From Gemmatimonadales bacterium (lineage in GTDB: Bacteria > Gemmatimonadota > Gemmatimonadetes > Gemmatimonadales > GWC2-71-9): 58,331 nt of DNA. The stretch spans positions 1 to 58,331 of the forward strand of contig DASUJH010000014.1 in the NCBI GenBank assembly GCA_036279355.1, in the 5' to 3' direction. This document shows, in pieces, positions 1-58,331 of the stretch. The translations under genes and the position numbers were made by a program. Within the stretch, counting starts at the first letter, position 1. Every line of letters begins with the position of its first letter. The notes beneath the pieces were generated by a model that saw only the letters and a program-made list of their open reading frames with translations, made no database searches and had not been told where the DNA came from.

Positions 1-309
1 CCCAGATTTCCGCGGGCGATCGTCCGCGGCTCCATTGAAGCGCGTAGGTCTAGGGCACCTGGCCGACATGCTCGCGAATTTCCGCGGGCGATCGTCCGCG
101 GCTCCATTGAAGCCATGAGCGGGGAGCGGGGCACGCCGACGTTGACGTATTTCCGCGGGCGATCGTCCGCGGCTCCATTGAAGCAGCATCGAGATCGAGC
201 GGGCCGACGATGCCCTCGGGATTTCCGCGGGCGATCGTCCGCGGCTCCATTGAAGCCCGACCCGCGGCCGAGCGTATCCCCGACCACGTTTATTTCCGCG
301 GGCGATCGT
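1..309 (+). CRISPR. CRISPR array, trailer end, runs off the left edge of the window
   Basis: Four identical 35-base repeats lie at 6-40, 78-112, 149-183 and 221-255. They are separated by unrelated spacers of 37, 36, 37 and 36 bases (41-77, 113-148, 184-220, 256-291). A fifth copy at 292-309 keeps only the first 18 bases and then diverges. The repeat starts ATTTCCGCGG and ends ATTGAAG, the usual 3' handle of type I and type III repeats, so transcription is read left to right with the leader off the left edge. The decayed last copy on the right fits that orientation. The core CCGCGGGCGATCGTCCGCGG is palindromic except for one pair that would be a G-U wobble in RNA. Bases 1-5 would belong to an earlier spacer. 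No cas genes are in the window, so the subtype cannot be set. Confidence 0.95.
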
Positions 310-505
310 ACGGCCGGCCCCGCATTTTCATTTCGCACGGCACGCCCGACCCCGTGCTCCCCATCGAGCGGTGCAGCCGGCGCATCGTGCCTGAGTTAGA
401 CGCGCGGGATACGACGTGCGCTACCGCGAGTTCGACGGCGGACACGCGGTGCCGCCGTCGATCGCCCGAGATGCAACGGAGTGGGTCATCGGCCCGGCGG
501 GTTGA
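310..505 (+). pseudogene. 3' remnant of a carboxylesterase/phospholipase-type alpha/beta hydrolase, frameshifted
   Basis: Starting right where the last CRISPR repeat decays, the plus strand reads RIFISHGTPDPVLPIERCSR. This is the typical acid-loop segment of the phospholipase/carboxylesterase family, where the HGxxDxVLP aspartate is catalytic. Near base 393 the reading frame breaks: one base appears to be missing. The following frame continues with RYREFDGGHAVPPSIARDAT, which contains the catalytic histidine (GGH), and reaches TGA at 503-505. Together the two frames give about 60 residues of the C-terminus of a roughly 200-residue hydrolase. There is no N-terminal part; the CRISPR array occupies its place. 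Inference: a dead gene truncated by the array or by rearrangement. A sequencing error would explain the frame break but not the missing N-terminus. Confidence 0.6.
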
Positions 506-573
506 GGGCACAAGACGTCCGCGCGCGCGGCCACGCGCACCGCGCGCCTCACGCCACGCACCCAACGCCCGCC

Positions 574-675
574 CTACATATCCCGCATCCGCAGGTATCG
601 CCGAAGGTCCGGGAACTGCGACACCAGGATCGCGCCGGCACCGGCCGCGAGGGCGATCAGGAGCGCGCGCCGCAT
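574..675 (-). CDS. 33-residue single-span membrane peptide, last gene of the hydrogenase operon
   Basis: This small ORF starts 4 bases after the stop of the hydrogenase protease gene. The peptide begins MRRALLIALAAGAG, continues with AILVSQFPDLRRYLRMR and ends in DM. It is a short basic N-terminus, one hydrophobic helix and a basic, Arg/Tyr-rich C-terminus. From memory it resembles the very small proteins (DUF6893-like) that sit at the end of actinobacterial high-affinity hydrogenase operons; that link was not tested. An in-frame ATG at 693 would add six residues and overlap the upstream gene. Its position suggests a role at the membrane with the hydrogenase. The remaining gap to the esterase remnant (506-573) shows nothing recognisable. 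Confidence 0.6.
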   Translation of the reverse strand: MRRALLIALAAGAGAILVSQFPDLRRYLRMRDM

Positions 676-679
676 AGGC

Positions 680-1513
680 TCACCGTCTTTCATTGAAAAG
701 AGTCGCCACGACCGATTCCACCAGCTCCACCGCCGCATCGAGCGCCGCCCGCACCGGCGCGCTTAGCTCGGCCACGATCTCGCTCGGATCGAGATCGGCC
801 GGCAGCGGCTCGGGCTCACACCCCACCACGAGCGTCCGCGGTGGCTCGCCGCCCAGCGCACGGGCCAGGTGCAACACCTTGACCGGATCCATCCCGTGCG
901 CGTCGACCGCCACCTCGGCCGCCAAGTCGAGCGCGGGCTCGATCACATAGAGCGTGCCCGGCGCGCCGCCGCGCGGCACCGCGTCCACCAGCACCGCGGC
1001 GGCGTAGCCCCGCTGCAGCTCGTACGCGAGGTCGAGCCCGCGGATGCCGAACTCGCGCACCTCGACTCCGACGGGCCACGGGCGCGACGCGAGCCGCTCC
1101 GCCATCGCCACGCCGAAGCCGTCGTCGCCCAGGAAGATGTTGCCGATGCCGGCGACGAGGATGCGCGTCGCCATGGCACCCGCTACCGTCTCCGCTGTTC
1201 CGGGCGGGCCGTCCGGCTCGAGCGGCTCGACTTCATCGGATGCGAAGAAGAAGCGATGGCCGGGAAAGCGGCCGGCGCCGAGATCGCGCCCCGGATCGTC
1301 GTCGAGCGTCACCGCGAGATGTATGGCACCGCTCACGTCATGCTCCACGCTCTCCACCCGCGCCGCGCGTCCGGCGAGTATGGCATCGAACGCATCGCGC
1401 CCCGGCTTGGGCCGGAGCCGCACGCGGCTCCCCGCCCGCAGCTCGACGCCGTCCACCTCGACCGAATCGGCGCCCGGCCGCGCCAGCTCCTGCCAGAAGT
1501 CCATCGGACTCAC
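680..1513 (-). CDS. [NiFe] hydrogenase maturation endopeptidase with an extra N-terminal domain
   Basis: Residues 114-277 are a HybD/HycI-type protease, which removes the C-terminal tail of the large subunit once the Ni-Fe site is assembled. The motif GIGNIFLGDDGFG (residues 122-134), D177 in LVDAVPRGG and H206 in DAHGMDP match the three nickel-sensing ligand positions of the family. Residues 1-113 are not part of the usual 150-170 residue protease. They contain VRLRPKPGRDAFDAILAGR and PGHRFFFASDEVEPL and look like a separate small beta-rich domain. An ATG at codon 114 (base 1174) would give a protease of normal size, but the frame is open throughout, so a fusion is preferred. The GTG start at 1513 overlaps the upstream stop; an ATG at 1504 is an alternative. 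The likely substrate is the large subunit encoded in the same operon. Confidence 0.87.
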   Translation of the reverse strand: MSPMDFWQELARPGADSVEVDGVELRAGSRVRLRPKPGRDAFDAILAGRAARVESVEHDVSGAIHLAVTLDDDPGRDLGAGRFPGHRFFFASDEVEPLEPDGPPGTAETVAGAMATRILVAGIGNIFLGDDGFGVAMAERLASRPWPVGVEVREFGIRGLDLAYELQRGYAAAVLVDAVPRGGAPGTLYVIEPALDLAAEVAVDAHGMDPVKVLHLARALGGEPPRTLVVGCEPEPLPADLDPSEIVAELSAPVRAALDAAVELVESVVATLFNERR

Positions 1514-2529
1514 TCCGCGCCGAGCACGCGAAACTCGCGCACCGCGCCGTGGAGCCGCCGCATCTCGTCGGGCGCCAAGGCGGCGCAGCGCTCCAGGATC
1601 TCGCGGGCGCGCGGGTCGGAGTCGGCCATCTCGCGCCGCTCGTCGTCGGTGAGCGCCAGGACGTTGAGGATCAGCAACTGGTCGATCTCGCCGCCGTCGA
1701 AGAGGTCGCCCGGACTCTCCGGCGCGATGCGGGGATAATCGCCCAGGATGATCGGCGCGGCGAGCAGCGTGTGACGCTCGCCCGGCTCGCCCACGAGCGC
1801 GGGCCAGCTACCGATGCTCCGGCACGCCGCTGAGGCCGCGCGCAATTCGGGGGGCGGATCGATGGGAGACACGAATGCGCCGCCCTCGATGCGCAGCACC
1901 GCGTGGGTCGAGACGAGCGCGTGTCGGAGCGCCAGCTCGCGCGGGCCGCCGGTCCAGGGCGTGGTGTTGACGACCTCGACGTGGACGCGCCACACGCCCG
2001 GCTCCGCCTCGTCGGCGCGCACGGTGAGGGTGCCGAGGATTCGGCGCCACGAGCGGACGAGCGCAGCCACGCGCGCGCCCGCCTCCTCGATCGGTTCCTC
2101 CAGCTCGCCGGCCGCGATCTCGATCGGCACCGAATGCCCGGCACCGAGCGCGGCGAGCTCAAGCCCCGTCGCCACGATCTCGCGCTCCGTCGCCTCCTCC
2201 CAGGTGAGATGGCGCCGTCCCGACACGGCAAGCTGATCCACCGCCACGCGCTCGCCGCCGCGCTCGTCCATCACCTGTCGATCCACCACGTGCAGAAACC
2301 GCACGCGCACGTCGAGTCGCGCGCGTTCATCGGCTTCGACCAGGCACTCGACCGTCATCCGCCACGGATCGTCCTCGCCCCGCGCACGGCTGTACGTCTC
2401 GGGAAAGACCCCGCCGAACGTCCAGCGCTGCCGGTTCTTGAGGGCCGAACGCCGGTAGGGCCAGAGCAGGTACCCCTCGTACAGCACCGCCTGCGCGATG
2501 CGCGCGACCGGGTCCGCCGCGGTGATCAC
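1510..2529 (-). CDS. Hydrogenase-operon conserved protein of unknown function (339 aa)
   Basis: The GTG start at 2529 overlaps the stop of the preceding small gene (GTGA). The protein opens VITAADPVARIAQAVLYEGY and continues with LLWPYRRSALKNRQRW. I know this opening from uncharacterised proteins beside actinobacterial-type hydrogenase genes, but no function is established. There is no signal peptide, membrane helix or cysteine cluster. The middle (about residues 80-250) is rich in alternating hydrophobic and charged segments, including VHVEVVNTTPWTGGPR, which suggests a beta-sandwich core. The C-terminal 70 residues are acidic and helical. Because it is translationally coupled to both neighbours, it is probably made in step with them. 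An assembly or maturation role is inferred from context only. Confidence 0.8.
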   Translation of the reverse strand: MITAADPVARIAQAVLYEGYLLWPYRRSALKNRQRWTFGGVFPETYSRARGEDDPWRMTVECLVEADERARLDVRVRFLHVVDRQVMDERGGERVAVDQLAVSGRRHLTWEEATEREIVATGLELAALGAGHSVPIEIAAGELEEPIEEAGARVAALVRSWRRILGTLTVRADEAEPGVWRVHVEVVNTTPWTGGPRELALRHALVSTHAVLRIEGGAFVSPIDPPPELRAASAACRSIGSWPALVGEPGERHTLLAAPIILGDYPRIAPESPGDLFDGGEIDQLLILNVLALTDDERREMADSDPRAREILERCAALAPDEMRRLHGAVREFRVLGAE

Positions 2530-2747
2530 GCCGGCGACAGGTTCGGCGCCCGCGGATCGATCGGGTTCCGCGCCCCCGCATTGATGCCGGTCGAGCGCTC
2601 GGCCGTCGAGTTGCCGTTGGGCAGGTGACCGCCCTGCCGCGCGTAGTTGCCCGGCGCGTTGCCTTCCTTTATACCCGACACATGCGCCGGCTTGGTCGGC
2701 GTGGTCTGCGGCCGGCCGACCCGCAGGTTGACGTGCTTTGCGGTCAT
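2526..2747 (-). CDS. 73-residue hydrogenase-operon small protein, function unknown
   Basis: The ATG at 2747 overlaps the stop of the DUF5947-like gene (ATGA), and its own stop overlaps the next GTG. The peptide begins MTAKHVNLRVGRPQTTPTKP and ends NPIDPRAPNLSPA. It has no hydrophobic segment and no cysteine, and is rich in Gly, Asn, Pro and Thr, so it is probably extended or disordered until bound to a partner. Small proteins with the same opening and the same NLSP ending occur in actinobacterial hydrogenase clusters as far as I recall; that is family memory, not a search. The tight coupling on both sides supports it as a real gene. It could be a chaperone-like or structural peptide for the enzyme, but nothing in the sequence shows which. 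Confidence 0.8.
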   Translation of the reverse strand: MTAKHVNLRVGRPQTTPTKPAHVSGIKEGNAPGNYARQGGHLPNGNSTAERSTGINAGARNPIDPRAPNLSPA

Positions 2748-3403
2748 CGTGTTGCCTCCGATCTGATGAGCTCGCCGAAGAAGCGATCGATTTCCGTCCA
2801 GACTTCATCGCCGCCCGTGAGCCCGGTCCATTGCGTGCGCACCAGCGCCACCAGCCGGTAGCAGAGGTCGATCGGCGCGATCCAGCACTCGCGATCGCCG
2901 CGCATCCGATTCACCAGCAGCGCCTCGACCTCGGGCTCGAGCGCGCGCACCGCCGGCTCCGCGGCTTCGAGTGCCGCCCACGCCTCCGGTGCCACCGGCG
3001 CGTCGGTGGGGCCCAGCGCGCCCGGAAAAATCGCCGTCACGGCGTCGCCGCGCCGCACGAGAAACGCGAGCGACACCGGAAGCCCCAGGTCGCGCCAACG
3101 CGCGTCGTCGCGCGCGAGGTCGGGCAGCTCCACTCGACGCTCCGGCACGAGACGATACCTGCCGCCGCCCGCCGCCGGCTGGCCCAGGACGAGCGCGCAC
3201 GCCCGGCAGGCGCAGCGGAGCCCGCCCGTCGTGGTGTCGAGGAGGTGCGGGTGCTCGGCGCCGATCGGTACGGCGCAAAGCTCGCAGCGCTGGTTGGGCG
3301 CCTCCCCGACTTGCGTACCGCCGGCCGGCGCGGCCGGCGCGGCCGGCGCGGGCGGCGCAACGGCGCGCCGGCGCCGCGCCAGCTGCTCGAGCCGCCCGGT
3401 CAC
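2744..3403 (-). CDS. DUF5947-like cysteine-rich hydrogenase accessory protein
   Basis: The protein has 219 residues from a GTG start that overlaps the stop of the NifU-like gene. An N-terminal Ala/Pro linker comes from a 9-base GC repeat near 3325-3352. Then follow CELC (C40, C43), the segment HLLDTTTGGLRCACRACA (C64, C66, C69), and GGGRYRLVPERRVELPD. The C-terminus contains EALLVNRMRG, CWIAPIDLCYRLVALVR and EVWTEIDRFFGEL. This arrangement matches, from memory, the DUF5947 proteins found in actinobacterial-type hydrogenase operons. The five clustered cysteines could bind zinc or an Fe-S cluster. The function is unknown. Placement straight after the NifU-like gene suggests a role in loading or holding the metal clusters of the hydrogenase, or in electron transfer from it. 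Confidence 0.82.
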   Translation of the reverse strand: MTGRLEQLARRRRAVAPPAPAAPAAPAGGTQVGEAPNQRCELCAVPIGAEHPHLLDTTTGGLRCACRACALVLGQPAAGGGRYRLVPERRVELPDLARDDARWRDLGLPVSLAFLVRRGDAVTAIFPGALGPTDAPVAPEAWAALEAAEPAVRALEPEVEALLVNRMRGDRECWIAPIDLCYRLVALVRTQWTGLTGGDEVWTEIDRFFGELIRSEATR

Positions 3404-3972
3404 GCGCCGTTCCGCGCCGCTCCGGCGAGCTGCACCAGTGCGGCGGGTTCCGGCGCGGTTCGCGCGGGCGGCGCGGTGCCCTCGGCGACGATCCCGTCCA
3501 GCTCGGGCGCCGCCTTCCGCACCGCCTCTTCGATGGCGTGCCGCAGCGTGGCGGTGGACGACGGACAGCCGTGACAGCTCCCCTCGAGCTTCACCCGCGC
3601 CATGCCGTCGGCCACGCCGAGCAGCTCGACGCCTCCGCCGTGCGAGCGAAGGTAGGGGCGCACCTCGTCGAGCCCGCGCAGTACCCGCGCCTCGACGCTG
3701 TCCGGGTGCAGGTCGTGCACCAGCAGCAGGTGGCCGATCAGCTCGTCGTCGGCGAGGCGACGCACGGCCGCCGCGCCGCACGACTCCGACACGCCGCCCA
3801 GCACGCGGGCGAGCGCCTCGCCATACAGCTCGACCACCGCCTGCACCGCATCGAGCGCGGTGGTGCGCGCGCGATCGTCCGGCAATGCGTCGAGTGCCGA
3901 GAGCAGCGCCTCGACCTCCTCCACCCGCGCGCGCACCTCGCGATCGTCCAACGCGCCTCTCGAGGGCGTCAT
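3400..3972 (-). CDS. NifU-like Fe-S scaffold protein of the hydrogenase operon
   Basis: The C-terminal part (about residues 92-160) is a NifU C-terminal domain: VLRGLDEVRPYLRSHGGGVE followed by KLEGSCHGCPSSTATLRHAI, with the cluster-binding pair C133 and C136. Such domains assemble and pass on [4Fe-4S] clusters. The first 85 residues form a charged helical region with a lone Cys (C65) and do not match the NifU N-terminal scaffold. The C-terminal tail after residue 165 is low-complexity Ala/Pro. The ATG lies 7 bases after the large-subunit stop. A NifU protein inside a hydrogenase operon suggests dedicated cluster delivery to the small subunit, which carries three clusters in this enzyme class. 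In some relatives a Rieske domain is attached; none is seen here. Confidence 0.88.
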   Translation of the reverse strand: MTPSRGALDDREVRARVEEVEALLSALDALPDDRARTTALDAVQAVVELYGEALARVLGGVSESCGAAAVRRLADDELIGHLLLVHDLHPDSVEARVLRGLDEVRPYLRSHGGGVELLGVADGMARVKLEGSCHGCPSSTATLRHAIEEAVRKAAPELDGIVAEGTAPPARTAPEPAALVQLAGAARNGA

Positions 3973-3979
3973 CCGCCGC

Positions 3980-5782
3980 TCACCCGTGCTGCCCGAACAT
4001 CGGCGCGTGCACCTGCTTCACCACCCGGCCGCCGCCCAGGTACATGTGCACGCCGCAGGGCAGACAGGGATCGAAGCTGCGTACCGCGCGCATGATGTCG
4101 ACGCCCTTGAAGTTGTCGGGCCCGTTCTCCTCGAAGATCGGCGTGCCCTGCACGGCATCTTCGTAGGGGCCGGGGGTTCCGTAGGAGTCGCGCGGGCTCG
4201 CGTTCCACGGCGTGGGCGGATACGGGTGGTAGTTGGCGATCTTCTTGTCCCGGATCACGAGATGGTGCGAGAGCACGCCGCGCACCGCCTCGTGGAAGCC
4301 GCAGCCGATGGCCTCGTCGGGCACCGAGAAATCGGTGAACACCTTGGTGCGGCCGGCGTGCACCTCGTCCATCGCCTTCTCCAGGAAGAAGAACGCGAGC
4401 GCGGCCGAATAGGCCACGAAGTACATCCGGGCCCGGTCGCGCTCGATGGCGTTGGAGTGCTGCGGCACCTTCCACTCGAGCTGCATTTCGGGATGCTTGG
4501 CGCTCTTCGGCAGGTTGATCTGGACGCTGTGCCCCGTCGCCTTGACGTAGCCGGTGTCGACCAGGCCCGCGAGCGCCGTGACCCAGAGCCGCGCGATGGC
4601 GCCGCCGCCGGTGTCGAGCGCGAGGTGATCCTTGCTCTTGGGATCGTACCACCGCGGGCTCATGACCCAACTGTAGTTGCCGCCGTCGAGGTCGCGCTTC
4701 TGCGGCTTGGGGAGCGTCGTCTGATTCCACGGATGGCGCCGATCGACCGGATTGCCCAGCGGGTCGCGGGTCACGAACATCGGCTCCTGCTCCCAGTCGT
4801 CGTAATACGAGCTGCCGAGCAGGATCCGCATGCCGAGGTTGATGTCGACCAGGTTGGTGGTGATGAGCTTGCCGTCGATGAGGATGCCGGGGGTGACGTA
4901 CATCGCGCGGCCCCAGTCGTTCATCGTCTCGTACTTGTAGTCGCACACCTTCGGGTTCTGGAACGAACCCCAGCAGCCGATCAGGATGCGGCGCTCGCCG
5001 ACTCTCTCGTAGCCGGGCAGCGCGTCGAGGAAGAAGTCGAAGATGTCGTCGTTCATCGGCACGGCCTTCTTCACGAAGTCGAGCACCCGGATGAGGCGGC
5101 TCGCGTAGTCGGTGAAGACCTGCGGCGTCGCCACGGTGCCCACGCCCCCCGGGTACATCGTGGACGGGTGGACGTGACGCCCTTCCATGAGGCAGAACAT
5201 CTCGCGGGTCACCCGGCTCATCACCAGCGCTTCCTGGTAGATCGAGCCGACGAACGGGTTGCACGCCCGCATGATGTCGCCGATCGTGCGGAAGCCGTGG
5301 ATGGCGGCATGCGGCGCGTCGGTGCGGTTGGCGCGGTCGAGCAGGCCGGGGTTGGTCTGCTTTACCATCTCCTCGCACCAGTCCACGAACACCAGGTTGT
5401 CCTGGAAGATCGTGTGGTCGAACATGTACTCCGCCGCCTCGCCCAGGTTGATGATCCACTCGGCCAGGTCGGGCGGGCGGATGCCGTACGCCATCTGCTG
5501 CGCGTAGTGGGAGCAGGTGGTGTGATTGTCGCCGCAGATGCCGCAGATGCGGCTCGTGATGAAGCCGGCGTCGCGCGGGTCCTTGCCCTTCATGAACACG
5601 CTGTACCCGCGGAAGATCGACGAGGTGCTGTGGCACTCGGCGACTTCCCGGTTGTCGAAGTCGATCTTGGTGTAGATGCCGAGATTGCCGACGATACGGG
5701 TGATCGGGTCCCAGTTCATCTCGACCAGCCGGCCGCGCTCTTCCCGGGTGCCCGGGCCCGCCGGCATCGTGCTTGTGGCCAT
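3980..5782 (-). CDS. hhyL: [NiFe] hydrogenase large subunit, group 1h-like (actinobacterial type)
   Basis: The 600-residue catalytic subunit oxidises H2 at the Ni-Fe centre. The N-terminal ligand motif is RICGICGDNHTTCS (C80, C83). The C-terminal one is DPCLPCGVHM (C573, C576, H579), followed by a 21-residue tail that the operon's protease would cut off. The RICGICGDNH form of the first motif is characteristic of the oxygen-tolerant, high-affinity group 1h enzymes that consume atmospheric H2; the related group 1l cannot be excluded by eye. ATG at 5782 is preceded by AAGGAG eight bases upstream. The small-subunit gene ends 38 bases before it. No cytochrome b partner or quinone-binding subunit lies in the operon, so the electron route to the quinone pool is not visible. 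The symbol follows the actinobacterial literature (hhyL/hucL). Confidence 0.96.
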   Translation of the reverse strand: MATSTMPAGPGTREERGRLVEMNWDPITRIVGNLGIYTKIDFDNREVAECHSTSSIFRGYSVFMKGKDPRDAGFITSRICGICGDNHTTCSHYAQQMAYGIRPPDLAEWIINLGEAAEYMFDHTIFQDNLVFVDWCEEMVKQTNPGLLDRANRTDAPHAAIHGFRTIGDIMRACNPFVGSIYQEALVMSRVTREMFCLMEGRHVHPSTMYPGGVGTVATPQVFTDYASRLIRVLDFVKKAVPMNDDIFDFFLDALPGYERVGERRILIGCWGSFQNPKVCDYKYETMNDWGRAMYVTPGILIDGKLITTNLVDINLGMRILLGSSYYDDWEQEPMFVTRDPLGNPVDRRHPWNQTTLPKPQKRDLDGGNYSWVMSPRWYDPKSKDHLALDTGGGAIARLWVTALAGLVDTGYVKATGHSVQINLPKSAKHPEMQLEWKVPQHSNAIERDRARMYFVAYSAALAFFFLEKAMDEVHAGRTKVFTDFSVPDEAIGCGFHEAVRGVLSHHLVIRDKKIANYHPYPPTPWNASPRDSYGTPGPYEDAVQGTPIFEENGPDNFKGVDIMRAVRSFDPCLPCGVHMYLGGGRVVKQVHAPMFGQHG

Positions 5783-5820
5783 GACCGCTGCTCCTTGTGC
5801 TTGCGTGTAGCGTCTGTCCG

Positions 5821-6942
5821 TCAGCCGCGCCGGCTCACCGCGCCGTTGGAGGCGTAGCGCTCGCCGCCGTTGCCGCCGGTGGGCGACGCCGGACCATGCC
5901 GCGGATAGCGCGGCGCGTAGCCGGTGGTGAGCGCGGGCCCGTTGTGCCGCCAGCGGGGCTCCTTGTTCACCGTATGATTGGTGATGCCGCGGAGGCGCCG
6001 GATGAGCGCGCCATAGCTTCCGATGAGAGTGGCGGACACCGTGCCGCCGGGCGGCTGGTCCATGAAGGGCATGAACTTGTCGGGGAAGCCCGGCATGGTG
6101 CAGCCGATGCAGATGCCGCCCACGTTGGGGCAGCCGCCGATGCCGTTCATCCAGCCGCGCTTGGGGACGTTGCAGTTCACCACCGGCCCCCAGCAGCCGA
6201 TCTTGACCTGGCACTTGGGCGAGTTGTAGTCCCCCGCGAAGTCACCCTGCTCGTAGTAGCCCGCGCGGTCGCAGCCCTCGTGCACCGTCTTGCCGAAAAG
6301 CCATTGGGGCCGGAGCTGATCGTCCAGCGGAATCATGGGCGCCTTGCCCGCCGCCTGCTTGAGCAGCCAGACCAGCGTCTCCATGAAGTTGTCGGGTTGG
6401 ATGGGACAGCCGGGGACGTTGACGATGGGGAGGCCGCCGGCCGAGCGGAAGTTCCAGCCGAGGTAGTCGGCGAGCCCCATACACCCGGTGGGGTTGCCCG
6501 CCATGGCGTGGATGCCGCCGTAGGTGGCGCAGGTGCCGGCCGCGACCACGGCCCAGGCGCCCGGGGCGAGCCGATCGATCCAGGTGTTGAGTGTGATCGG
6601 CTGACCGGTCTCGGGGTCGTTGCCCATCGAGGTCCAGTAGCCGTCTCCATCGATGTGCTCGTTCGGAATCGAGCCCTCGACCACGAAGACGTAGGGGCCG
6701 AGCTCGCCGCGCGCCGCCTGGCGGAACGGCTTGAGGAACTCCTCGCCGCCCTGCGTGGGCGAGAGCAGCTTGCTATGGAGGTGGACCTTGGGCAATCCGG
6801 GCACGAGGCCCAGGATCACGTCCTCGATGCTGGGCTGCATGGCGGCGGTGAGCGACACCGAATCGCCGTCACAGCTCATGCCCTCGGAGGTCCAGAGGAT
6901 ATGGACTTCGTCTACCCCGTGCCGCTCCCTGGTTTCGGCCAT
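5821..6942 (-). CDS. hhyS: [NiFe] hydrogenase small subunit, group 1h-like, with Asp in the proximal cluster motif
   Basis: The 373-residue Fe-S subunit carries electrons away from the Ni-Fe site. The first cluster motif reads SEGMSCDGDSVSL (C24, D27), whereas most hydrogenases have CxxC. An Asp in place of a Cys at the proximal cluster is known from the actinobacterial-type enzyme of Cupriavidus necator and fits group 1h. Further ligands are visible in AGTCATYGG, NVPGCPIQPDNF, HEGCDRAGY, KIGCWGPVVNC and GGCPNVGGICIGC. There is no twin-arginine signal peptide, so a cytoplasmic-side enzyme is likely. The C-terminal 60 residues are Gly/Pro/Arg-rich and poorly conserved. ATG at 6942 has GGGAGG about eight bases upstream. 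It is the first gene of the operon and reads away from hypA. Confidence 0.96.
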   Translation of the reverse strand: MAETRERHGVDEVHILWTSEGMSCDGDSVSLTAAMQPSIEDVILGLVPGLPKVHLHSKLLSPTQGGEEFLKPFRQAARGELGPYVFVVEGSIPNEHIDGDGYWTSMGNDPETGQPITLNTWIDRLAPGAWAVVAAGTCATYGGIHAMAGNPTGCMGLADYLGWNFRSAGGLPIVNVPGCPIQPDNFMETLVWLLKQAAGKAPMIPLDDQLRPQWLFGKTVHEGCDRAGYYEQGDFAGDYNSPKCQVKIGCWGPVVNCNVPKRGWMNGIGGCPNVGGICIGCTMPGFPDKFMPFMDQPPGGTVSATLIGSYGALIRRLRGITNHTVNKEPRWRHNGPALTTGYAPRYPRHGPASPTGGNGGERYASNGAVSRRG

Positions 6943-6967
6943 GATCTACGCCTCCCGGAAACGACCT

Positions 6968-7012
6968 GAGCCGGTCCCTGCCGGGCGAAGTTCACCCCGG
7001 AAAGACCGGCTC
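6968..7012 (-). promoter_or_regulatory. Nested inverted repeat in the hydrogenase operon leader
   Basis: GAGCCGGTC at 6968-6976 and GACCGGCTC at 7004-7012 are perfect 9-base complements. Inside them CCGGG (6981-6985) pairs with CCCGG (6996-7000) around AT-richer sequence. In the hydrogenase transcript this would be a strong two-step hairpin ending about 25 bases before the small-subunit start. In DNA it could be an operator for a dimeric regulator. The rest of the 227-base divergent region (6943-7169) must hold both promoters, but no convincing -35/-10 pair was found. No T-run follows, so it is not a standard terminator. Confidence 0.45.
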
Positions 7013-7169
7013 AAGCCTGTTGCATTGCGTTGTCATCGTGCCGTGCGACCTTCCCGCCGCCCCGCCCGCTGCTGCTTGCCATCACGAACGCTGCCAGCCA
7101 TTGTAGGAAAGCGCTCGGCACCCGTCAATAGACGCTGCAGCGGATTGTAGCTTCCGGCAGGGCACCACG

Positions 7170-7565
7170 ATGCACGAACTCTCGATCGCCATGAGCCTGG
7201 TGGACGCCGCGTGCGAAGAGCGGCGGCGCCTGGGCGCGGTGCGGGTCCAGGCGCTCCGCGTACGGCTGGGCGCGCTCTCGGGCGTGGTGCCGGACGCGCT
7301 GCTCTTTGCCTTCGACCTCGCGGTGTCCGACAGCGAGATCGCGGGTGCCAGGCTCGAGATCGAAGAGGTGCCGGTCGTGATCCATTGCGGCACCTGCGGC
7401 GAGGAGCGGCCGCTCGCCGGCATCCAGCACTTCCGCTGCCCCGTGTGCAACACGCCCGCCGTCGAGGTCCGGAGCGGCCGCGAGCTGCAGCTGGTAGCGC
7501 TGGAGGTGTTCGACATGAATCCCGGAGAGGTGGAGGCGCACCACGATGCACCCGCGAATCGTTGA
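7170..7565 (+). CDS. hypA: Hydrogenase nickel metallochaperone HypA
   Basis: The protein is 131 residues and starts MHELSIAMSLVDAACEE; the N-terminal amine and His2 bind nickel in this family. The structural zinc site is visible as CGTCGEERPL and FRCPVCN (two CxxC pairs). HypA hands nickel, with HypB, to the large-subunit precursor. It is transcribed divergently from the hydrogenase operon, with a 227-base gap between the two start codons, and its last 20 bases overlap hypB. The C-terminus beyond the second CxxC (VEVRSGRELQLVALEVFDMN and a short tail) is normal for the family apart from about 10 extra residues. The ribosome site GGCAGGGCA is weak. Confidence 0.96.
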   Translation: MHELSIAMSLVDAACEERRRLGAVRVQALRVRLGALSGVVPDALLFAFDLAVSDSEIAGARLEIEEVPVVIHCGTCGEERPLAGIQHFRCPVCNTPAVEVRSGRELQLVALEVFDMNPGEVEAHHDAPANR

Positions 7566-8244
7566 GGTCCGGCGCGACCTGCTCAAGAAGAACGACGTCC
7601 TGGCCCGCGCGCTGCGAGAGCGATTCAGCCTGGCCGGCGTGCGCGTCGTGAACGCCGTCTCGGGGCCGGGCGCCGGGAAGACCACGCTGCTCGAGGCGAC
7701 GCTTTCCGCGCTGGCTCCGCGCCGCCGGGTCGCCGCGCTCGTGGGCGACCTCGCCACCGATAACGACGCGCGCCGGCTCGGCCGGAGCGGCGCGCCGGTC
7801 CGCCAGATCACCACCGGCACCGTCTGCCATCTCGATGCCGAAATGGTGGAGCGGGCGCTCGAGGGCTGGGACCTCTCGGCGCTCGACCTCCTCTTCATCG
7901 AGAACGTGGGCAATCTCGTCTGCCCGGCGAGCTTCGACCTGGGCGAGCAGCTCCGGGTGGTGCTCTTCTCGGTGACGGAGGGCGAGGATAAGCCGCTCAA
8001 GTATCCCACCATCTTCAACAGCGCCGACATGGCCATCGTGACCAAGATCGACCTGGCGGACGCGGTGGGGTTCGACCGCGCGGCCGCGCACCGGAACGTC
8101 CGCGAGGTGCGCCCCGACATCGAGATTCTCGAAGTGTCGGCGCGCACGGGCGCCGGAATGGGCGCGTGGCTCGCGCGCCTCGAGTCGGCCGAGGCTGTGG
8201 CACCGGCGGCTGTTCCCGTGACCCCAATCACTGTCCGCACCTGA
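7546..8244 (+). CDS. hypB: Hydrogenase nickel-incorporation GTPase HypB
   Basis: The protein is 232 residues. The Walker A motif is SGPGAGKTTLLEATL (about residues 44-58), followed by GDLATDNDARRL (switch I region), TTGTVCHLDAEMV (metal-binding Cys-His of the GTPase domain), ENVGNLVCPASFDLGE and TKIDLAD (the NKxD-like base-recognition motif). HypB powers nickel delivery with HypA. There is no histidine-rich N-terminal nickel-storage stretch, so this is the minimal form. The gene overlaps hypA by 20 bases. hypC, hypD, hypE and hypF, all needed for the Fe(CN)2CO part of the site, are not in the window and must lie elsewhere if the enzyme is made. Confidence 0.96.
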   Translation: MHPRIVEVRRDLLKKNDVLARALRERFSLAGVRVVNAVSGPGAGKTTLLEATLSALAPRRRVAALVGDLATDNDARRLGRSGAPVRQITTGTVCHLDAEMVERALEGWDLSALDLLFIENVGNLVCPASFDLGEQLRVVLFSVTEGEDKPLKYPTIFNSADMAIVTKIDLADAVGFDRAAAHRNVREVRPDIEILEVSARTGAGMGAWLARLESAEAVAPAAVPVTPITVRT

Positions 8245-8345
8245 TCCACGCCCCTATATGCATTGCCATACTCCGATCGGCTTCCACGCTCCGCCGCCAT
8301 GCCGCTCCCGCGCGCCGGCACCGGGGCGCGACCCGGGATTCCGTA

Positions 8346-10649
8346 ATGGTGAACCAGCAGGCGACCGACCAGGCGACCGGCGACAAGGCGGCGAAGCCGA
8401 AGGCGGCTGATCACGAGGCAGCCGACCGGAAGGCAGCCGACCAGAGCTCACGCAAGTGGCAGGTCCTCACCCGCGGTCCCGAATCCGTCGCCCGCACCAT
8501 CGCCGATGCCGTCGTCATCAAGTCCGGGGACATCTTCCTCCTCACCGATCCCGACGGGCGCGTGCCTCGAGGCCAGGAACACGGCCTCGGCCTCTATTAT
8601 CACGACTGCCGCTTTCTCCGTTCCTACGACTTGAGGCTCGCCGGCACCGCGCCCGTGGGGCTCGGCAGCACCGCGGTCGCGGGCAACAAGGCCGTTTTCC
8701 AGCTTACCAATCCCGACCTCCGGCTCGCCGGCGGCTACGCGCTTCGCCGCGACGTCATCGGCATCAAGTGGGTCCGCGAGCTGTCCGACCAGACCCTGGT
8801 GCTGGCCGAGCACCTCACCTTCCAGAACTGGAGCGAGGACGCGGTGAGCGTTCCGGTCGAGTTCCGCTTCGATGCCGAATTTCAAGACGTGTTCGAGGTG
8901 CGCGGGCTCATCGACCAGCATCCCGGCACGCTCCACCCCCCCGAGTGGCATGGCGAGACGCTCCAGTTCGCCTACGACGGCCGGGACGGGATCCGGCGCA
9001 CGCTTTCGGTGAGCGTGCCGGGCGAGCTTGCGGCCACCGGCGATCACAGCTGTGCCGGCACCATCCGCCTCGACCCGCGCGGGCACCGGACGCTCGCGCT
9101 CCGATTCGAGGTGAAGGAGTCGCCGGAGCACGGCGCGCCCGTCGATCCCGCCGCCGTCCAGGTCATGCCCACGCGCTCGGCGCCGAGCGCGCCGCCGGAA
9201 TCGCGCGCCACGGTGCACTCCGACAGCGTCCTGTTCAACGCATTGCTCGATCGCTCCTTCACCGATCTCGACCTGCTCCGCACCGAGGAGGACGGTTGCA
9301 CCTTCTTCGCCGCCGGGGTGCCCTGGTTCGCCGCCCTGTTCGGGCGCGACAGCCTCATCTCCGCGCTGCAAGTGCTGCCCTACCAGTCGCGCATCGCGGC
9401 GGAGACGCTCCGGCTCCTGGCCAGGCATCAGGGCACCAAGATCGACGACTACCGCGCCGAGCAGCCGGGCAAGATCCTCCACGAGCTGCGCGTGGGCGAG
9501 CTGGCGCGCACCGGCGATATCCCCCACAACCCGTACTACGGCTCGATCGACTCGACGCCGCTCTTTCTCATCGTCCTCGCGCGCTACGTCGCGTGGACCG
9601 GCGACCTCTCGCTCTTCTCCGATCTGCACGACAACGTCGAGCGCGCGCTCACCTGGATCGCCAAGTACGGCGACACCGACGGCGACGGCTTTGTCGATTA
9701 CCCGAGCACGGACAGGTCCGCCGAGTCGAAGGACGGCGGGATCATCAACCAGGGGTGGAAGGATTCGGGCAACGCCATCATCGACGAGCAGGGGCACATC
9801 GCGACGCCGCCGATCGCGCTGGTCGAGGTCCAGGGCTACGTGTACGCCGCCAAGCTCGGTATGGCGGATCTTTTCGAGCGCGCCGGCGACAAGACCGGCG
9901 CCAACACGCTCCGGAAGGAAGCATCCGAGCTGCGCACCCGATTCAACCGCGCTTTCTGGCTGCCCGACCTGGGTTTCTACGCGATGGCGCTCGAGGCGGG
10001 CGACAAGCCGCTCCGGGTGATTTCGTCCAACCCGGGCCACGCGCTCTGGACCGGCATCGCCGACGGCGACAAGGCCGAGTCCACCGCCAAGCATCTCATG
10101 GCCGACGACATGTTCAGCGGTTTCGGCATCCGGACCCTCTCGTGCGAGGCGGCCGGCTACACGCCGATCGGCTACCATCTCGGCACCGTCTGGCCGCACG
10201 ACACCGGCTTCTGCGCGGCGGGGCTGCATCGGTACGGCTTCGGCGACTTCGCCCGCAAGGTGCTCGAGGGCATCGTCGCCGCCGCGAGCGATTTCGAGCA
10301 CGAGCGGCTGCCCGAGCTGTTCACCGGATTTTCACGCAAGGAATACGGGACGCCGATCCGTTATCCCGTGGCCTGCCATCCGCAGGCATGGGCCGCGGGG
10401 TCCGTGCCGTTTCTGCTCTACCACCTGCTCGGCCTCGAGCCCGACGCCTTCAGCCGCCATCTCCGCGTCGTCCGGCCGCTGTTGCCGGAGTACGTCGACA
10501 CGATCGAGCTGCGCGGGCTCCGCGTCGGCAACTGCTCGGCCGATCTCCGATTCGAGCGCACCAAGGATCGCGACGTCGCGGTGCGCCCGCTCTCGGTGAA
10601 GGGCGGGCTGGAGGTGACGGTGGAGCTGGATCCGAAAGGGAAGGACTGA
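8346..10649 (+). CDS. Amylo-alpha-1,6-glucosidase / glycogen-debranching family glycoside hydrolase
   Basis: The protein is 767 residues. Residues 1-36 are a low-complexity Ala/Asp/Lys stretch. From about 37 to 250 lies the N-terminal glycogen-debranching-like domain (LTDPDGRVPRGQEHGLGLYY, YHDCRFLRSYDLRL). From about 300 onward is an (alpha/alpha)6 barrel with FAAGVPWFAALFGRDSLIS, NQGWKDSGNAI, GYHLGTVWPHDTG and FSRKEYGTPIRYPVACHPQA, all typical of this family. It probably trims alpha-1,6 branches or short oligosaccharides in the cytoplasm, as no signal peptide is seen. ATG at 8346 was chosen because sequence upstream in this frame overlaps hypB and loses similarity. The gap after hypB (8245-8345) holds only weak TATATG/CATACT promoter-like words. 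The SDR gene begins one base after the stop. Confidence 0.88.
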   Translation: MVNQQATDQATGDKAAKPKAADHEAADRKAADQSSRKWQVLTRGPESVARTIADAVVIKSGDIFLLTDPDGRVPRGQEHGLGLYYHDCRFLRSYDLRLAGTAPVGLGSTAVAGNKAVFQLTNPDLRLAGGYALRRDVIGIKWVRELSDQTLVLAEHLTFQNWSEDAVSVPVEFRFDAEFQDVFEVRGLIDQHPGTLHPPEWHGETLQFAYDGRDGIRRTLSVSVPGELAATGDHSCAGTIRLDPRGHRTLALRFEVKESPEHGAPVDPAAVQVMPTRSAPSAPPESRATVHSDSVLFNALLDRSFTDLDLLRTEEDGCTFFAAGVPWFAALFGRDSLISALQVLPYQSRIAAETLRLLARHQGTKIDDYRAEQPGKILHELRVGELARTGDIPHNPYYGSIDSTPLFLIVLARYVAWTGDLSLFSDLHDNVERALTWIAKYGDTDGDGFVDYPSTDRSAESKDGGIINQGWKDSGNAIIDEQGHIATPPIALVEVQGYVYAAKLGMADLFERAGDKTGANTLRKEASELRTRFNRAFWLPDLGFYAMALEAGDKPLRVISSNPGHALWTGIADGDKAESTAKHLMADDMFSGFGIRTLSCEAAGYTPIGYHLGTVWPHDTGFCAAGLHRYGFGDFARKVLEGIVAAASDFEHERLPELFTGFSRKEYGTPIRYPVACHPQAWAAGSVPFLLYHLLGLEPDAFSRHLRVVRPLLPEYVDTIELRGLRVGNCSADLRFERTKDRDVAVRPLSVKGGLEVTVELDPKGKD

Positions 10650-10650
10650 G

Positions 10651-11664
10651 ATGCCCCACCCGGATGCACGTCCAGATGTCGTCGTCGTCACCGGCGCAGG
10701 TGCCGGGGTGGGCCGCGCGGCGGTGCGCGCGTTCGCGAAGGAGCGGGCCCGCATCGGGCTCGTGTCGCGCAACGCGCACCGGCTGGAGCAGGCCCGACTC
10801 GAGGTCGAGGCGGCGGGCGGCGAGGCGCTGGTGCTGCCGACCGACGTGGCCGACGCCGACGCAGTCGAGGCGGCCGCCGCGGCGGTGGAGCAGCGCTGGG
10901 GGACGATCGACGTCTGGGTCAACGACGCGATGGTGTCGGTCTTCTCGCCGGTGAAGAAGATGCGCGCCGACGAGTATCGCCGGGTGACCGAGGTGACGTA
11001 CCTCGGCTACGTGTACGGCACGCTGGCGGCGCTCAAGCGGATGCTCCCGCGCGATCACGGCGTGATCGTGCAGGTGGGGTCGGCGCTCGCGTATCGCGCC
11101 ATCCCGCTGCAGTCGGCGTACTGCGCCGCCAAGCACGCGGTCCAGGGATTCACCGAGGCGCTCCGCTCCGAGCTGTATCATGACGGGAGCCGCGTGCGGG
11201 TCTGCATGCTGCAGATGCCGGCGCTCAACACCCCGCAGTTCCGCTGGAGCCGGAGCCGAATGCCGTTCAAGGCGCAGCCGGTCCCGCCCATCTTCCAGCC
11301 CGAAGTCGCGGCCGACGCGATCGTGTTCGCGGCGCACCACCATCGCGAGGAGATGTACGTCGGCTTTCCCTCGGCGAAGGCGATCGTGGGCAACCGGATC
11401 GCCCCGCGCCTCCTCGACCACTACCTCGCCCACACCGGCTACAAGTCGCAGCAGACCGACCAGCCCGAAGACCCGAACCGCCCCGACAACCTCTTCGAGA
11501 CCGTGAACGGCGATCAGGGCGCGCACGGCGTGTTCGACGCGCGGTCGCGCGACCGGAGCTGGCAGCTCTGGGCCACCGAGCATCGCGGCGCGCTCGCCCT
11601 CGGTGCCATCGGCGCTCTGGGCGGCGCGCTCGCGATCGGCGCCGCATTAAGGAGAACGACATGA
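10651..11664 (+). CDS. Short-chain dehydrogenase/reductase with a C-terminal membrane anchor
   Basis: The 337-residue protein has the nucleotide-binding loop TGAGAGVGRAAVRAF near the N-terminus, NDAM where classical SDRs have NNAG, the catalytic serine in VGSALAYRA and the Tyr-Lys pair in YCAAKHAVQG. After the SDR core (about 250 residues) there is a tail ending in a hydrophobic Gly/Ala helix (ALALGAIGALGGALAIGAAL) and RRTT. This suggests attachment to the cytoplasmic membrane. The family form matches the 'SDR oxidoreductases with membrane tail' common in soil bacteria; the substrate is unknown. The stop overlaps the start of the TPP-enzyme gene (ATGA), so the two are co-expressed. The departure from NNAG to NDAM is unusual but does not remove the catalytic triad. 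Confidence 0.85.
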   Translation: MPHPDARPDVVVVTGAGAGVGRAAVRAFAKERARIGLVSRNAHRLEQARLEVEAAGGEALVLPTDVADADAVEAAAAAVEQRWGTIDVWVNDAMVSVFSPVKKMRADEYRRVTEVTYLGYVYGTLAALKRMLPRDHGVIVQVGSALAYRAIPLQSAYCAAKHAVQGFTEALRSELYHDGSRVRVCMLQMPALNTPQFRWSRSRMPFKAQPVPPIFQPEVAADAIVFAAHHHREEMYVGFPSAKAIVGNRIAPRLLDHYLAHTGYKSQQTDQPEDPNRPDNLFETVNGDQGAHGVFDARSRDRSWQLWATEHRGALALGAIGALGGALAIGAALRRTT

Positions 11665-13463
11665 GCGACAACGTCAGCGACTTCCTGCTCGAGCGCCTGC
11701 GCGACTGGGGCATCCACCGGATCTTCGGCTACCCGGGCGACGGGATCAACGGGATCATGGGCGCGCTCAACCGCGCCGACGGCGATCCCGATTTCATCCA
11801 GGTGCGCCACGAAGAGATGGCCGCGTTCAACGCCTGCGCCCACGCCAAGTTCACCGGCGAGATCGGCGTCTGCCTCGCCACCTCGGGCCCCGGTGCCATC
11901 CATCTGCTGAACGGGCTCTATGACGCCAAGATGGACCATCAGCCGGTGCTCGCGATCGTGGGTCAGTCGGCTCGCGCCGCGCTCGGCGGCTCGTTCCAGC
12001 AGGAAGTCGACCTGATGTCGCTCTTCAAGGACGTGGCCGGCGAGTACGTCCACATGGCGAGCGTGCCGGCGCAGATCCGGCACCTGGTGGACCGCGCGGT
12101 GCGCATCGCGCTCGACGAGCGCACCGTCACCTGCCTCATCATCCCGAACGACGTGCAGACGATGGACGCGGTGAAGACGCCGCCGCGGAAACACAGCACC
12201 ATCCACTCGGGCGTGGGCTACAAGCGGCCCAGCGTGGTGCCGAAGGATGACGACCTGAGGCGCGCGGCCGACGTGCTCAATGCCGGCGAGAGCGTCGCGA
12301 TGCTGGTGGGCGCCGGTGCGCTCGGCGCGACCGACGAGATCATGGAGGTTGCCGACCGGCTCGGCGCCGGCGTCGCCAAGGCGTTGCTCGGCCGCGCGGC
12401 GGTGCCCGACGACCTGCCGTACGTCACCGGCTCGATCGGGCTCATCGGCACCAAGCCGAGCTGGGACCTGATGACGAGCTGCGACACGCTGCTCATGGTG
12501 GGCAGCAGCTTTCCCTACTCGGAATTTCTGCCGAAGGAGGGCCAGGCGCGCGGCGTCCAGATCGACATCGACGGCAAGATGCTCAGCATTCGCTACCCGA
12601 TGGAGGTGAACCTGGTGGGCGACAGCGCCGAGACCCTGCGGGCGCTGCTGCCGCTGCTGGAGCAGAAGAAGGATGGGGGTTGGCGCCGCACCATCGAGTC
12701 GAACGTGGCGAATTGGTGGAAGCTGATCGAGGAGCGGGCGCACGTCGAGGCGGACCCGATCAACCCCCAGCTCGTCTTCTGGGAGCTGTCATCCCGGCTG
12801 CCGGACAACTGCATTCTCACCTCCGACTCCGGCACCTCGGCCGACTGGTTCGCGCGCGACCTCAAGCTCAGGCGCGGCATGATGGCCTCGCTGTCGGGCA
12901 ACCTCGCGACGATGGGGCCCGGCGTGCCGTACGCCATCGGGGCCAAGTTCGCGTATCCCGACCGCGTGGTCATCGCCCTCGTGGGCGATGGTGCCATGCA
13001 GATGAACGGGATCAACGAGCTGATCACGATCGCCAAGTACTGGCACCGCTGGTCGGACCCGCGGCTCATCGTGCTGGTGCTCAACAACCGCGACCTGAAC
13101 CAGGTCACCTGGGAGCAGCGGGTGATGGAGGGCGATCCCAAGTTCGAGGCCTCGCAGGAGGTGCCCGACTTTCCCTATGCGCGCTACGCCGAGTCGCTCG
13201 GACTCGAGGGGCTCCGGGTGGCGAAGCCCGGCGACATCGGCGACGCCTGGGACGCGGCCCTCGACGCCGACCGGCCGGTGGTCTATGAGGCGTACACCGA
13301 TCCCAACGTGCCGCCGCTCCCGCCGCACATCACCTTCGAGCAGGCGCGGCACTTCGCCGAGTCGATGGTCGAGGGCGATCCCGACGCGGGTGGCGTCATC
13401 AAGCAGGCGTTCCGCGACATCGTCGAGCCGCACCTGCCGGGGCACGGGCGGTCGGACACGTGA
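11661..13463 (+). CDS. Thiamine-pyrophosphate enzyme, pyruvate:quinone oxidoreductase (PoxB)-like
   Basis: The 600-residue protein has the three-domain layout of the acetolactate synthase/pyruvate oxidase superfamily. The cofactor-activating glutamate is in VRHEEMAAF (about E51). The central FAD/nucleotide domain follows at about 200-340. The TPP-binding motif is GDGAMQMNGINELITIAKY running to LVLNNRDLNQVTWEQ. ATSGPGAIHLLNGLYDAK and QEVDLMSLFKDV are typical of pyruvate dehydrogenase (quinone) and its relatives. The likely reaction is pyruvate to acetate and CO2 with electrons to quinone; acetolactate synthase or another 2-oxoacid decarboxylase is less likely. The extra C-terminal residues (AGGVIKQAFRDIVEP) could bind membrane, as in PoxB. 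The next two genes handle lactate, which would supply its pyruvate. Confidence 0.85.
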   Translation: MSDNVSDFLLERLRDWGIHRIFGYPGDGINGIMGALNRADGDPDFIQVRHEEMAAFNACAHAKFTGEIGVCLATSGPGAIHLLNGLYDAKMDHQPVLAIVGQSARAALGGSFQQEVDLMSLFKDVAGEYVHMASVPAQIRHLVDRAVRIALDERTVTCLIIPNDVQTMDAVKTPPRKHSTIHSGVGYKRPSVVPKDDDLRRAADVLNAGESVAMLVGAGALGATDEIMEVADRLGAGVAKALLGRAAVPDDLPYVTGSIGLIGTKPSWDLMTSCDTLLMVGSSFPYSEFLPKEGQARGVQIDIDGKMLSIRYPMEVNLVGDSAETLRALLPLLEQKKDGGWRRTIESNVANWWKLIEERAHVEADPINPQLVFWELSSRLPDNCILTSDSGTSADWFARDLKLRRGMMASLSGNLATMGPGVPYAIGAKFAYPDRVVIALVGDGAMQMNGINELITIAKYWHRWSDPRLIVLVLNNRDLNQVTWEQRVMEGDPKFEASQEVPDFPYARYAESLGLEGLRVAKPGDIGDAWDAALDADRPVVYEAYTDPNVPPLPPHITFEQARHFAESMVEGDPDAGGVIKQAFRDIVEPHLPGHGRSDT

Positions 13464-13488
13464 GCGGCACCGGCCGCGGGGCTCGCCC

Positions 13489-14790
13489 GTGAAGATCGAC
13501 TTCCCCTACCCGGGCTACGAGGACATCGCGCCGTGCGAGGTGCCCGACCCGAATCTCATGGGCGTCTTCGCGCCGCGCGCGCTCCCCGGGCTCGACGAGG
13601 CGAGCGTGCTGGCCGAGGGGTTCACCCATCCGGTCGGCGCGCCGCGGCTCCGCGAGGCGGCGGGCGCCGGCGACCGCGTTCTCATCCTGATCGACGACGC
13701 CACCCGGAGGACGCCCACCGCGCGCATCCTGCCGCACGTGCTGGACGAGCTGCATGCCGCCGGCGTGGCCGACGACCGGATCGAGCTCATGCAGGCCACC
13801 GGCACCCACCGGCCGATGACGGCCGAGGAGCGGCGCGAAAAGCTCGGACCTCTCGACGGCCGCTATCCGGTCCACGAGCACCACTACCTCGACCGCTCGT
13901 GTCTCCACGACTTCGGCCGGACGAGCGACGGCACGCCCATCACCGCGAGCCGCCGCATCACCGAAGCCGACTTCGTGCTCGGGGTGGGCTCCATCCTGCC
14001 GCACCGGGTCAAGGGAATGTCGGGCGGCGCCAAGATCATGTTTCCCGGTGTCTCCGGCCCCGAGATGATGGACCGGAACCAGTGGGAAGCGTCGATGCAG
14101 ATGTCGGTGACCGTGATGGGCGTGCCGGAGAACTCGATGCGGCTCCGCATGGAGGAGGCGGCGCGCATCGCGGGGCTGAGCTACATCGTGAACGTGGTGT
14201 ACGACATCCAGCAGCGCATCGTCGGCTGCTTCACCGGCGACATCGTGCGCGCACATCGCGAGGGTTGCGTGCGGGCGCGCGAGGTCTACGCCGTCCACGT
14301 CCCCACCCGCGCCGACATCGTGCTCATCGATTCGCACTCGGCCGACCGCGACTTCTGGCAGTCGGCCAAGGGGCCGTACGCGGGGACGATGGCGGTGAAG
14401 ACGGGCGGCTCGCTCATCCTGGTGTCGCCCAACCCCGAAGGCGTCGCGAGCAATCACAAGAACCTGCTCGAGATCGGCTACAAGCCGCACGCGGAGCTCG
14501 TGCGCATGGTGCAGCAGGGCGGGGTGAAGGACCTCGTCGGCGTCGCGATCCTGGCCGACGTGGCGCAGATCGTGGACCGCGCTGATTGCATCATGATGTC
14601 CCCCGGGGTGAAGCGGGAGGAGGCGGAGCGGATCGGCTTCCGCTACGCGGAGTCGGCCCAGCGCGCGCTCGAGATGGCGTTCGAGCGCCAGGGCGCAAAT
14701 GCCACCGTGGCCGTGCTCCGCTACGGCGGCCACATCCTGCCGGTCGTGGACGATCAAGAGGTCGACCGCGTGGCCGATCTCGTCGCATGA
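13489..14790 (+). CDS. LarA-family (lactate racemase-like, DUF2088) protein
   Basis: The protein has 433 residues from GTG at 13489, 26 bases after the TPP-enzyme stop. LarA enzymes racemise 2-hydroxyacids with a nickel-pincer nucleotide bound to a lysine. Visible features are ILIDDATRRTPTARILP, GTHRPMTAEERR (H107), LPHRVKGMSGGAKIMFPG (H172, and the cofactor-binding lysine K182). In Lactiplantibacillus LarA the nickel is also held by H200, sixteen residues after the lysine. Here that position falls in RNQWEAS and is Gln (Q198). The enzyme may therefore bind nickel differently, act on another substrate, or not be a racemase. The gene lies directly before a D-lactate dehydrogenase-like gene, which supports a hydroxyacid role. 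The cofactor genes larB, larC and larE are not in the window. Confidence 0.82.
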   Translation: MKIDFPYPGYEDIAPCEVPDPNLMGVFAPRALPGLDEASVLAEGFTHPVGAPRLREAAGAGDRVLILIDDATRRTPTARILPHVLDELHAAGVADDRIELMQATGTHRPMTAEERREKLGPLDGRYPVHEHHYLDRSCLHDFGRTSDGTPITASRRITEADFVLGVGSILPHRVKGMSGGAKIMFPGVSGPEMMDRNQWEASMQMSVTVMGVPENSMRLRMEEAARIAGLSYIVNVVYDIQQRIVGCFTGDIVRAHREGCVRAREVYAVHVPTRADIVLIDSHSADRDFWQSAKGPYAGTMAVKTGGSLILVSPNPEGVASNHKNLLEIGYKPHAELVRMVQQGGVKDLVGVAILADVAQIVDRADCIMMSPGVKREEAERIGFRYAESAQRALEMAFERQGANATVAVLRYGGHILPVVDDQEVDRVADLVA

Positions 14791-14809
14791 ACAACGCAAT
14801 GAGGATGCA

Positions 14810-17800
14810 ATGCCCCGGTTGACGGTGGAACGCGGCAGGCAGGAGGGACGGCGGTTCGAGCGGTTGCGGAAGGTGGACCACAAGGCGGAGCCGCGCGATC
14901 TCGACGTGCAGGCGCTCGAGGCCGAGCTCAGGGAGACCGTGCGCGGCGAGGTGCGATTCGACGCGGGGAGCCGCGCGCTCTACGCGACCGACGGCTCCAA
15001 CTATCGCCAGGTGCCGATCGGCGTCGTGATCCCGCGCGACCTGGAAGACGTGGTCCACACCGTGGGGGCGGCGCGCGCGCATCGCGCTCCGGTGCTGCCG
15101 AGGGGCGGCGGGACCAGCCTCGCGGGGCAGTGCTGCAACGTCGCGGTCGTGCTCGATTTCACCAAGTACCTGCACGGCGTCATCGAGATCGACGCCGAGC
15201 GCCGGCTCGGCCGGGTGCAGCCGGGGTGCGTGCTCGACGACCTGCGCAACGCCGCCGTAAAGCACGGGCTCAACTTCGGACCCGATCCCGCGACCCATGA
15301 CCACTGCACGCTGGGCGGAATGCTGGGCAACGACTCCTGCGGCTCGCATTCGCTCCTGTCGGCCAAGTACGGGCTGGGGCTTCGCACCGCGGACAACACC
15401 CACTCGCTGCACGTGCTCACCTACGACGGGCTCGGGCTTCGCGTGGGGCCGACCTCGCCGGAGGAGCTGAACGGCATCATTTCGGCGGGCGGCCGCCGCG
15501 GCCAGATATACGCCGACCTCAAGGCGCTGCGGGACGAGTACGCCGACGACATCCGCCGCTGCTTCCCCAAGCTGCCGCGCCGGGTGTCGGGCTACAACCT
15601 CGACGAGCTGCTGCCGGAAAACGGGTTCAACGTCGCCCGCGCGCTGGTGGGCACCGAAGGCACCTGCGTCACGATTCTCGAGGCGACGCTCATGCTGGTG
15701 CCCGACCCCGGGGCGCGCGCGATGCTGCTCCTGGGCTATCCCGATATCGTCGCCGCCACCCGGCACCTGATGATGATCCTCGAGCACCAGCCCACCGCGC
15801 TCGAGGGGATGGACCGGATGCTCTTCGACTGGGTGCGCGCCAAGGGCGACGAGGACGCCGACATCGCGCTGTTGCCTCCGGGCGGCGGCTGGCTGCTGGT
15901 CGAGTTCGGCGGCGACTCGAAGCAGGATGCCCACGACCAGGCGCACCGCCTGATGGAGCGGCTCGGCAAGGCCGACCACCCGCCGTCGATGAAGCTGTAC
16001 GACGATCCGGGCGCGGAAGCGAAGATCTGGAAGGTGCGCGAGGGCGGACTGGGCTCGACCGCGTGGGTGCCGGGACATCCCGACACCTGGGAGGGATGGG
16101 AGGACTCCGCCGTTCCGCCCGAGAACGTCTCCGACTACCTGCGCGACTTCCGCGCGCTGCTCGAAAGGTACGATTACAACACGGCGATCTACGGCCACTT
16201 CGGCCAGGGCTGTATCCACTGCCGCATCCCGTTCGACCTCTACACCACGCCCGGCATCGAGAAGTACCGGCGGTTCCTCGACGACGCGAGCGATCTCGTC
16301 GTCAGGTACGGCGGCTCGCTCTCGGGCGAGCACGGCGACGGGCAGTCGAAGGCGGCGCTCCTGCCCAAGATGTTCGGCGACCGGATCGTGCGCGCGTTCG
16401 GCGAGTTCAAGCGCATCTGGGACCCGGGCAACCGGATGAATCCCGGCAAGGTGGTCGATCCCTATCCGCCCACCTCGAACCTGCGCCTCGGCGCCGATTA
16501 CAACCCGCCCGCGCCGAAGACGTACTTCAAGTATCCGGGTGACCGGAACACCTTCGCGCGCGCCGCGCTCCGCTGCGTCGGCGTGGGCGAGTGCCGGCGC
16601 GAAGGCGGCGGCACCATGTGCCCGAGCTACATGGCAACGCGCGAGGAGGCGGACTCCACCCGCGGGCGCGCGCGGCTTCTCTGGGAGATGCTCAACGGCG
16701 AAGTCCTCACCGAGGGCTGGCGGAGCGAGGCGGTGAAGGACGCGCTCGACCTCTGCCTTGCCTGCAAGGGCTGCAAGCACGACTGCCCGGTGAACGTGGA
16801 CATGGCCACCTACAAGGCCGAGTTCCTCGCGCACTACTACGAGGGACGGGTCCGTCCGCGAAATGCCTACGTGTTCGGCTGGATTCATCTCTGGGCGCAG
16901 GCGGCGGGCACGTTGCCGGCGCTCGCGAACCTCGTCACCCACTTGCCGCTCGTGCGCAGCGTGGCCAGGTGGGCGGCGGGAATGTCGCAGGAGCGGAGCG
17001 TGCCGGCGTTCGCGGGCGAGAGCTTCCGGAGCTGGTTCCAGCGGCGGCAGCGCTCCGCTCCGGTCGACGACACCCGGCCGCCGGTCGTCCTCTGGGCCGA
17101 CACGTTCAACAACTACTTCCATCCCGAGACGGCAAAGGCGGCGATGCGGGTGCTGGAGCGCGCGGGATTCCGCGTCGAAGTGCCGGCGCAGGACCTCTGC
17201 TGCGGTCGCCCGCTCTACGACTACGGATTCCTCGGCATGGCCGAGCGGTGGCTCAGGGACATTCTGGACGCGTTGCAGCCTTCGATCGAGGCGGGCATAC
17301 CGGTCGTGGTGCTGGAGCCGAGCTGCGCCACGGTATTCAAGGACGAGCTGGGCAATCTCTTCCCCAACGACGAGGACGCGAAGCGGCTCGCCAGTCAGAC
17401 GTTTCTGCTGAGCGACTTCCTGAAGAAGAAGGCGCCCGACTTCCGCGTACCCAGGCTCAGCCGCAAGGCGCTGGTGCAGGTGCACTGCCATCACAAATCG
17501 GTCATCGGGGCCGATGCCGAGAACACGGTCCTCTCGGAGATGGGGCTCGACGCCGAGCAGCCTGAGCTCGGGTGCTGCGGCATGGCGGGCGCGTTCGGGT
17601 TCGAGACCGGGAGCCACTACGACGTCTCGATGACGTGCGGCGAGCGGAACCTGCTGCCCGCCGTGGCGCGCGCGGCCGACGACACGTTGATCATTGCCGA
17701 CGGGTTCAGTTGCCGCGAGCAGATTTCGCAGGGCACCAACCGGGTGGCGCTGCACCTGGCGGAGGTGATCGAGCTGGCGTTCGCGGGCGATGGATCGGCG

Positions 17801-17950
17801 AGGGACGGCGGTCGGCCCGAAGCCGGGCTCGTTCGCCGGCGCCGTAAGGCCGCGCGCGCGGGGAACCTCCGGCTCGCGGCGGTGGTGGGCGGCGGGCTCG
17901 TCGGGGCAAGGCTCGCCACGCTGCTCGCGACCCGGAGGCAACGGAGATAG
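14810..17950 (+). CDS. FAD-linked oxidase fused to a 4Fe-4S/CCG domain protein, D-lactate dehydrogenase-like
   Basis: The protein has 1046 residues from ATG at 14810. The first half is a GlcD-type FAD domain (PRGGGTSLAGQC, DPATHDHCTLGGMLGNDSCG, YGHFGQGCIHCRIPF, SGEHGDGQSKAALLP). The second half is a GlcF-type part with two ferredoxin-like clusters (GECRREGGGTMCPSY and LCLACKGCKHDCPVN) and two cysteine-rich CCG domains (LCCGRPLYDYGFLG, GCCGMAGAFGFETG). This is the layout of quinone-linked D-lactate/2-hydroxyglutarate dehydrogenases. A C-terminal hydrophobic helix followed by RRQRR suggests membrane contact. It would oxidise D-lactate to pyruvate; the exact 2-hydroxyacid cannot be fixed by eye. 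It sits between the LarA-like gene and actA (9-base gap), which ties it to quinol oxidation. Confidence 0.9.
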   Translation: MPRLTVERGRQEGRRFERLRKVDHKAEPRDLDVQALEAELRETVRGEVRFDAGSRALYATDGSNYRQVPIGVVIPRDLEDVVHTVGAARAHRAPVLPRGGGTSLAGQCCNVAVVLDFTKYLHGVIEIDAERRLGRVQPGCVLDDLRNAAVKHGLNFGPDPATHDHCTLGGMLGNDSCGSHSLLSAKYGLGLRTADNTHSLHVLTYDGLGLRVGPTSPEELNGIISAGGRRGQIYADLKALRDEYADDIRRCFPKLPRRVSGYNLDELLPENGFNVARALVGTEGTCVTILEATLMLVPDPGARAMLLLGYPDIVAATRHLMMILEHQPTALEGMDRMLFDWVRAKGDEDADIALLPPGGGWLLVEFGGDSKQDAHDQAHRLMERLGKADHPPSMKLYDDPGAEAKIWKVREGGLGSTAWVPGHPDTWEGWEDSAVPPENVSDYLRDFRALLERYDYNTAIYGHFGQGCIHCRIPFDLYTTPGIEKYRRFLDDASDLVVRYGGSLSGEHGDGQSKAALLPKMFGDRIVRAFGEFKRIWDPGNRMNPGKVVDPYPPTSNLRLGADYNPPAPKTYFKYPGDRNTFARAALRCVGVGECRREGGGTMCPSYMATREEADSTRGRARLLWEMLNGEVLTEGWRSEAVKDALDLCLACKGCKHDCPVNVDMATYKAEFLAHYYEGRVRPRNAYVFGWIHLWAQAAGTLPALANLVTHLPLVRSVARWAAGMSQERSVPAFAGESFRSWFQRRQRSAPVDDTRPPVVLWADTFNNYFHPETAKAAMRVLERAGFRVEVPAQDLCCGRPLYDYGFLGMAERWLRDILDALQPSIEAGIPVVVLEPSCATVFKDELGNLFPNDEDAKRLASQTFLLSDFLKKKAPDFRVPRLSRKALVQVHCHHKSVIGADAENTVLSEMGLDAEQPELGCCGMAGAFGFETGSHYDVSMTCGERNLLPAVARAADDTLIIADGFSCREQISQGTNRVALHLAEVIELAFAGDGSARDGGRPEAGLVRRRRKAARAGNLRLAAVVGGGLVGARLATLLATRRQRR

Positions 17951-17959
17951 CCGCGCACC

Positions 17960-18646
17960 ATGCCCGCGCTCTTCCGGCCCGGCAGCAACGGCGTGATGCG
18001 GCGCACGCTGCTCGCGATCGCGGTCGTGATCGTGGCCGTGCCGCTGCTGCTCATGGCGTGGGTGCGGACGCCGCTGGTCACGCGCGAGGGCGATTCGCCG
18101 GCGCAGCCCGTCCCCTTCGACCACCGGATCCATGCGCACGCGCTGCGGATCGACTGCCGCTACTGCCACAGTGACGTCGAGCGGTCGGCCGTGGCGGGGA
18201 TGCCGTCGACGCAGACCTGCGTGCCGTGCCACAACCAGACCTGGTTCAACGGTCCGCAGTTCGCGCCGGTGCGCCAGAGCCTCGCCAGCGGCCGGCCGAT
18301 TCCCTGGCGGCGCGTGAACGGCCTGCCGGACTTCGTGTTCTTCAACCACGCCGTCCACGTGAACGGTGGCGTGGGTTGCGAGACCTGCCACGGCCAGGTC
18401 GACCGGATGGCGCGGGTGAAGCAGGCCGCGCCGCTCACGATGGCGTGGTGCATCGACTGCCATCGCAACCCGAACCCTCGCCTGCGGCCGGTGGCGGAGA
18501 TGACGGCGATGGGATGGGATCCGCACGCGGGCGGCGGTCGCGGTGACCGAGCGGCGGGCGCCGGCGGTCAGCTCGCGGCGCGCACGCCGGTGGTGAGCGA
18601 CGAGCGCATCCGCGAAATCACCAACTGCTCGGCGTGCCACAGGTGA
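17960..18646 (+). CDS. actA: Alternative complex III pentahaem cytochrome c subunit
   Basis: The protein is 228 residues. An N-terminal membrane helix (RRTLLAIAVVIVAVPLLLMA) anchors a periplasmic domain with five CxxCH haem sites: C66-H70, C87-H91, C140-H144, C164-H168 and C223-H227. Five haems, the FDHRIHAHALRIDCRYCH opening and the position ahead of actB identify ActA. It carries electrons from quinol oxidation toward the monohaem subunit and soluble acceptors. A Gly/Ala-rich insert (about residues 190-208) separates the last two haem sites. ATG at 17960 is used; an in-frame ATG ten codons later (MRRTLL) is nearly as good. Confidence 0.95.
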   Translation: MPALFRPGSNGVMRRTLLAIAVVIVAVPLLLMAWVRTPLVTREGDSPAQPVPFDHRIHAHALRIDCRYCHSDVERSAVAGMPSTQTCVPCHNQTWFNGPQFAPVRQSLASGRPIPWRRVNGLPDFVFFNHAVHVNGGVGCETCHGQVDRMARVKQAAPLTMAWCIDCHRNPNPRLRPVAEMTAMGWDPHAGGGRGDRAAGAGGQLAARTPVVSDERIREITNCSACHR

Positions 18647-18678
18647 GCGGGGCGGCGCGACATTCGGCGGGGTGACGC

Positions 18679-21600
18679 ATGGGTGAAGGGTGGCGGGAAC
18701 GCTGGGAGGCGTGGGCCGCGCGGCACGAGGGGCGGGAATACTGGCGCGGGCTGGACGAGCTGCTCGACGAGCCGGAGTTCACGGCGGCGCTCGCGCGCGA
18801 ATTTCCGGCCGGCGCGGACGAGCTGCGCGGAGGCTTGAGCCGCCGGGAGTTCGTCAAGCTGCTCGGCGCGAGCATGGCGCTCGCCGGTGTCAGCGGCTGC
18901 GTGAGCCGGCCCACCGAGCGCATCCTCACCTACGTCTCGCGTCCGCCTGAGGTCACGCCCGGCACGGCCAATCACTACGCGACGTCGATGGCGATGGACG
19001 GCTACGCCACCGGCCTGCTGGTGGAGAGCCACGTCGGCCGGCCCACCAAGGTCGAGGGCAACCCCGACCATCCGGCGAGCCTCGGCGCCGCGGGCGTGTA
19101 CCACCAGGCATCGGTGCTCGAGCTGTACGACCCGCACCGCGCGCGCGAGGTGCGGCGGGGCGGCAAGGCCACGAGCTGGGACGCCTTTGCCGCGGCGCTC
19201 GCGCCGGCCGCCCTCGCGCGCCAGGCGGGTGCGCGCGGAGCGGGGCTCCATCTTCTGCTCGAGCCCACCGCATCGCCGATGGCCGGCGAGCTGCTCTCGC
19301 GCGTGCGCGAGCGCTACCCCGACGTGCACGTGCACTTCGACGCCCCGCTCGCGAGCGACGCGCCGCTCGACGCGGCGCGTGCGGTCTTCGGGCGCGCCGT
19401 GCAGCCGGTGTATGACTTCCGCCGCGCCGACGTCGTCCTCGCGCTCGACGCGAACTTCCTCGCGGCCGGCCCCTTCTTCCTCCGCTACGCGCGGCAGTTC
19501 GCCGAGCGGCGGCGGCTGCGCGCGCCGGATGACAGCATGAACCGGCTGTACGTCGTCGAGGGCGTGCTGAGCGAAACCGGTGCGAGCGCGGATCACCGCC
19601 TCCGCGGGCGCACGCGCGAGGTGCGGGACGTAGCGGCGATGGTGCACGCGGCCGCCGCGTCGAGCGGTGCGGCGGGGGCGGCTGGCACGGGCGCGCGGCC
19701 GGCCACGGACGCGGGCAAGTCAAGCGAATGGGTCCGTGCCGCCGCCGCCGATCTGGCCGCGCATCGGGGACGGAGCATCGTGATCGCGGGCGAGCGGCAG
19801 CCGGCGGCCGTTCACGCGACGGCGTACCTGCTCAACGCGGCGCTCGGCAACGAGGGCCGGACCGTTTCGTACATCGAGCCGCAACTCATCGGCGCGGGAG
19901 GTGCCGGCGGCGCGCGCGCCGAGTCGCTCGCCGCGCTGGTCGACGCGATGCGCGGCGGCTCCGCGGGCGCCGTCATCGTGCTCGGCGGCGATCCCTGCTT
20001 CACCGCGCCCGCGGACTACGACTTCGCGCGGCTCTTCGCGCGCGTCCCGTTCACCGCGTACCTCGGCCTTTTCCGCAACGAGACCGGGGGGCGTGCACAG
20101 TGGTTCGCGTCCGCGCTCCACTACCTCGAGGCGTGGGGCGACGAGCGCGCCTGGGACGGCACGGCGTCGCTGGTGCAACCGCTCATTGCGCCGCTCTACG
20201 GCGGCCACGCGCGGGACGACGTGCTGGCCCTCGTGGCCAGCGTCGGCGGCGACGCGCATACCCGGCTCCGCGACGCGTGGCGCACGCGCGCGGGAGCGGG
20301 AGCGGGAGATTTCGACGCGTTCTGGGATGCGGCGCTCGAGGGCGGCGTGATCGAGGGGAGCGCCGCGGCGCCGGTGCGCGTGCAAGCCAACCCTGCGGCG
20401 CTTGAAGCACTCCAATCGAATGCCGCGCCCGCAACGGACGGGCCCCCCGCCGCCGGGATGGAGATCGTGTTCGCCCAGAGCGCGGCCATCTACGACGGCC
20501 GCTTTGCCGACAACGCGTGGCTCCAGGAGCTGCCGGACCCGATCACCAAGCTCACCTGGGACAACGCCGCCCAGTTGAGCCCGCGCACGGCGTCGCAACT
20601 CGGCGTCGAGACCAACGACGTGCTCGAGCTCACCCTCCGCGGCCGCAGCGTGCGGGTGCCGGCGCTCGTCGTTCCGGGTCATGCCCACGATTGCATTTCC
20701 GTCGCGGTGGGCTATGGCCGAGCCGGCGGCCCCGAGCTGGTGGCGAACGGCGTCGGCGCCAACGTGTACCGGATCCGCCCGAGCGACGCGCCCTACGCCG
20801 CCGCGGGGCTTTCGGTGCGCCGCGCACCCGCATCCGGTGGCCCGCTCCGCCACGTGCTCGCCACCACGCAATCCCACTGGGGGATGCACGGCCGCTCGCC
20901 CATTCTGGCGGCAACGCTGGAGGAGTACCGGCGCAACCCGAGCTTTGCCGCCTCCGAGCGGAAGCGCACGCTCACGCTGTACGAGCCGTCGCTCACCGCG
21001 CCCGACCAGTGGGCCATGGCCATCGACCTCTCGCTCTGCACCGGATGCAGCGCGTGCGTCGTCGCCTGCCAGGCGGAGAACAACATTCCCGTAGTGGGGC
21101 GCGAGGGCGTGCTCCACAGCCGGGAGATGCACTGGATCCGGATCGACCGCTACTTCAGCGGCGCGCCCGACGATCCGGCCACCGCCGTGCAGCCGATGCT
21201 CTGCCAGCAGTGCGAGAAGGCGCCCTGCGAGTACGTCTGCCCCGTGGGCGCCACCTCGCACAGCGTCGATGGGATCAACGAAATGGTGTACAACCGCTGC
21301 GTCGGTACCCGGTTCTGCTCCAACAACTGCCCCTACAAGGTCCGCCGGTTCAACTGGTTCGACTACAACGACGAGCTGGCGGAAACGGAGCGGATGGTCA
21401 AGAACCCCGACGTGACGGTGCGCGCCCGCGGTGTGATGGAGAAGTGCACCTTCTGCATCCAGCGCGTGCGCGAGGCGCAGATCGCGGGCCGAGTGGAGGG
21501 GCGCCCGCTCCGGCCGGGCGAGGTGCGGACGGCCTGCCAGCAGTCGTGCCCCACCGAGGCGATCATCTTCGGCTCGCTCACCAACCCGAGGGACGAGGTC

Positions 21601-21729
21601 GTGCGCCGCTGGGCCGACCCGCGGCGCTACGAGGTGCTGCACGAATTGAGCACGCAGCCCAGGGTGCAGTACCTCGCCCGCATCAGCAACCCGAATCCCG
21701 CGCTCGGGCCTTCCGATGACCTCGCTTAG
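18679..21729 (+). CDS. actB: Alternative complex III iron-sulfur subunit (molybdopterin oxidoreductase-like fused to ferredoxin domain)
   Basis: The 1016-residue protein has a variant twin-arginine signal placed about 50 residues in ([17 protein letters not shown], then VSGC, a possible lipobox). The large middle part is related to molybdopterin oxidoreductases but in ActB carries no molybdenum. The C-terminal part (about 775-1000) is a four-cluster ferredoxin domain: [46 protein letters not shown], and CTFC with [10 protein letters not shown]. This fused B1-B2 form is usual in Gemmatimonadota and Bacteroidota relatives. Residues about 220-250 and 330-345 are Ala-rich loops. The gene overlaps actC by 14 bases. 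It is the electron wire between the quinol site in ActC and the cytochromes. Confidence 0.95.
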
Positions 21730-23107
21730 CTCGGCGCCTCGGCGCGGCGTGGCGGGCACCCCGCCGCACGACCCGGTGCTCCAGGGGCGGCCCGACGACG
21801 CGGCCATCACCGACCAGCTCCTCGCGCCGATCATCCAGCGTGCCTCGCTCGGCTGGTGGCTGCTGCTCGCCATCGCCGCGGCGGGCGCGCTGCTCCTGGT
21901 CGTCGCGGGGACGTACACGATCGTCACCGGCATCGGCGTCTGGGGCAACAACATCCCCAATGCCTGGGCCTACGCCATCACCGACTTCGTCTGGTGGATC
22001 GGCATCGGCCACGCGGGCACGTTCATCTCGGCCTTCCTGCTGCTCTTCAACCAGCGGTGGCGCGCGTCGATCAACCGCGTCGCGGAGGCGATGACGCTCT
22101 TCGCGCTGGTGAACGCGGGGCTCTTTCCGATCCTCCACCTCGGGCGGCCCTGGTTCTTCTACTGGCTTCTGCCGTACCCTACGCGGTTCGGCGTGTGGCC
22201 CCAGTTCAAGAGCGCGCTGCCGTGGGACGCGGCGGCGGTGGCCACCTACTTCACGGTCTCGCTCCTCTTCTGGTACATGGGCCTCGTACCCGACTTCGCC
22301 ACCGCGCGCGACCGCGTGCCGGGCCGCGTGCGCCGGCGGATTTACGGAGTCCTCGCGCTCGGCTGGCGGGGCGCGGCGCGGCAATGGCACCAGTACAAGT
22401 TTGCGTACCTCATGCTGGGCGGGCTCGCGGCGCCGCTCGTGATCTCCGTCCACAGCATCGTGAGCCTCGACTTCGCCATCGCGCAGCTCCCCGGCTGGCA
22501 CTCGACGATCTTTCCGCCGTACTTCGTGGTCGGCGCCATCTATTCAGGCTTCGCGATGGTGCTGATCCTGATCCTGCCGGTCCGCCGGATCTTCGGGCTC
22601 GGCACGGTCATCACCCCGCGGCATCTCGACAACATGGCCAAGCTGTTGCTCGCGATGGGGTGGATGCTCACCTATTGCTACATCGTCGAGATCTTCATCG
22701 CCTGGTACAGCGGGAACGCGTACGAGCGCTATACCTATCTCGTGGCGCGGCCGCTCGGCCACTACGCCTGGCTCTTCTGGGCGCTCATCGCCTGCAACGT
22801 GCTCACGCCGAATCTCTACTGGTGGCGCCGGATGCGGCGGAGCCCCGTGGCGCTCTTCCTGGGCTCGCTGCTCATCCTCGCGGGGATGTGGATCGAGCGG
22901 TTCGTCATCATCGTGGGCTCGCTCAGCCGCGATTTCCTCCCGAGCTCGTGGCACAACTACGCGCCGAGCTGGGTGGACTGGTCGATCCTGTTCGGGAGCG
23001 TGGGACTGTTCGGGTTCTTCTTCCTGCTCTTCCTGCGCTTCGTGCCGTTCATTCCGATCAGCGAGGTGAAGGAGCTGCGCCACGAGCTGGCGGAGGCGGA
23101 GGCATGA
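21716..23107 (+). CDS. actC: Alternative complex III quinol-binding membrane subunit (NrfD/PsrC family)
   Basis: The protein is 463 residues with about ten membrane helices, starting with a cytoplasmic N-terminus that contains [20 protein letters not shown]. Conserved pieces include [59 protein letters not shown] and [19 protein letters not shown]. ActC holds the quinol oxidation site in this complex. Its start overlaps actB by 14 bases and its stop overlaps actD (ATGA). The last helix ends in [20 protein letters not shown], the usual cytoplasmic tail. No departures from the family were seen. Confidence 0.95.
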
Positions 23108-23682
23108 AGCGCAGGCGGCTGGCGCACGGGCTCATGGCGGAGTTCCGCGGGCCGGACGAGCTGGTGGCGGCGGTCGCGGCGCTCCGCGCGCTCGGCTATC
23201 GCGAGCTGGAGACGTTCACGCCGTTCGCGGTGCCGGGGCTCACGGAGCGGCTCGGCCTCCCGTGGCCGGCGCTGCCCAAGTTCGTCCTGCTCGGCGGCAT
23301 TCTGGGCGGGATCGCGGGCTACCTGATCCAGTGGTACTCGGACGTGGTCGCGTACGTGCAGATCGTGGGCGGCCGGCCGGCGCACGCGGTGCCCGCCTTC
23401 ATTCCGGCCACGTTCGAGGCGACCGTGCTGGGCGCCTCGCTCACCGCGTTTTTCGGCCTGTACTTCGTGCTCGGATTGCCCGCACTCTGGCACCCGGTGT
23501 TCGAGGTGGAGGGATTCGATCGCGCGTCGGACGACCGGTTCTGGCTGGCGGTGTCGGCCGAGGATCCGATCTATGACCGCGAGCGCACCGGCCAGGCGCT
23601 CGCGGCGCTGGGCCCGCTGCGGGTCACGCCGGTGCCGGAGAGGACCGCGCCTGCGGTAGCGGTGCCGGGGGAGCTGCAATGA
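23104..23682 (+). CDS. actD: Alternative complex III subunit D (DUF3341)
   Basis: The protein is 192 residues from ATG at 23104, overlapping the actC stop. A short cytoplasmic domain ([37 protein letters not shown]) precedes two membrane helices (about residues 58-75 and 98-125). It then contains [20 protein letters not shown], a DUF3341 hallmark. ActD is an accessory membrane subunit without cofactors. The order after actC and before the monohaem cytochrome gene is standard. The stop overlaps actE. Confidence 0.94.
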
Positions 23683-24353
23683 CGGCGGCCCCGCGGCGGT
23701 TGGCATTGCGCATCGCGCGAACGCGCCGGCGCGCGGCGCCCATCGCGGCGCGCATCGCGGCGGGGCTCGCCGCGGGCCTCGTCGTGCTCCTCGCCTCCGG
23801 CTGCCATGGCTGGTCCGCCGACCTCGACCGCGCGCTCGAGCGCATGCGGGAGCAGCCGCGGTACGACCCGTACGAGCACAGCGCGTTCTTCTGGAATGGC
23901 GCGGTGATGCAGACACCGCCCGAGGGTACGATCCCCCGTGGCGGCAACGTGCCGAGCGCGATCGGTGCCGCGGCGCCGGCGGGGCCTGAAATCGCGAACG
24001 GCGTGGACGCGCAGGGGAGCTACCTGGCGCGGATCCCCGTGACGGTCACCGATACGCTCCTCGCCCGCGGCCGTTCGCGCTTCGACATCTTCTGCGCCGC
24101 GTGCCACGGTGAAGACGGCCGCGGCCACAGTGCCGTCGCCCAGAACATGATCGAGCGGCCGCCGCCTTCGCTCCGCTCGGCCGCGATCGCGGCGCTGCCG
24201 CCGGGGCTTGTTTATCACGTGATCGGCGCCGGCTTTGGCCGGATGCCGCCGTACGCGGCGCAGCTCTCGGTCGTGGACCGCTGGGCGGTGGTGGCCTACG
24301 TGCAGCGCTTGCAGCGGAGCGACACGACCGCTGCACCCGGAGCGCCGTCGTGA
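23679..24353 (+). CDS. actE: Alternative complex III monohaem cytochrome c lipoprotein
   Basis: The protein is 224 residues. An Arg-rich N-terminus and hydrophobic helix end in LLASGCHG, a lipobox, so the protein is probably a membrane-anchored lipoprotein. One haem site (FCAACHGEDGRG) and a likely Met ligand (FGRMPPYAAQL) make it a class I cytochrome. The segment MREQPRYDPYEHSAFFWNGA is typical of ActE. It accepts electrons from ActA and passes them to an oxidase or soluble cytochrome. It overlaps actD and actF by 4 bases each. No oxidase genes follow in the window. Confidence 0.93.
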   Translation: MTAAPRRLALRIARTRRRAAPIAARIAAGLAAGLVVLLASGCHGWSADLDRALERMREQPRYDPYEHSAFFWNGAVMQTPPEGTIPRGGNVPSAIGAAAPAGPEIANGVDAQGSYLARIPVTVTDTLLARGRSRFDIFCAACHGEDGRGHSAVAQNMIERPPPSLRSAAIAALPPGLVYHVIGAGFGRMPPYAAQLSVVDRWAVVAYVQRLQRSDTTAAPGAPS

Positions 24354-25552
24354 CCCGCCGTGGCATGGGCGCGCTCGCCGCCGCGCTATACGTGGGCCGC
24401 CGCTGGTCCGAGGCGGGGCCGGGCGAACCACCGCGGCATGCGGGGCGCCTCGCGCGCATCGCGTTCGTCATCGGCATCGTGGGTCTCGTGCTCTCCGCGT
24501 TGGGCCTGCTGGTCGACGCGCGCCAGGCGTACACCTCGTTCCTCACCGCGTACGCGGCGGCGATCAGCGTGGCGCTCGGCGCACTCATCCTCGCCATGTC
24601 GACGCACCTCACCGGCGCGCGCTGGTTCATCCCGCTCCGCCGGGTCACCGAAGGCGTCGCCGCGACGATGCCGGTCTTCGCCATCCTCTTCATCCTGCTC
24701 CTGCCCGGCCTGGGCGAGCTATATCCCTGGGTGCGTTCGTCGGCGGGCGTTCCCGCTGCGGCATATCTCAACGTGCCGTTCTTCGTGATCCGCGCGGTGA
24801 TCTACTTCGCCATCTGGATCACGATCACCCTGCTGCTCGATCGCTGGTCGGCGGAGCGCGCGCGGGCGCCGGCGCCCGGCGCGCTGGGCAAGTCGCGGGC
24901 GCTGAGCGCGGCGGGTCTCCCGCTCGTCTCGCTCGCGCTCACCTTCGCGGCCTTCGACTGGCTCATGTCGCTCGCACCGCGCTGGTTCTCGACCATCTAC
25001 GGGCTCTACTGGTTCTCCGGCGGTTTCCTCGGTGCGCTGGCACTCGTGGCGCTTGCGGGGTGCGTCGCGAGCGGCGGCACGCTCGCCGGCGCCATCGAGT
25101 CGAGGCAGTACCGCGCGCTCGGCACGCTGCTCGTCACCTTCATCGTGTTCTGGGCGTACATCGCCTTCTGCCAGTTTCTCATCATCTGGATCGGGGACAT
25201 TCCGGTCGAGATCGCCTGGTACGTGCCACGTATGCGCGGAAGCTGGGGCGTGCTCGCGGTGGTGCTGATCGTGGGGCAGTTCGCGCTTCCTTTTCTCCTG
25301 TTGCTGCCGCGGGCGGTGAAGACCAACCGCACGGCGCTCGGCGTCATCGCCGTCTGGCTGCTGGTGATGCACTACCTCGACGTGTACTGGCTGGTGCTGC
25401 CGGCGCTGCACCCCGACGGCATTCACCCGCACTGGCTCGATCTCACCGGGCTCGCCGCGGTGGTCGGGCTCACGGTGGCGTACGGCGCGTGGCGCATCGC
25501 GGGCCAGCCGCTCCTGCCAAGGCCGAGCGTGGCCGAGCCGTCGCCGTCATGA
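24350..25552 (+). CDS. actF: Alternative complex III second membrane subunit (ActF, NrfD-like)
   Basis: The protein is 400 residues from a GTG start that overlaps actE. It has about ten membrane helices and is shorter than ActC. Conserved parts include YTSFLTAYAAAISVALGALI, STHLTGARWFIPLRRVTEG, FAAFDWLMSLAPRWFSTIYG and FCQFLIIWIGDIPVEIAWYV. ActF completes the membrane part of the complex and may provide a proton path. The gene closes the act cluster; its stop overlaps the next gene (ATGA), so the following peptidase-like gene is co-translated with the complex. Confidence 0.94.
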   Translation: MTRRGMGALAAALYVGRRWSEAGPGEPPRHAGRLARIAFVIGIVGLVLSALGLLVDARQAYTSFLTAYAAAISVALGALILAMSTHLTGARWFIPLRRVTEGVAATMPVFAILFILLLPGLGELYPWVRSSAGVPAAAYLNVPFFVIRAVIYFAIWITITLLLDRWSAERARAPAPGALGKSRALSAAGLPLVSLALTFAAFDWLMSLAPRWFSTIYGLYWFSGGFLGALALVALAGCVASGGTLAGAIESRQYRALGTLLVTFIVFWAYIAFCQFLIIWIGDIPVEIAWYVPRMRGSWGVLAVVLIVGQFALPFLLLLPRAVKTNRTALGVIAVWLLVMHYLDVYWLVLPALHPDGIHPHWLDLTGLAAVVGLTVAYGAWRIAGQPLLPRPSVAEPSPS

Positions 25553-26868
25553 TGCGCGACGCGGAGCGGATCGGGCGGATCGTGGACGGGCTGCGCGACG
25601 CGGGGCTCGATGCGCTCGTCGTTGCCCATCCATCGAACGTGCTGCTCGCGTCCGGATACTGGCCGGTGCTCGGCACCGCGATCGCGATCGTGAACCGCGA
25701 CGGCGCCGTGGGCGTGCTCGCGCCGGAAGACGAGCGGGAGCTCGCTGACCGCGGTTGGGCCGATGACCTGCGCACGGTTTCGCCGGGCTCGCTCGACGCG
25801 CTCACGCCGCTCGACGACGTCGTCCGCGCGCCGCTCGGCGCGATGCTCGAGCGGCTCGGCGTGGCGCGCGGCCGCGTCGGTTACGAGCGCGGCCCGCTGC
25901 TCGAGCCCAGCTCGTACGCGGGCGTCAATCGCTATGGGGCTGCGCTGCCGGACCTCATCGCGCACGCCGCGCCTGCCGCGCGCCTCGCCGGCGGCGACGC
26001 GCTGCTGCACCGGCTCCGCGCCGTCCTCACCCGCCGCGAGATCGATTGCGTCCGCCACGCCTGCCGCATCGCGGGCGAGGCGTACTGCGCCGGCACTCGC
26101 GCAATCCAGGTTGGCGCAGCGGAGCGCGAGGTGGCGGCCGCGTTCCGTGCGGCGCTCGCCGCGGCCTCGTCCGCGGGCGCGTCGAGCGTCGCCGCGCCAG
26201 CCACCGCCGCGTCCTCCGGAGGCGCAACCTCCGCCGGCGCAACCTCCGCCGGCGCAACCTCCGCCGACGTAGCCCCTGTGGGTGCGGATGAGACGGACGT
26301 GCGTGCGGGCGGCTTCTTCTTTTGCATGTCCGGGCCCGATGCCGCACACGCCGGCCGCGCCTACGCGCGCTCGAGCGACCGCCCTCTCGCCGGCGGCGAC
26401 CTGGTGCTCGTCCATTGCAACACCTGCCTGGGCGGCTACTGGACCGATATCACCCGCACCTTCATTCTGCGGCCTGCGCACGACCGCGCGCGCGAGCTGC
26501 ACGAAGCGGTGCTCGCCGCGCGGGGGGCGGCGCTCGACGCGCTGGTGCCGGGCGCCCGCGCGGCCGACGTGGACGGCGCCGCGCGGGCGGTGCTCGCGCG
26601 GCACGGACTGGCGCATGCGTTCACCCACGGCACCGGCCACGGCGTGGGTTTCGCCGCCATCGACGGCAACGCGCGCCCACGGCTGCATCCGGCATCGCCC
26701 GACGTGCTCGAGGCGGGCATGGTCATGAACGTGGAGCCGGCCGCGTACCTCGCGGGCTTCGGCGGCGTGCGACATTGTGACGTGGTGGCGCTGGGAGCGA
26801 CGGGCGCCGAGCTGCTCACGCCCTTTCAATCCGACGCGGGCGAGCTCCGGCTCGAGGGGCGCGCATGA
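25549..26868 (+). CDS. M24 family (Xaa-Pro peptidase-like) protein with altered metal ligands
   Basis: The protein is 439 residues. Residues 1-150 form a creatinase N-terminal-like domain; 155-430 form a pita-bread M24 domain. Of the five usual metal ligands (D, D, H, E, E), three are clear: D300 in GYWTDITRTF, H364 in HGTGHGVGF and E396 in MNVEPAAY. The first Asp is replaced by His (H289 in LVLVHCNTC), and the last Glu lies where FGGVRHCDVV is read (H409/C410). This variant appears in some annotated Xaa-Pro peptidases but its activity is uncertain. Between residues 205 and 247 there is a low-complexity Ser/Ala/Gly insert containing a 15-base tandem repeat. It is coupled by ATGA overlap to actF and the VKOR gene. 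It may act on complex III or cytochrome precursors, which is speculation. Confidence 0.82.
   Translation: MMRDAERIGRIVDGLRDAGLDALVVAHPSNVLLASGYWPVLGTAIAIVNRDGAVGVLAPEDERELADRGWADDLRTVSPGSLDALTPLDDVVRAPLGAMLERLGVARGRVGYERGPLLEPSSYAGVNRYGAALPDLIAHAAPAARLAGGDALLHRLRAVLTRREIDCVRHACRIAGEAYCAGTRAIQVGAAEREVAAAFRAALAAASSAGASSVAAPATAASSGGATSAGATSAGATSADVAPVGADETDVRAGGFFFCMSGPDAAHAGRAYARSSDRPLAGGDLVLVHCNTCLGGYWTDITRTFILRPAHDRARELHEAVLAARGAALDALVPGARAADVDGAARAVLARHGLAHAFTHGTGHGVGFAAIDGNARPRLHPASPDVLEAGMVMNVEPAAYLAGFGGVRHCDVVALGATGAELLTPFQSDAGELRLEGRA
26221..26265 (+). repeat. 15-base tandem repeat, three copies, inside the M24-like gene
   Basis: GGCGCAACCTCCGCC is repeated at 26221-26235, 26236-26250 and 26251-26265. 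The last copy differs by none of its bases and is followed by GACGTAGCC. It encodes GATSA three times, within a wider Ser/Ala/Gly linker. The unit keeps the reading frame, so copy number can change without breaking the protein. Confidence 0.9.
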
Positions 26869-27437
26869 CCGCCGCCGAGACACCGCCCGGCTGGAGCTAC
26901 AATCCGTCGAGCTGGTCCGAGCGCTTGCCGCTCATCGCGGTGGCCGTGGTCGGCTTCTGCATCGCGGGCTATCTCGCGCTCTACCAGCTCGGCGTGTTCG
27001 ACGACGTGTGGGAGCCGTTCTTCGGCCGAGGCAGCGTGCGCATCCTGCACTCGCCGGTGTCGCGCCTGCTGCCGATTCCCGACGCCGGGCTCGGTGCGCT
27101 GGGCTATGTGGTGGACGCCGTGACCGGCGCCGTTGGCGGGACCGGCCGGTGGCGCACCAAGCCGTGGATCGTGATCGTCTTCGGCATCGCGGTAGGCCCG
27201 CTTGGCGCGGTCAGCATCATGCTGGTCATCTTCCAGCCGGTGCTTTTCGGCGCCTGGTGCACGCTCTGCCTCGCGTCGGCGGTGATTTCGGTGCTCATGA
27301 TCGGCCCCGCGATGGACGAGCTGCTGGCGAGCCTGCAATACCTGAAGCGCGTGCACGATGCGGGGCGGGCGCTCTGGCCCGCGTTCCGGGGCGAGGCGAA
27401 TCCGACGGAGGCGGCCGGTGTGGGCGCAAGCCGTTAG
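26865..27437 (+). CDS. Vitamin K epoxide reductase (VKOR) family membrane protein
   Basis: The protein is 190 residues with four to five membrane helices. The active-site pair is in FGAWCTLCLASAVISV (C132, C135), followed by the last helix. In bacteria VKOR re-oxidises DsbA-like proteins and passes electrons to quinone. Typical VKORs also have two loop cysteines between the first two helices. Here the corresponding loop (DVWEPFFGRGSVRILHSPVS) has no cysteine, so the usual shuttle is incomplete. The gene overlaps both the upstream M24-like gene and the downstream SPW gene. A link to disulfide or haem-Cys handling for the neighbouring cytochromes is possible but inferred from position only. Confidence 0.85.
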   Translation: MTAAETPPGWSYNPSSWSERLPLIAVAVVGFCIAGYLALYQLGVFDDVWEPFFGRGSVRILHSPVSRLLPIPDAGLGALGYVVDAVTGAVGGTGRWRTKPWIVIVFGIAVGPLGAVSIMLVIFQPVLFGAWCTLCLASAVISVLMIGPAMDELLASLQYLKRVHDAGRALWPAFRGEANPTEAAGVGASR

Positions 27438-27762
27438 CGCGCTGCTCGGCATCTGGCTCATGGCGGCGCCGGCGGTGCTCGGCGTAGGAGGCGGCGCGCG
27501 GGACAACGATCTCGTGGTGGGGCCGATCGCCGCAGCCATCGGCATCGTCGCGGTTTCGGAGGTGACGCGCCCGGTGCGCCGGGTCAACCTCGTCATCGGG
27601 CTCTGGCTCGTGCTGGTGGCCTGGGCGTTCGGGGGCGGAGCGGCGGCGCGGGTGAACGATGCCGCGGTGGGGTTGCTGCTCATCGGGCTCGCGACTGTCC
27701 GCGGGCGCATGGGTACCGCGTACGGCGGCGGGTGGTCCACCCTGTGGCGGACGCGCGGGTAA
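27418..27762 (+). CDS. SPW-repeat membrane protein
   Basis: The 114-residue protein starts at GTG 27418, inside the end of the VKOR gene. It has two similar halves, each with two helices: AVSALLGIWLMAAPAVLGVG and LVIGLWLVLVAWAFGGGAAA. Each half is followed by a polar loop (ARDNDLVVGPIAAAIGIVAV; ARVNDAAVGLLLIGLATVRG). This internal duplication is the SPW repeat family, whose function is unknown. It is the last gene of the plus-strand run that starts at 8346. Confidence 0.8.
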   Translation: MWAQAVSALLGIWLMAAPAVLGVGGGARDNDLVVGPIAAAIGIVAVSEVTRPVRRVNLVIGLWLVLVAWAFGGGAAARVNDAAVGLLLIGLATVRGRMGTAYGGGWSTLWRTRG

Positions 27763-27774
27763 GTGTCGCCGGAG

Positions 27775-27820
27775 GCGCAACCGGCGCGAGCGCCGGGCGC
27801 GCAACCCGCGCGAGCGCCGG
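27775..27820. repeat. Direct repeat of 22 bases between convergent genes
   Basis: GCGCAACCGGCGCGAGCGCC at 27775-27794 (plus GG) recurs at 27799-27820 with one change (G to C at the ninth base). The period is 24 bases. It fills most of the 76-base gap between the SPW gene and the convergent Uma2-like gene. No known element was recognised. Confidence 0.7.
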
Positions 27821-27831
27821 CGGCCCGGCGC
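27814..27831. terminator. GC hairpin between convergent genes, possible terminator without a T-run
   Basis: GCGCCGG (27814-27820) can pair with CCGGCGC (27825-27831) across a four-base loop. It lies at the meeting point of the plus-strand run ending at 27762 and the minus-strand gene ending at 27839. There is no T-run on either side, so any terminator function would need another factor. Confidence 0.3.
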
Positions 27832-27838
27832 GCCTCAC

Positions 27839-28288
27839 TCAGGCGTGGCGCAAGAGGTCGGAGAGCAGGGGCACTCCCGCCTCCTGATAGCGGCGGCGCT
27901 TGATGAAGCGATCGTACCGCGAGGTCGCCCGGCTCAGCACCTCGGCCACAAGGAGGAGCTCGCTGATGTCCGACCACTCCAGCTCGCGGACTCGAGCGCG
28001 GCCCTGGACCGGGGGCACGACGAACACATCGGGCTGCACCAGCACGTCGGGGCCCCAAGAGACGTCGGCGGGCGACGCGAAGACCCCACCCAAGCGGTGT
28101 GCGAGCACGTACTGCGTAAGCGCGAACACCAGCCGCCCGACGATTGCCTGATGCCAGCGCCGCGGCGCCGGCGTCACGAGCAGCTCGCCGTGGACGACCT
28201 CGTACCGATTCCCGTCGTCAGGCAACGCGCGAACCATGTCCGCGGTGTAATAAGGAAGGCGGAGACCCTCGCCGACGCGATCCACCAT
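27839..28288 (-). CDS. Uma2 family (DUF820) nuclease-fold protein, shortened at the C-terminus
   Basis: The protein has 149 residues from ATG at 28288. It contains the Uma2 core: RYEVVHGELLVTPAPRRWHQ, VLVQPDVFVVP (Asp of the PD-(D/E)xK fold), ELLLVAEVLSRATSRYDRF (Glu) and IKRRRYQEAGVP (Lys). Family members usually continue from the EAGVP segment with YWIVD and about 30 more residues. Here the reading changes to LLSDLLRHA and stops. The fold's last strand and helix are therefore missing, so the gene may be decayed or truncated at the repeat-rich junction. Uma2 proteins are scattered singletons of unknown biological role, often in expanded families. Confidence 0.78.
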   Translation of the reverse strand: MVDRVGEGLRLPYYTADMVRALPDDGNRYEVVHGELLVTPAPRRWHQAIVGRLVFALTQYVLAHRLGGVFASPADVSWGPDVLVQPDVFVVPPVQGRARVRELEWSDISELLLVAEVLSRATSRYDRFIKRRRYQEAGVPLLSDLLRHA

Positions 28289-28450
28289 CGTTGAATCTTG
28301 CGCTCCTCGGCGCCGAGACGACAAGGGGTAGGCACGCCGGAAGCTCGCGGCGGCGAGCGCGAGACACGCAACCCGATTCGCGCGGTCCGGCGCGCTTCGC
28401 AACATCCCGCGAGCGGACCGCCCCGGTGCCGTCCGGCATCGATTCCCGCT

Positions 28451-28456
28451 TATGTT
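28451..28456 (+). promoter_or_regulatory. -10-like box TATGTT upstream of the glucan synthase gene
   Basis: TATGTT followed by GC matches the motif seen just ahead of the aminotransferase gene (TATGTTTGCC at 38898). A nine-base gap separates it from a short ATG ORF at 28466. No good -35 hexamer was seen. The 233-base gap 28289-28521 between the divergent Uma2-like and glucan synthase genes holds nothing else recognisable. Confidence 0.35.
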
Positions 28457-28465
28457 GCACGCGAC

Positions 28466-28513
28466 GATGCCCATCCACACACCCGCACCGCCCGCCGCGC
28501 CCGCCGCCGGTTA
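28466..28513 (+). other. Short upstream ORF (15 residues) before the glucan synthase gene
   Basis: ATG at 28466 opens the reading MPIHTPAPPAAPAAG and meets TAG eight bases before the GTG start of the glucan synthase. It is in another frame from that gene. It could be a leader peptide coupled to the large gene, the original N-terminus split off by a frameshift, or chance. The Pro/Ala content is no more than base composition would give. Confidence 0.25.
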
Positions 28514-28521
28514 GGCTCCGC

Positions 28522-31500
28522 GTGCCCTTCAACTTTCCGACCGCGGCGCCGCTGCGCCACCTCGCGCGGCGCCTCTCGCGCCGCGCCGACCGCCGCGACG
28601 ATCTCGTCGCCGGCCCGCTCCGCGGCGAGCTGCTCGGCGCCGAGCACCTGGCAGAGCGCGGCCGCGCGGTGGCGCGCGCGCAGGCGGTGGTGCCGCGCGG
28701 ACGGCGGGCGCGCCGCGCGCTGCTGCTCGAGCGGCTTACCGGCACACGCCGCGTGCTCGACGATGCCTACGCCCGGCTCACCGCGGCCGCCGAGCACGAT
28801 GCGGACGTGGGTCCCGCCGGCGAATGGCTGCTCGATAACGCTTACGTGGTGCAGGAGCACATCCGCGAGGTGCACGAGAGCCTGCCGCGCGGCTATTACC
28901 GCGAGCTACCCGAGCTCGCGAGCGGGCCGCTCGCCGGCTATCCGCGGGTGTACGAGCTTGCCATCACACTGATCTCGCACACCGAAGGCCGCATCGACCT
29001 CGAAAACGTGAGCCGCATCGTGGCCGCGTTCCAGCAGGTGACACCGCTCTCGATCGGCGAGCTCTGGGCCATTCCCGCCATGCTCCGCGTGGGCCTGCTC
29101 GAGAGCGTGCGCCGCATGGCGCTCCGCACCCTGCACCGGCTCGACGATCTCGAGCGCGCCGACCGCTGGGCCGCGCGCTTCACGGCCGCCGCGGAAGAAG
29201 GCGCCGCGCCGGGCAACGCCCACGGCGCCGCCGCCCACGGCGCCACGCTCCATGAGTTCCTCGCCCACCCGCCGCCGCTCACCCCCACCTTCGTGGCCCG
29301 CTTCCTCCAGCAGCTCCGGCTCGCGCGCGGCGACCTTCCCTCGCTCGCCTGGCTCGAGCAGTGGATCGGCGAGGAGGGCCTGAGTGCCGAGGACGCGGCC
29401 GCGAGCGCGGGCCAGCGCACCGCGCTCACCCAGGTCATGGTGGCCAACAGCATCACCAGCCTGCGCGCCGTCGCCCGGATGGAATGGCAGACCTTCGTCG
29501 AGCGGCAGAGCGTGATGGAGGCGGCGCTGCGCGAGGATCCAGCCGGCGTGTACGGGCGAATGACCTTCGCCACCCGCGACCGCTACCGCCACGCGATCGA
29601 GCGGATCGCGAAGCGCACCGGCCGCAGCGAGGACGCGGTGGCGCGGAGCGCGGTCGACCTGGCGCGTGCCGCGCGCGACGACGCCGGCACGCACGACGCC
29701 GACCCGCGCCGCGCCCACGTCGGCTACTACATCGTGGGCGAGGGGCGCCCCGCGCTCGACCGCGCCACCCGCTATCGCCCGCCGGTGAAGGAGGCGGTGC
29801 ACCGCTGGGTCCTGCGCCACCCCAACGTGGTGTTCGTGGGTGGCATCGTCGTGAGCACCATCGTGGCGCTCGCCATCGTGCTCTGGCCAGCCTGGTCCGC
29901 GGCGCGGGCCGGCTGGTGGGCGGTGCTGCTCTTCGCCTTCATCCCGGCCACCGAGATCGCCGTGAGCGTGGTGAACCAGCTCATCACCGCGTTCCTTCCG
30001 CCGAGCGAGCTCCCCAAGCTGGACCTGAGCGAACCCGGCGGCTTGCCGCCCGAGTACCGCACCGCGGTGGTGATCCCGACGCTCTTCGGCAGCGTCGAAT
30101 CGGTCCATGAGGCGCTGGGCGATCTCGAGGCGCAGTTCCTCGCCAACCGGGAGCGGCACCTGCACTTCGCGCTCCTGAGCGACTTCACCGATGCGCCGTC
30201 CGAAGCGGTCGGGGGCGACGCGGCGATCGTCGACGCCGCGGTGGCCGGCGTGCGCGCCCTCAACGCGCGGTATGCCGGAGGCGCCGCCGGCACACCCGCG
30301 GACGCCGAGGACGCCTTCTATCTCTTTCATCGGCCCCGCCGCTGGAACCCGCGGCAGGGCGTCTGGATGGGTTGGGAGCGGAAGCGCGGCAAGCTGGCCG
30401 AGTTCAACCGGTTTCTCCGCGGCGGCGCCGACGGCGCGTTTTCCGCCGTGGTCGGCGACGCGGCGCGCATCCGGCAGGTGCGCTACGTCATCACGCTCGA
30501 CGCCGACACCGTCCTGCCACCCGACACGGCGCCGCTCCTGATCGGCGCGCTGGCCCACCCGCTCAACCGCGCCGTCTACGACCCCAAGCGCGGCCGGGTC
30601 GTGCGCGGCTACGGCATCCTGCAGCCGCGGGTCGGCGTGACACTGCCGAGCGCGCACCGTTCGTACTTTGCCGCGATCCACTCCGGGCATCCGGGCGTGG
30701 ACCCCTACACCACCGCCGTGTCCAACGTGTACCAGGACCTCTACGGCGAAGGCAGCTTCACCGGCAAGGGCATTTACGACGTCGACGCCTTCGAGCAGGC
30801 CACCCATGGCCGCTTTCCCGAGAATACCCTCCTCTCGCACGACCTCATCGAGGGAAGCTACGCCCGCGCGGGCCTCGCCACCGACATCACGGTGTACGAC
30901 GACTACCCGGCCCGCTATCTCACGTACGCCCGCCGCAAGCATCGCTGGATCCGAGGAGACTGGCAGTTGCTGCCGTGGCTCACGCCATGGGTGCCGGGGC
31001 CCACCGGCCGCGAGCGCAACCGGCTCTCGCTGCTCTCGCGCTGGAAGATTCTCGATAACCTGCGACGCAGCACCGTCGAGATCGCGCAGCTCGCCTTCCT
31101 GGTGGCCGGCTGGACCATTCTGCCCGGCTCACCGCTTCACTGGACGGTGCTCGGGCTCGCGGCCATCGCGGCGCCGTGGATCGTGGCGCTGCTGCTCGCC
31201 GGACTCCGGCCGCCGTTCGACAAGTCATGGCGCGCCTACTACGCGGCGGTCGATCGCGACGTGGTGACGAGCGCCGAGCAGGTAGGGCTCGCCATCGCGT
31301 TCCTGCCGCACCAGGCGTGGAACTCTGCCGACGCGATCCTGCGCACGCTGTGGCGGCTGCTGGTCTCGCGCCGCCGGCTGCTCGAGTGGCAGGCCGCATC
31401 GCAGGTGGAGCGCACCGCGTCGACGTCGGCGCGCGGCGCATGGTACGCGATGGCGCCGGCGGTGGCGCTCGCCGCCGGCATCCTGGCCGGAGTAGCGTGG

Positions 31501-34500
31501 CGTGTACTGTCGCACGCGGGCGCCACCGCCTCCGCGGCGCCGGCGCCCTGGCCGCTCGCGCTCGCGACGCTGCCGCTGGTGGCGCTCTGGATCGCGTCGC
31601 CCGCCGTGGCGCACGCGCTGGGCGCGCCCGCCGCGCGGCGCGAGCGGCGGCTGCCGCGCGCGCGCCGCGCCGAGGCGCTGCGCTACGCGCTGCTGCACTG
31701 GCGATTCTTCGACCGCTTCGTCAACGAGACGACGCACTGGCTGGCGCCCGACAACTTTCAGGAAGACCCGGCCCGGGCGGTGGCGCTTCGCACCTCGCCC
31801 ACCAACATCGGGCTCCAGCTCCTCGCCACGGTGAGCGCATACGACCTCGGCTTCCTTACCGTGGACGCGATGGTGCGCCGGCTGGAGCTGGCCTTTCGCT
31901 CGCTCGAGCGGCTCAGGCGCTTTCGCGGCCACCTGTTCAACTGGTACGATCTGCGCGACCTCTCGGTGCTCGAGCCGGCCTACATCTCTACCGTCGACAG
32001 CGGCAATCTCGCCGGCCACCTGATCGCGCTGCGCCAGGCCTGCCTCGCTATCGCAAACGAATCCACGCTCGACGCGCGGGTCTGGCGCGCGCTCGACGCC
32101 GCCCTCGCGCTCGCCGACGAGCGGCTGGCCATCGTGCCGGGGGCGCCCGCGGTGATCGCGCGCGAGGAGCTGCGCGCGGCCCGCACGGCACTCGCCCTGG
32201 CGGACGCGCCGGCCGGCGCGCTCGCTGGCCTGGCGGCCCCGCTCGAGCGGGCCCGCGCCGCCATGGCCGGCGCCGCGCGCGACGCAGAGCCGCACGCGGT
32301 GCCGGACGCGGTGCCGGACGCGGTGCCGGACGCGGTGCCGGCGGCCGTCACGCTCGAGCCGGAGCTCGAGTGGATCGAGTGGAGTCTGTGTCTCGTCGCC
32401 GAGCACACCGCGCGCCTGCACGCCCCGCCCCCTCCCGCGGTGCTCGCGGCCCGGCTCGAGGCGCTGGCCGAGCGGGCCTACGCGTGGGCGATGGAGATGG
32501 AGTTCAGCTTTCTCTTCGACCGCACCCGGAAGCTCTTCGCCATCGGCTACGACCAGGGCACCCACACCCTCGACGACTCGTACTACGACCTGCTCGCCTC
32601 CGAGGCCCGGCTCGCGAGCTTCGTCGCCATCGGCAAGAACGACGTGCCCGTCGAGCACTGGTTCCGGCTGGGCCGCGCGCTCACCTACGCCGCCGGGGAG
32701 CCCGCGCTCGTGTCGTGGAGCGGGAGCATGTTCGAGTATCTCATGCCGGTGCTCGTCATGCAGTCGTTTCCCGACACGCTGCTCGACCAGACCTACCACG
32801 GCGCGCTCCGCCGGCAGATCGCCTACGGCGTCGCGCGCGCCGCGCCCTGGGGCGTGAGCGAGAGCGCCTACAACCTGCGCGACCGCCACCTGACGTATCA
32901 GTACCGCGCCTTCGGCGTGCCCGACCTGGCGCTCAAGCGCGGGCTCGGCCGCGACCTCGTGGTGGCGCCCTACGCCTCCGCGCTGGCGCTCATGGTGGAT
33001 CCTGAGCGCGCCCTCGCCAATCTCACGGCGCTCGAGCGCCGCGGCGCGCTCGGCCGCTACGGCTTCCGCGATGCGATCGACTACACCCGCCCCGATCCGG
33101 GCGAGCGCTACGCCGTGGTGCGAACCTACATGGCGCACCACATCGGCATGGGGTTCGTCGCGCTCGCCAACGCGCTCACGGCCGACCGCTGGCAGCGGCG
33201 CTTCCACGCCGACCCGCTGGTGCGCTCGGTCGATCTCCTTCTTCAGGAGCGCATCCCGCGCCGCCTCGTGCCACAGGAGCCCCAGGCCGTGCGGCCCGAC
33301 GAAGCGCTGCCCGATCCCGACCTCGAGCGCCCCGCTGTGCGCGAGCTCGACACCGCCGACACCGCGACACCGCACGTGGCGCTGCTCGGCCGGCTGCCGT
33401 ACACCATCATGGTGACCAACGGGGGCGGCGGCTACAGCCGTTACGGGGAGCTGGCGGTTACCCGCTGGCGCGCGGACGGCACCCGCGACCACACCGGCCA
33501 GTTCTGCTATGTGAAGGACGTGACCCGCGGCCGCGTCTGGTCGGCGGCGCACCAGCCGGTGGCGGCCCCGGCCGACTGGTACCGGGCGCAGCTCGCCAGC
33601 GACCGGATCACCTTTCATCGCGCCGACGGGCCGATCGAGACCCGCACCGAGATCGCCGTGGTGCCCGAGGACGCGGCCGAGGTGCGCCGCGTCACCGTCA
33701 CCAACAACGGCGGCGAGCCGTGCGACGTCGAGCTCACGAGCTACGGCGAGATCGTGATGGCGCCGCCCGACGCCGACCGCGTCCACCCGGCGTTCGCCAA
33801 CCTGTTCGTCGAGACCGAGTGGCACGAGTGGTGTACCGCGCTCACCGCCACCCGCCGCCCGCGCGCCGCCGCCGACGCGCCGCTTTGGTGCGTGCACGTG
33901 GTGGCCGCGGGACCCGAGCGGACGGGCCCCGTCTCGTGCGAGACCGACCGCGCGCGCTTCGTCGGCCGCGGGCGCTCGACCCGTGATCCGGTCGCGCTCG
34001 AGGCCGATGGCCCGCTCTCGGGCAGTACCGGGGCAGTGCTCGATCCGATCGTGTCGCTGCGCGCGCGGGTGCGGCTCCGGCCGGGGCAGTCGGCGGCGGT
34101 GGCGTTCACCACGCTCGTCGCCACGACGCGTGAGCGTGCCTTCGAGCTGGCCGACCGCTACCGCGAGCCGCACGCTGCGCAGCGCGCGCTCGACCTGGCG
34201 TGGACCTCCACCCAGATGGAGCTGCGCGAGCTGGGCGTGGCGCCCGCAGAGGCGGCGGTGTTCCAGGACCTCGCGGGGTCGCTCTTCTTCGGCAGCCCCG
34301 CGCTGCGCGCGCCGGCCGACGAGCTGGCGCGCAACGACGGCTCGCAGCCGCTGCTCTGGGCTCAGGGCATTTCGGGTGACTGGCCCATCCTGCTCGCCAC
34401 GATCGACTCGCCCGACGGCTTGCCGACGCTGCGCCAACTGTTCGCGGCCCATCACTACTGGCGGCGGCACGGCATGATGGTCGACCTCGTCGTGCTCGAC

Positions 34501-37392
34501 GCGCAGCCGTCGGGCTACCTGCAGGCGCTGCACGAGCGGATCATGGCCGCGCTGCTCGCCTCCGCCGACGCGGGCGCCGCCGACCTGCCCGGCGGTGTGT
34601 TCGTGCGCCGGCGCGATCGGCTCCGCCCCGACGAGCTGCTCATGCTGCGCGCGACCGCGCGGGTCCACCTGACCTGCGACGGCCGCGCGCTCGGCCGCGT
34701 CATGGACACCGTGCGCCCGGTCCCGGAGGCGCCGCCCGAGATCACGACGCCCGAGCCGCCGCCGCTCGCGCACCGCGCCGCTGGGCGAATCACGGCGGCC
34801 GCCACGCTCACCCTTCAGTGGGTCCGGGAGCACCTGGCCGAGCCGCCCACGGCGCCCGAACCGCTCCGGCCCGCGCGGCCGTCGGGCGCAGCGCTCACGC
34901 GCGATGGCGTGCCCAACGCGTCGCCCGGCGCGGCGCCGCTCCGGTTCGACAACGGGCTCGGCGGGCTCGCGGCCGACGGCGCCTACGAGATCCGCATCGA
35001 TGAAAACCGGGTGCCCCCCGCGCCCTGGGTCAACGTCGTCGCCAACCCGCACGGCGGGTTCATTGTCTCCGAGAGCGGTGCCGGCGCCACCTGGGCCGGC
35101 AACAGCTACTTCTACCGGCTGACCCCGTGGCACAACGATCCCGTGGCGGACCCGGTGAGCGACGCGATCTACCTGCGCGACGACGAAACCGGCGAGGTGT
35201 GGTGCCCGACGCCCGCGCCGATCCGCGACGGCGGCCGCTGCACCGTGCGCCACGGCGCGGGCACGTCGTCGTTCGAGCGCACCCAGTCGGACATCGCGAC
35301 GCATCTGACGCTCGGCATGGCTGACGACGCGGCGGTGAAGCTCGCGTTGCTGCGGCTCACCAACGACGGCTCCGTCACGCGCCACCTCACCGTCACCGCC
35401 TACGCCGAGTGGACGCTCGGCGTGCTGCGCGAGCACACCCAGCACCAGGTGCGCACGTTGTTCGACCCCGAATGCCGCGCCATGTTCGCGCGAAACACCT
35501 TCGCGCCCGAGTTCGCGGACTGGGCCGCGTTCTGCGCCCTGAGCGAGCCGGTCACGAGCCAGACTGCGAGCCGGCGCGAGTTCCTCGGGCGGAACGGCAC
35601 CGTGGCCGCGCCGGCGGGCCTGCGCCAGTCGCCGCTCGCCGGGGTCACCGGCGCGGGCATCGATCCGTGCGCCGCATTGCAGTGCGAGCTCACCCTCGCG
35701 CCCGGCGAGACCCGCGAAATCGCCGTGGCGCTCGGCGCCGCGCCCGGCGAGGCCCGCGCCCGCGAGGCCGCGGAGCGCTACGCGGACGTGGCGCGGGCGC
35801 GCGCCGCGGTGATGCGCTCCACCAAACAGTGGGCCGACCGGCTCTCGGTCGTGTCGGTGCGCACCCCCGAGCCGGCGTTCGACGCGATGCTCAACCAGTG
35901 GGCGCTCTACCAGGCGCTCGGCTGCCGCATGTGGGCCCGATCGGCGCTCTACCAGAGCAGCGGGGCGTACGGCTTCCGCGATCAACTGCAGGACGCGATG
36001 GCGTTCGTCTACGCCGAGCCCGCGCTCGCGCGCGAGCACATCCTCCGCTCGGCCGCGCGCCAGTTCGTGGAGGGCGACGTGCAGCATTGGTGGCACCCGC
36101 AGAGCGGGCGCGGGGTGCGCACCCGGTTCTCCGACGATCTCGTGTGGCTGCCGTACGTCGTCCGCCACTACGTGCGTGTCACGGGTGATGCATCGGTGCT
36201 CGACGAGGTCGTGCCGTTCCTTACCATGCGCCCGCTCGCGCCCCACGAGCAGGAGGCGTACGACCTGCCCGAGGTCGCCGCCGAGCGCGCCTCGGTGTAC
36301 GAGCACGGTGCGCGGGCGCTCCGGAAGGCGTGTACCGCGGGCGTGCGTGGGCTGCCGCTCATCGGGTGCGGCGACTGGAACGACGGGATGAACCGCGTGG
36401 GCGTCGAGGGGCGGGGCGAAAGCGTGTGGCTCGCGTGGTTCCTCGCGGCAACGCTCCGCGCCTTCGCCGACCTGGCCGACGCGCGGGCCGATGTCGTCAC
36501 CGCGGCCGACTTCCGGGCGCGCGCCCGCGCGTACGCCGAGGCAGCGGACCATCACGCGTGGGACGGCGAATGGTACCGCCGCGCCTACTTCGACGACGGC
36601 ACGCCGCTCGGCTCGGCGATGAACGCCGAGTGCCGCATCGACTCGATCGCGCAAAGCTGGAGCGTCATCTCGGGCGCCGGCGACGGCGAGCGGCAGGCGC
36701 GGGCCATGCGCTCGCTCGAGCGGCACCTGGTGCGCGAGGACGCGCGGCTCATCCAGCTCCTGGCCCCGCCCTTCGATGTCACACCACACGACCCCGGCTA
36801 CATCCGCGGCTACCTGCCCGGCGTGCGGGAGAACGGCGCGCAGTACACCCACGCGGCGCTCTGGGCGGTGCTGGCCACCGCGCTCCGCGGCGAAGGCGAC
36901 CGCGCGTTCGCGCTTTACCAGATGCTCAATCCGTTCACGCACGGTGCCACGGCCGCGGGCGTGGAGACCTATAAGGTCGAGCCGTACGTCGTGGCGGCGG
37001 ACGTGTACACGGCGGCGGGGCAGGTCGGCCGCGGCGGATGGACCTGGTACACCGGCTCGGCGAGCTGGATGTACCGGGTGGGGCTCGAGGCGATTCTGGG
37101 ATTCACCAAGCGCGGCGACCGGCTCGAGATCAGTCCCTGCGTGCCGGCCGAGTGGCGGGAGTACGCGATCGAGTACCGCTACGGGCGGAGCGTGTACGCG
37201 ATTACGGTATTTCCGGCCGGCGGCACGGCCGGCGACTGCGCCGGCCTCACGGTTGATGGCACGGTGGTGGCCGGCGCGACCATTCCACTGGTGGACGACG
37301 GCGCGCGGCACGAGGTCGTCGTGCGCACGACGGCCCGAGCGTCAGGTGGGGCGGAAGAGCTCGGAGAGCGACAGGGTGAACGGCTCGAGTGA
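28522..37392 (+). CDS. ndvB: Cyclic beta-1,2-glucan synthase (NdvB/Cgs type), 2956 codons
   Basis: This is one of the longest proteins in the family (Brucella Cgs has about 2870 residues). Domain order: an N-terminal helical part (1-430); membrane helices (about 435-490); a GT84 glycosyltransferase domain (about 510-860) with VVIPTLFGSVESVHEALGDL, ALLSDFTDA and ITLDADTVLPPD; more membrane helices (about 850-1050); a glycoamylase-like domain (about 1320-1600; FSFLFDRTRKLFAIGYDQGT, GVSESAYN); and two glycosyltransferase-36/GH94 parts (about 1630 onward). The last GH94 part has the catalytic Asp motif CGDWNDGMNRVG near residue 2616. It makes and closes cyclic beta-1,2-glucans from UDP-glucose at the inner membrane, and such glucans sit in the periplasm. 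The start GTG at 28522 is the best in frame; no ATG is available nearby. Residues 1258-1273 are a tandem repeat. Confidence 0.94.
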   Translation: MPFNFPTAAPLRHLARRLSRRADRRDDLVAGPLRGELLGAEHLAERGRAVARAQAVVPRGRRARRALLLERLTGTRRVLDDAYARLTAAAEHDADVGPAGEWLLDNAYVVQEHIREVHESLPRGYYRELPELASGPLAGYPRVYELAITLISHTEGRIDLENVSRIVAAFQQVTPLSIGELWAIPAMLRVGLLESVRRMALRTLHRLDDLERADRWAARFTAAAEEGAAPGNAHGAAAHGATLHEFLAHPPPLTPTFVARFLQQLRLARGDLPSLAWLEQWIGEEGLSAEDAAASAGQRTALTQVMVANSITSLRAVARMEWQTFVERQSVMEAALREDPAGVYGRMTFATRDRYRHAIERIAKRTGRSEDAVARSAVDLARAARDDAGTHDADPRRAHVGYYIVGEGRPALDRATRYRPPVKEAVHRWVLRHPNVVFVGGIVVSTIVALAIVLWPAWSAARAGWWAVLLFAFIPATEIAVSVVNQLITAFLPPSELPKLDLSEPGGLPPEYRTAVVIPTLFGSVESVHEALGDLEAQFLANRERHLHFALLSDFTDAPSEAVGGDAAIVDAAVAGVRALNARYAGGAAGTPADAEDAFYLFHRPRRWNPRQGVWMGWERKRGKLAEFNRFLRGGADGAFSAVVGDAARIRQVRYVITLDADTVLPPDTAPLLIGALAHPLNRAVYDPKRGRVVRGYGILQPRVGVTLPSAHRSYFAAIHSGHPGVDPYTTAVSNVYQDLYGEGSFTGKGIYDVDAFEQATHGRFPENTLLSHDLIEGSYARAGLATDITVYDDYPARYLTYARRKHRWIRGDWQLLPWLTPWVPGPTGRERNRLSLLSRWKILDNLRRSTVEIAQLAFLVAGWTILPGSPLHWTVLGLAAIAAPWIVALLLAGLRPPFDKSWRAYYAAVDRDVVTSAEQVGLAIAFLPHQAWNSADAILRTLWRLLVSRRRLLEWQAASQVERTASTSARGAWYAMAPAVALAAGILAGVAWRVLSHAGATASAAPAPWPLALATLPLVALWIASPAVAHALGAPAARRERRLPRARRAEALRYALLHWRFFDRFVNETTHWLAPDNFQEDPARAVALRTSPTNIGLQLLATVSAYDLGFLTVDAMVRRLELAFRSLERLRRFRGHLFNWYDLRDLSVLEPAYISTVDSGNLAGHLIALRQACLAIANESTLDARVWRALDAALALADERLAIVPGAPAVIAREELRAARTALALADAPAGALAGLAAPLERARAAMAGAARDAEPHAVPDAVPDAVPDAVPAAVTLEPELEWIEWSLCLVAEHTARLHAPPPPAVLAARLEALAERAYAWAMEMEFSFLFDRTRKLFAIGYDQGTHTLDDSYYDLLASEARLASFVAIGKNDVPVEHWFRLGRALTYAAGEPALVSWSGSMFEYLMPVLVMQSFPDTLLDQTYHGALRRQIAYGVARAAPWGVSESAYNLRDRHLTYQYRAFGVPDLALKRGLGRDLVVAPYASALALMVDPERALANLTALERRGALGRYGFRDAIDYTRPDPGERYAVVRTYMAHHIGMGFVALANALTADRWQRRFHADPLVRSVDLLLQERIPRRLVPQEPQAVRPDEALPDPDLERPAVRELDTADTATPHVALLGRLPYTIMVTNGGGGYSRYGELAVTRWRADGTRDHTGQFCYVKDVTRGRVWSAAHQPVAAPADWYRAQLASDRITFHRADGPIETRTEIAVVPEDAAEVRRVTVTNNGGEPCDVELTSYGEIVMAPPDADRVHPAFANLFVETEWHEWCTALTATRRPRAAADAPLWCVHVVAAGPERTGPVSCETDRARFVGRGRSTRDPVALEADGPLSGSTGAVLDPIVSLRARVRLRPGQSAAVAFTTLVATTRERAFELADRYREPHAAQRALDLAWTSTQMELRELGVAPAEAAVFQDLAGSLFFGSPALRAPADELARNDGSQPLLWAQGISGDWPILLATIDSPDGLPTLRQLFAAHHYWRRHGMMVDLVVLDAQPSGYLQALHERIMAALLASADAGAADLPGGVFVRRRDRLRPDELLMLRATARVHLTCDGRALGRVMDTVRPVPEAPPEITTPEPPPLAHRAAGRITAAATLTLQWVREHLAEPPTAPEPLRPARPSGAALTRDGVPNASPGAAPLRFDNGLGGLAADGAYEIRIDENRVPPAPWVNVVANPHGGFIVSESGAGATWAGNSYFYRLTPWHNDPVADPVSDAIYLRDDETGEVWCPTPAPIRDGGRCTVRHGAGTSSFERTQSDIATHLTLGMADDAAVKLALLRLTNDGSVTRHLTVTAYAEWTLGVLREHTQHQVRTLFDPECRAMFARNTFAPEFADWAAFCALSEPVTSQTASRREFLGRNGTVAAPAGLRQSPLAGVTGAGIDPCAALQCELTLAPGETREIAVALGAAPGEARAREAAERYADVARARAAVMRSTKQWADRLSVVSVRTPEPAFDAMLNQWALYQALGCRMWARSALYQSSGAYGFRDQLQDAMAFVYAEPALAREHILRSAARQFVEGDVQHWWHPQSGRGVRTRFSDDLVWLPYVVRHYVRVTGDASVLDEVVPFLTMRPLAPHEQEAYDLPEVAAERASVYEHGARALRKACTAGVRGLPLIGCGDWNDGMNRVGVEGRGESVWLAWFLAATLRAFADLADARADVVTAADFRARARAYAEAADHHAWDGEWYRRAYFDDGTPLGSAMNAECRIDSIAQSWSVISGAGDGERQARAMRSLERHLVREDARLIQLLAPPFDVTPHDPGYIRGYLPGVRENGAQYTHAALWAVLATALRGEGDRAFALYQMLNPFTHGATAAGVETYKVEPYVVAADVYTAAGQVGRGGWTWYTGSASWMYRVGLEAILGFTKRGDRLEISPCVPAEWREYAIEYRYGRSVYAITVFPAGGTAGDCAGLTVDGTVVAGATIPLVDDGARHEVVVRTTARASGGAEELGERQGERLE
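32293..32340 (+). repeat. 12-base tandem repeat, four copies, in the glucan synthase gene
   Basis: The unit GACGCGGTGCCG (the first copy begins CAC) is repeated four times and encodes HAVP then DAVP three times. It lies in an Ala-rich linker just before the glycoamylase-like domain. The length is a multiple of three, so slippage would only change linker length. Confidence 0.92.
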
Positions 37393-37621
37393 GCCGGCCG
37401 GCAGCCACGAGCCGATGCTCGGGGTCCGGCAGCGGATCGGTCAGCTTGATGCCGCACATGCCCAGGCGCGGCGCGCCGATCGACACGAGCAGCGCTTCGA
37501 TCGTTCCGCGGCCGCGGCCGCGGGCGAGGTCGTCGAGCCCGGCATGAATGAGCTCGGCCCCCGGCAGCGCGGCTCCCGGCGGTCCCGCTCCCGGCGGTCC
37601 CGCGTCCACCTCCTCAGCCAC
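37342..37621 (-). pseudogene. Small gene coupled to the aminotransferase, apparently frameshifted, overlapping the glucan synthase 3' end
   Basis: GTG at 37621 overlaps the aminotransferase stop (GTGGCTGA). The reading runs through a Gly/Pro linker, then GAELIHAGLDDLARGRGRGT, IEALLVSIGAPRLGMCGIKL and DPLPDPEHRL. At about 37414 an extra base seems to shift the frame; in the next frame the sequence continues WLPAGSLEPFTLSLSELFRP T and stops at 37342. Both halves look like protein and their join reads smoothly, so either a one-base insertion has broken a roughly 90-residue gene or the assembly has an error. The last 51 bases lie inside the convergent glucan synthase gene. I do not recognise the family with certainty. 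Confidence 0.45.
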
Positions 37622-38891
37622 GCCGCACCACCTCGCGCACGCGCCGCACCCCTTCCACCACCTGCGCCTCCTCCGCCCCGAACGAGAAGCGAACATAGCG
37701 CTTGAACCGCGACGGGCGCCCGCTCCGCCGCTTGCCCGGATTTACGTCGAAGAATTCGCCCGGCACGCAGATAACCCCGCGCTCAAGCAGCGCGCGAAAG
37801 AGCGACATTCCGTCATCAAGGCCCGCCGGGAGCCCCGACACGTCGGCCCAGCAGTAGAACGTCCCCTCGGGCTCGAGATCGAACCGCATGCCCGCATCGC
37901 GAAGCCCGTCGAGCAGAAGCTGCCGCTTGCGGCTGAACGCGCGCCGGATCGCGCCTGTCTCCGCGCACGCGATGTCGGGCGACAGGAGCGGCACCGCCGA
38001 GCGCTGGAGCGGCTTGCTGCCGCCGCCATCGAGAAAGGAGCCGCTGCTCGATACCGCATCGATCACCGCCTCCGGCCCCACGATCCAGGTGCACCGCCAT
38101 CCGGGGTAGCGCCAGTTCTTGGTGAATCCGTCGAACAGCACCACCGGATCGGCGTCGACGTCCTCCACATACCGCGCGGCCGACACCATCTCGGCGCCAT
38201 CCTCGGAAGACCAGATGTAGTGCGAGTAGAACTCGTCGATCAGGAGCGAGCATTGCAGCTCGCGCGACGCCGCGACCCACGCCTCGAGCTCCGGTCCCTG
38301 GATCACCTTGCCGGTCGGGTTGCACGGGTTCGACAGCAGCACGGCCGAGAGTCCGCGCCCCGTGATCTCGCGGCGCAGCTCGTCCACGCCGAAACGATAG
38401 CCCGTCGCGCCGTCGAGCAGGATCGGGATTGCGGTGAAGAGCTTGAAGATGTCGAGCAGCTCCTCGTACGCGGTGTAGTCCGGCAGGAAGTGGCCGAGGT
38501 TGATGTGGCCGAGCGCCGCGACGGCGCGGGTGAGCGAGGCGCGGCCGCCGCCCGAGATGCAGACGTTGCGCTCGGTGTAGAGCGACGCGCGCCCCTGCCG
38601 GTAAAGCCGGTTGTAGAGATCGGCCACGGCACGCCGGAGCTCGGGAATCCCCGCCACCGGCGCGTACTCCTGGTCATCCGGAGCGATCGCGACCTGCTCC
38701 ACGCGGGGCGGCGCGCCGGGGAGCGGCCCCGTCTCCGGCTGTCCCTGTCCCAGGTTGCACCAGTCGGGATGCCCGTAGCGGTACCCGTGGCGCGCCGCTT
38801 CGGCCATCACGTAGATGACGCCGGTGAACGGCACCGCGCGGAAGCCGGGAATCCGGTGGCTCGTCGGGCTTCGTGGGGTCGGGGAGGTCAT
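37614..38891 (-). CDS. Pyridoxal-phosphate aminotransferase, class I/II
   Basis: The protein is 425 residues. Visible motifs are NLGQGQPETGPLPG, EYAPVAGIPELRRAVADLYN, LSNPCNPTGKVI (PLP-binding Asn), IDEFYSHYIW (Asp) and the Schiff-base lysine in FDGFTKNWRYPGWRCTWIVG, with the substrate-carboxylate Arg near RYVRFSFG. The substrate is unclear; relatives are annotated as aspartate/tyrosine/aromatic aminotransferases. ATG at 38891 has no ribosome site but a TATGTT box ends six bases before it, which suggests a leaderless transcript. The small frameshifted gene downstream is coupled to it by overlap. Confidence 0.9.
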   Translation of the reverse strand: MTSPTPRSPTSHRIPGFRAVPFTGVIYVMAEAARHGYRYGHPDWCNLGQGQPETGPLPGAPPRVEQVAIAPDDQEYAPVAGIPELRRAVADLYNRLYRQGRASLYTERNVCISGGGRASLTRAVAALGHINLGHFLPDYTAYEELLDIFKLFTAIPILLDGATGYRFGVDELRREITGRGLSAVLLSNPCNPTGKVIQGPELEAWVAASRELQCSLLIDEFYSHYIWSSEDGAEMVSAARYVEDVDADPVVLFDGFTKNWRYPGWRCTWIVGPEAVIDAVSSSGSFLDGGGSKPLQRSAVPLLSPDIACAETGAIRRAFSRKRQLLLDGLRDAGMRFDLEPEGTFYCWADVSGLPAGLDDGMSLFRALLERGVICVPGEFFDVNPGKRRSGRPSRFKRYVRFSFGAEEAQVVEGVRRVREVVRRG

Positions 38892-38897
38892 GCGGCA

Positions 38898-38903
38898 AAC
38901 ATA
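38898..38903 (-). promoter_or_regulatory. -10-like box TATGTT for a leaderless aminotransferase transcript
   Basis: On the minus strand TATGTTTGCCGCATG places the box six bases before the start codon. That spacing would put transcription start at or next to the ATG. No clear -35 hexamer was found in the GC-rich sequence upstream. Confidence 0.45.
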
Positions 38904-38997
38904 ACGCGCCGCGGAGGGTGTCGGGGGTCACACGCGCAAACGCCGTCGAAATGAATATTCGAAGTGGCGGACGGGTTGCGGGCGATGGGAGGGCGGC

Positions 38998-39606
38998 ATG
39001 ACGGTGCAGGGCGAGGCGGCCGAAGCGATCCCCGGCAGCGAGCAACGTTGGACGTTCGATGGGCGGGCCGCCGTCTGGGGCGGCATCGTGGGCGGCGTCG
39101 TCTACGTCGTGCTCCAGATCATTCTCACCGCCGCGGCCATGGGCGGCGGAGCCGCGAGTCCGCTGCGCCGGATGGCGGGCATCATCTCGGGTCGCGGCGT
39201 GTTCACGGGCCCGGTCCCGGTGGGCGCGGGCGTCATCATCACCGGATTCATCGTCCACTTCGTGCTCGCCATCATTTACGGGCTCATCCTCGGCCTCATC
39301 ATCGCGCGGATGCGCCGCGGGTGGGCACTCCTCGCGGGGCTCATCTTCGGGCTCGCGCTCTACTTCATCAACTTCTATTTCTTCACGGCCGTGTTCCCCT
39401 GGTTTGCCAACGCCCGCACCTGGGTGACGGTCGTGAGCCATCTCGCCTACGGTCTCGTGGCGGCGTGGGTGTACGTGGCGCTCAGGCGTCCGTCGTTCGC
39501 GCGAATGCGGTATCCCACGCTCAACCTCCGGCGGGCCATCTGGGACGGCACCGAGCGGCGGCACACCATCGGCGTCTGGGAAGGGCCTGAGCGGCGGCGG
39601 ACGTAG
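38998..39606 (+). CDS. Four-helix membrane protein, function unknown
   Basis: The protein is 202 residues. Four hydrophobic segments are clear: AVWGGIVGGVVYVVLQIILT, VGAGVIITGFIVHFVLAIIY with GLILGLIIA, WALLAGLIFGLALYFINFYF and VVSHLAYGLVAAWVYVALRR. The C-terminal tail is cytoplasmic in style, with a repeated D/EGxERR pattern (WDGTERRHTIGVWEGPERRR). Similar tails occur in several membrane proteins of this phylum as far as I recall. It is flanked by divergently read genes and appears to be a single-gene unit. No function can be proposed. Confidence 0.8.
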   Translation: MTVQGEAAEAIPGSEQRWTFDGRAAVWGGIVGGVVYVVLQIILTAAAMGGGAASPLRRMAGIISGRGVFTGPVPVGAGVIITGFIVHFVLAIIYGLILGLIIARMRRGWALLAGLIFGLALYFINFYFFTAVFPWFANARTWVTVVSHLAYGLVAAWVYVALRRPSFARMRYPTLNLRRAIWDGTERRHTIGVWEGPERRRT

Positions 39607-39631
39607 AGGCGAACGGTCGCCGGGCCGCGGC

Positions 39632-39637
39632 TATATT
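39632..39637 (+). promoter_or_regulatory. -10-like box TATATT upstream of the ETF:quinone oxidoreductase gene
   Basis: GCTATATTGCC stands out from the GC-rich gap 39607-39685, 48 bases ahead of the GTG start. A GAGGAG ribosome site follows at 39671-39676. No matching -35 was seen. Confidence 0.35.
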
Positions 39638-39685
39638 GCCCGCGGTCCGCCGCACCGTTCCCCACCATCCGAGGAGCCGCCGCTC

Positions 39686-41311
39686 GTGCCGCCCATTCTC
39701 CCCGTCCGACACCAGCGCGACCTCCCCCTCGACCGCATCATCCGCCGCGAGCCGCCGGGCGCCGAGGCGATCGAGATGGACGTGCTCGTCGTGGGCGCGG
39801 GGCCCGCCGGCCTCGCCTGCGCCATCGAGCTCGCGCGCCGCCGGCCGGAGGCGCAGATCGGCGTGCTGGAGAAGGCGGGGAGTCTGGGCGAGCACAGCCT
39901 GTCGGGTGCAGTGGTGAACCCGCGCGCACTCCGCGAGCTCTTTCCGGACGTCGACGTGAGCGAGCTGCCGTTCCGCCAGCCGGTGAGCGGCGAGGCTGTG
40001 TACGTCCTCACGAAAACCCGCGCGCAGCGGATCCCCACGCCGCCCACGATGCACAACGCCGGCTTCTACACCGCGTCGATCTGCGAGATCGTCCGTTGGC
40101 TCGGCGAGCGCGCGGAAAGCGCGGGCGTGAATCTGTTCCCGGGCTTTCCGGTCGAATCGTTCCTGGTCGAGGGCGACAGGGTCCGGGGCGTGCGCACCGC
40201 GCCCTCGGGCCTCACGCGCGACGGCGAGCCCGGTCCCAATTACCAGGAGCCCACCGACCTCACCGCCAAGGTCACCGTCATCGCCGAAGGCACCCGCGGC
40301 ATGCTGGCGCAGGCATGGCGCTCGTGGCAGAAGGTGGGCTCGTCCAATCCGCAGATCTTTGCCCTCGGCGTGAAGGAGGTGTGGGAGGTTCGGCGCCCGC
40401 TCGACCAGATCGTCCACACCCTGGGCTGGCCGCTCCCGCGCGACGCCTTCGGCGGGAGCTTCATGTATCCGCTCGGGCCCACGCAGGTGGCGCTCGGCCT
40501 CGTTGTCGGCCTCGACTATCACAATGCGCGGCTCGACGTGTTCGAGCTGATGCAGCGGATGAAGCTGCACCCGCTGTTTCGCCGGCAGCTCGAGGGCGGC
40601 CAGATGCTCGAGTGGGGCGCGAAGACGATTCCCGAGGGCGGCTACTTCGCGCTGCCCGAGCGCAACCACGGCGACGGCATCCTGCTGATCGGCGACGCCG
40701 CGGGCCTGGTGGACGTGCCCTCGCTCAAGGGGATTCACTACGCGATGCAATCCGGGATCTTCGCCGCACGCGCGGCGGCCGGGGCGCTCGAGCGCGGCGC
40801 GCACGACGCGGCGGCGCTCGCGGGCTACGACGCGGCGCTCCGCGGGAGCTACGTGGTCTCCGACCTGCACCGCACGCGCAACATGCGACTCGCGTTCAAG
40901 GACGGCTTCTTCGTGGGCGGCGCCAAGGCGGTGCTGATGACGGCGACGGGCGGCCGCTTTCCGGGCGCGCCCATCGCCATGGCCGCCGACGCGAGCACGC
41001 CGCGCGCCGTGGAGCCGGTCGAGCCCTTCACGCCCGACGGCGCGCTGACGTTCAGCAAGGTGGATGCGGTCTTCAAGTCGGGCAACGCGACGCGCGATAC
41101 GATCCCGAGTCATCTGCTCGTGGGTCCCGATGTGACGCCCGCGGTGGCCGAGTTCTACTCGCATGTCTGTCCGGCGGCGGTGTACGAGCGCGTTGGCGAC
41201 GAGCTCCGGGTCAACGCGCCGAACTGCGTCGATTGCAAGGCGACCGACGTGCTGGGGCCGAGGTGGACGCCGCGGGAGGGGGGGAGCGGGCCGAAGTATC
41301 GGATGATGTGA
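39686..41311 (+). CDS. Electron-transfer flavoprotein:quinone oxidoreductase-like protein lacking one Fe-S ligand
   Basis: The protein has 541 residues from GTG at 39686, with GAGGAG upstream. The FAD motif GAGPAGLACAIELARRRPEA is near residue 36. AGSLGEHSLSGAVVNPRALR and GDAAGLVDVPSLKGIHYAMQ are typical of ETF-QO, which moves electrons from electron-transfer flavoprotein to quinone at the membrane. The C-terminal [4Fe-4S] domain usually has four cysteines, in CPAxVYE and NCxxCKTCD. Here they are C495, C514, C517 and then T520 in NCVDCKATD, so the fourth ligand is missing. The cluster may be [3Fe-4S], have another ligand, or be absent. No etfA/etfB genes are nearby. Confidence 0.9.
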   Translation: MPPILPVRHQRDLPLDRIIRREPPGAEAIEMDVLVVGAGPAGLACAIELARRRPEAQIGVLEKAGSLGEHSLSGAVVNPRALRELFPDVDVSELPFRQPVSGEAVYVLTKTRAQRIPTPPTMHNAGFYTASICEIVRWLGERAESAGVNLFPGFPVESFLVEGDRVRGVRTAPSGLTRDGEPGPNYQEPTDLTAKVTVIAEGTRGMLAQAWRSWQKVGSSNPQIFALGVKEVWEVRRPLDQIVHTLGWPLPRDAFGGSFMYPLGPTQVALGLVVGLDYHNARLDVFELMQRMKLHPLFRRQLEGGQMLEWGAKTIPEGGYFALPERNHGDGILLIGDAAGLVDVPSLKGIHYAMQSGIFAARAAAGALERGAHDAAALAGYDAALRGSYVVSDLHRTRNMRLAFKDGFFVGGAKAVLMTATGGRFPGAPIAMAADASTPRAVEPVEPFTPDGALTFSKVDAVFKSGNATRDTIPSHLLVGPDVTPAVAEFYSHVCPAAVYERVGDELRVNAPNCVDCKATDVLGPRWTPREGGSGPKYRMM

Positions 41312-41386
41312 GGGCGCTTGGCTGGCACCGCATTTGCGCCTGGACCGCTTGTGTCCCCATCGGAAAACTGACAATCTGCCGGCGCG

Positions 41387-41406
41387 CCTCCGCGCCGCGC
41401 CGGAGG
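41387..41406 (+). promoter_or_regulatory. Hairpin that covers the ribosome site of the small membrane protein gene
   Basis: CCTCCG (41387-41392) can pair with CGGAGG (41401-41406) across an eight-base GC loop. GGAGG at 41402-41406 is the ribosome site for the ATG at 41417. Formation of the hairpin would hide it. The rest of the gap 41312-41386 is less GC-rich but shows no clear promoter. Confidence 0.35.
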
Positions 41407-41416
41407 TCCCTGCTCG

Positions 41417-41659
41417 ATGCCATCCGCTCCCCGCGCCGAGTCGCCCGGCTCCAAGCTGCTGACCTGTCTGGGCTTGGTCGGCGTCGTGGCGCTGCTGTTG
41501 CCGCGCTCGCTCCACGCCTACGTTGATCCATCGGTCGGCAGCATCGTGTTCCAGGTCGCCGCGGCCGGCTTCCTGGCGGGGCTCCTCACCGCCAAGCGGT
41601 GGTGGAGGCGCGCCACATCCCTAGTGCACGGACTCGTCGCGCGCATCGCGGGCCGGTAA
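41417..41659 (+). CDS. Small membrane protein (80 aa) at the head of an envelope-type gene set
   Basis: It has two helices: LLTCLGLVGVVALLLPRSLH, followed by the segment AYVDPSVGSIVFQVAAAGFL, then AGLLTAKRWWRR and a short basic tail. The AYxDPxxGSxxxQ segment and following helix are a recurrent small protein found in polysaccharide and cell-envelope gene clusters. It precedes the methyltransferase gene by one base, so the three genes 41417-44611 are probably one operon. Ribosome site GGAGG lies ten bases before the ATG. Confidence 0.8.
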   Translation: MPSAPRAESPGSKLLTCLGLVGVVALLLPRSLHAYVDPSVGSIVFQVAAAGFLAGLLTAKRWWRRATSLVHGLVARIAGR

Positions 41660-41660
41660 C

Positions 41661-43052
41661 TTGGAGCGGCTCGCGGCCTCCTTTCGCGACCCGAGCGGTT
41701 TCGTCTTCGAGCACGACGGGATCCTCTACCGATACATCGCTCGGGATTACGCCGAGCACTACACCCAGCTCATGTCGGGCGGCCTCTACGACGACCTCGT
41801 CGCCGCCCAACTTCTCGTCCCGCACGCCGAGGTCGCGACGCCCCACCCGGCGGCGGCCGGCGCCTTTCGCATCATCGCCCCCACGCGCGTCGATTTCGTG
41901 TCGTATCCCTACGAGTGGTGCTTTGGCCAGCTTCGTGCGGCCGCGCTCTGCACGCTCGCCGTTGCGCGCCGGGCGCTCGCGCGCGGCATGCTGCTCAAGG
42001 ACGCGTCCGCCTTCAATGTGCAGTTCGACGGCGCGCACCCGGTCTTCATCGACACCCTCTCGTTCGAGCGCTACGTCGAGGGCACGCCGTGGCCGGCATA
42101 CCGCCAGTTCTGCGAGCACTTTCTCGCGCCGCTGCTGCTCATGGCGCACGTCGCGCCCGATCTGAGTCGGCTGCTTCGGGTCTATCCCGACGGGCTGCCG
42201 CTTGGGCTGGCGAGCCGTCTGCTCGGCTGGCGCGCGCCGCTCTCGGTGAGCGCCTGGGTGCACCTGCGGCTGCACTCGCGCAGCATCGCCCGCGGTGAGG
42301 CAGCGCAAGAACCGCCGTCCAAACCAGCTGCCGTCTCCCGCCGCGGGCTCGAATCGCTGCTCGAGCACCTGGAAGAGGCCGTGTCGGGCTGCCGCTGGCA
42401 GCCCGCCGGAACGGTGTGGGCCGACTACGACCGCACCCACAGTTACAGCACCGCCGCGTTCGAGGCCAAGCGTGAAATCGTGGACCGGTGCGTGCGCGCC
42501 GCCGGCGCGCGCCGCATCTGGGACCTCGGCGCGAACACGGGGACGTTCAGCCGGATTGCGGCCGATGCCGGCGCGAAGGTGCTCTCGCTCGACGCCGACG
42601 CCGCGGCGGTCGAGCTCAATTTCAGGAGAGTGGCGGAGCGCACCGACCGGAACGTGCTCCCGCTCCTCGTGGACCTCACCAACCCGACGCCGCCGCTCGG
42701 CTGGGCGCTCCGCGAACGCGCCAGCCTGCCGGAGCGCGGGCCGGCCGGCATGGCGCTCGCACTGGCGCTGGTTCACCATCTGGCCATCGGGCACAATCTC
42801 TCGTTCGCGCAGATCGCCGGATTTTTCCGCCGACTGGCCCCGGCTGTGCTGGTCGAGTTCGTGCCGAAGGATGACCCGATGGTGCAACGGCTGCTCGCCG
42901 CGCGCCGCGACATCTTTCCGGACTACACCGAGGCCGCCTTCGTCGCGGCGCTCGAGCGCGAGTTTCCGGCAGTAGAGCGGCAGGCACTGCCGGAATCGGA
43001 GCGGGTGCTGTTCTTCGCGCGGGCGGGTGCGCGTAAAGGTGCCGGCGCATGA
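41661..43052 (+). CDS. SAM-dependent methyltransferase, NoeA/envelope-modification type
   Basis: The protein has 463 residues from a TTG start directly after the previous stop. The first 270 residues contain GFVFEHDGILYRYIARDYAE, FIDTLSFERYVEGTPWPAYR and QFCEHFLAPLLL. This N-terminal part is seen in nodulation-protein NoeA-like methyltransferases and has a kinase-like ring of conserved residues (LKDASAFNVQFDGAHPVFID resembles a phosphotransferase catalytic loop). A class I methyltransferase domain follows near residue 286 (WDLGANTGTFSRIAADAGAK, LSLDAD). The acceptor is unknown; a glycan or lipid is likely from the context. The stop overlaps the sulfatase-fold gene. A later ATG start cannot be excluded but would remove conserved sequence. 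Confidence 0.82.
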   Translation: MERLAASFRDPSGFVFEHDGILYRYIARDYAEHYTQLMSGGLYDDLVAAQLLVPHAEVATPHPAAAGAFRIIAPTRVDFVSYPYEWCFGQLRAAALCTLAVARRALARGMLLKDASAFNVQFDGAHPVFIDTLSFERYVEGTPWPAYRQFCEHFLAPLLLMAHVAPDLSRLLRVYPDGLPLGLASRLLGWRAPLSVSAWVHLRLHSRSIARGEAAQEPPSKPAAVSRRGLESLLEHLEEAVSGCRWQPAGTVWADYDRTHSYSTAAFEAKREIVDRCVRAAGARRIWDLGANTGTFSRIAADAGAKVLSLDADAAAVELNFRRVAERTDRNVLPLLVDLTNPTPPLGWALRERASLPERGPAGMALALALVHHLAIGHNLSFAQIAGFFRRLAPAVLVEFVPKDDPMVQRLLAARRDIFPDYTEAAFVAALEREFPAVERQALPESERVLFFARAGARKGAGA

Positions 43053-44611
43053 GGCGATTCAACATCGTCCCATATCCGTTCCTGTTCGCGCTCTACTCCG
43101 TCCTTGCAATCGCTTCCGCGAACGCCACGGAGCTCATCCCGCTCCACGACCTGCTGCGGCCGCTGCTGCTCGCGACGGCAATCGCCGACGCGGCATATCT
43201 GGTCGCGCTCTCGGCCGGTCCCGATCCGCACCGCCGGGCCGCGGGCGCGGGCTTCGCCGTGCTCGTCTGCGTCACGTTCTGGTTCTGGGGTGACTTGTTC
43301 GCGTGGCGGCAGGAGGTGGCCGGCGAAGTTGCGGCGGTGGTCTGCGCAGCGCTCTTGATCATCGTGCTCAACCTGTTCCTGCGCCGCAGCCGCCGCACCT
43401 TCGCAGGCGTGTCCAGATACCTGAATCTGTTTGGCGGAATACTGCTCTTCTGGTCGGGGGGCACGTTGGCGTGGCGCCACCTGCACCACGTATCGGTCGC
43501 GGTGGCGCAGCCGCTGCCGGTCCGGAGCGCGCCAGTCCGTGGGGTGGATCCGGATTCGTCGCAGCGCGAGCTGCCACACGTCGTGGTCGTGATTCTCGAC
43601 AAGTACACCGGCGCGAAGAGCCTGCGCGCGAACTTCGGGTTCGACGATACGCCGTTCGAGGACGGACTCAGGCGCCGCGGTTTCTTCGTGCCGGGCAATG
43701 CGCACGCCAACTACGTACAGACGTTCCTCGCCTTGTCCGCGATGCTCAACTGGGACTACCTCGACGCACAGACGAAGGCGCTGGGCCCGGATTCTCATTG
43801 CTGGGAATGTTTCTACCCGGTGCTCGAGGACAATCGCACCTGGCACGCCCTCAAGGACCGGGGATACGAGTTCGTATTCCTCCCGACCGGACTGCCCGCG
43901 ACCGCAAGTAACCGCTACGCCGATCTCGAGCTGCCGAGCTCGCGGGCGATCACACACGAATTCGAGGCGGCATGGGTCCGCACCACGATCCTGCTTCCGC
44001 TGATGGAGGCCGCCTGCGCCAGCATCCGCTGCTCGGACGCCGCGCTGCCGTACGCGCCGGAGTCCGCGGCATCGCTGGATTGGAAGTTCGAGCAGATCCC
44101 GCTACTTCTGAGGCAGCAGCGGCCGGTCTACGTCTTCGCGCACTTCACCGTGCCGCACGAGCCATACGTGTACGACGCCGAATGCCGCCACCGCCGGCCG
44201 TCCTGGCCCGAGCGTGACGACGGTCCCGACTCGCTCCAGATCAAGGCGGACTACGTGGACCAGATCCGCTGCGTGAATCGCAAGGTCGATCGCCTGGTGG
44301 ACGCGATGGCGGCGAACAGCTCTCGGCCGCTCGTCGTCATGCTGCAGGCGGACCACGGGCATGGCCGGATGGGCCGTGACCAACCATCGCTCTCCAATGC
44401 GCCCCCCGACCGAGTCGCCGAGCGCCTCGACATCTTCGCCGCCTACCGGTTTCCCGGTGCGCCGGCCGGGCTGGTCTACGATTCGATCTCGCCCATCAAC
44501 GCGATGCGCGCGCTCATGCGCTTCTACTTCCAGCTCGATTTGCCGCCGCTGGAAGACGCCAGCTATTGGTCATCGGCCGATCTCCCCTACAAGTTCGCCC
44601 GCGTCCGGTAG
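43049..44611 (+). CDS. Sulfatase/LTA synthase-fold membrane protein
   Basis: The protein is 520 residues. About four helices lie in the first 150 residues, followed by a periplasmic alkaline-phosphatase-superfamily domain. [16 protein letters not shown] (metal Asp, about residue 186), [20 protein letters not shown] (probable Thr nucleophile), [12 protein letters not shown] and LQADHGHG (metal Asp-His) fit LTA-synthase or phosphoethanolamine-transferase relatives. It probably transfers or removes a phospho- or sulfo-group on an envelope lipid or glycan. It is coupled to the methyltransferase gene by a 4-base overlap. Confidence 0.82.
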
Positions 44612-44631
44612 CCCTTCCGCGGGCACCCCCC

Positions 44632-44637
44632 TATACT
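44632..44637 (+). promoter_or_regulatory. -10-like box TATACT upstream of the first kinase gene
   Basis: CCTATACTCC lies 25 bases ahead of the kinase ATG in the 51-base gap after the sulfatase-fold gene. The leader contains CCCCTTCGGGG, a small stable hairpin. No -35 hexamer was identified. Confidence 0.4.
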
Positions 44638-44662
44638 CCTTGCTCCCCTTCGGGGCGCCTCC

Positions 44663-47368
<2,706 letters not shown>

Positions 47369-47393
47369 TGATGTCCCGCCTGCAACGCTCTCC

Positions 47394-50114
47394 GTGACCG
47401 ATAGCCCACTCGACCGGCTCCGCGCGGCGCTCGCCGGCCGCTACGCGTTGCTGCGCGAGATCGGCAGCGGCGGCATGGCGACGGTCTACCTCGCCGAAGA
47501 TGAGCGGCACCACCGCAAGGTGGCCGTCAAGGTGCTTCGGCCGGAGCTCGCCGCCACGCTCGGCCCGGAGCGGTTCTCCCGCGAAATCGAGATCGCCGCC
47601 GGCCTGCAGCATCCGCACATCCTGCCGCTGCTCGACTCGGGCGGCGCGCCGGACGCCGCCGGCGGCGCCGAGTTTCTCTACTACGTGATGCCGTACGTCG
47701 AGGGCGAGTCGCTCCGCGAGCGCGTGGCGCGGCAGGGCGAGCTGCCGATCGCCGAGGCCGCGCGCATCCTGGCCGAGGTGGCCGACGCGCTGATGTACGC
47801 CCACGCGCACGGCGTCGTGCATCGCGACATCAAGCCCGACAACGTGCTGCTCTCGGGTCGCCATGCGCTCGTCACCGACTTCGGCGTGGCCAAGGCGGTG
47901 AGCGAGGCCACCGGCCGCCAGCAGCTCACGACCGCGGGCGTGGCGCTCGGCACGCCCGCCTACATGGCACCGGAGCAGGCCGCCGCCGATCCCTCCATCG
48001 ATCATCGCGCCGACATCTACGCGCTGGGTGCGCTGGGCTACGAGTTGCTCACTGGCGCGCCGCCCTTTACCGGGTTCAGCGCGCAAGCCGTGCTCGCGGC
48101 CCACATGACGCAGGCGCCGCAGCCCGTCACGGAGCGGCGCCCCGCCGTGCCGCCGGTGCTCGCCGAAGTGATCATGCGCGCGCTGGCCAAGCGCCCGGCC
48201 GATCGGTGGCAGAGCGCGCAGGAGATCGTCGAACGACTCGAGCTCCTCGGCACGCCGAGCGGCGGCACGACACCCACCAGCACGCGAGTCGTGGCGGCGC
48301 CCCGCCCGCGCCGCTCGCGCACGGCGCTCTGGGCCGGGCTCGCCGGTGCGGCCGTGGCGCTCGCCGCGGTCGCGGTGCTGGCGCTCCGGCGCCGCGGGCC
48401 GCCGGACCTCGTGCTCGGCCGCGCCACGCAGGTCACGTTCGATGCGGGACTCGAGCTCGACCCCGCCATCTCACCCGACGGCAAGTTCATCGCCTACGCC
48501 GCCGGCCCGGCCGAGCGCATGCGGCTCTTCGTGCGGCAGATCGGCGGCGGAGGCGCCGCGCAGACGATCGCGCTCACGCCCGACAGCGGTGCGTCGCAGC
48601 GGCAGCCGCGATGGTCGCCCGACGGCTCGCGCTTGCTTTACAGCACGGATGACGGCGTGTACGAGGTACCGGCGCTCGGCGGGCGGCCGCGCCTCATCGC
48701 GAGGGCTCAGCCGGAGGGGCGCCAGGAATCCGCCGCCTGGGCGCCGGACGGCCGGCGCTTCGTCTTCGCGCACGGCGACACGGTGATGGTGCACGACGAG
48801 AGCGGGGCGGAGCACGCGCTCGCCACGCTCGGCGGCAACGATCCGCACTCCTACGTCTGGTCTCCCGACGGATCGATGATCGCGCTCGTCGCCGGCAACG
48901 CGAACTTCAGCCTGGGCTCCGTCCTGCTCGGCAACATCGGGCCGAGCGCCATCTGGATCCTGCCGGCTCAGGGCGGCGCGCCGGTGCACGTCACCGACGG
49001 CGCCTCGCTAGACGTGAGTCCCACCTGGCTGCCCGACAGCCGCGGGCTCCTCTTCATCTCCAATCGCGACGGGCCGCGCGACGTCTACCGCGTCACCGTC
49101 ACCTCGCACGGCGAGCCGGCCGGGTCCGCTGCGCGCGTCACCTTCGGACTCGGCGCGCACTCCATCAGTCTCGCCGCAGACGGACGCCGCCTTGCGTACT
49201 CCATCTTCACCACGCAGTCGAACATCTGGGCCGCCGCGATCCCGTCCGAGGGTGCGGCGTCGATGTCCGCGGCGCACCAGGTCACCATGGGGAATCAGCT
49301 GATCGAGTCGTTCTCGGTGAGCCCCGACGGCCGGTGGCTCTACTTCGACTCCAACCGGAACGGCAACCAGGACCTCTATCGCATGCCGGTCACCGGCGGC
49401 CAGCCCGAGCAGCTCACCAGCAATCCGGCCGACGAATTCTGGCCCGTCGCCTCGCCCGACGGGCGCGAGGTCGCGTTTCACGCGGTGCGGGCTGGCGGCC
49501 GGCGCGCCATCGTGGTGATGCCGGCGGGCGGCGGCCCCGAGCAGATCGCGGCGGCGGGGCGGTGGCAGAACCGCTACGCGCATTGGTCGCCGGACGGGCG
49601 CGCACTGTGCTTTTCGGAGACTGAGGCGCCGAACGGCCAGGGGGGCGTGTTCGTCGTGCGCCGAAACGCCGACGGATCGTGGGGTGAGCCGAAGAAGGTC
49701 TACGGCAAGACCGGCCCCGCGGCGTGGACGCGCGATGGCAAATGGCTCATTCTCTCGCCCGACAGTGGCACGCTTCCCGGCTCCGTCCACGCCATGCTCA
49801 TCCCGGTCGACGGCGGGCCGGCGCAGCCGATTCGCACCGAGTTCGATTCGGCCGCGCTCGCCGTGCATGCCGGCACCTGGCCCGTGGGAAATGCGATCGG
49901 GCTGGAGCCGATCCTCCCGAACGGCATTCCGGGCCTCTGGGTGCTGCCGGAGGCCGGCGGCCGCGGCCGGATGATCATGCGATTCGACGATCCGGCGCGC
50001 GAGCCCTCGAGCCGCGGCTCGTGGGACTCGGACGGCAAGACCGCGTACGTCGTGGTCGAGGATCGCCAGAGCGACGTTTACGTCACCGACGTCAGCGCTC
50101 GCCCATCACCTTGA
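47394..50114 (+). CDS. Ser/Thr protein kinase with a C-terminal WD40-like (PD40) propeller, second of a tandem pair
   Basis: The protein has 906 residues from GTG at 47394. It matches its upstream neighbour along the whole length with scattered changes: glycine loop [43 protein letters not shown] and the same helix ([20 protein letters not shown]). The propeller follows, for example [21 protein letters not shown] six-residue insert (GAPDAAGG region) follows the LLDSG of the N-lobe. The two genes are clearly a recent tandem duplication. Divergence is greater in the propeller than in the kinase domain, suggesting different signals but similar outputs. The last 23 bases overlap the convergent yjbQ gene. 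Confidence 0.92.
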
Positions 50115-50514
50115 CGATCACCCGCTTGCGGCGCTGCCCGTCCCACTCCCCGTAGAACACCCGCTGCCACGGTCCGAAATCGAGCTTGCCCGCCGTGATC
50201 GGCACGATCACCTCGTGCCCGATCGTGAGGCTCCGGAGGTGCGCCGCGGCGTTGTCCTCGCCGGTCTCGTTGTGGTGGTAGCGCGCGGGGTCCCACGGGG
50301 CGACGGTGTGCTCGAGCCAGTACAGGACGTCCTGCCACAGCCCCGACTCGTGGTCGTTGACGAACACCGACGCGCTGATGTGCATGGCCGAGACGAGCAC
50401 CATCCCCTCGCGGATGCCGCTCGCGCGCACCTGCTCGGCCACCTGGTCGGTGATGTCGATGATCTCCTGGCGCTTCTTGGTCTCGAACCAGAGATAGTGG
50501 GTGTGGGTGGGCAT
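50092..50514 (-). CDS. yjbQ: YjbQ/UPF0047 family protein
   Basis: The protein is 140 residues, the normal size. Motifs are [40 protein letters not shown] with its metal-type histidines, [20 protein letters not shown] and [20 protein letters not shown]. The family has been annotated as a secondary thiamine-phosphate synthase, but its cellular role is unsettled. The start codon is flanked on its upstream side by a strong hairpin (50516-50565). The 3' end overlaps the second kinase gene by 23 bases in convergent orientation. Confidence 0.93.
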
Positions 50515-50515
50515 G

Positions 50516-50565
50516 GCGCCTGGGCCCGTCGACGACGGGAGTTGATTGTCCGACGGGCCCGGCGC
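50516..50565 (-). promoter_or_regulatory. Long GC hairpin ending one base before the yjbQ start codon
   Basis: GGGCCCGTCG (50522-50531) and CGACGGGCCC (50551-50560) are perfect complements. GCGCC (50516-50520) and GGCGC (50561-50565) extend the stem past a single bulged base. The loop is 19 bases. It fills the gap between the small membrane protein gene (stop at 50576) and yjbQ. There is no T-run. It could stop the upstream transcript or block ribosome loading on yjbQ, as no free ribosome site is left. Confidence 0.5.
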
Positions 50566-50575
50566 GATTATGCGA

Positions 50576-50860
50576 TCAGTGGTACCGCCCGCCCCACCCC
50601 AGCGCCGCGATCAGCCAGATGATCGCGATGATCAGGATAATCCACAGGAAACAGCCGAGCCATCCCCATCCGGCGCCGACATCCGCTTCAGTCTCCGTGG
50701 TCGCGGTGCCCGGGGCCACGTCCGTGCGCCTCCGCCCCGGCGACCGCTGATACCAGGGGCCCCAGCCGCGATAACCCCACCCGTACCCGAGTGGAAAGAT
50801 GAACAGGATGACCACGAAGAGAATCCACCACCACCACCACCCGCCGCCGTACCACCACAT
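50576..50860 (-). CDS. Trp-rich small membrane protein (94 aa)
   Basis: ATG at 50860 is preceded by GGAGGAG at good spacing, which decides the start over longer readings. The protein opens [20 protein letters not shown], with seven tryptophans in the first twelve residues, followed by [21 protein letters not shown] Thr/Glu/Ala linker (about residues 48-65) leads to a second helix ([20 protein letters not shown]) and ends WGGRYH. Two helices with Trp/Gly/Tyr clusters at the interface suggest a small envelope or stress protein; I do not recognise the family. Confidence 0.75.
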
Positions 50861-50998
50861 AGCCGCTCCTCCGATGGGTACAGCCTTCACGTTCGCAATC
50901 CGGCGGGTTGGCGCCGTGCGGAGGGTCACAATGGCAGGGCCGGCTCTGCGGAGGGAGATGCCGCAAGCGGAGACGTGACGACGCTGCGGGGGACAGCG

Positions 50999-51892
50999 CT
51001 AGCGCAACAGCTCCTCCAGCGCCACCGCCGCATCCGTCCGCTCGTCCCGGTACTTCACGATGATGGGCGCGTAGAGGCTCACGCCCAGTGCCTTGCCGGG
51101 GCCGCTCGTCACCGGCCGGGTGCCGGGCACCACCACTGCGCAGGACGGAATCTCGAGCGGCCGGTCGGCAGTACGGCGGTAGATCTTGTCGTGCACCAGG
51201 TCCACCACGGCGGTGCCCCCCGTGAGCAGCACGCCGGGTGCGAGCACCGCGCGCTCGCGCACCACCGTGCCCTCGTACACGCCGCAGTTGCCGCCCACCA
51301 GCACCTCGTCCTCGATGATCACGGGCAGCGCCCCCGCGGGCTCCAGCACGCCGCCGATCTGCGCCGCGGCCGAGAGGTGCACCCGGCGCCCGATCTGCGC
51401 GCAGCTCCCCACCAGCGCGTGGCTGTCGATGAGCGTGCCCTCGTCCACGTACGCACCGACGTTCACGTACATCGGCGGCATGCAGATGACGCCGGGGGCG
51501 ACATAGCAGCCGTCGCGAATCGCCGAGCCGCCCGGCACGAGGCGCACGCCGTCATTCGGGCCGATGGCGCGAAGCGGATACGTGTCCTTGTCGTAGAAGG
51601 GAAAAGGGCCGCCGGTGGCCGCAGGCGCGAGCCGCCCGAGCCGGAAGCCGAGCAAAATGCCCTGCTTGACCCACGCGTTCGCCTGCCAGCGCCCGTCCGC
51701 GCCGCGCTCGGCCGCGCGCACCTCGCCGCGGTTGAGCGCGGCCTTGAGCGCGTCGAATGCCGCGCGGGCCTGCGGTTCCTCCCCCGGCGGCACGCCATCG
51801 GTGTAGCGCGCGAGCCGCGCGCGCAGCTCGTCGGCGCGCGGCTCGGTGCCGAGCGACCCGCCGCCGCGCACCGCCGCGCCGCGCTCAGACAC
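50999..51892 (-). CDS. dapD: Tetrahydrodipicolinate N-succinyltransferase
   Basis: The protein has 297 residues from GTG at 51892, which overlaps the dapA stop. The C-terminal two thirds is a left-handed beta-helix of hexapeptide repeats ([57 protein letters not shown]). It also contains the DapD signature [18 protein letters not shown]. It succinylates tetrahydrodipicolinate in the succinylase branch of lysine/diaminopimelate synthesis, which pairs with the desuccinylase encoded first in the operon. It is the last gene of the operon. The 138-base gap to the Trp-rich peptide gene shows no clear terminator. Confidence 0.95.
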
Positions 51893-52790
51893 CCTGCACG
51901 CCCGCCGTGCGGAGCGCGTCACGCAACGTGTCGCGCGTCGCGGCGCCCGCGGGCACCAGCGGCAGGCGCAGCACGTCCTCGATTTTCCCCATCATCGCGA
52001 GCGCCGCCTTTACCGGCCCTGGATTGGTCTCGGCGAAGTTGGCGTCGATGAGCGGCAGCAGTCGATCGAGGCACTGCCGCGCGGGCCCGAGCTTTCCGTC
52101 GAGCGCCCCGTGCACCATGGCGCGCATCGCGGCGGGCGCCTCGTTCGAGGTGACCGAAATGAGCCCGTCGCCGCCGGCCGCGACGATGGCGAAGGCGAGC
52201 CAGTCCTCGCCCGAGAGCACCGAAAATCCTTCGGGCCGGCCGCGGATCAGGTCCATCGCCTGGCGCAGGTCGCCGCTCGCCTCCTTGATGCCGAGGCAGT
52301 TGGGATGTGCCGCGAGCCGAAGCGCGGTTTCGGGCTTGAGGTTCACCGCCGTGCGGCCCGGCACGTTGTAGAGGCAGACCGGCCGGGTCGACGCGTCGAG
52401 CACCGCCATGAAGTGGCGGTAAAGACCTTCCTGTGTGGGCTTGTTGTAGTAGGGAGTGGCACTGAGGATGTGGCTGGCGCCGGTGGCGCACATGCGCCGC
52501 GTCTCGGCCACCGCTCTCGCGGTGTCGTTGTCGGTGGCGCCCGCCATCACCGGCACCCGGCCCGCCGCCACCTCGACCACCTTCGCCACGACGCGCTCGC
52601 GCTCGGCGTCGTCCATCGTCTGCGCTTCGCCGGTCGAGCCGCAGGGCACCAGGAAGTCGATCCCCTCGGCGATCTGCCACTCGGTGAGCCGCGCGAGCGC
52701 TGCGAAGTCCACCGCGCCGTCGCGGGTGAACGGCGTCACGATCGCGGTGCCGCAGCCCTGGAACGTCCCGCGCCCTCTGGCGCTGGTCAT
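51885..52790 (-). CDS. dapA: 4-hydroxy-tetrahydrodipicolinate synthase
   Basis: The protein is 301 residues. Visible motifs are [41 protein letters not shown], the Tyr of [14 protein letters not shown] and the Schiff-base lysine in [11 protein letters not shown]. It condenses pyruvate with aspartate semialdehyde. ATG at 52790 overlaps the dapB stop (ATGA). The length is normal. There is no sign of a lysine-insensitive variant that could be judged by eye. Confidence 0.96.
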
Positions 52791-53488
52791 CGGTTATCTC
52801 CGAAAAGCATGTCCTCGAAGGTGAAGACGCCGCGCCGTCCCGGCAACCACTCCGCCGCGGCCACCGCGCCCTCGGCGAATCCCTCCCGGCTCCGCGCCGA
52901 GTGCGAGAGCCCGATCGTGTCGTGCGGGCCGTCGTAGGTGAGCGTGTGGGTGCCGGGGATGGCGCCGGCGCGGATCGACGTGATGGGGAACGCGCGCGCC
53001 GCGTCGGCCGACGTCGCGGCGTGCTGGAGCGCCAGCGCGGTGCCGCTCGGCGCGTCCACCTTCCGCGCATGGTGCGCCTCGACGATGAATCCGTCGTAAT
53101 CCGCCCGGCCGGCGAAGCGGCGCGCCATCTCCGCCGCGGTCTTGAGGAACAGATGCACGCCGATCGAAAAGTTCGACGCGTAAAGCAGCGCGCCGCCCTT
53201 CCGCTCGACCAGCTTCGCGATGCGCGGCAGCTCGCCGTGCCAGCCCGTGGTGCCGGTCACCACCGGCACCCCCGCCTCGATGAGCCGCTCGATGTTCCCA
53301 ACCGCCGCGGCGGGCGCCGTGAACTCCACCGCCACGTCCACGCCCTCGAGCCGCTCGCGGGTGAGCCCCGCGCCGCCCGCATTGTCGTCGATGTCGATGA
53401 TCGCCCCGATCGTGTGCCCCCGCGCGGCGGCCGCCTGCGCCACCGCGCGGCCCATGCGCCCGTGCCCCACGATCGCGAGCGTCAACAC
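52787..53488 (-). CDS. dapB: 4-hydroxy-tetrahydrodipicolinate reductase
   Basis: The protein has 233 residues from GTG at 53488, which overlaps the lysC stop. The NAD(P) motif is IVGHGRMGRAVAQAA. GTTGWHGEL, YASNFSIGVHLF and the active-site segment EAHHARKVDAPSGTALAL follow. It is slightly short compared with E. coli DapB (273 residues), as in many compact forms. The C-terminal RRGVFTFEDML is typical. It is the fourth gene of the operon. Confidence 0.95.
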   Translation of the reverse strand: MLTLAIVGHGRMGRAVAQAAAARGHTIGAIIDIDDNAGGAGLTRERLEGVDVAVEFTAPAAAVGNIERLIEAGVPVVTGTTGWHGELPRIAKLVERKGGALLYASNFSIGVHLFLKTAAEMARRFAGRADYDGFIVEAHHARKVDAPSGTALALQHAATSADAARAFPITSIRAGAIPGTHTLTYDGPHDTIGLSHSARSREGFAEGAVAAAEWLPGRRGVFTFEDMLFGDNR

Positions 53489-54831
53489 GAGCCGAAGAAC
53501 TCCCGGTGAAGCTGCCGCACCACCACGGGCCCGTCCTCTTCCTTCACCACGAACGTCATGTTGATCGCCGACGCGCCCTGCGAGATCACCTCGACGCAGG
53601 TTTCGCTCAGCGCACCGAACACCCGGCCCGCGAGCCCGGCGGTCTGCTTGAGCCCGATCCCTACCACCGCCACGATGGCGCGCCGCTCCTCCACCCAGAC
53701 TTCGCCCAGGTCTTCCAGCTCGCGCACCAGCGCGTCGATGCTGTGCCCGCCCTCGATGGTAAGCGAGACGCTCACCTCGCTGCTCGCGAGCACGTCCACC
53801 ACTACCTCGTGCCGCTCGAACACCTCGAACAGTTGCCGGAGAAATCCGTACGCGCCGAGCATGCGAGGCGCGCGGATGTTGACGACGGTGATGCCGCGCT
53901 TCCACGAGATCGAGCGGATCGGCGAGTCGCCCAGGCGCTCCAGCTCGGCGGCCGACTCGATCTTGGTGCCGGGCAGCTCGGGCCGGTGCGAGTTGAGCAC
54001 GACGATCGGAATCCCCTCGCGCACGAGCGGCACCGCCGTCGCCGGGTGGAGCACCTTGGCGCCGAACGTCGCCAGCTCGGCCGCCTCCTCGTAGCTCGCC
54101 ACCCGGAGCGTCCGCGCTGACGGGACGACGCGCGGGTCGGCCGTCATGAGGCCGTCGACGTCGGTCCAGATTTCGACCCGGCGCGCGTGCAGCGCCGCGC
54201 CGAGGAGCGCCGCGGTGAAGTCCGAGCCGCCGCGGCCGAGCGTCGTGGGGACGCCGTTGGCGGTGGCGCCGATGAATCCCTGCGTGATGGGGACGGCCCC
54301 GCCTTCCACCAGCGGACCCAGACACTCGCGCGCGCGGGTGGTGAAGAACTGCGCGTACGGCGTCGCGCGGCCGAAGCGGTCGTCGGTCACCATGATGGAG
54401 CGCACGTCGACCCACTCGGCGCGCACGCCGGCGCCCTCGAGCGCCGCGCCGATGAGCCGTGAGCTCCACAGCTCGCCACGCGAGGCGATCGCATCCAGCT
54501 CGCGCGGCAGCGCGCGGCGCCCCATCACGGCCTCGAGCTCGGCACCGAGCGCGTCGGCCTCCGCACGGATGTCGTCGAGCGCGGCCTCCGCGCCGGGCAG
54601 CGCGCGCGCCGTGTCCTCATGCCGCGCCACCAGCGCGGCCAGGCGCCCGCCCACACCGGCGTCGCGCCGCTCGGCCAGGCGCGCGAGGTCGAGCAATCCG
54701 TCCGTCACCCCCGCGAGCGCGGACACCACCAGCACCGGCCGCTCCGCCTCGCGCGCGCGAATGATGTCGATGAGCCGCCCGATCGCCTCCGCATGCTGCA
54801 CCGAGGTGCCGCCGAACTTGCAGACGATCAT
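53482..54831 (-). CDS. lysC: Aspartate kinase, monofunctional
   Basis: The protein is 449 residues. The kinase domain starts [17 protein letters not shown] and includes ELWSSRLIGAAL, FIGATANGVPTTLGRGGSDF and WTDVDGLMTADPRVV. Two ACT domains follow at about 315-449 (ITVVNIRAPRML, SVSLTIEGG, IVAVVGIGLK, GASAINMTFVV). No homoserine dehydrogenase part is attached. It commits aspartate to lysine, threonine and methionine. ACT domains imply feedback by an end product, probably lysine given the operon. It overlaps asd (ATGA) and dapB. Confidence 0.95.
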   Translation of the reverse strand: MIVCKFGGTSVQHAEAIGRLIDIIRAREAERPVLVVSALAGVTDGLLDLARLAERRDAGVGGRLAALVARHEDTARALPGAEAALDDIRAEADALGAELEAVMGRRALPRELDAIASRGELWSSRLIGAALEGAGVRAEWVDVRSIMVTDDRFGRATPYAQFFTTRARECLGPLVEGGAVPITQGFIGATANGVPTTLGRGGSDFTAALLGAALHARRVEIWTDVDGLMTADPRVVPSARTLRVASYEEAAELATFGAKVLHPATAVPLVREGIPIVVLNSHRPELPGTKIESAAELERLGDSPIRSISWKRGITVVNIRAPRMLGAYGFLRQLFEVFERHEVVVDVLASSEVSVSLTIEGGHSIDALVRELEDLGEVWVEERRAIVAVVGIGLKQTAGLAGRVFGALSETCVEVISQGASAINMTFVVKEEDGPVVVRQLHREFFGSC

Positions 54832-55883
54832 GCGGACACGTACCCCTCAGCCACGAGCAGCTCGCCGATCTGTACCGCGGCGCCCGCCGCGCCGCGAATC
54901 GTGTTGTGGCTGAGCAGCGCCAGCCGAAGATCGAGCAGGGGACAGGGCCGAATGCGGCCCACCGTCACCGTCATTCCGTTGCCGCGCTCGAGGTCGAGCC
55001 GGGTCTGCGGCCGGTCGGGGCGGAGATCGACTTCCACCGGCACCGCGGGCGACGACGGCAGCCCGCGCACCGAGGGCGGCGCCGCGAACGCACGATACGC
55101 CGCGATGGCCTGCTCCGGCGTCGCCTTCTCCCGAAGTCCCACGCTCGCCACCTCGAGATGCCCGTCCACCGTCGGCACCCGGTTGGTGTGCGCGCTCACC
55201 ACCATCGGCGCCGGCGTCACGCCGCCGCTCGTGACCGCGCCGAAAATCTTGGCGGTCTCCCGCTCCATCTTCTCCTCTTCGCCGCCGATGTGCGGAATCA
55301 CGTTGCCCACGATGTCGAGCGAGGGCACGCCCGGATATCCCGCGCCCGACACCGCCTGCATCGTCGAGACGAACACTTTCTCCACGCCGAACGCCTGATG
55401 CAGCGGTGCCAGCGCCAGCACCAGTCCCGCGGTGGAGCAGTTGGGATTGGCGAGAATGGCGCCGGGCCAGCAGCGGTTGGTGCGCTGGCGGCCGACGAGC
55501 GTCACGTGGTCGGCATTGATCTCCGGAATCATGAGCGGCACGTCCGCGTCCATCCGGTGCACCCGCGTGTTGGTCACCACGAACGCACCCGCGCGAGCAA
55601 AGGCCTGCTCGATGTCGCCCGCGACATCGGCGTCGAGCGCGGAGAACGCGATGCGCGCGTCGATCGGCGGCGCCGAGCGCTGCACCACCATCCGTGCGAT
55701 GCGCTCCGGCAGCGGCGCCGTCTCGCGCCAGCGCACCACCTCGCCGTAGGGCCGTCCCGCGCTCTGGCCCGACGCCGCGAGCGCGGCCAGCTCGAACCAG
55801 GGATGCTCCGCCAGCAACCGCACGAACTTCTGGCCGACGGTGCCAGTCGCGCCGAGCACCGCGACGGGAATCTTTGCACTCAT
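54828..55883 (-). CDS. asd: Aspartate-semialdehyde dehydrogenase, archaeal/fungal-type
   Basis: The protein has 351 residues from ATG at 55883, which overlaps the dapE stop. The NADP motif is [19 protein letters not shown], the catalytic Cys is in [16 protein letters not shown] and the active-site His in [13 protein letters not shown]. The segment [20 protein letters not shown] and the C-terminal [19 protein letters not shown] place it in the archaeal/fungal branch rather than the E. coli type. It reduces aspartyl phosphate made by LysC. Confidence 0.95.
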
Positions 55884-56986
55884 CTGGTCTTCCGCGCCGG
55901 CTCTGAAGCGCTCGGCTCGCCGGCCGGGCGCTCGCCCGCGGCGCCTTCGCTCGCCAGCAGATCGTTGGCGAGCTTCACGTACAGCTCGACACCCCGGAGC
56001 AGCTCGCCCTTGGCGATGCGCTCGCGGTCGGTGTGTGCCACCCGGATCGAGCCGGGTCCGAGCTGGTAGCGCCGCCCCCAGTTGCGGAAGAACGGCAGAT
56101 CGCTCGCGTAACCCACCACCGTAGTCTCCCACCCAGGCAGGCCCTCGCCCTTGTACGCGGGGATCTCGACCTCGGCGCTCACGCTGACCGCCGGATCGGC
56201 GGCGAGCCGCACCTGCTCCTTGAACTCCTTCGTGGGCCCCACGGTGCGCACCAGTATCTGCGCCGCCGCGTGCGCGGGAATCACGTTGGGCGCCACGCCG
56301 CCGCGGATGGTGCCGATGTTGAGGCTCGACTCGCCCAGCACCGGATCGAACGCGAGCGGAAGGCGCCGAATGGTGCGCAGCGTCTCGAGCAGCGGGATGA
56401 TGGCCGACTGTCCCTCGGCCGGATACGCCGAGTGCGCGGCGCGGCCCGTCGCCTCGAGATCGATCCGGAGCGAGCCCTTCTGTCCGATGCAGAGCAGGTT
56501 CTCGGTCGGCTCGCCGTTGATGAAGAATTGCCCGCGCGGCTCGAGCGCGTGCGCCGCGTGCGCGCCGTCGGAGCCGTTCTCCTCGCCCACCACAAAGAGG
56601 AGCCCGACCCGCCGCTCGCCCGCCTCCGCGAGCCGCTCCGCCGCGGCGACCATCGCGGCGGCGATGCCCTTCGCGTCGCAGGAGCCGCGACCGTAGATCC
56701 ACTCGTCGTCTTCGCCGAGCGGGACGTAGGGCGGCACGCAGTCGAGGTGGGTGGAGAAGACGACCGCGGGCGGCTCGCGCCAGGCGTAGAGGTTCCAGCG
56801 CTCGCCCGGGGGCGACGCGTCGATCACGCGCGGCGCGGCGACCCCCGCGGCGGTCGGCACCGACTGGCGCGTCACCCGGTAGCCGGCGCGCTCCAGCACC
56901 CCCGCGAGGTACGCGAGCGCGGGCCCCTCGTGGAAGGTGGGCGACTCGATGGCGACGAGCGTCTTCGTCAGTTCGATCGGGTCCAT
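55880..56986 (-). CDS. dapE: M20 family deacylase, probable succinyl-diaminopimelate desuccinylase
   Basis: The protein is 368 residues. Zinc ligands are visible as H80 in [13 protein letters not shown]104 in [10 protein letters not shown] and the Glu pair E135-E136 in [10 protein letters not shown]. The family also contains acetylornithine deacetylase (ArgE). The DapE call rests on the operon, which contains dapD of the succinylase route and no arginine gene. ATG at 56986 directly follows a T6 run and a GC hairpin, which contain the only candidate ribosome site. The C-terminal 20 residues are a variable Ala/Glu tail. It is the first gene of a six-gene overlapping operon. Confidence 0.87.
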
Positions 56987-57023
56987 AAAAAACCTGCCCC
57001 GCCGGGCTCTCGCGCGGCGGGGC
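56987..57023 (-). terminator. Terminator-like hairpin abutting the dapE start codon (possible attenuator)
   Basis: On the minus strand GCCCCGCCG (57015-57023) pairs perfectly with CGGCGGGGC (56996-57004) across a ten-base loop. Then comes AGG and six T (56987-56992), and the next base starts the dapE ATG. This has the full form of an intrinsic terminator. The GGGGCAGG that would serve as ribosome site is partly in the 3' arm. It could be the terminator of the upstream cyclodeaminase gene, a transcription attenuator of the lysine operon, or a translation switch; the position favours control of dapE. Confidence 0.6.
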
Positions 57024-57051
57024 TCTCGGTTCGGAGTTGATCCATCACCCG

Positions 57052-57144
57052 TTACGCCAGGCCGCGCGCGATTCGATGCGGACACCTGTGCCCGCGCTTG
57101 AGCCCACGCTTGCACCCACGCGTGAGCGCGCGGAAGGCGGTCAT
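57052..57144 (-). other. Possible leader peptide (30 aa), basic, upstream of the dap attenuator-like hairpin
   Basis: ATG at 57144 opens a 30-codon frame ending at TAA (57052-57054), 29 bases before the hairpin. It reads TAFRALTRGCKRGLKRGHRC in its first part, with two Lys and seven Arg in all. The segment comes from a 12-base quasi-repeat (GTGGGTGCAAGC, GTGGGCTCAAGC, GCGGGCACAGGT). Basic-residue leader peptides before a terminator are the classical form of amino-acid attenuation. Against it: no ribosome site is visible and Arg outnumbers Lys. Confidence 0.3.
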
Positions 57145-57185
57145 GACGGGTCGAATGGTCGATGGAGGAATCATTTGTTGTGAAG

Positions 57186-58088
57186 CTAGGACGTGCCGCA
57201 ACTCCGGGCAAGGGTCAGCGCCGCCGCCACCACGTCCTCCACCGCGACGCCGAGCGACTTGAAGAGCGTGATCTCGCCGGCATCGCGCCGGCCGAGCGCA
57301 GTTCCCGCCACGATCTCGCCCAGTTCCGCGTCCACCCGCCCGGCCGCGATGACGTCGCCGGACTCCACAAGCGCCGCGTCACGCGAGTCCACCACGATGC
57401 GGGCGCGGCGGAGCAGCTCGTCGTCCAGCTCGCGCCAGTCGGGGCGGCAGGCGCCGACCGCGTTCACGTGGGTGCCGGGGGCGAGCCAGGCGCCCTGGAG
57501 GACCGGCGCCGTCGCGCTCGTCGCCACCACCACCACATCGGCGCCGCGCACCGCCTCCTCGGCCGTGGCGGCCGCCGTGACGCCGTGCTCCCGCGCAAAG
57601 GCCGCCGCGCTTCGCGGGCTCCAGACGCGCACATCGTCGAATCGCCGCACCTGCGTAAGCGCCGCCAGGTGGCTCCGCGCCTGCACGCCCGCGCCCAGAA
57701 GTGCCAGCACCGTCGCGTCGGGCCGGGCGAGCCGGTCGGTCGCCACCGCCGACGCCGCGGCCGTCCGCATCTCGGTGATGAGCCGCCCGTCGATCACGGC
57801 CAGCGGCTCGCCGGTCTCGGCACGGAACAGCAGAATGAGCGCGTGGTGCGTGTGGAGGCCGCGGTTTTCCGGGTAGAACGTCACCAGCTTGGCGCCGAGG
57901 GCACCGGCGTACGCGGGCATGACGCCGAAGAATCCGTGATGCTCCGCCACCGGCACGATGCTCCGCACCGGCTGCACCACGCGCCCGGCGGAGAGATCGG
58001 CGAGCGCCGTGGCCATGGCGGGGATGAGATCGTCGTAGCGGAGGACCCGGCGCACCGTGTCTTCGTCGAGGAAGGCGATCTCCGTCAT
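57186..58088 (-). CDS. Ornithine cyclodeaminase/mu-crystallin family protein
   Basis: The protein is 300 residues. The NAD motif is LALLGAGVQARSHLAALTQV, preceded by LIPAMATALADLSAGR and LVTFYPENRGLHTHHALILL, and followed by THVNAVGACRPDWRELDDEL. The family covers ornithine cyclodeaminase, alanine dehydrogenase (archaeal type) and ketimine reductases, and the substrate cannot be told here. ATG at 58088 overlaps the MFS gene stop, so the two are one unit. The 41 bases between its stop and the possible leader ORF show no terminator of their own. Confidence 0.88.
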   Translation of the reverse strand: MTEIAFLDEDTVRRVLRYDDLIPAMATALADLSAGRVVQPVRSIVPVAEHHGFFGVMPAYAGALGAKLVTFYPENRGLHTHHALILLFRAETGEPLAVIDGRLITEMRTAAASAVATDRLARPDATVLALLGAGVQARSHLAALTQVRRFDDVRVWSPRSAAAFAREHGVTAAATAEEAVRGADVVVVATSATAPVLQGAWLAPGTHVNAVGACRPDWRELDDELLRRARIVVDSRDAALVESGDVIAAGRVDAELGEIVAGTALGRRDAGEITLFKSLGVAVEDVVAAALTLARSCGTS

Positions 58089-58331
58089 GCCGCCTTCGCC
58101 TCCGCCATCCGCGCCGAGCGCTCCCCGTCCGCCACGTCCACCCGCGAGAGCACCACGGCACCCACCACGAAGAATGCGATCACCGAGAGCACCGCGAGCC
58201 GGCTCGTCCCCGTGAGCGCGATGACGCCCGCGAACACCAGCGGTCCGAAGATCCCCGCGAACTTCTCGAACACGCTGAAGAACCCGAAGAACTCCCCCGA
58301 CCGCGCCGGCGGCACCATCGCGGCAAAGAGC
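58085..58331 (-). CDS. MFS transporter, C-terminal part, continues off the right edge
   Basis: About 81 residues are present, reading from the window edge through LFAAMVPPARSGEFFGFF and SVFEKFAGIFGPLVFAGVIA to LAVLSVIAFFVVGAVVLSRV and a short charged tail. The segment with PPxRxxEFFGFF before a helix and FxKFAxIxGP after it is typical of UMF1-type MFS permeases (vacuole effluxer-like). Two helices are included. The N-terminal ten helices lie outside the window. It is translationally coupled to the cyclodeaminase-family gene. Confidence 0.8.
   Translation of the reverse strand, partial: LFAAMVPPARSGEFFGFFSVFEKFAGIFGPLVFAGVIALTGTSRLAVLSVIAFFVVGAVVLSRVDVADGERSARMAEAKAA

Follow-up and report, generated by a model that had tools for sequence, protein, structure and literature searches.

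A gene cassette dedicated to group 1h [NiFe] hydrogenases in a Gemmatimonadales bacterium and its possible role in enzyme assembly

The stretch of DNA analysed here (the window) is an entire contig of 58,331 nucleotides from a Gemmatimonadales bacterium, whose minus strand carries the structural genes of a [NiFe] hydrogenase followed by a cassette of smaller genes. The small subunit, HhyS (373 aa; 5821..6942), contains an SCDGD motif near its N-terminus, and no Tat-like leader was seen on inspection. The large subunit, HhyL (3980..5782), which is the predicted protease substrate, ends in a 21-aa tail located after the motif DPCLPCGVH. Downstream lie the genes coding for an HhyE-like (NifU-like) protein (3400..3972), composed of an N-terminal domain and an NFU domain with CxxC; a DUF5947 protein of 219 aa (2744..3403) with the motif C40-x2-C43, H51xH53, C64xC66-x2-C69; a conserved 73-aa peptide (2526..2747) whose C-terminal end is ...PIDPRAPNLSPA; a 339-aa protein, called p339 (1510..2529), with a central beta domain; and X-HupD (277 aa; 680..1513), in which domain X, approximately the first 100 residues, precedes a HupD/HyaD-type maturation endopeptidase. 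The genes hypA (7170..7565) and hypB (7546..8244), which overlap each other, are on the plus strand, divergent from the cassette.

The DUF5947 protein was recognised by Pfam only (PF19372, E 1.4e-62, 210.9 bits, above the cut-off of 25), and the NFU domain and the protease by Pfam and NCBIfam. The matches of X-HupD to HycI (PF01750) and to TIGR00072, the hydrogenase maturation protease superfamily (115.3 bits, cut-off 47.45), are above cut-off and cover about residues 117-268, and that to the hupD subfamily model TIGR00140 is under cut-off. Neither p339 nor the 73-aa peptide had any Pfam or NCBIfam match, and domain X alone had none in Pfam. The initial annotation considered three of the four products from DUF5947 to the protease as lacking a known function, which is supported. 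The identification of p339 as DUF6084 was discarded, since p339 has no Pfam match and DUF6084 proper is encoded by a gene of its own, absent here.

No hypC, hypD, hypE or hypF gene was found in the window. In another member of the family (locus L008) these four genes are situated directly after the protease gene and, since the window is the entire contig, the missing ones may be located past its end. At this edge of the contig, about 350 bp past the protease gene, there is a CRISPR-like array (5-330) formed by four near-identical repeats (ATTTCCGCGGGCGATCGTCCGCGGCTCCATTGAAGC) and a degenerate fifth one, with a spacing of 71-72. Elsewhere in the window, some 5 kb from hypAB, an ORF at 13485-14790 may code for a LarA-type (nickel) lactate racemase, and a 3082-aa open frame on the plus strand (28144-37392) is overlapped by long antisense frames in high-GC sequence.

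The consecutive products had been described as joined by GTGA/ATGA overlaps, and every junction was found on the minus strand: GTGA at 3400-3403 (NifU-like/DUF5947), ATGA at 2744-2747 (DUF5947/peptide), GTGA at 2526-2529 (peptide/p339) and GTGA at 1510-1513 (p339/protease). These four 4-nt overlaps chain the genes from the NifU-like one (3972-3400) through the protease, so that the chain starts one gene earlier than initially annotated. Such overlaps suggest tight co-expression, and translational coupling would be expected from them. A scan of GTDB genomes for p339 yielded 80 further loci from Gemmatimonadota, Actinomycetota, Chloroflexota and Pseudomonadota (the pairs L006/L046, L009/L011 and L082/L083 each come from one genome). 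Where the contig is long enough, these loci present, with few exceptions, the order S-L-NifU-DUF5947-peptide-DUF6084-p339-X-HupD; therefore, the gene chain exceeds chance. Of 84 loci, the window included, 66 have HhyS next to the cassette, and 4-nt overlaps are found in 62/83 loci at the p339/protease junction, in 43/76 at NifU/DUF5947 and in 38/79 at DUF5947/peptide. Some lineages dispense with DUF6084 and the peptide, and the most constant part consists of p339, X and the protease. In two Streptomyces-like genomes (G475 and G432), p339-X is found upstream of hhyS. The hhyL gene of an uncultured Dechloromonas MAG (L081, 2308-3967) is split by an insertion whose longest frame is transposase-like, and this locus also lacks DUF5947 and the peptide. 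With synonymous differences close to saturation, the pN/pS ratios gave no information. HhyL distances correlate with those of the cassette proteins at 0.39-0.54, no better than with those of HypB (0.56), and therefore do not single out the cassette.

Group 1h hydrogenases are oxygen-tolerant enzymes that take up atmospheric H2 in soil, their H2 oxidation being characteristically of high affinity and insensitive to oxygen. The closest solved relative of the window HhyL is chain C of 5AA5 (HofG of C. necator), with 1066 bits against 157 bits for the next best, which identifies the enzyme, by sequence, as an actinobacterial-type group 1h hydrogenase. Both proteins align as far as the histidine of the motif, and the 21-aa tail of the window protein lies past that point. 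All 72 scored loci have a HhyL tail of 20-28 aa after the motif (DxCxxCxxH), which is predicted to be removed on maturation.

The association of the cassette with this hydrogenase class was examined in 515 genomes, 298 of Gemmatimonadota and 217 of Actinomycetota. DUF5947 was found in 28 of them; 27 also contain a group-1h large subunit and in the 28th the contig is cut. Within the Gemmatimonadota, 82 of the 298 genomes show large-subunit matches, only 5 of them group-1h-like (at least 77% identity), and the 4 genomes with DUF5947 all belong to these 5; in the fifth, the contig stops just past hhyL and hhyE. Within the Actinomycetota, DUF5947 is present in 24/217 genomes, 23 of which also encode a large subunit of group-1h type at 64-79% identity (present just as pieces split between contigs in two or three of them), and in the 24th (G493) the contig stops inside DUF5947, next to DUF6084, p339-X and HupD. 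The p339 protein is found in all 24 DUF5947-bearing Actinomycetota (G407 has just a fragment of it at a contig end), as well as in G520, together with the cassette; G459 gave a single weak, chance-like match. Dozens of genomes whose NiFe hydrogenases are of other types lack DUF5947, and a second clade of large subunits (about 43% identity; L092 and L093) is accompanied by NifU-like and protease genes, with no DUF5947, DUF6084 or p339. At least one group-1h MAG (G346, locus L102) lacks DUF5947. In that locus (9132-10824), the NifU-like protein and DUF6084 are in one open frame through Arg/Asp-rich repeats, with no DUF5947 between them, which may be a fusion or merely an open frame. The conservation beside this hydrogenase class that was initially claimed thus extends to four phyla, and homologues common in genomes devoid of hydrogenase, which would have spoken against it, did not appear among the 515 genomes, since DUF5947 and p339 track the group-1h large subunit. 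These genes are a cassette dedicated to group 1h hydrogenases.

The C-x2-C, HxH, CxC-x2-C motif of DUF5947 is complete in 77 of 79 proteins, the remaining two being truncated at contig ends, and is also kept in C. necator and Mycobacterium. Regarding HhyE, 45 of 77 loci have no CxxC, 22 have at least three and 10, the window among them, have one or two; the C. necator protein has none. Since HhyE lacks CxxC in these 45 loci and in C. necator, a universal electron path through its cysteines is unlikely, and on sequence grounds it is DUF5947, rather than HhyE, that holds an invariant motif of metal type. The window HhyE has CxxC in its NFU domain, with neither a C-terminal CxxC pair nor a rubredoxin-like C-terminal tail. 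In a Gemmatimonadaceae MAG (L006, 7168-7555), HhyE keeps the N-terminal domain and has no NFU domain, and a similar case is on record for a methanotroph (PMC12319191). The predicted model of DUF5947 is confident (pLDDT 89.7) and gave no fold match in the PDB at E<=0.001; a sliding-clamp fold was discarded, its matches being of low probability. DUF6084 (PF19562) had no match in the whole genomes of the window and of family member G090, the same search giving matches in all 7 other genomes, and it is also absent from G475 and G432. Our literature search retrieved no paper naming DUF5947, and the sole one naming DUF6084 concerns aurodox biosynthesis. DUF5947 may act in metal-cluster assembly, which is the reading we prefer, or as an electron exit.

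Domain X, which occupies the N-terminal ~90 to ~100 aa of the window protease, is nearly universal but its partner is variable. Over the loci, X is fused to HupD in 72 cases and to the C-terminus of p339 in 10, C. necator and Mycobacterium among them, and stands alone in 8. Gene fusions with alternating partners indicate that p339, X and HupD work together. The movement of X between two neighbours suggests that both have a common target, most simply the large subunit, and the p339-X-HupD set most likely performs or checks the final step of large-subunit maturation. The tie between p339 and the protease provided by X is a new clue of this analysis.

Sequence searches of the PDB with p339 gave no credible match. 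Its AlphaFold2 model has a confident central beta domain, and among the 350,542 chains compared by Foldseek the top hit was DrmA of the DISARM system (7S9V; E 1.5e-4, prob 0.99), the resemblance lying in the N-terminal region of that protein. The PADLOC model of DrmA, PDLC02573, matches p339 in 30 of 58 cases, the best at 4.4e-8, with collinear alignments that cover roughly positions 84-328 of the 1018 in the profile; control sequences, one reversed and two shuffled, had no match. Profile-profile comparison of p339 with DrmA-type proteins, limited to their N-terminal regions, gave a score of 34.3, whereas none of 60 column shuffles exceeded 20.4. These three results stand against convergence of beta-sandwich folds, a somewhat doubtful explanation that nevertheless draws on a whole-model TM-score of just 0.30, on an hhalign probability of only 18%, on the failure of the window's own p339 to match in PADLOC, and on canonical DrmA proteins (taken from plasmids), none of which, taken singly, gave a significant hit with the p339 profile in HMMER. 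Common descent of p339 and the DrmA N-terminal region is more probable than not, without being proven. p339 itself does not belong to DISARM: with 339 aa it lacks the RecA/helicase domains of DrmA, as well as a DrmB partner and a defence context. In 217 Actinomycetota and 299 Pseudomonadota genomes, PDLC02573 found generic helicases only, or nothing. The DrmA N-terminal region has been described as a "structural chassis" (PMC9142583), and we tentatively raise the possibility that p339 is such a chassis domain, recruited from a DISARM-type helicase to work on its own as a scaffold, which by means of the mobile domain X would deliver the large subunit of group 1h enzymes to the protease that processes it. 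If true, a single protein module would be common to phage defence and metalloenzyme assembly.

The initial annotation proposed a dedicated assembly or electron-transfer module. The dedication to group 1h was borne out; the choice between both roles is not decided by the sequence, and the evidence leans to assembly. That the cassette serves group 1h [NiFe] hydrogenases as a dedicated module for assembly (maturation) has, in our opinion, about an even chance of being right; in its favour are the strict association with group 1h, the X fusions, the large-subunit tail present in all scored loci and the invariant DUF5947 motif. HypA, HypB and other Hyp proteins would put the NiFe centre into HhyL; p339 would be the scaffold and, once the large subunit has folded, would offer it through domain X to the HupD-type protease for removal of the tail of approximately 21 residues after DPCxxCGVH. 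The module's metal site, for zinc or Fe-S, would lie in DUF5947, which together with HhyE would probably serve assembly of the small subunit or of clusters in air. Gene overlaps would keep the levels of the products in step. The protein contacts, the order of the steps and the identity of the metal are here what we infer.

Several points go against assembly. The invariant cysteines of DUF5947 fit a redox protein equally well, DUF5947 is missing in L102, p339-X lies upstream of hhyS in the two Streptomyces-like genomes and, protease aside, no cassette protein is like HoxL/O/Q/R/T/V. Moreover, HhyE and PHG067, the C. necator DUF5947 protein, have been proposed for electron transfer: HhyE is needed for H2 uptake and oxidation in M. 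smegmatis, as a knockout demonstrated, and co-migrates with HhyLS on native gels, assembly being allowed for as well (PMC6883350), and a passage of the same paper, citing Schafer 2013, gives PHG067 as a proposed electron acceptor. A rather unlikely alternative is accordingly that DUF5947, with or without HhyE, connects the small subunit to the respiratory chain, the protease gene merely ending the operon; the loci of C. necator and M. intracellulare, which have no annotated cytochrome b gene beside the structural genes, and the Cys/His motif of DUF5947 would fit it. However, the 45 loci and C. necator with a CxxC-less HhyE argue against this protein as a universal Fe-S relay, the group-1h locus L102 dispenses with DUF5947, and domain X is tied to the protease. 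It is also conceivable, and clearly less probable, that the assembly machinery is limited to p339-X-HupD, and that DUF5947, HhyE, the peptide and DUF6084 are subunits or tethers of the mature enzyme, in line with the loss of DUF6084 and the peptide from some lineages and the greater constancy of p339, X and the protease. Against it, 5AA5, the sole solved relative of the enzyme found, gave no sign of such subunits in the comparison with HhyL, which covered chain C.

Several ORFs beside group 1h hydrogenases have had no function assigned since they were first noticed. With assembly as the preferred reading, the class-specific cassette, the X link between p339 and the protease and the DUF5947 motif can guide deletions separating assembly from electron transfer, as well as the choice of genes for expressing group 1h enzymes in other hosts.

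The module had been presented as not yet described, which does not hold. In C. necator, PHG066-069, next to hofKG, have been listed as four ORFs without a known function, PHG070 being a putative protease (PMC4377017); a role for PHG067 has been proposed and HhyE has been knocked out, as mentioned above, and four CDS of unknown function are reported beside hhyL (PMC12319191). The cassette genes were thus noticed before but unexplained; the X swap, the apparent distant p339-DrmA kinship, the invariant DUF5947 motif as opposed to the variable HhyE CxxC, and a genome without the usual DUF6084 are new here. The HoxL/O/Q/R/T/V (HupF/G/H/I/J/K) set of membrane-bound group 1 hydrogenases offers a functional analogy, that of added assembly factors for hydrogenases made in air. 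The cassette as a divergent form of these factors was rejected, as DUF5947, DUF6084, p339 and X showed no profile homology to them; for instance, DUF5947 and DUF6084 gave no significant hhalign match to HoxR/HoxT (rubredoxin/HybE), and HoxM, the positive control, matched the cassette protease. The mycobacterial Hhy operon is like the window in having the NifU-like HhyE right after the large subunit, and the M. intracellulare plasmid locus continues after HhyE with DUF5947, DUF6084, p339-X and the protease; mycobacterial HhyE has a C-terminal CxxC pair, a tail that the window protein lacks. The closest counterpart by gene set is the AH (group 5/1h) locus of C. necator H16, PHG064-PHG070, coding for HofK, HofG, a NifU-like protein, DUF5947, DUF6084, p339-X and HupD, in which PHG067 and PHG069 correspond, by gene order, to DUF5947 and p339-X, and the pHG1 cassette is placed between hofG and hypFCDE. 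While C. necator carries X on p339, has DUF6084 and an HhyE without CxxC, and no peptide was detected in it, the window has X on the protease and the peptide, and no DUF6084.
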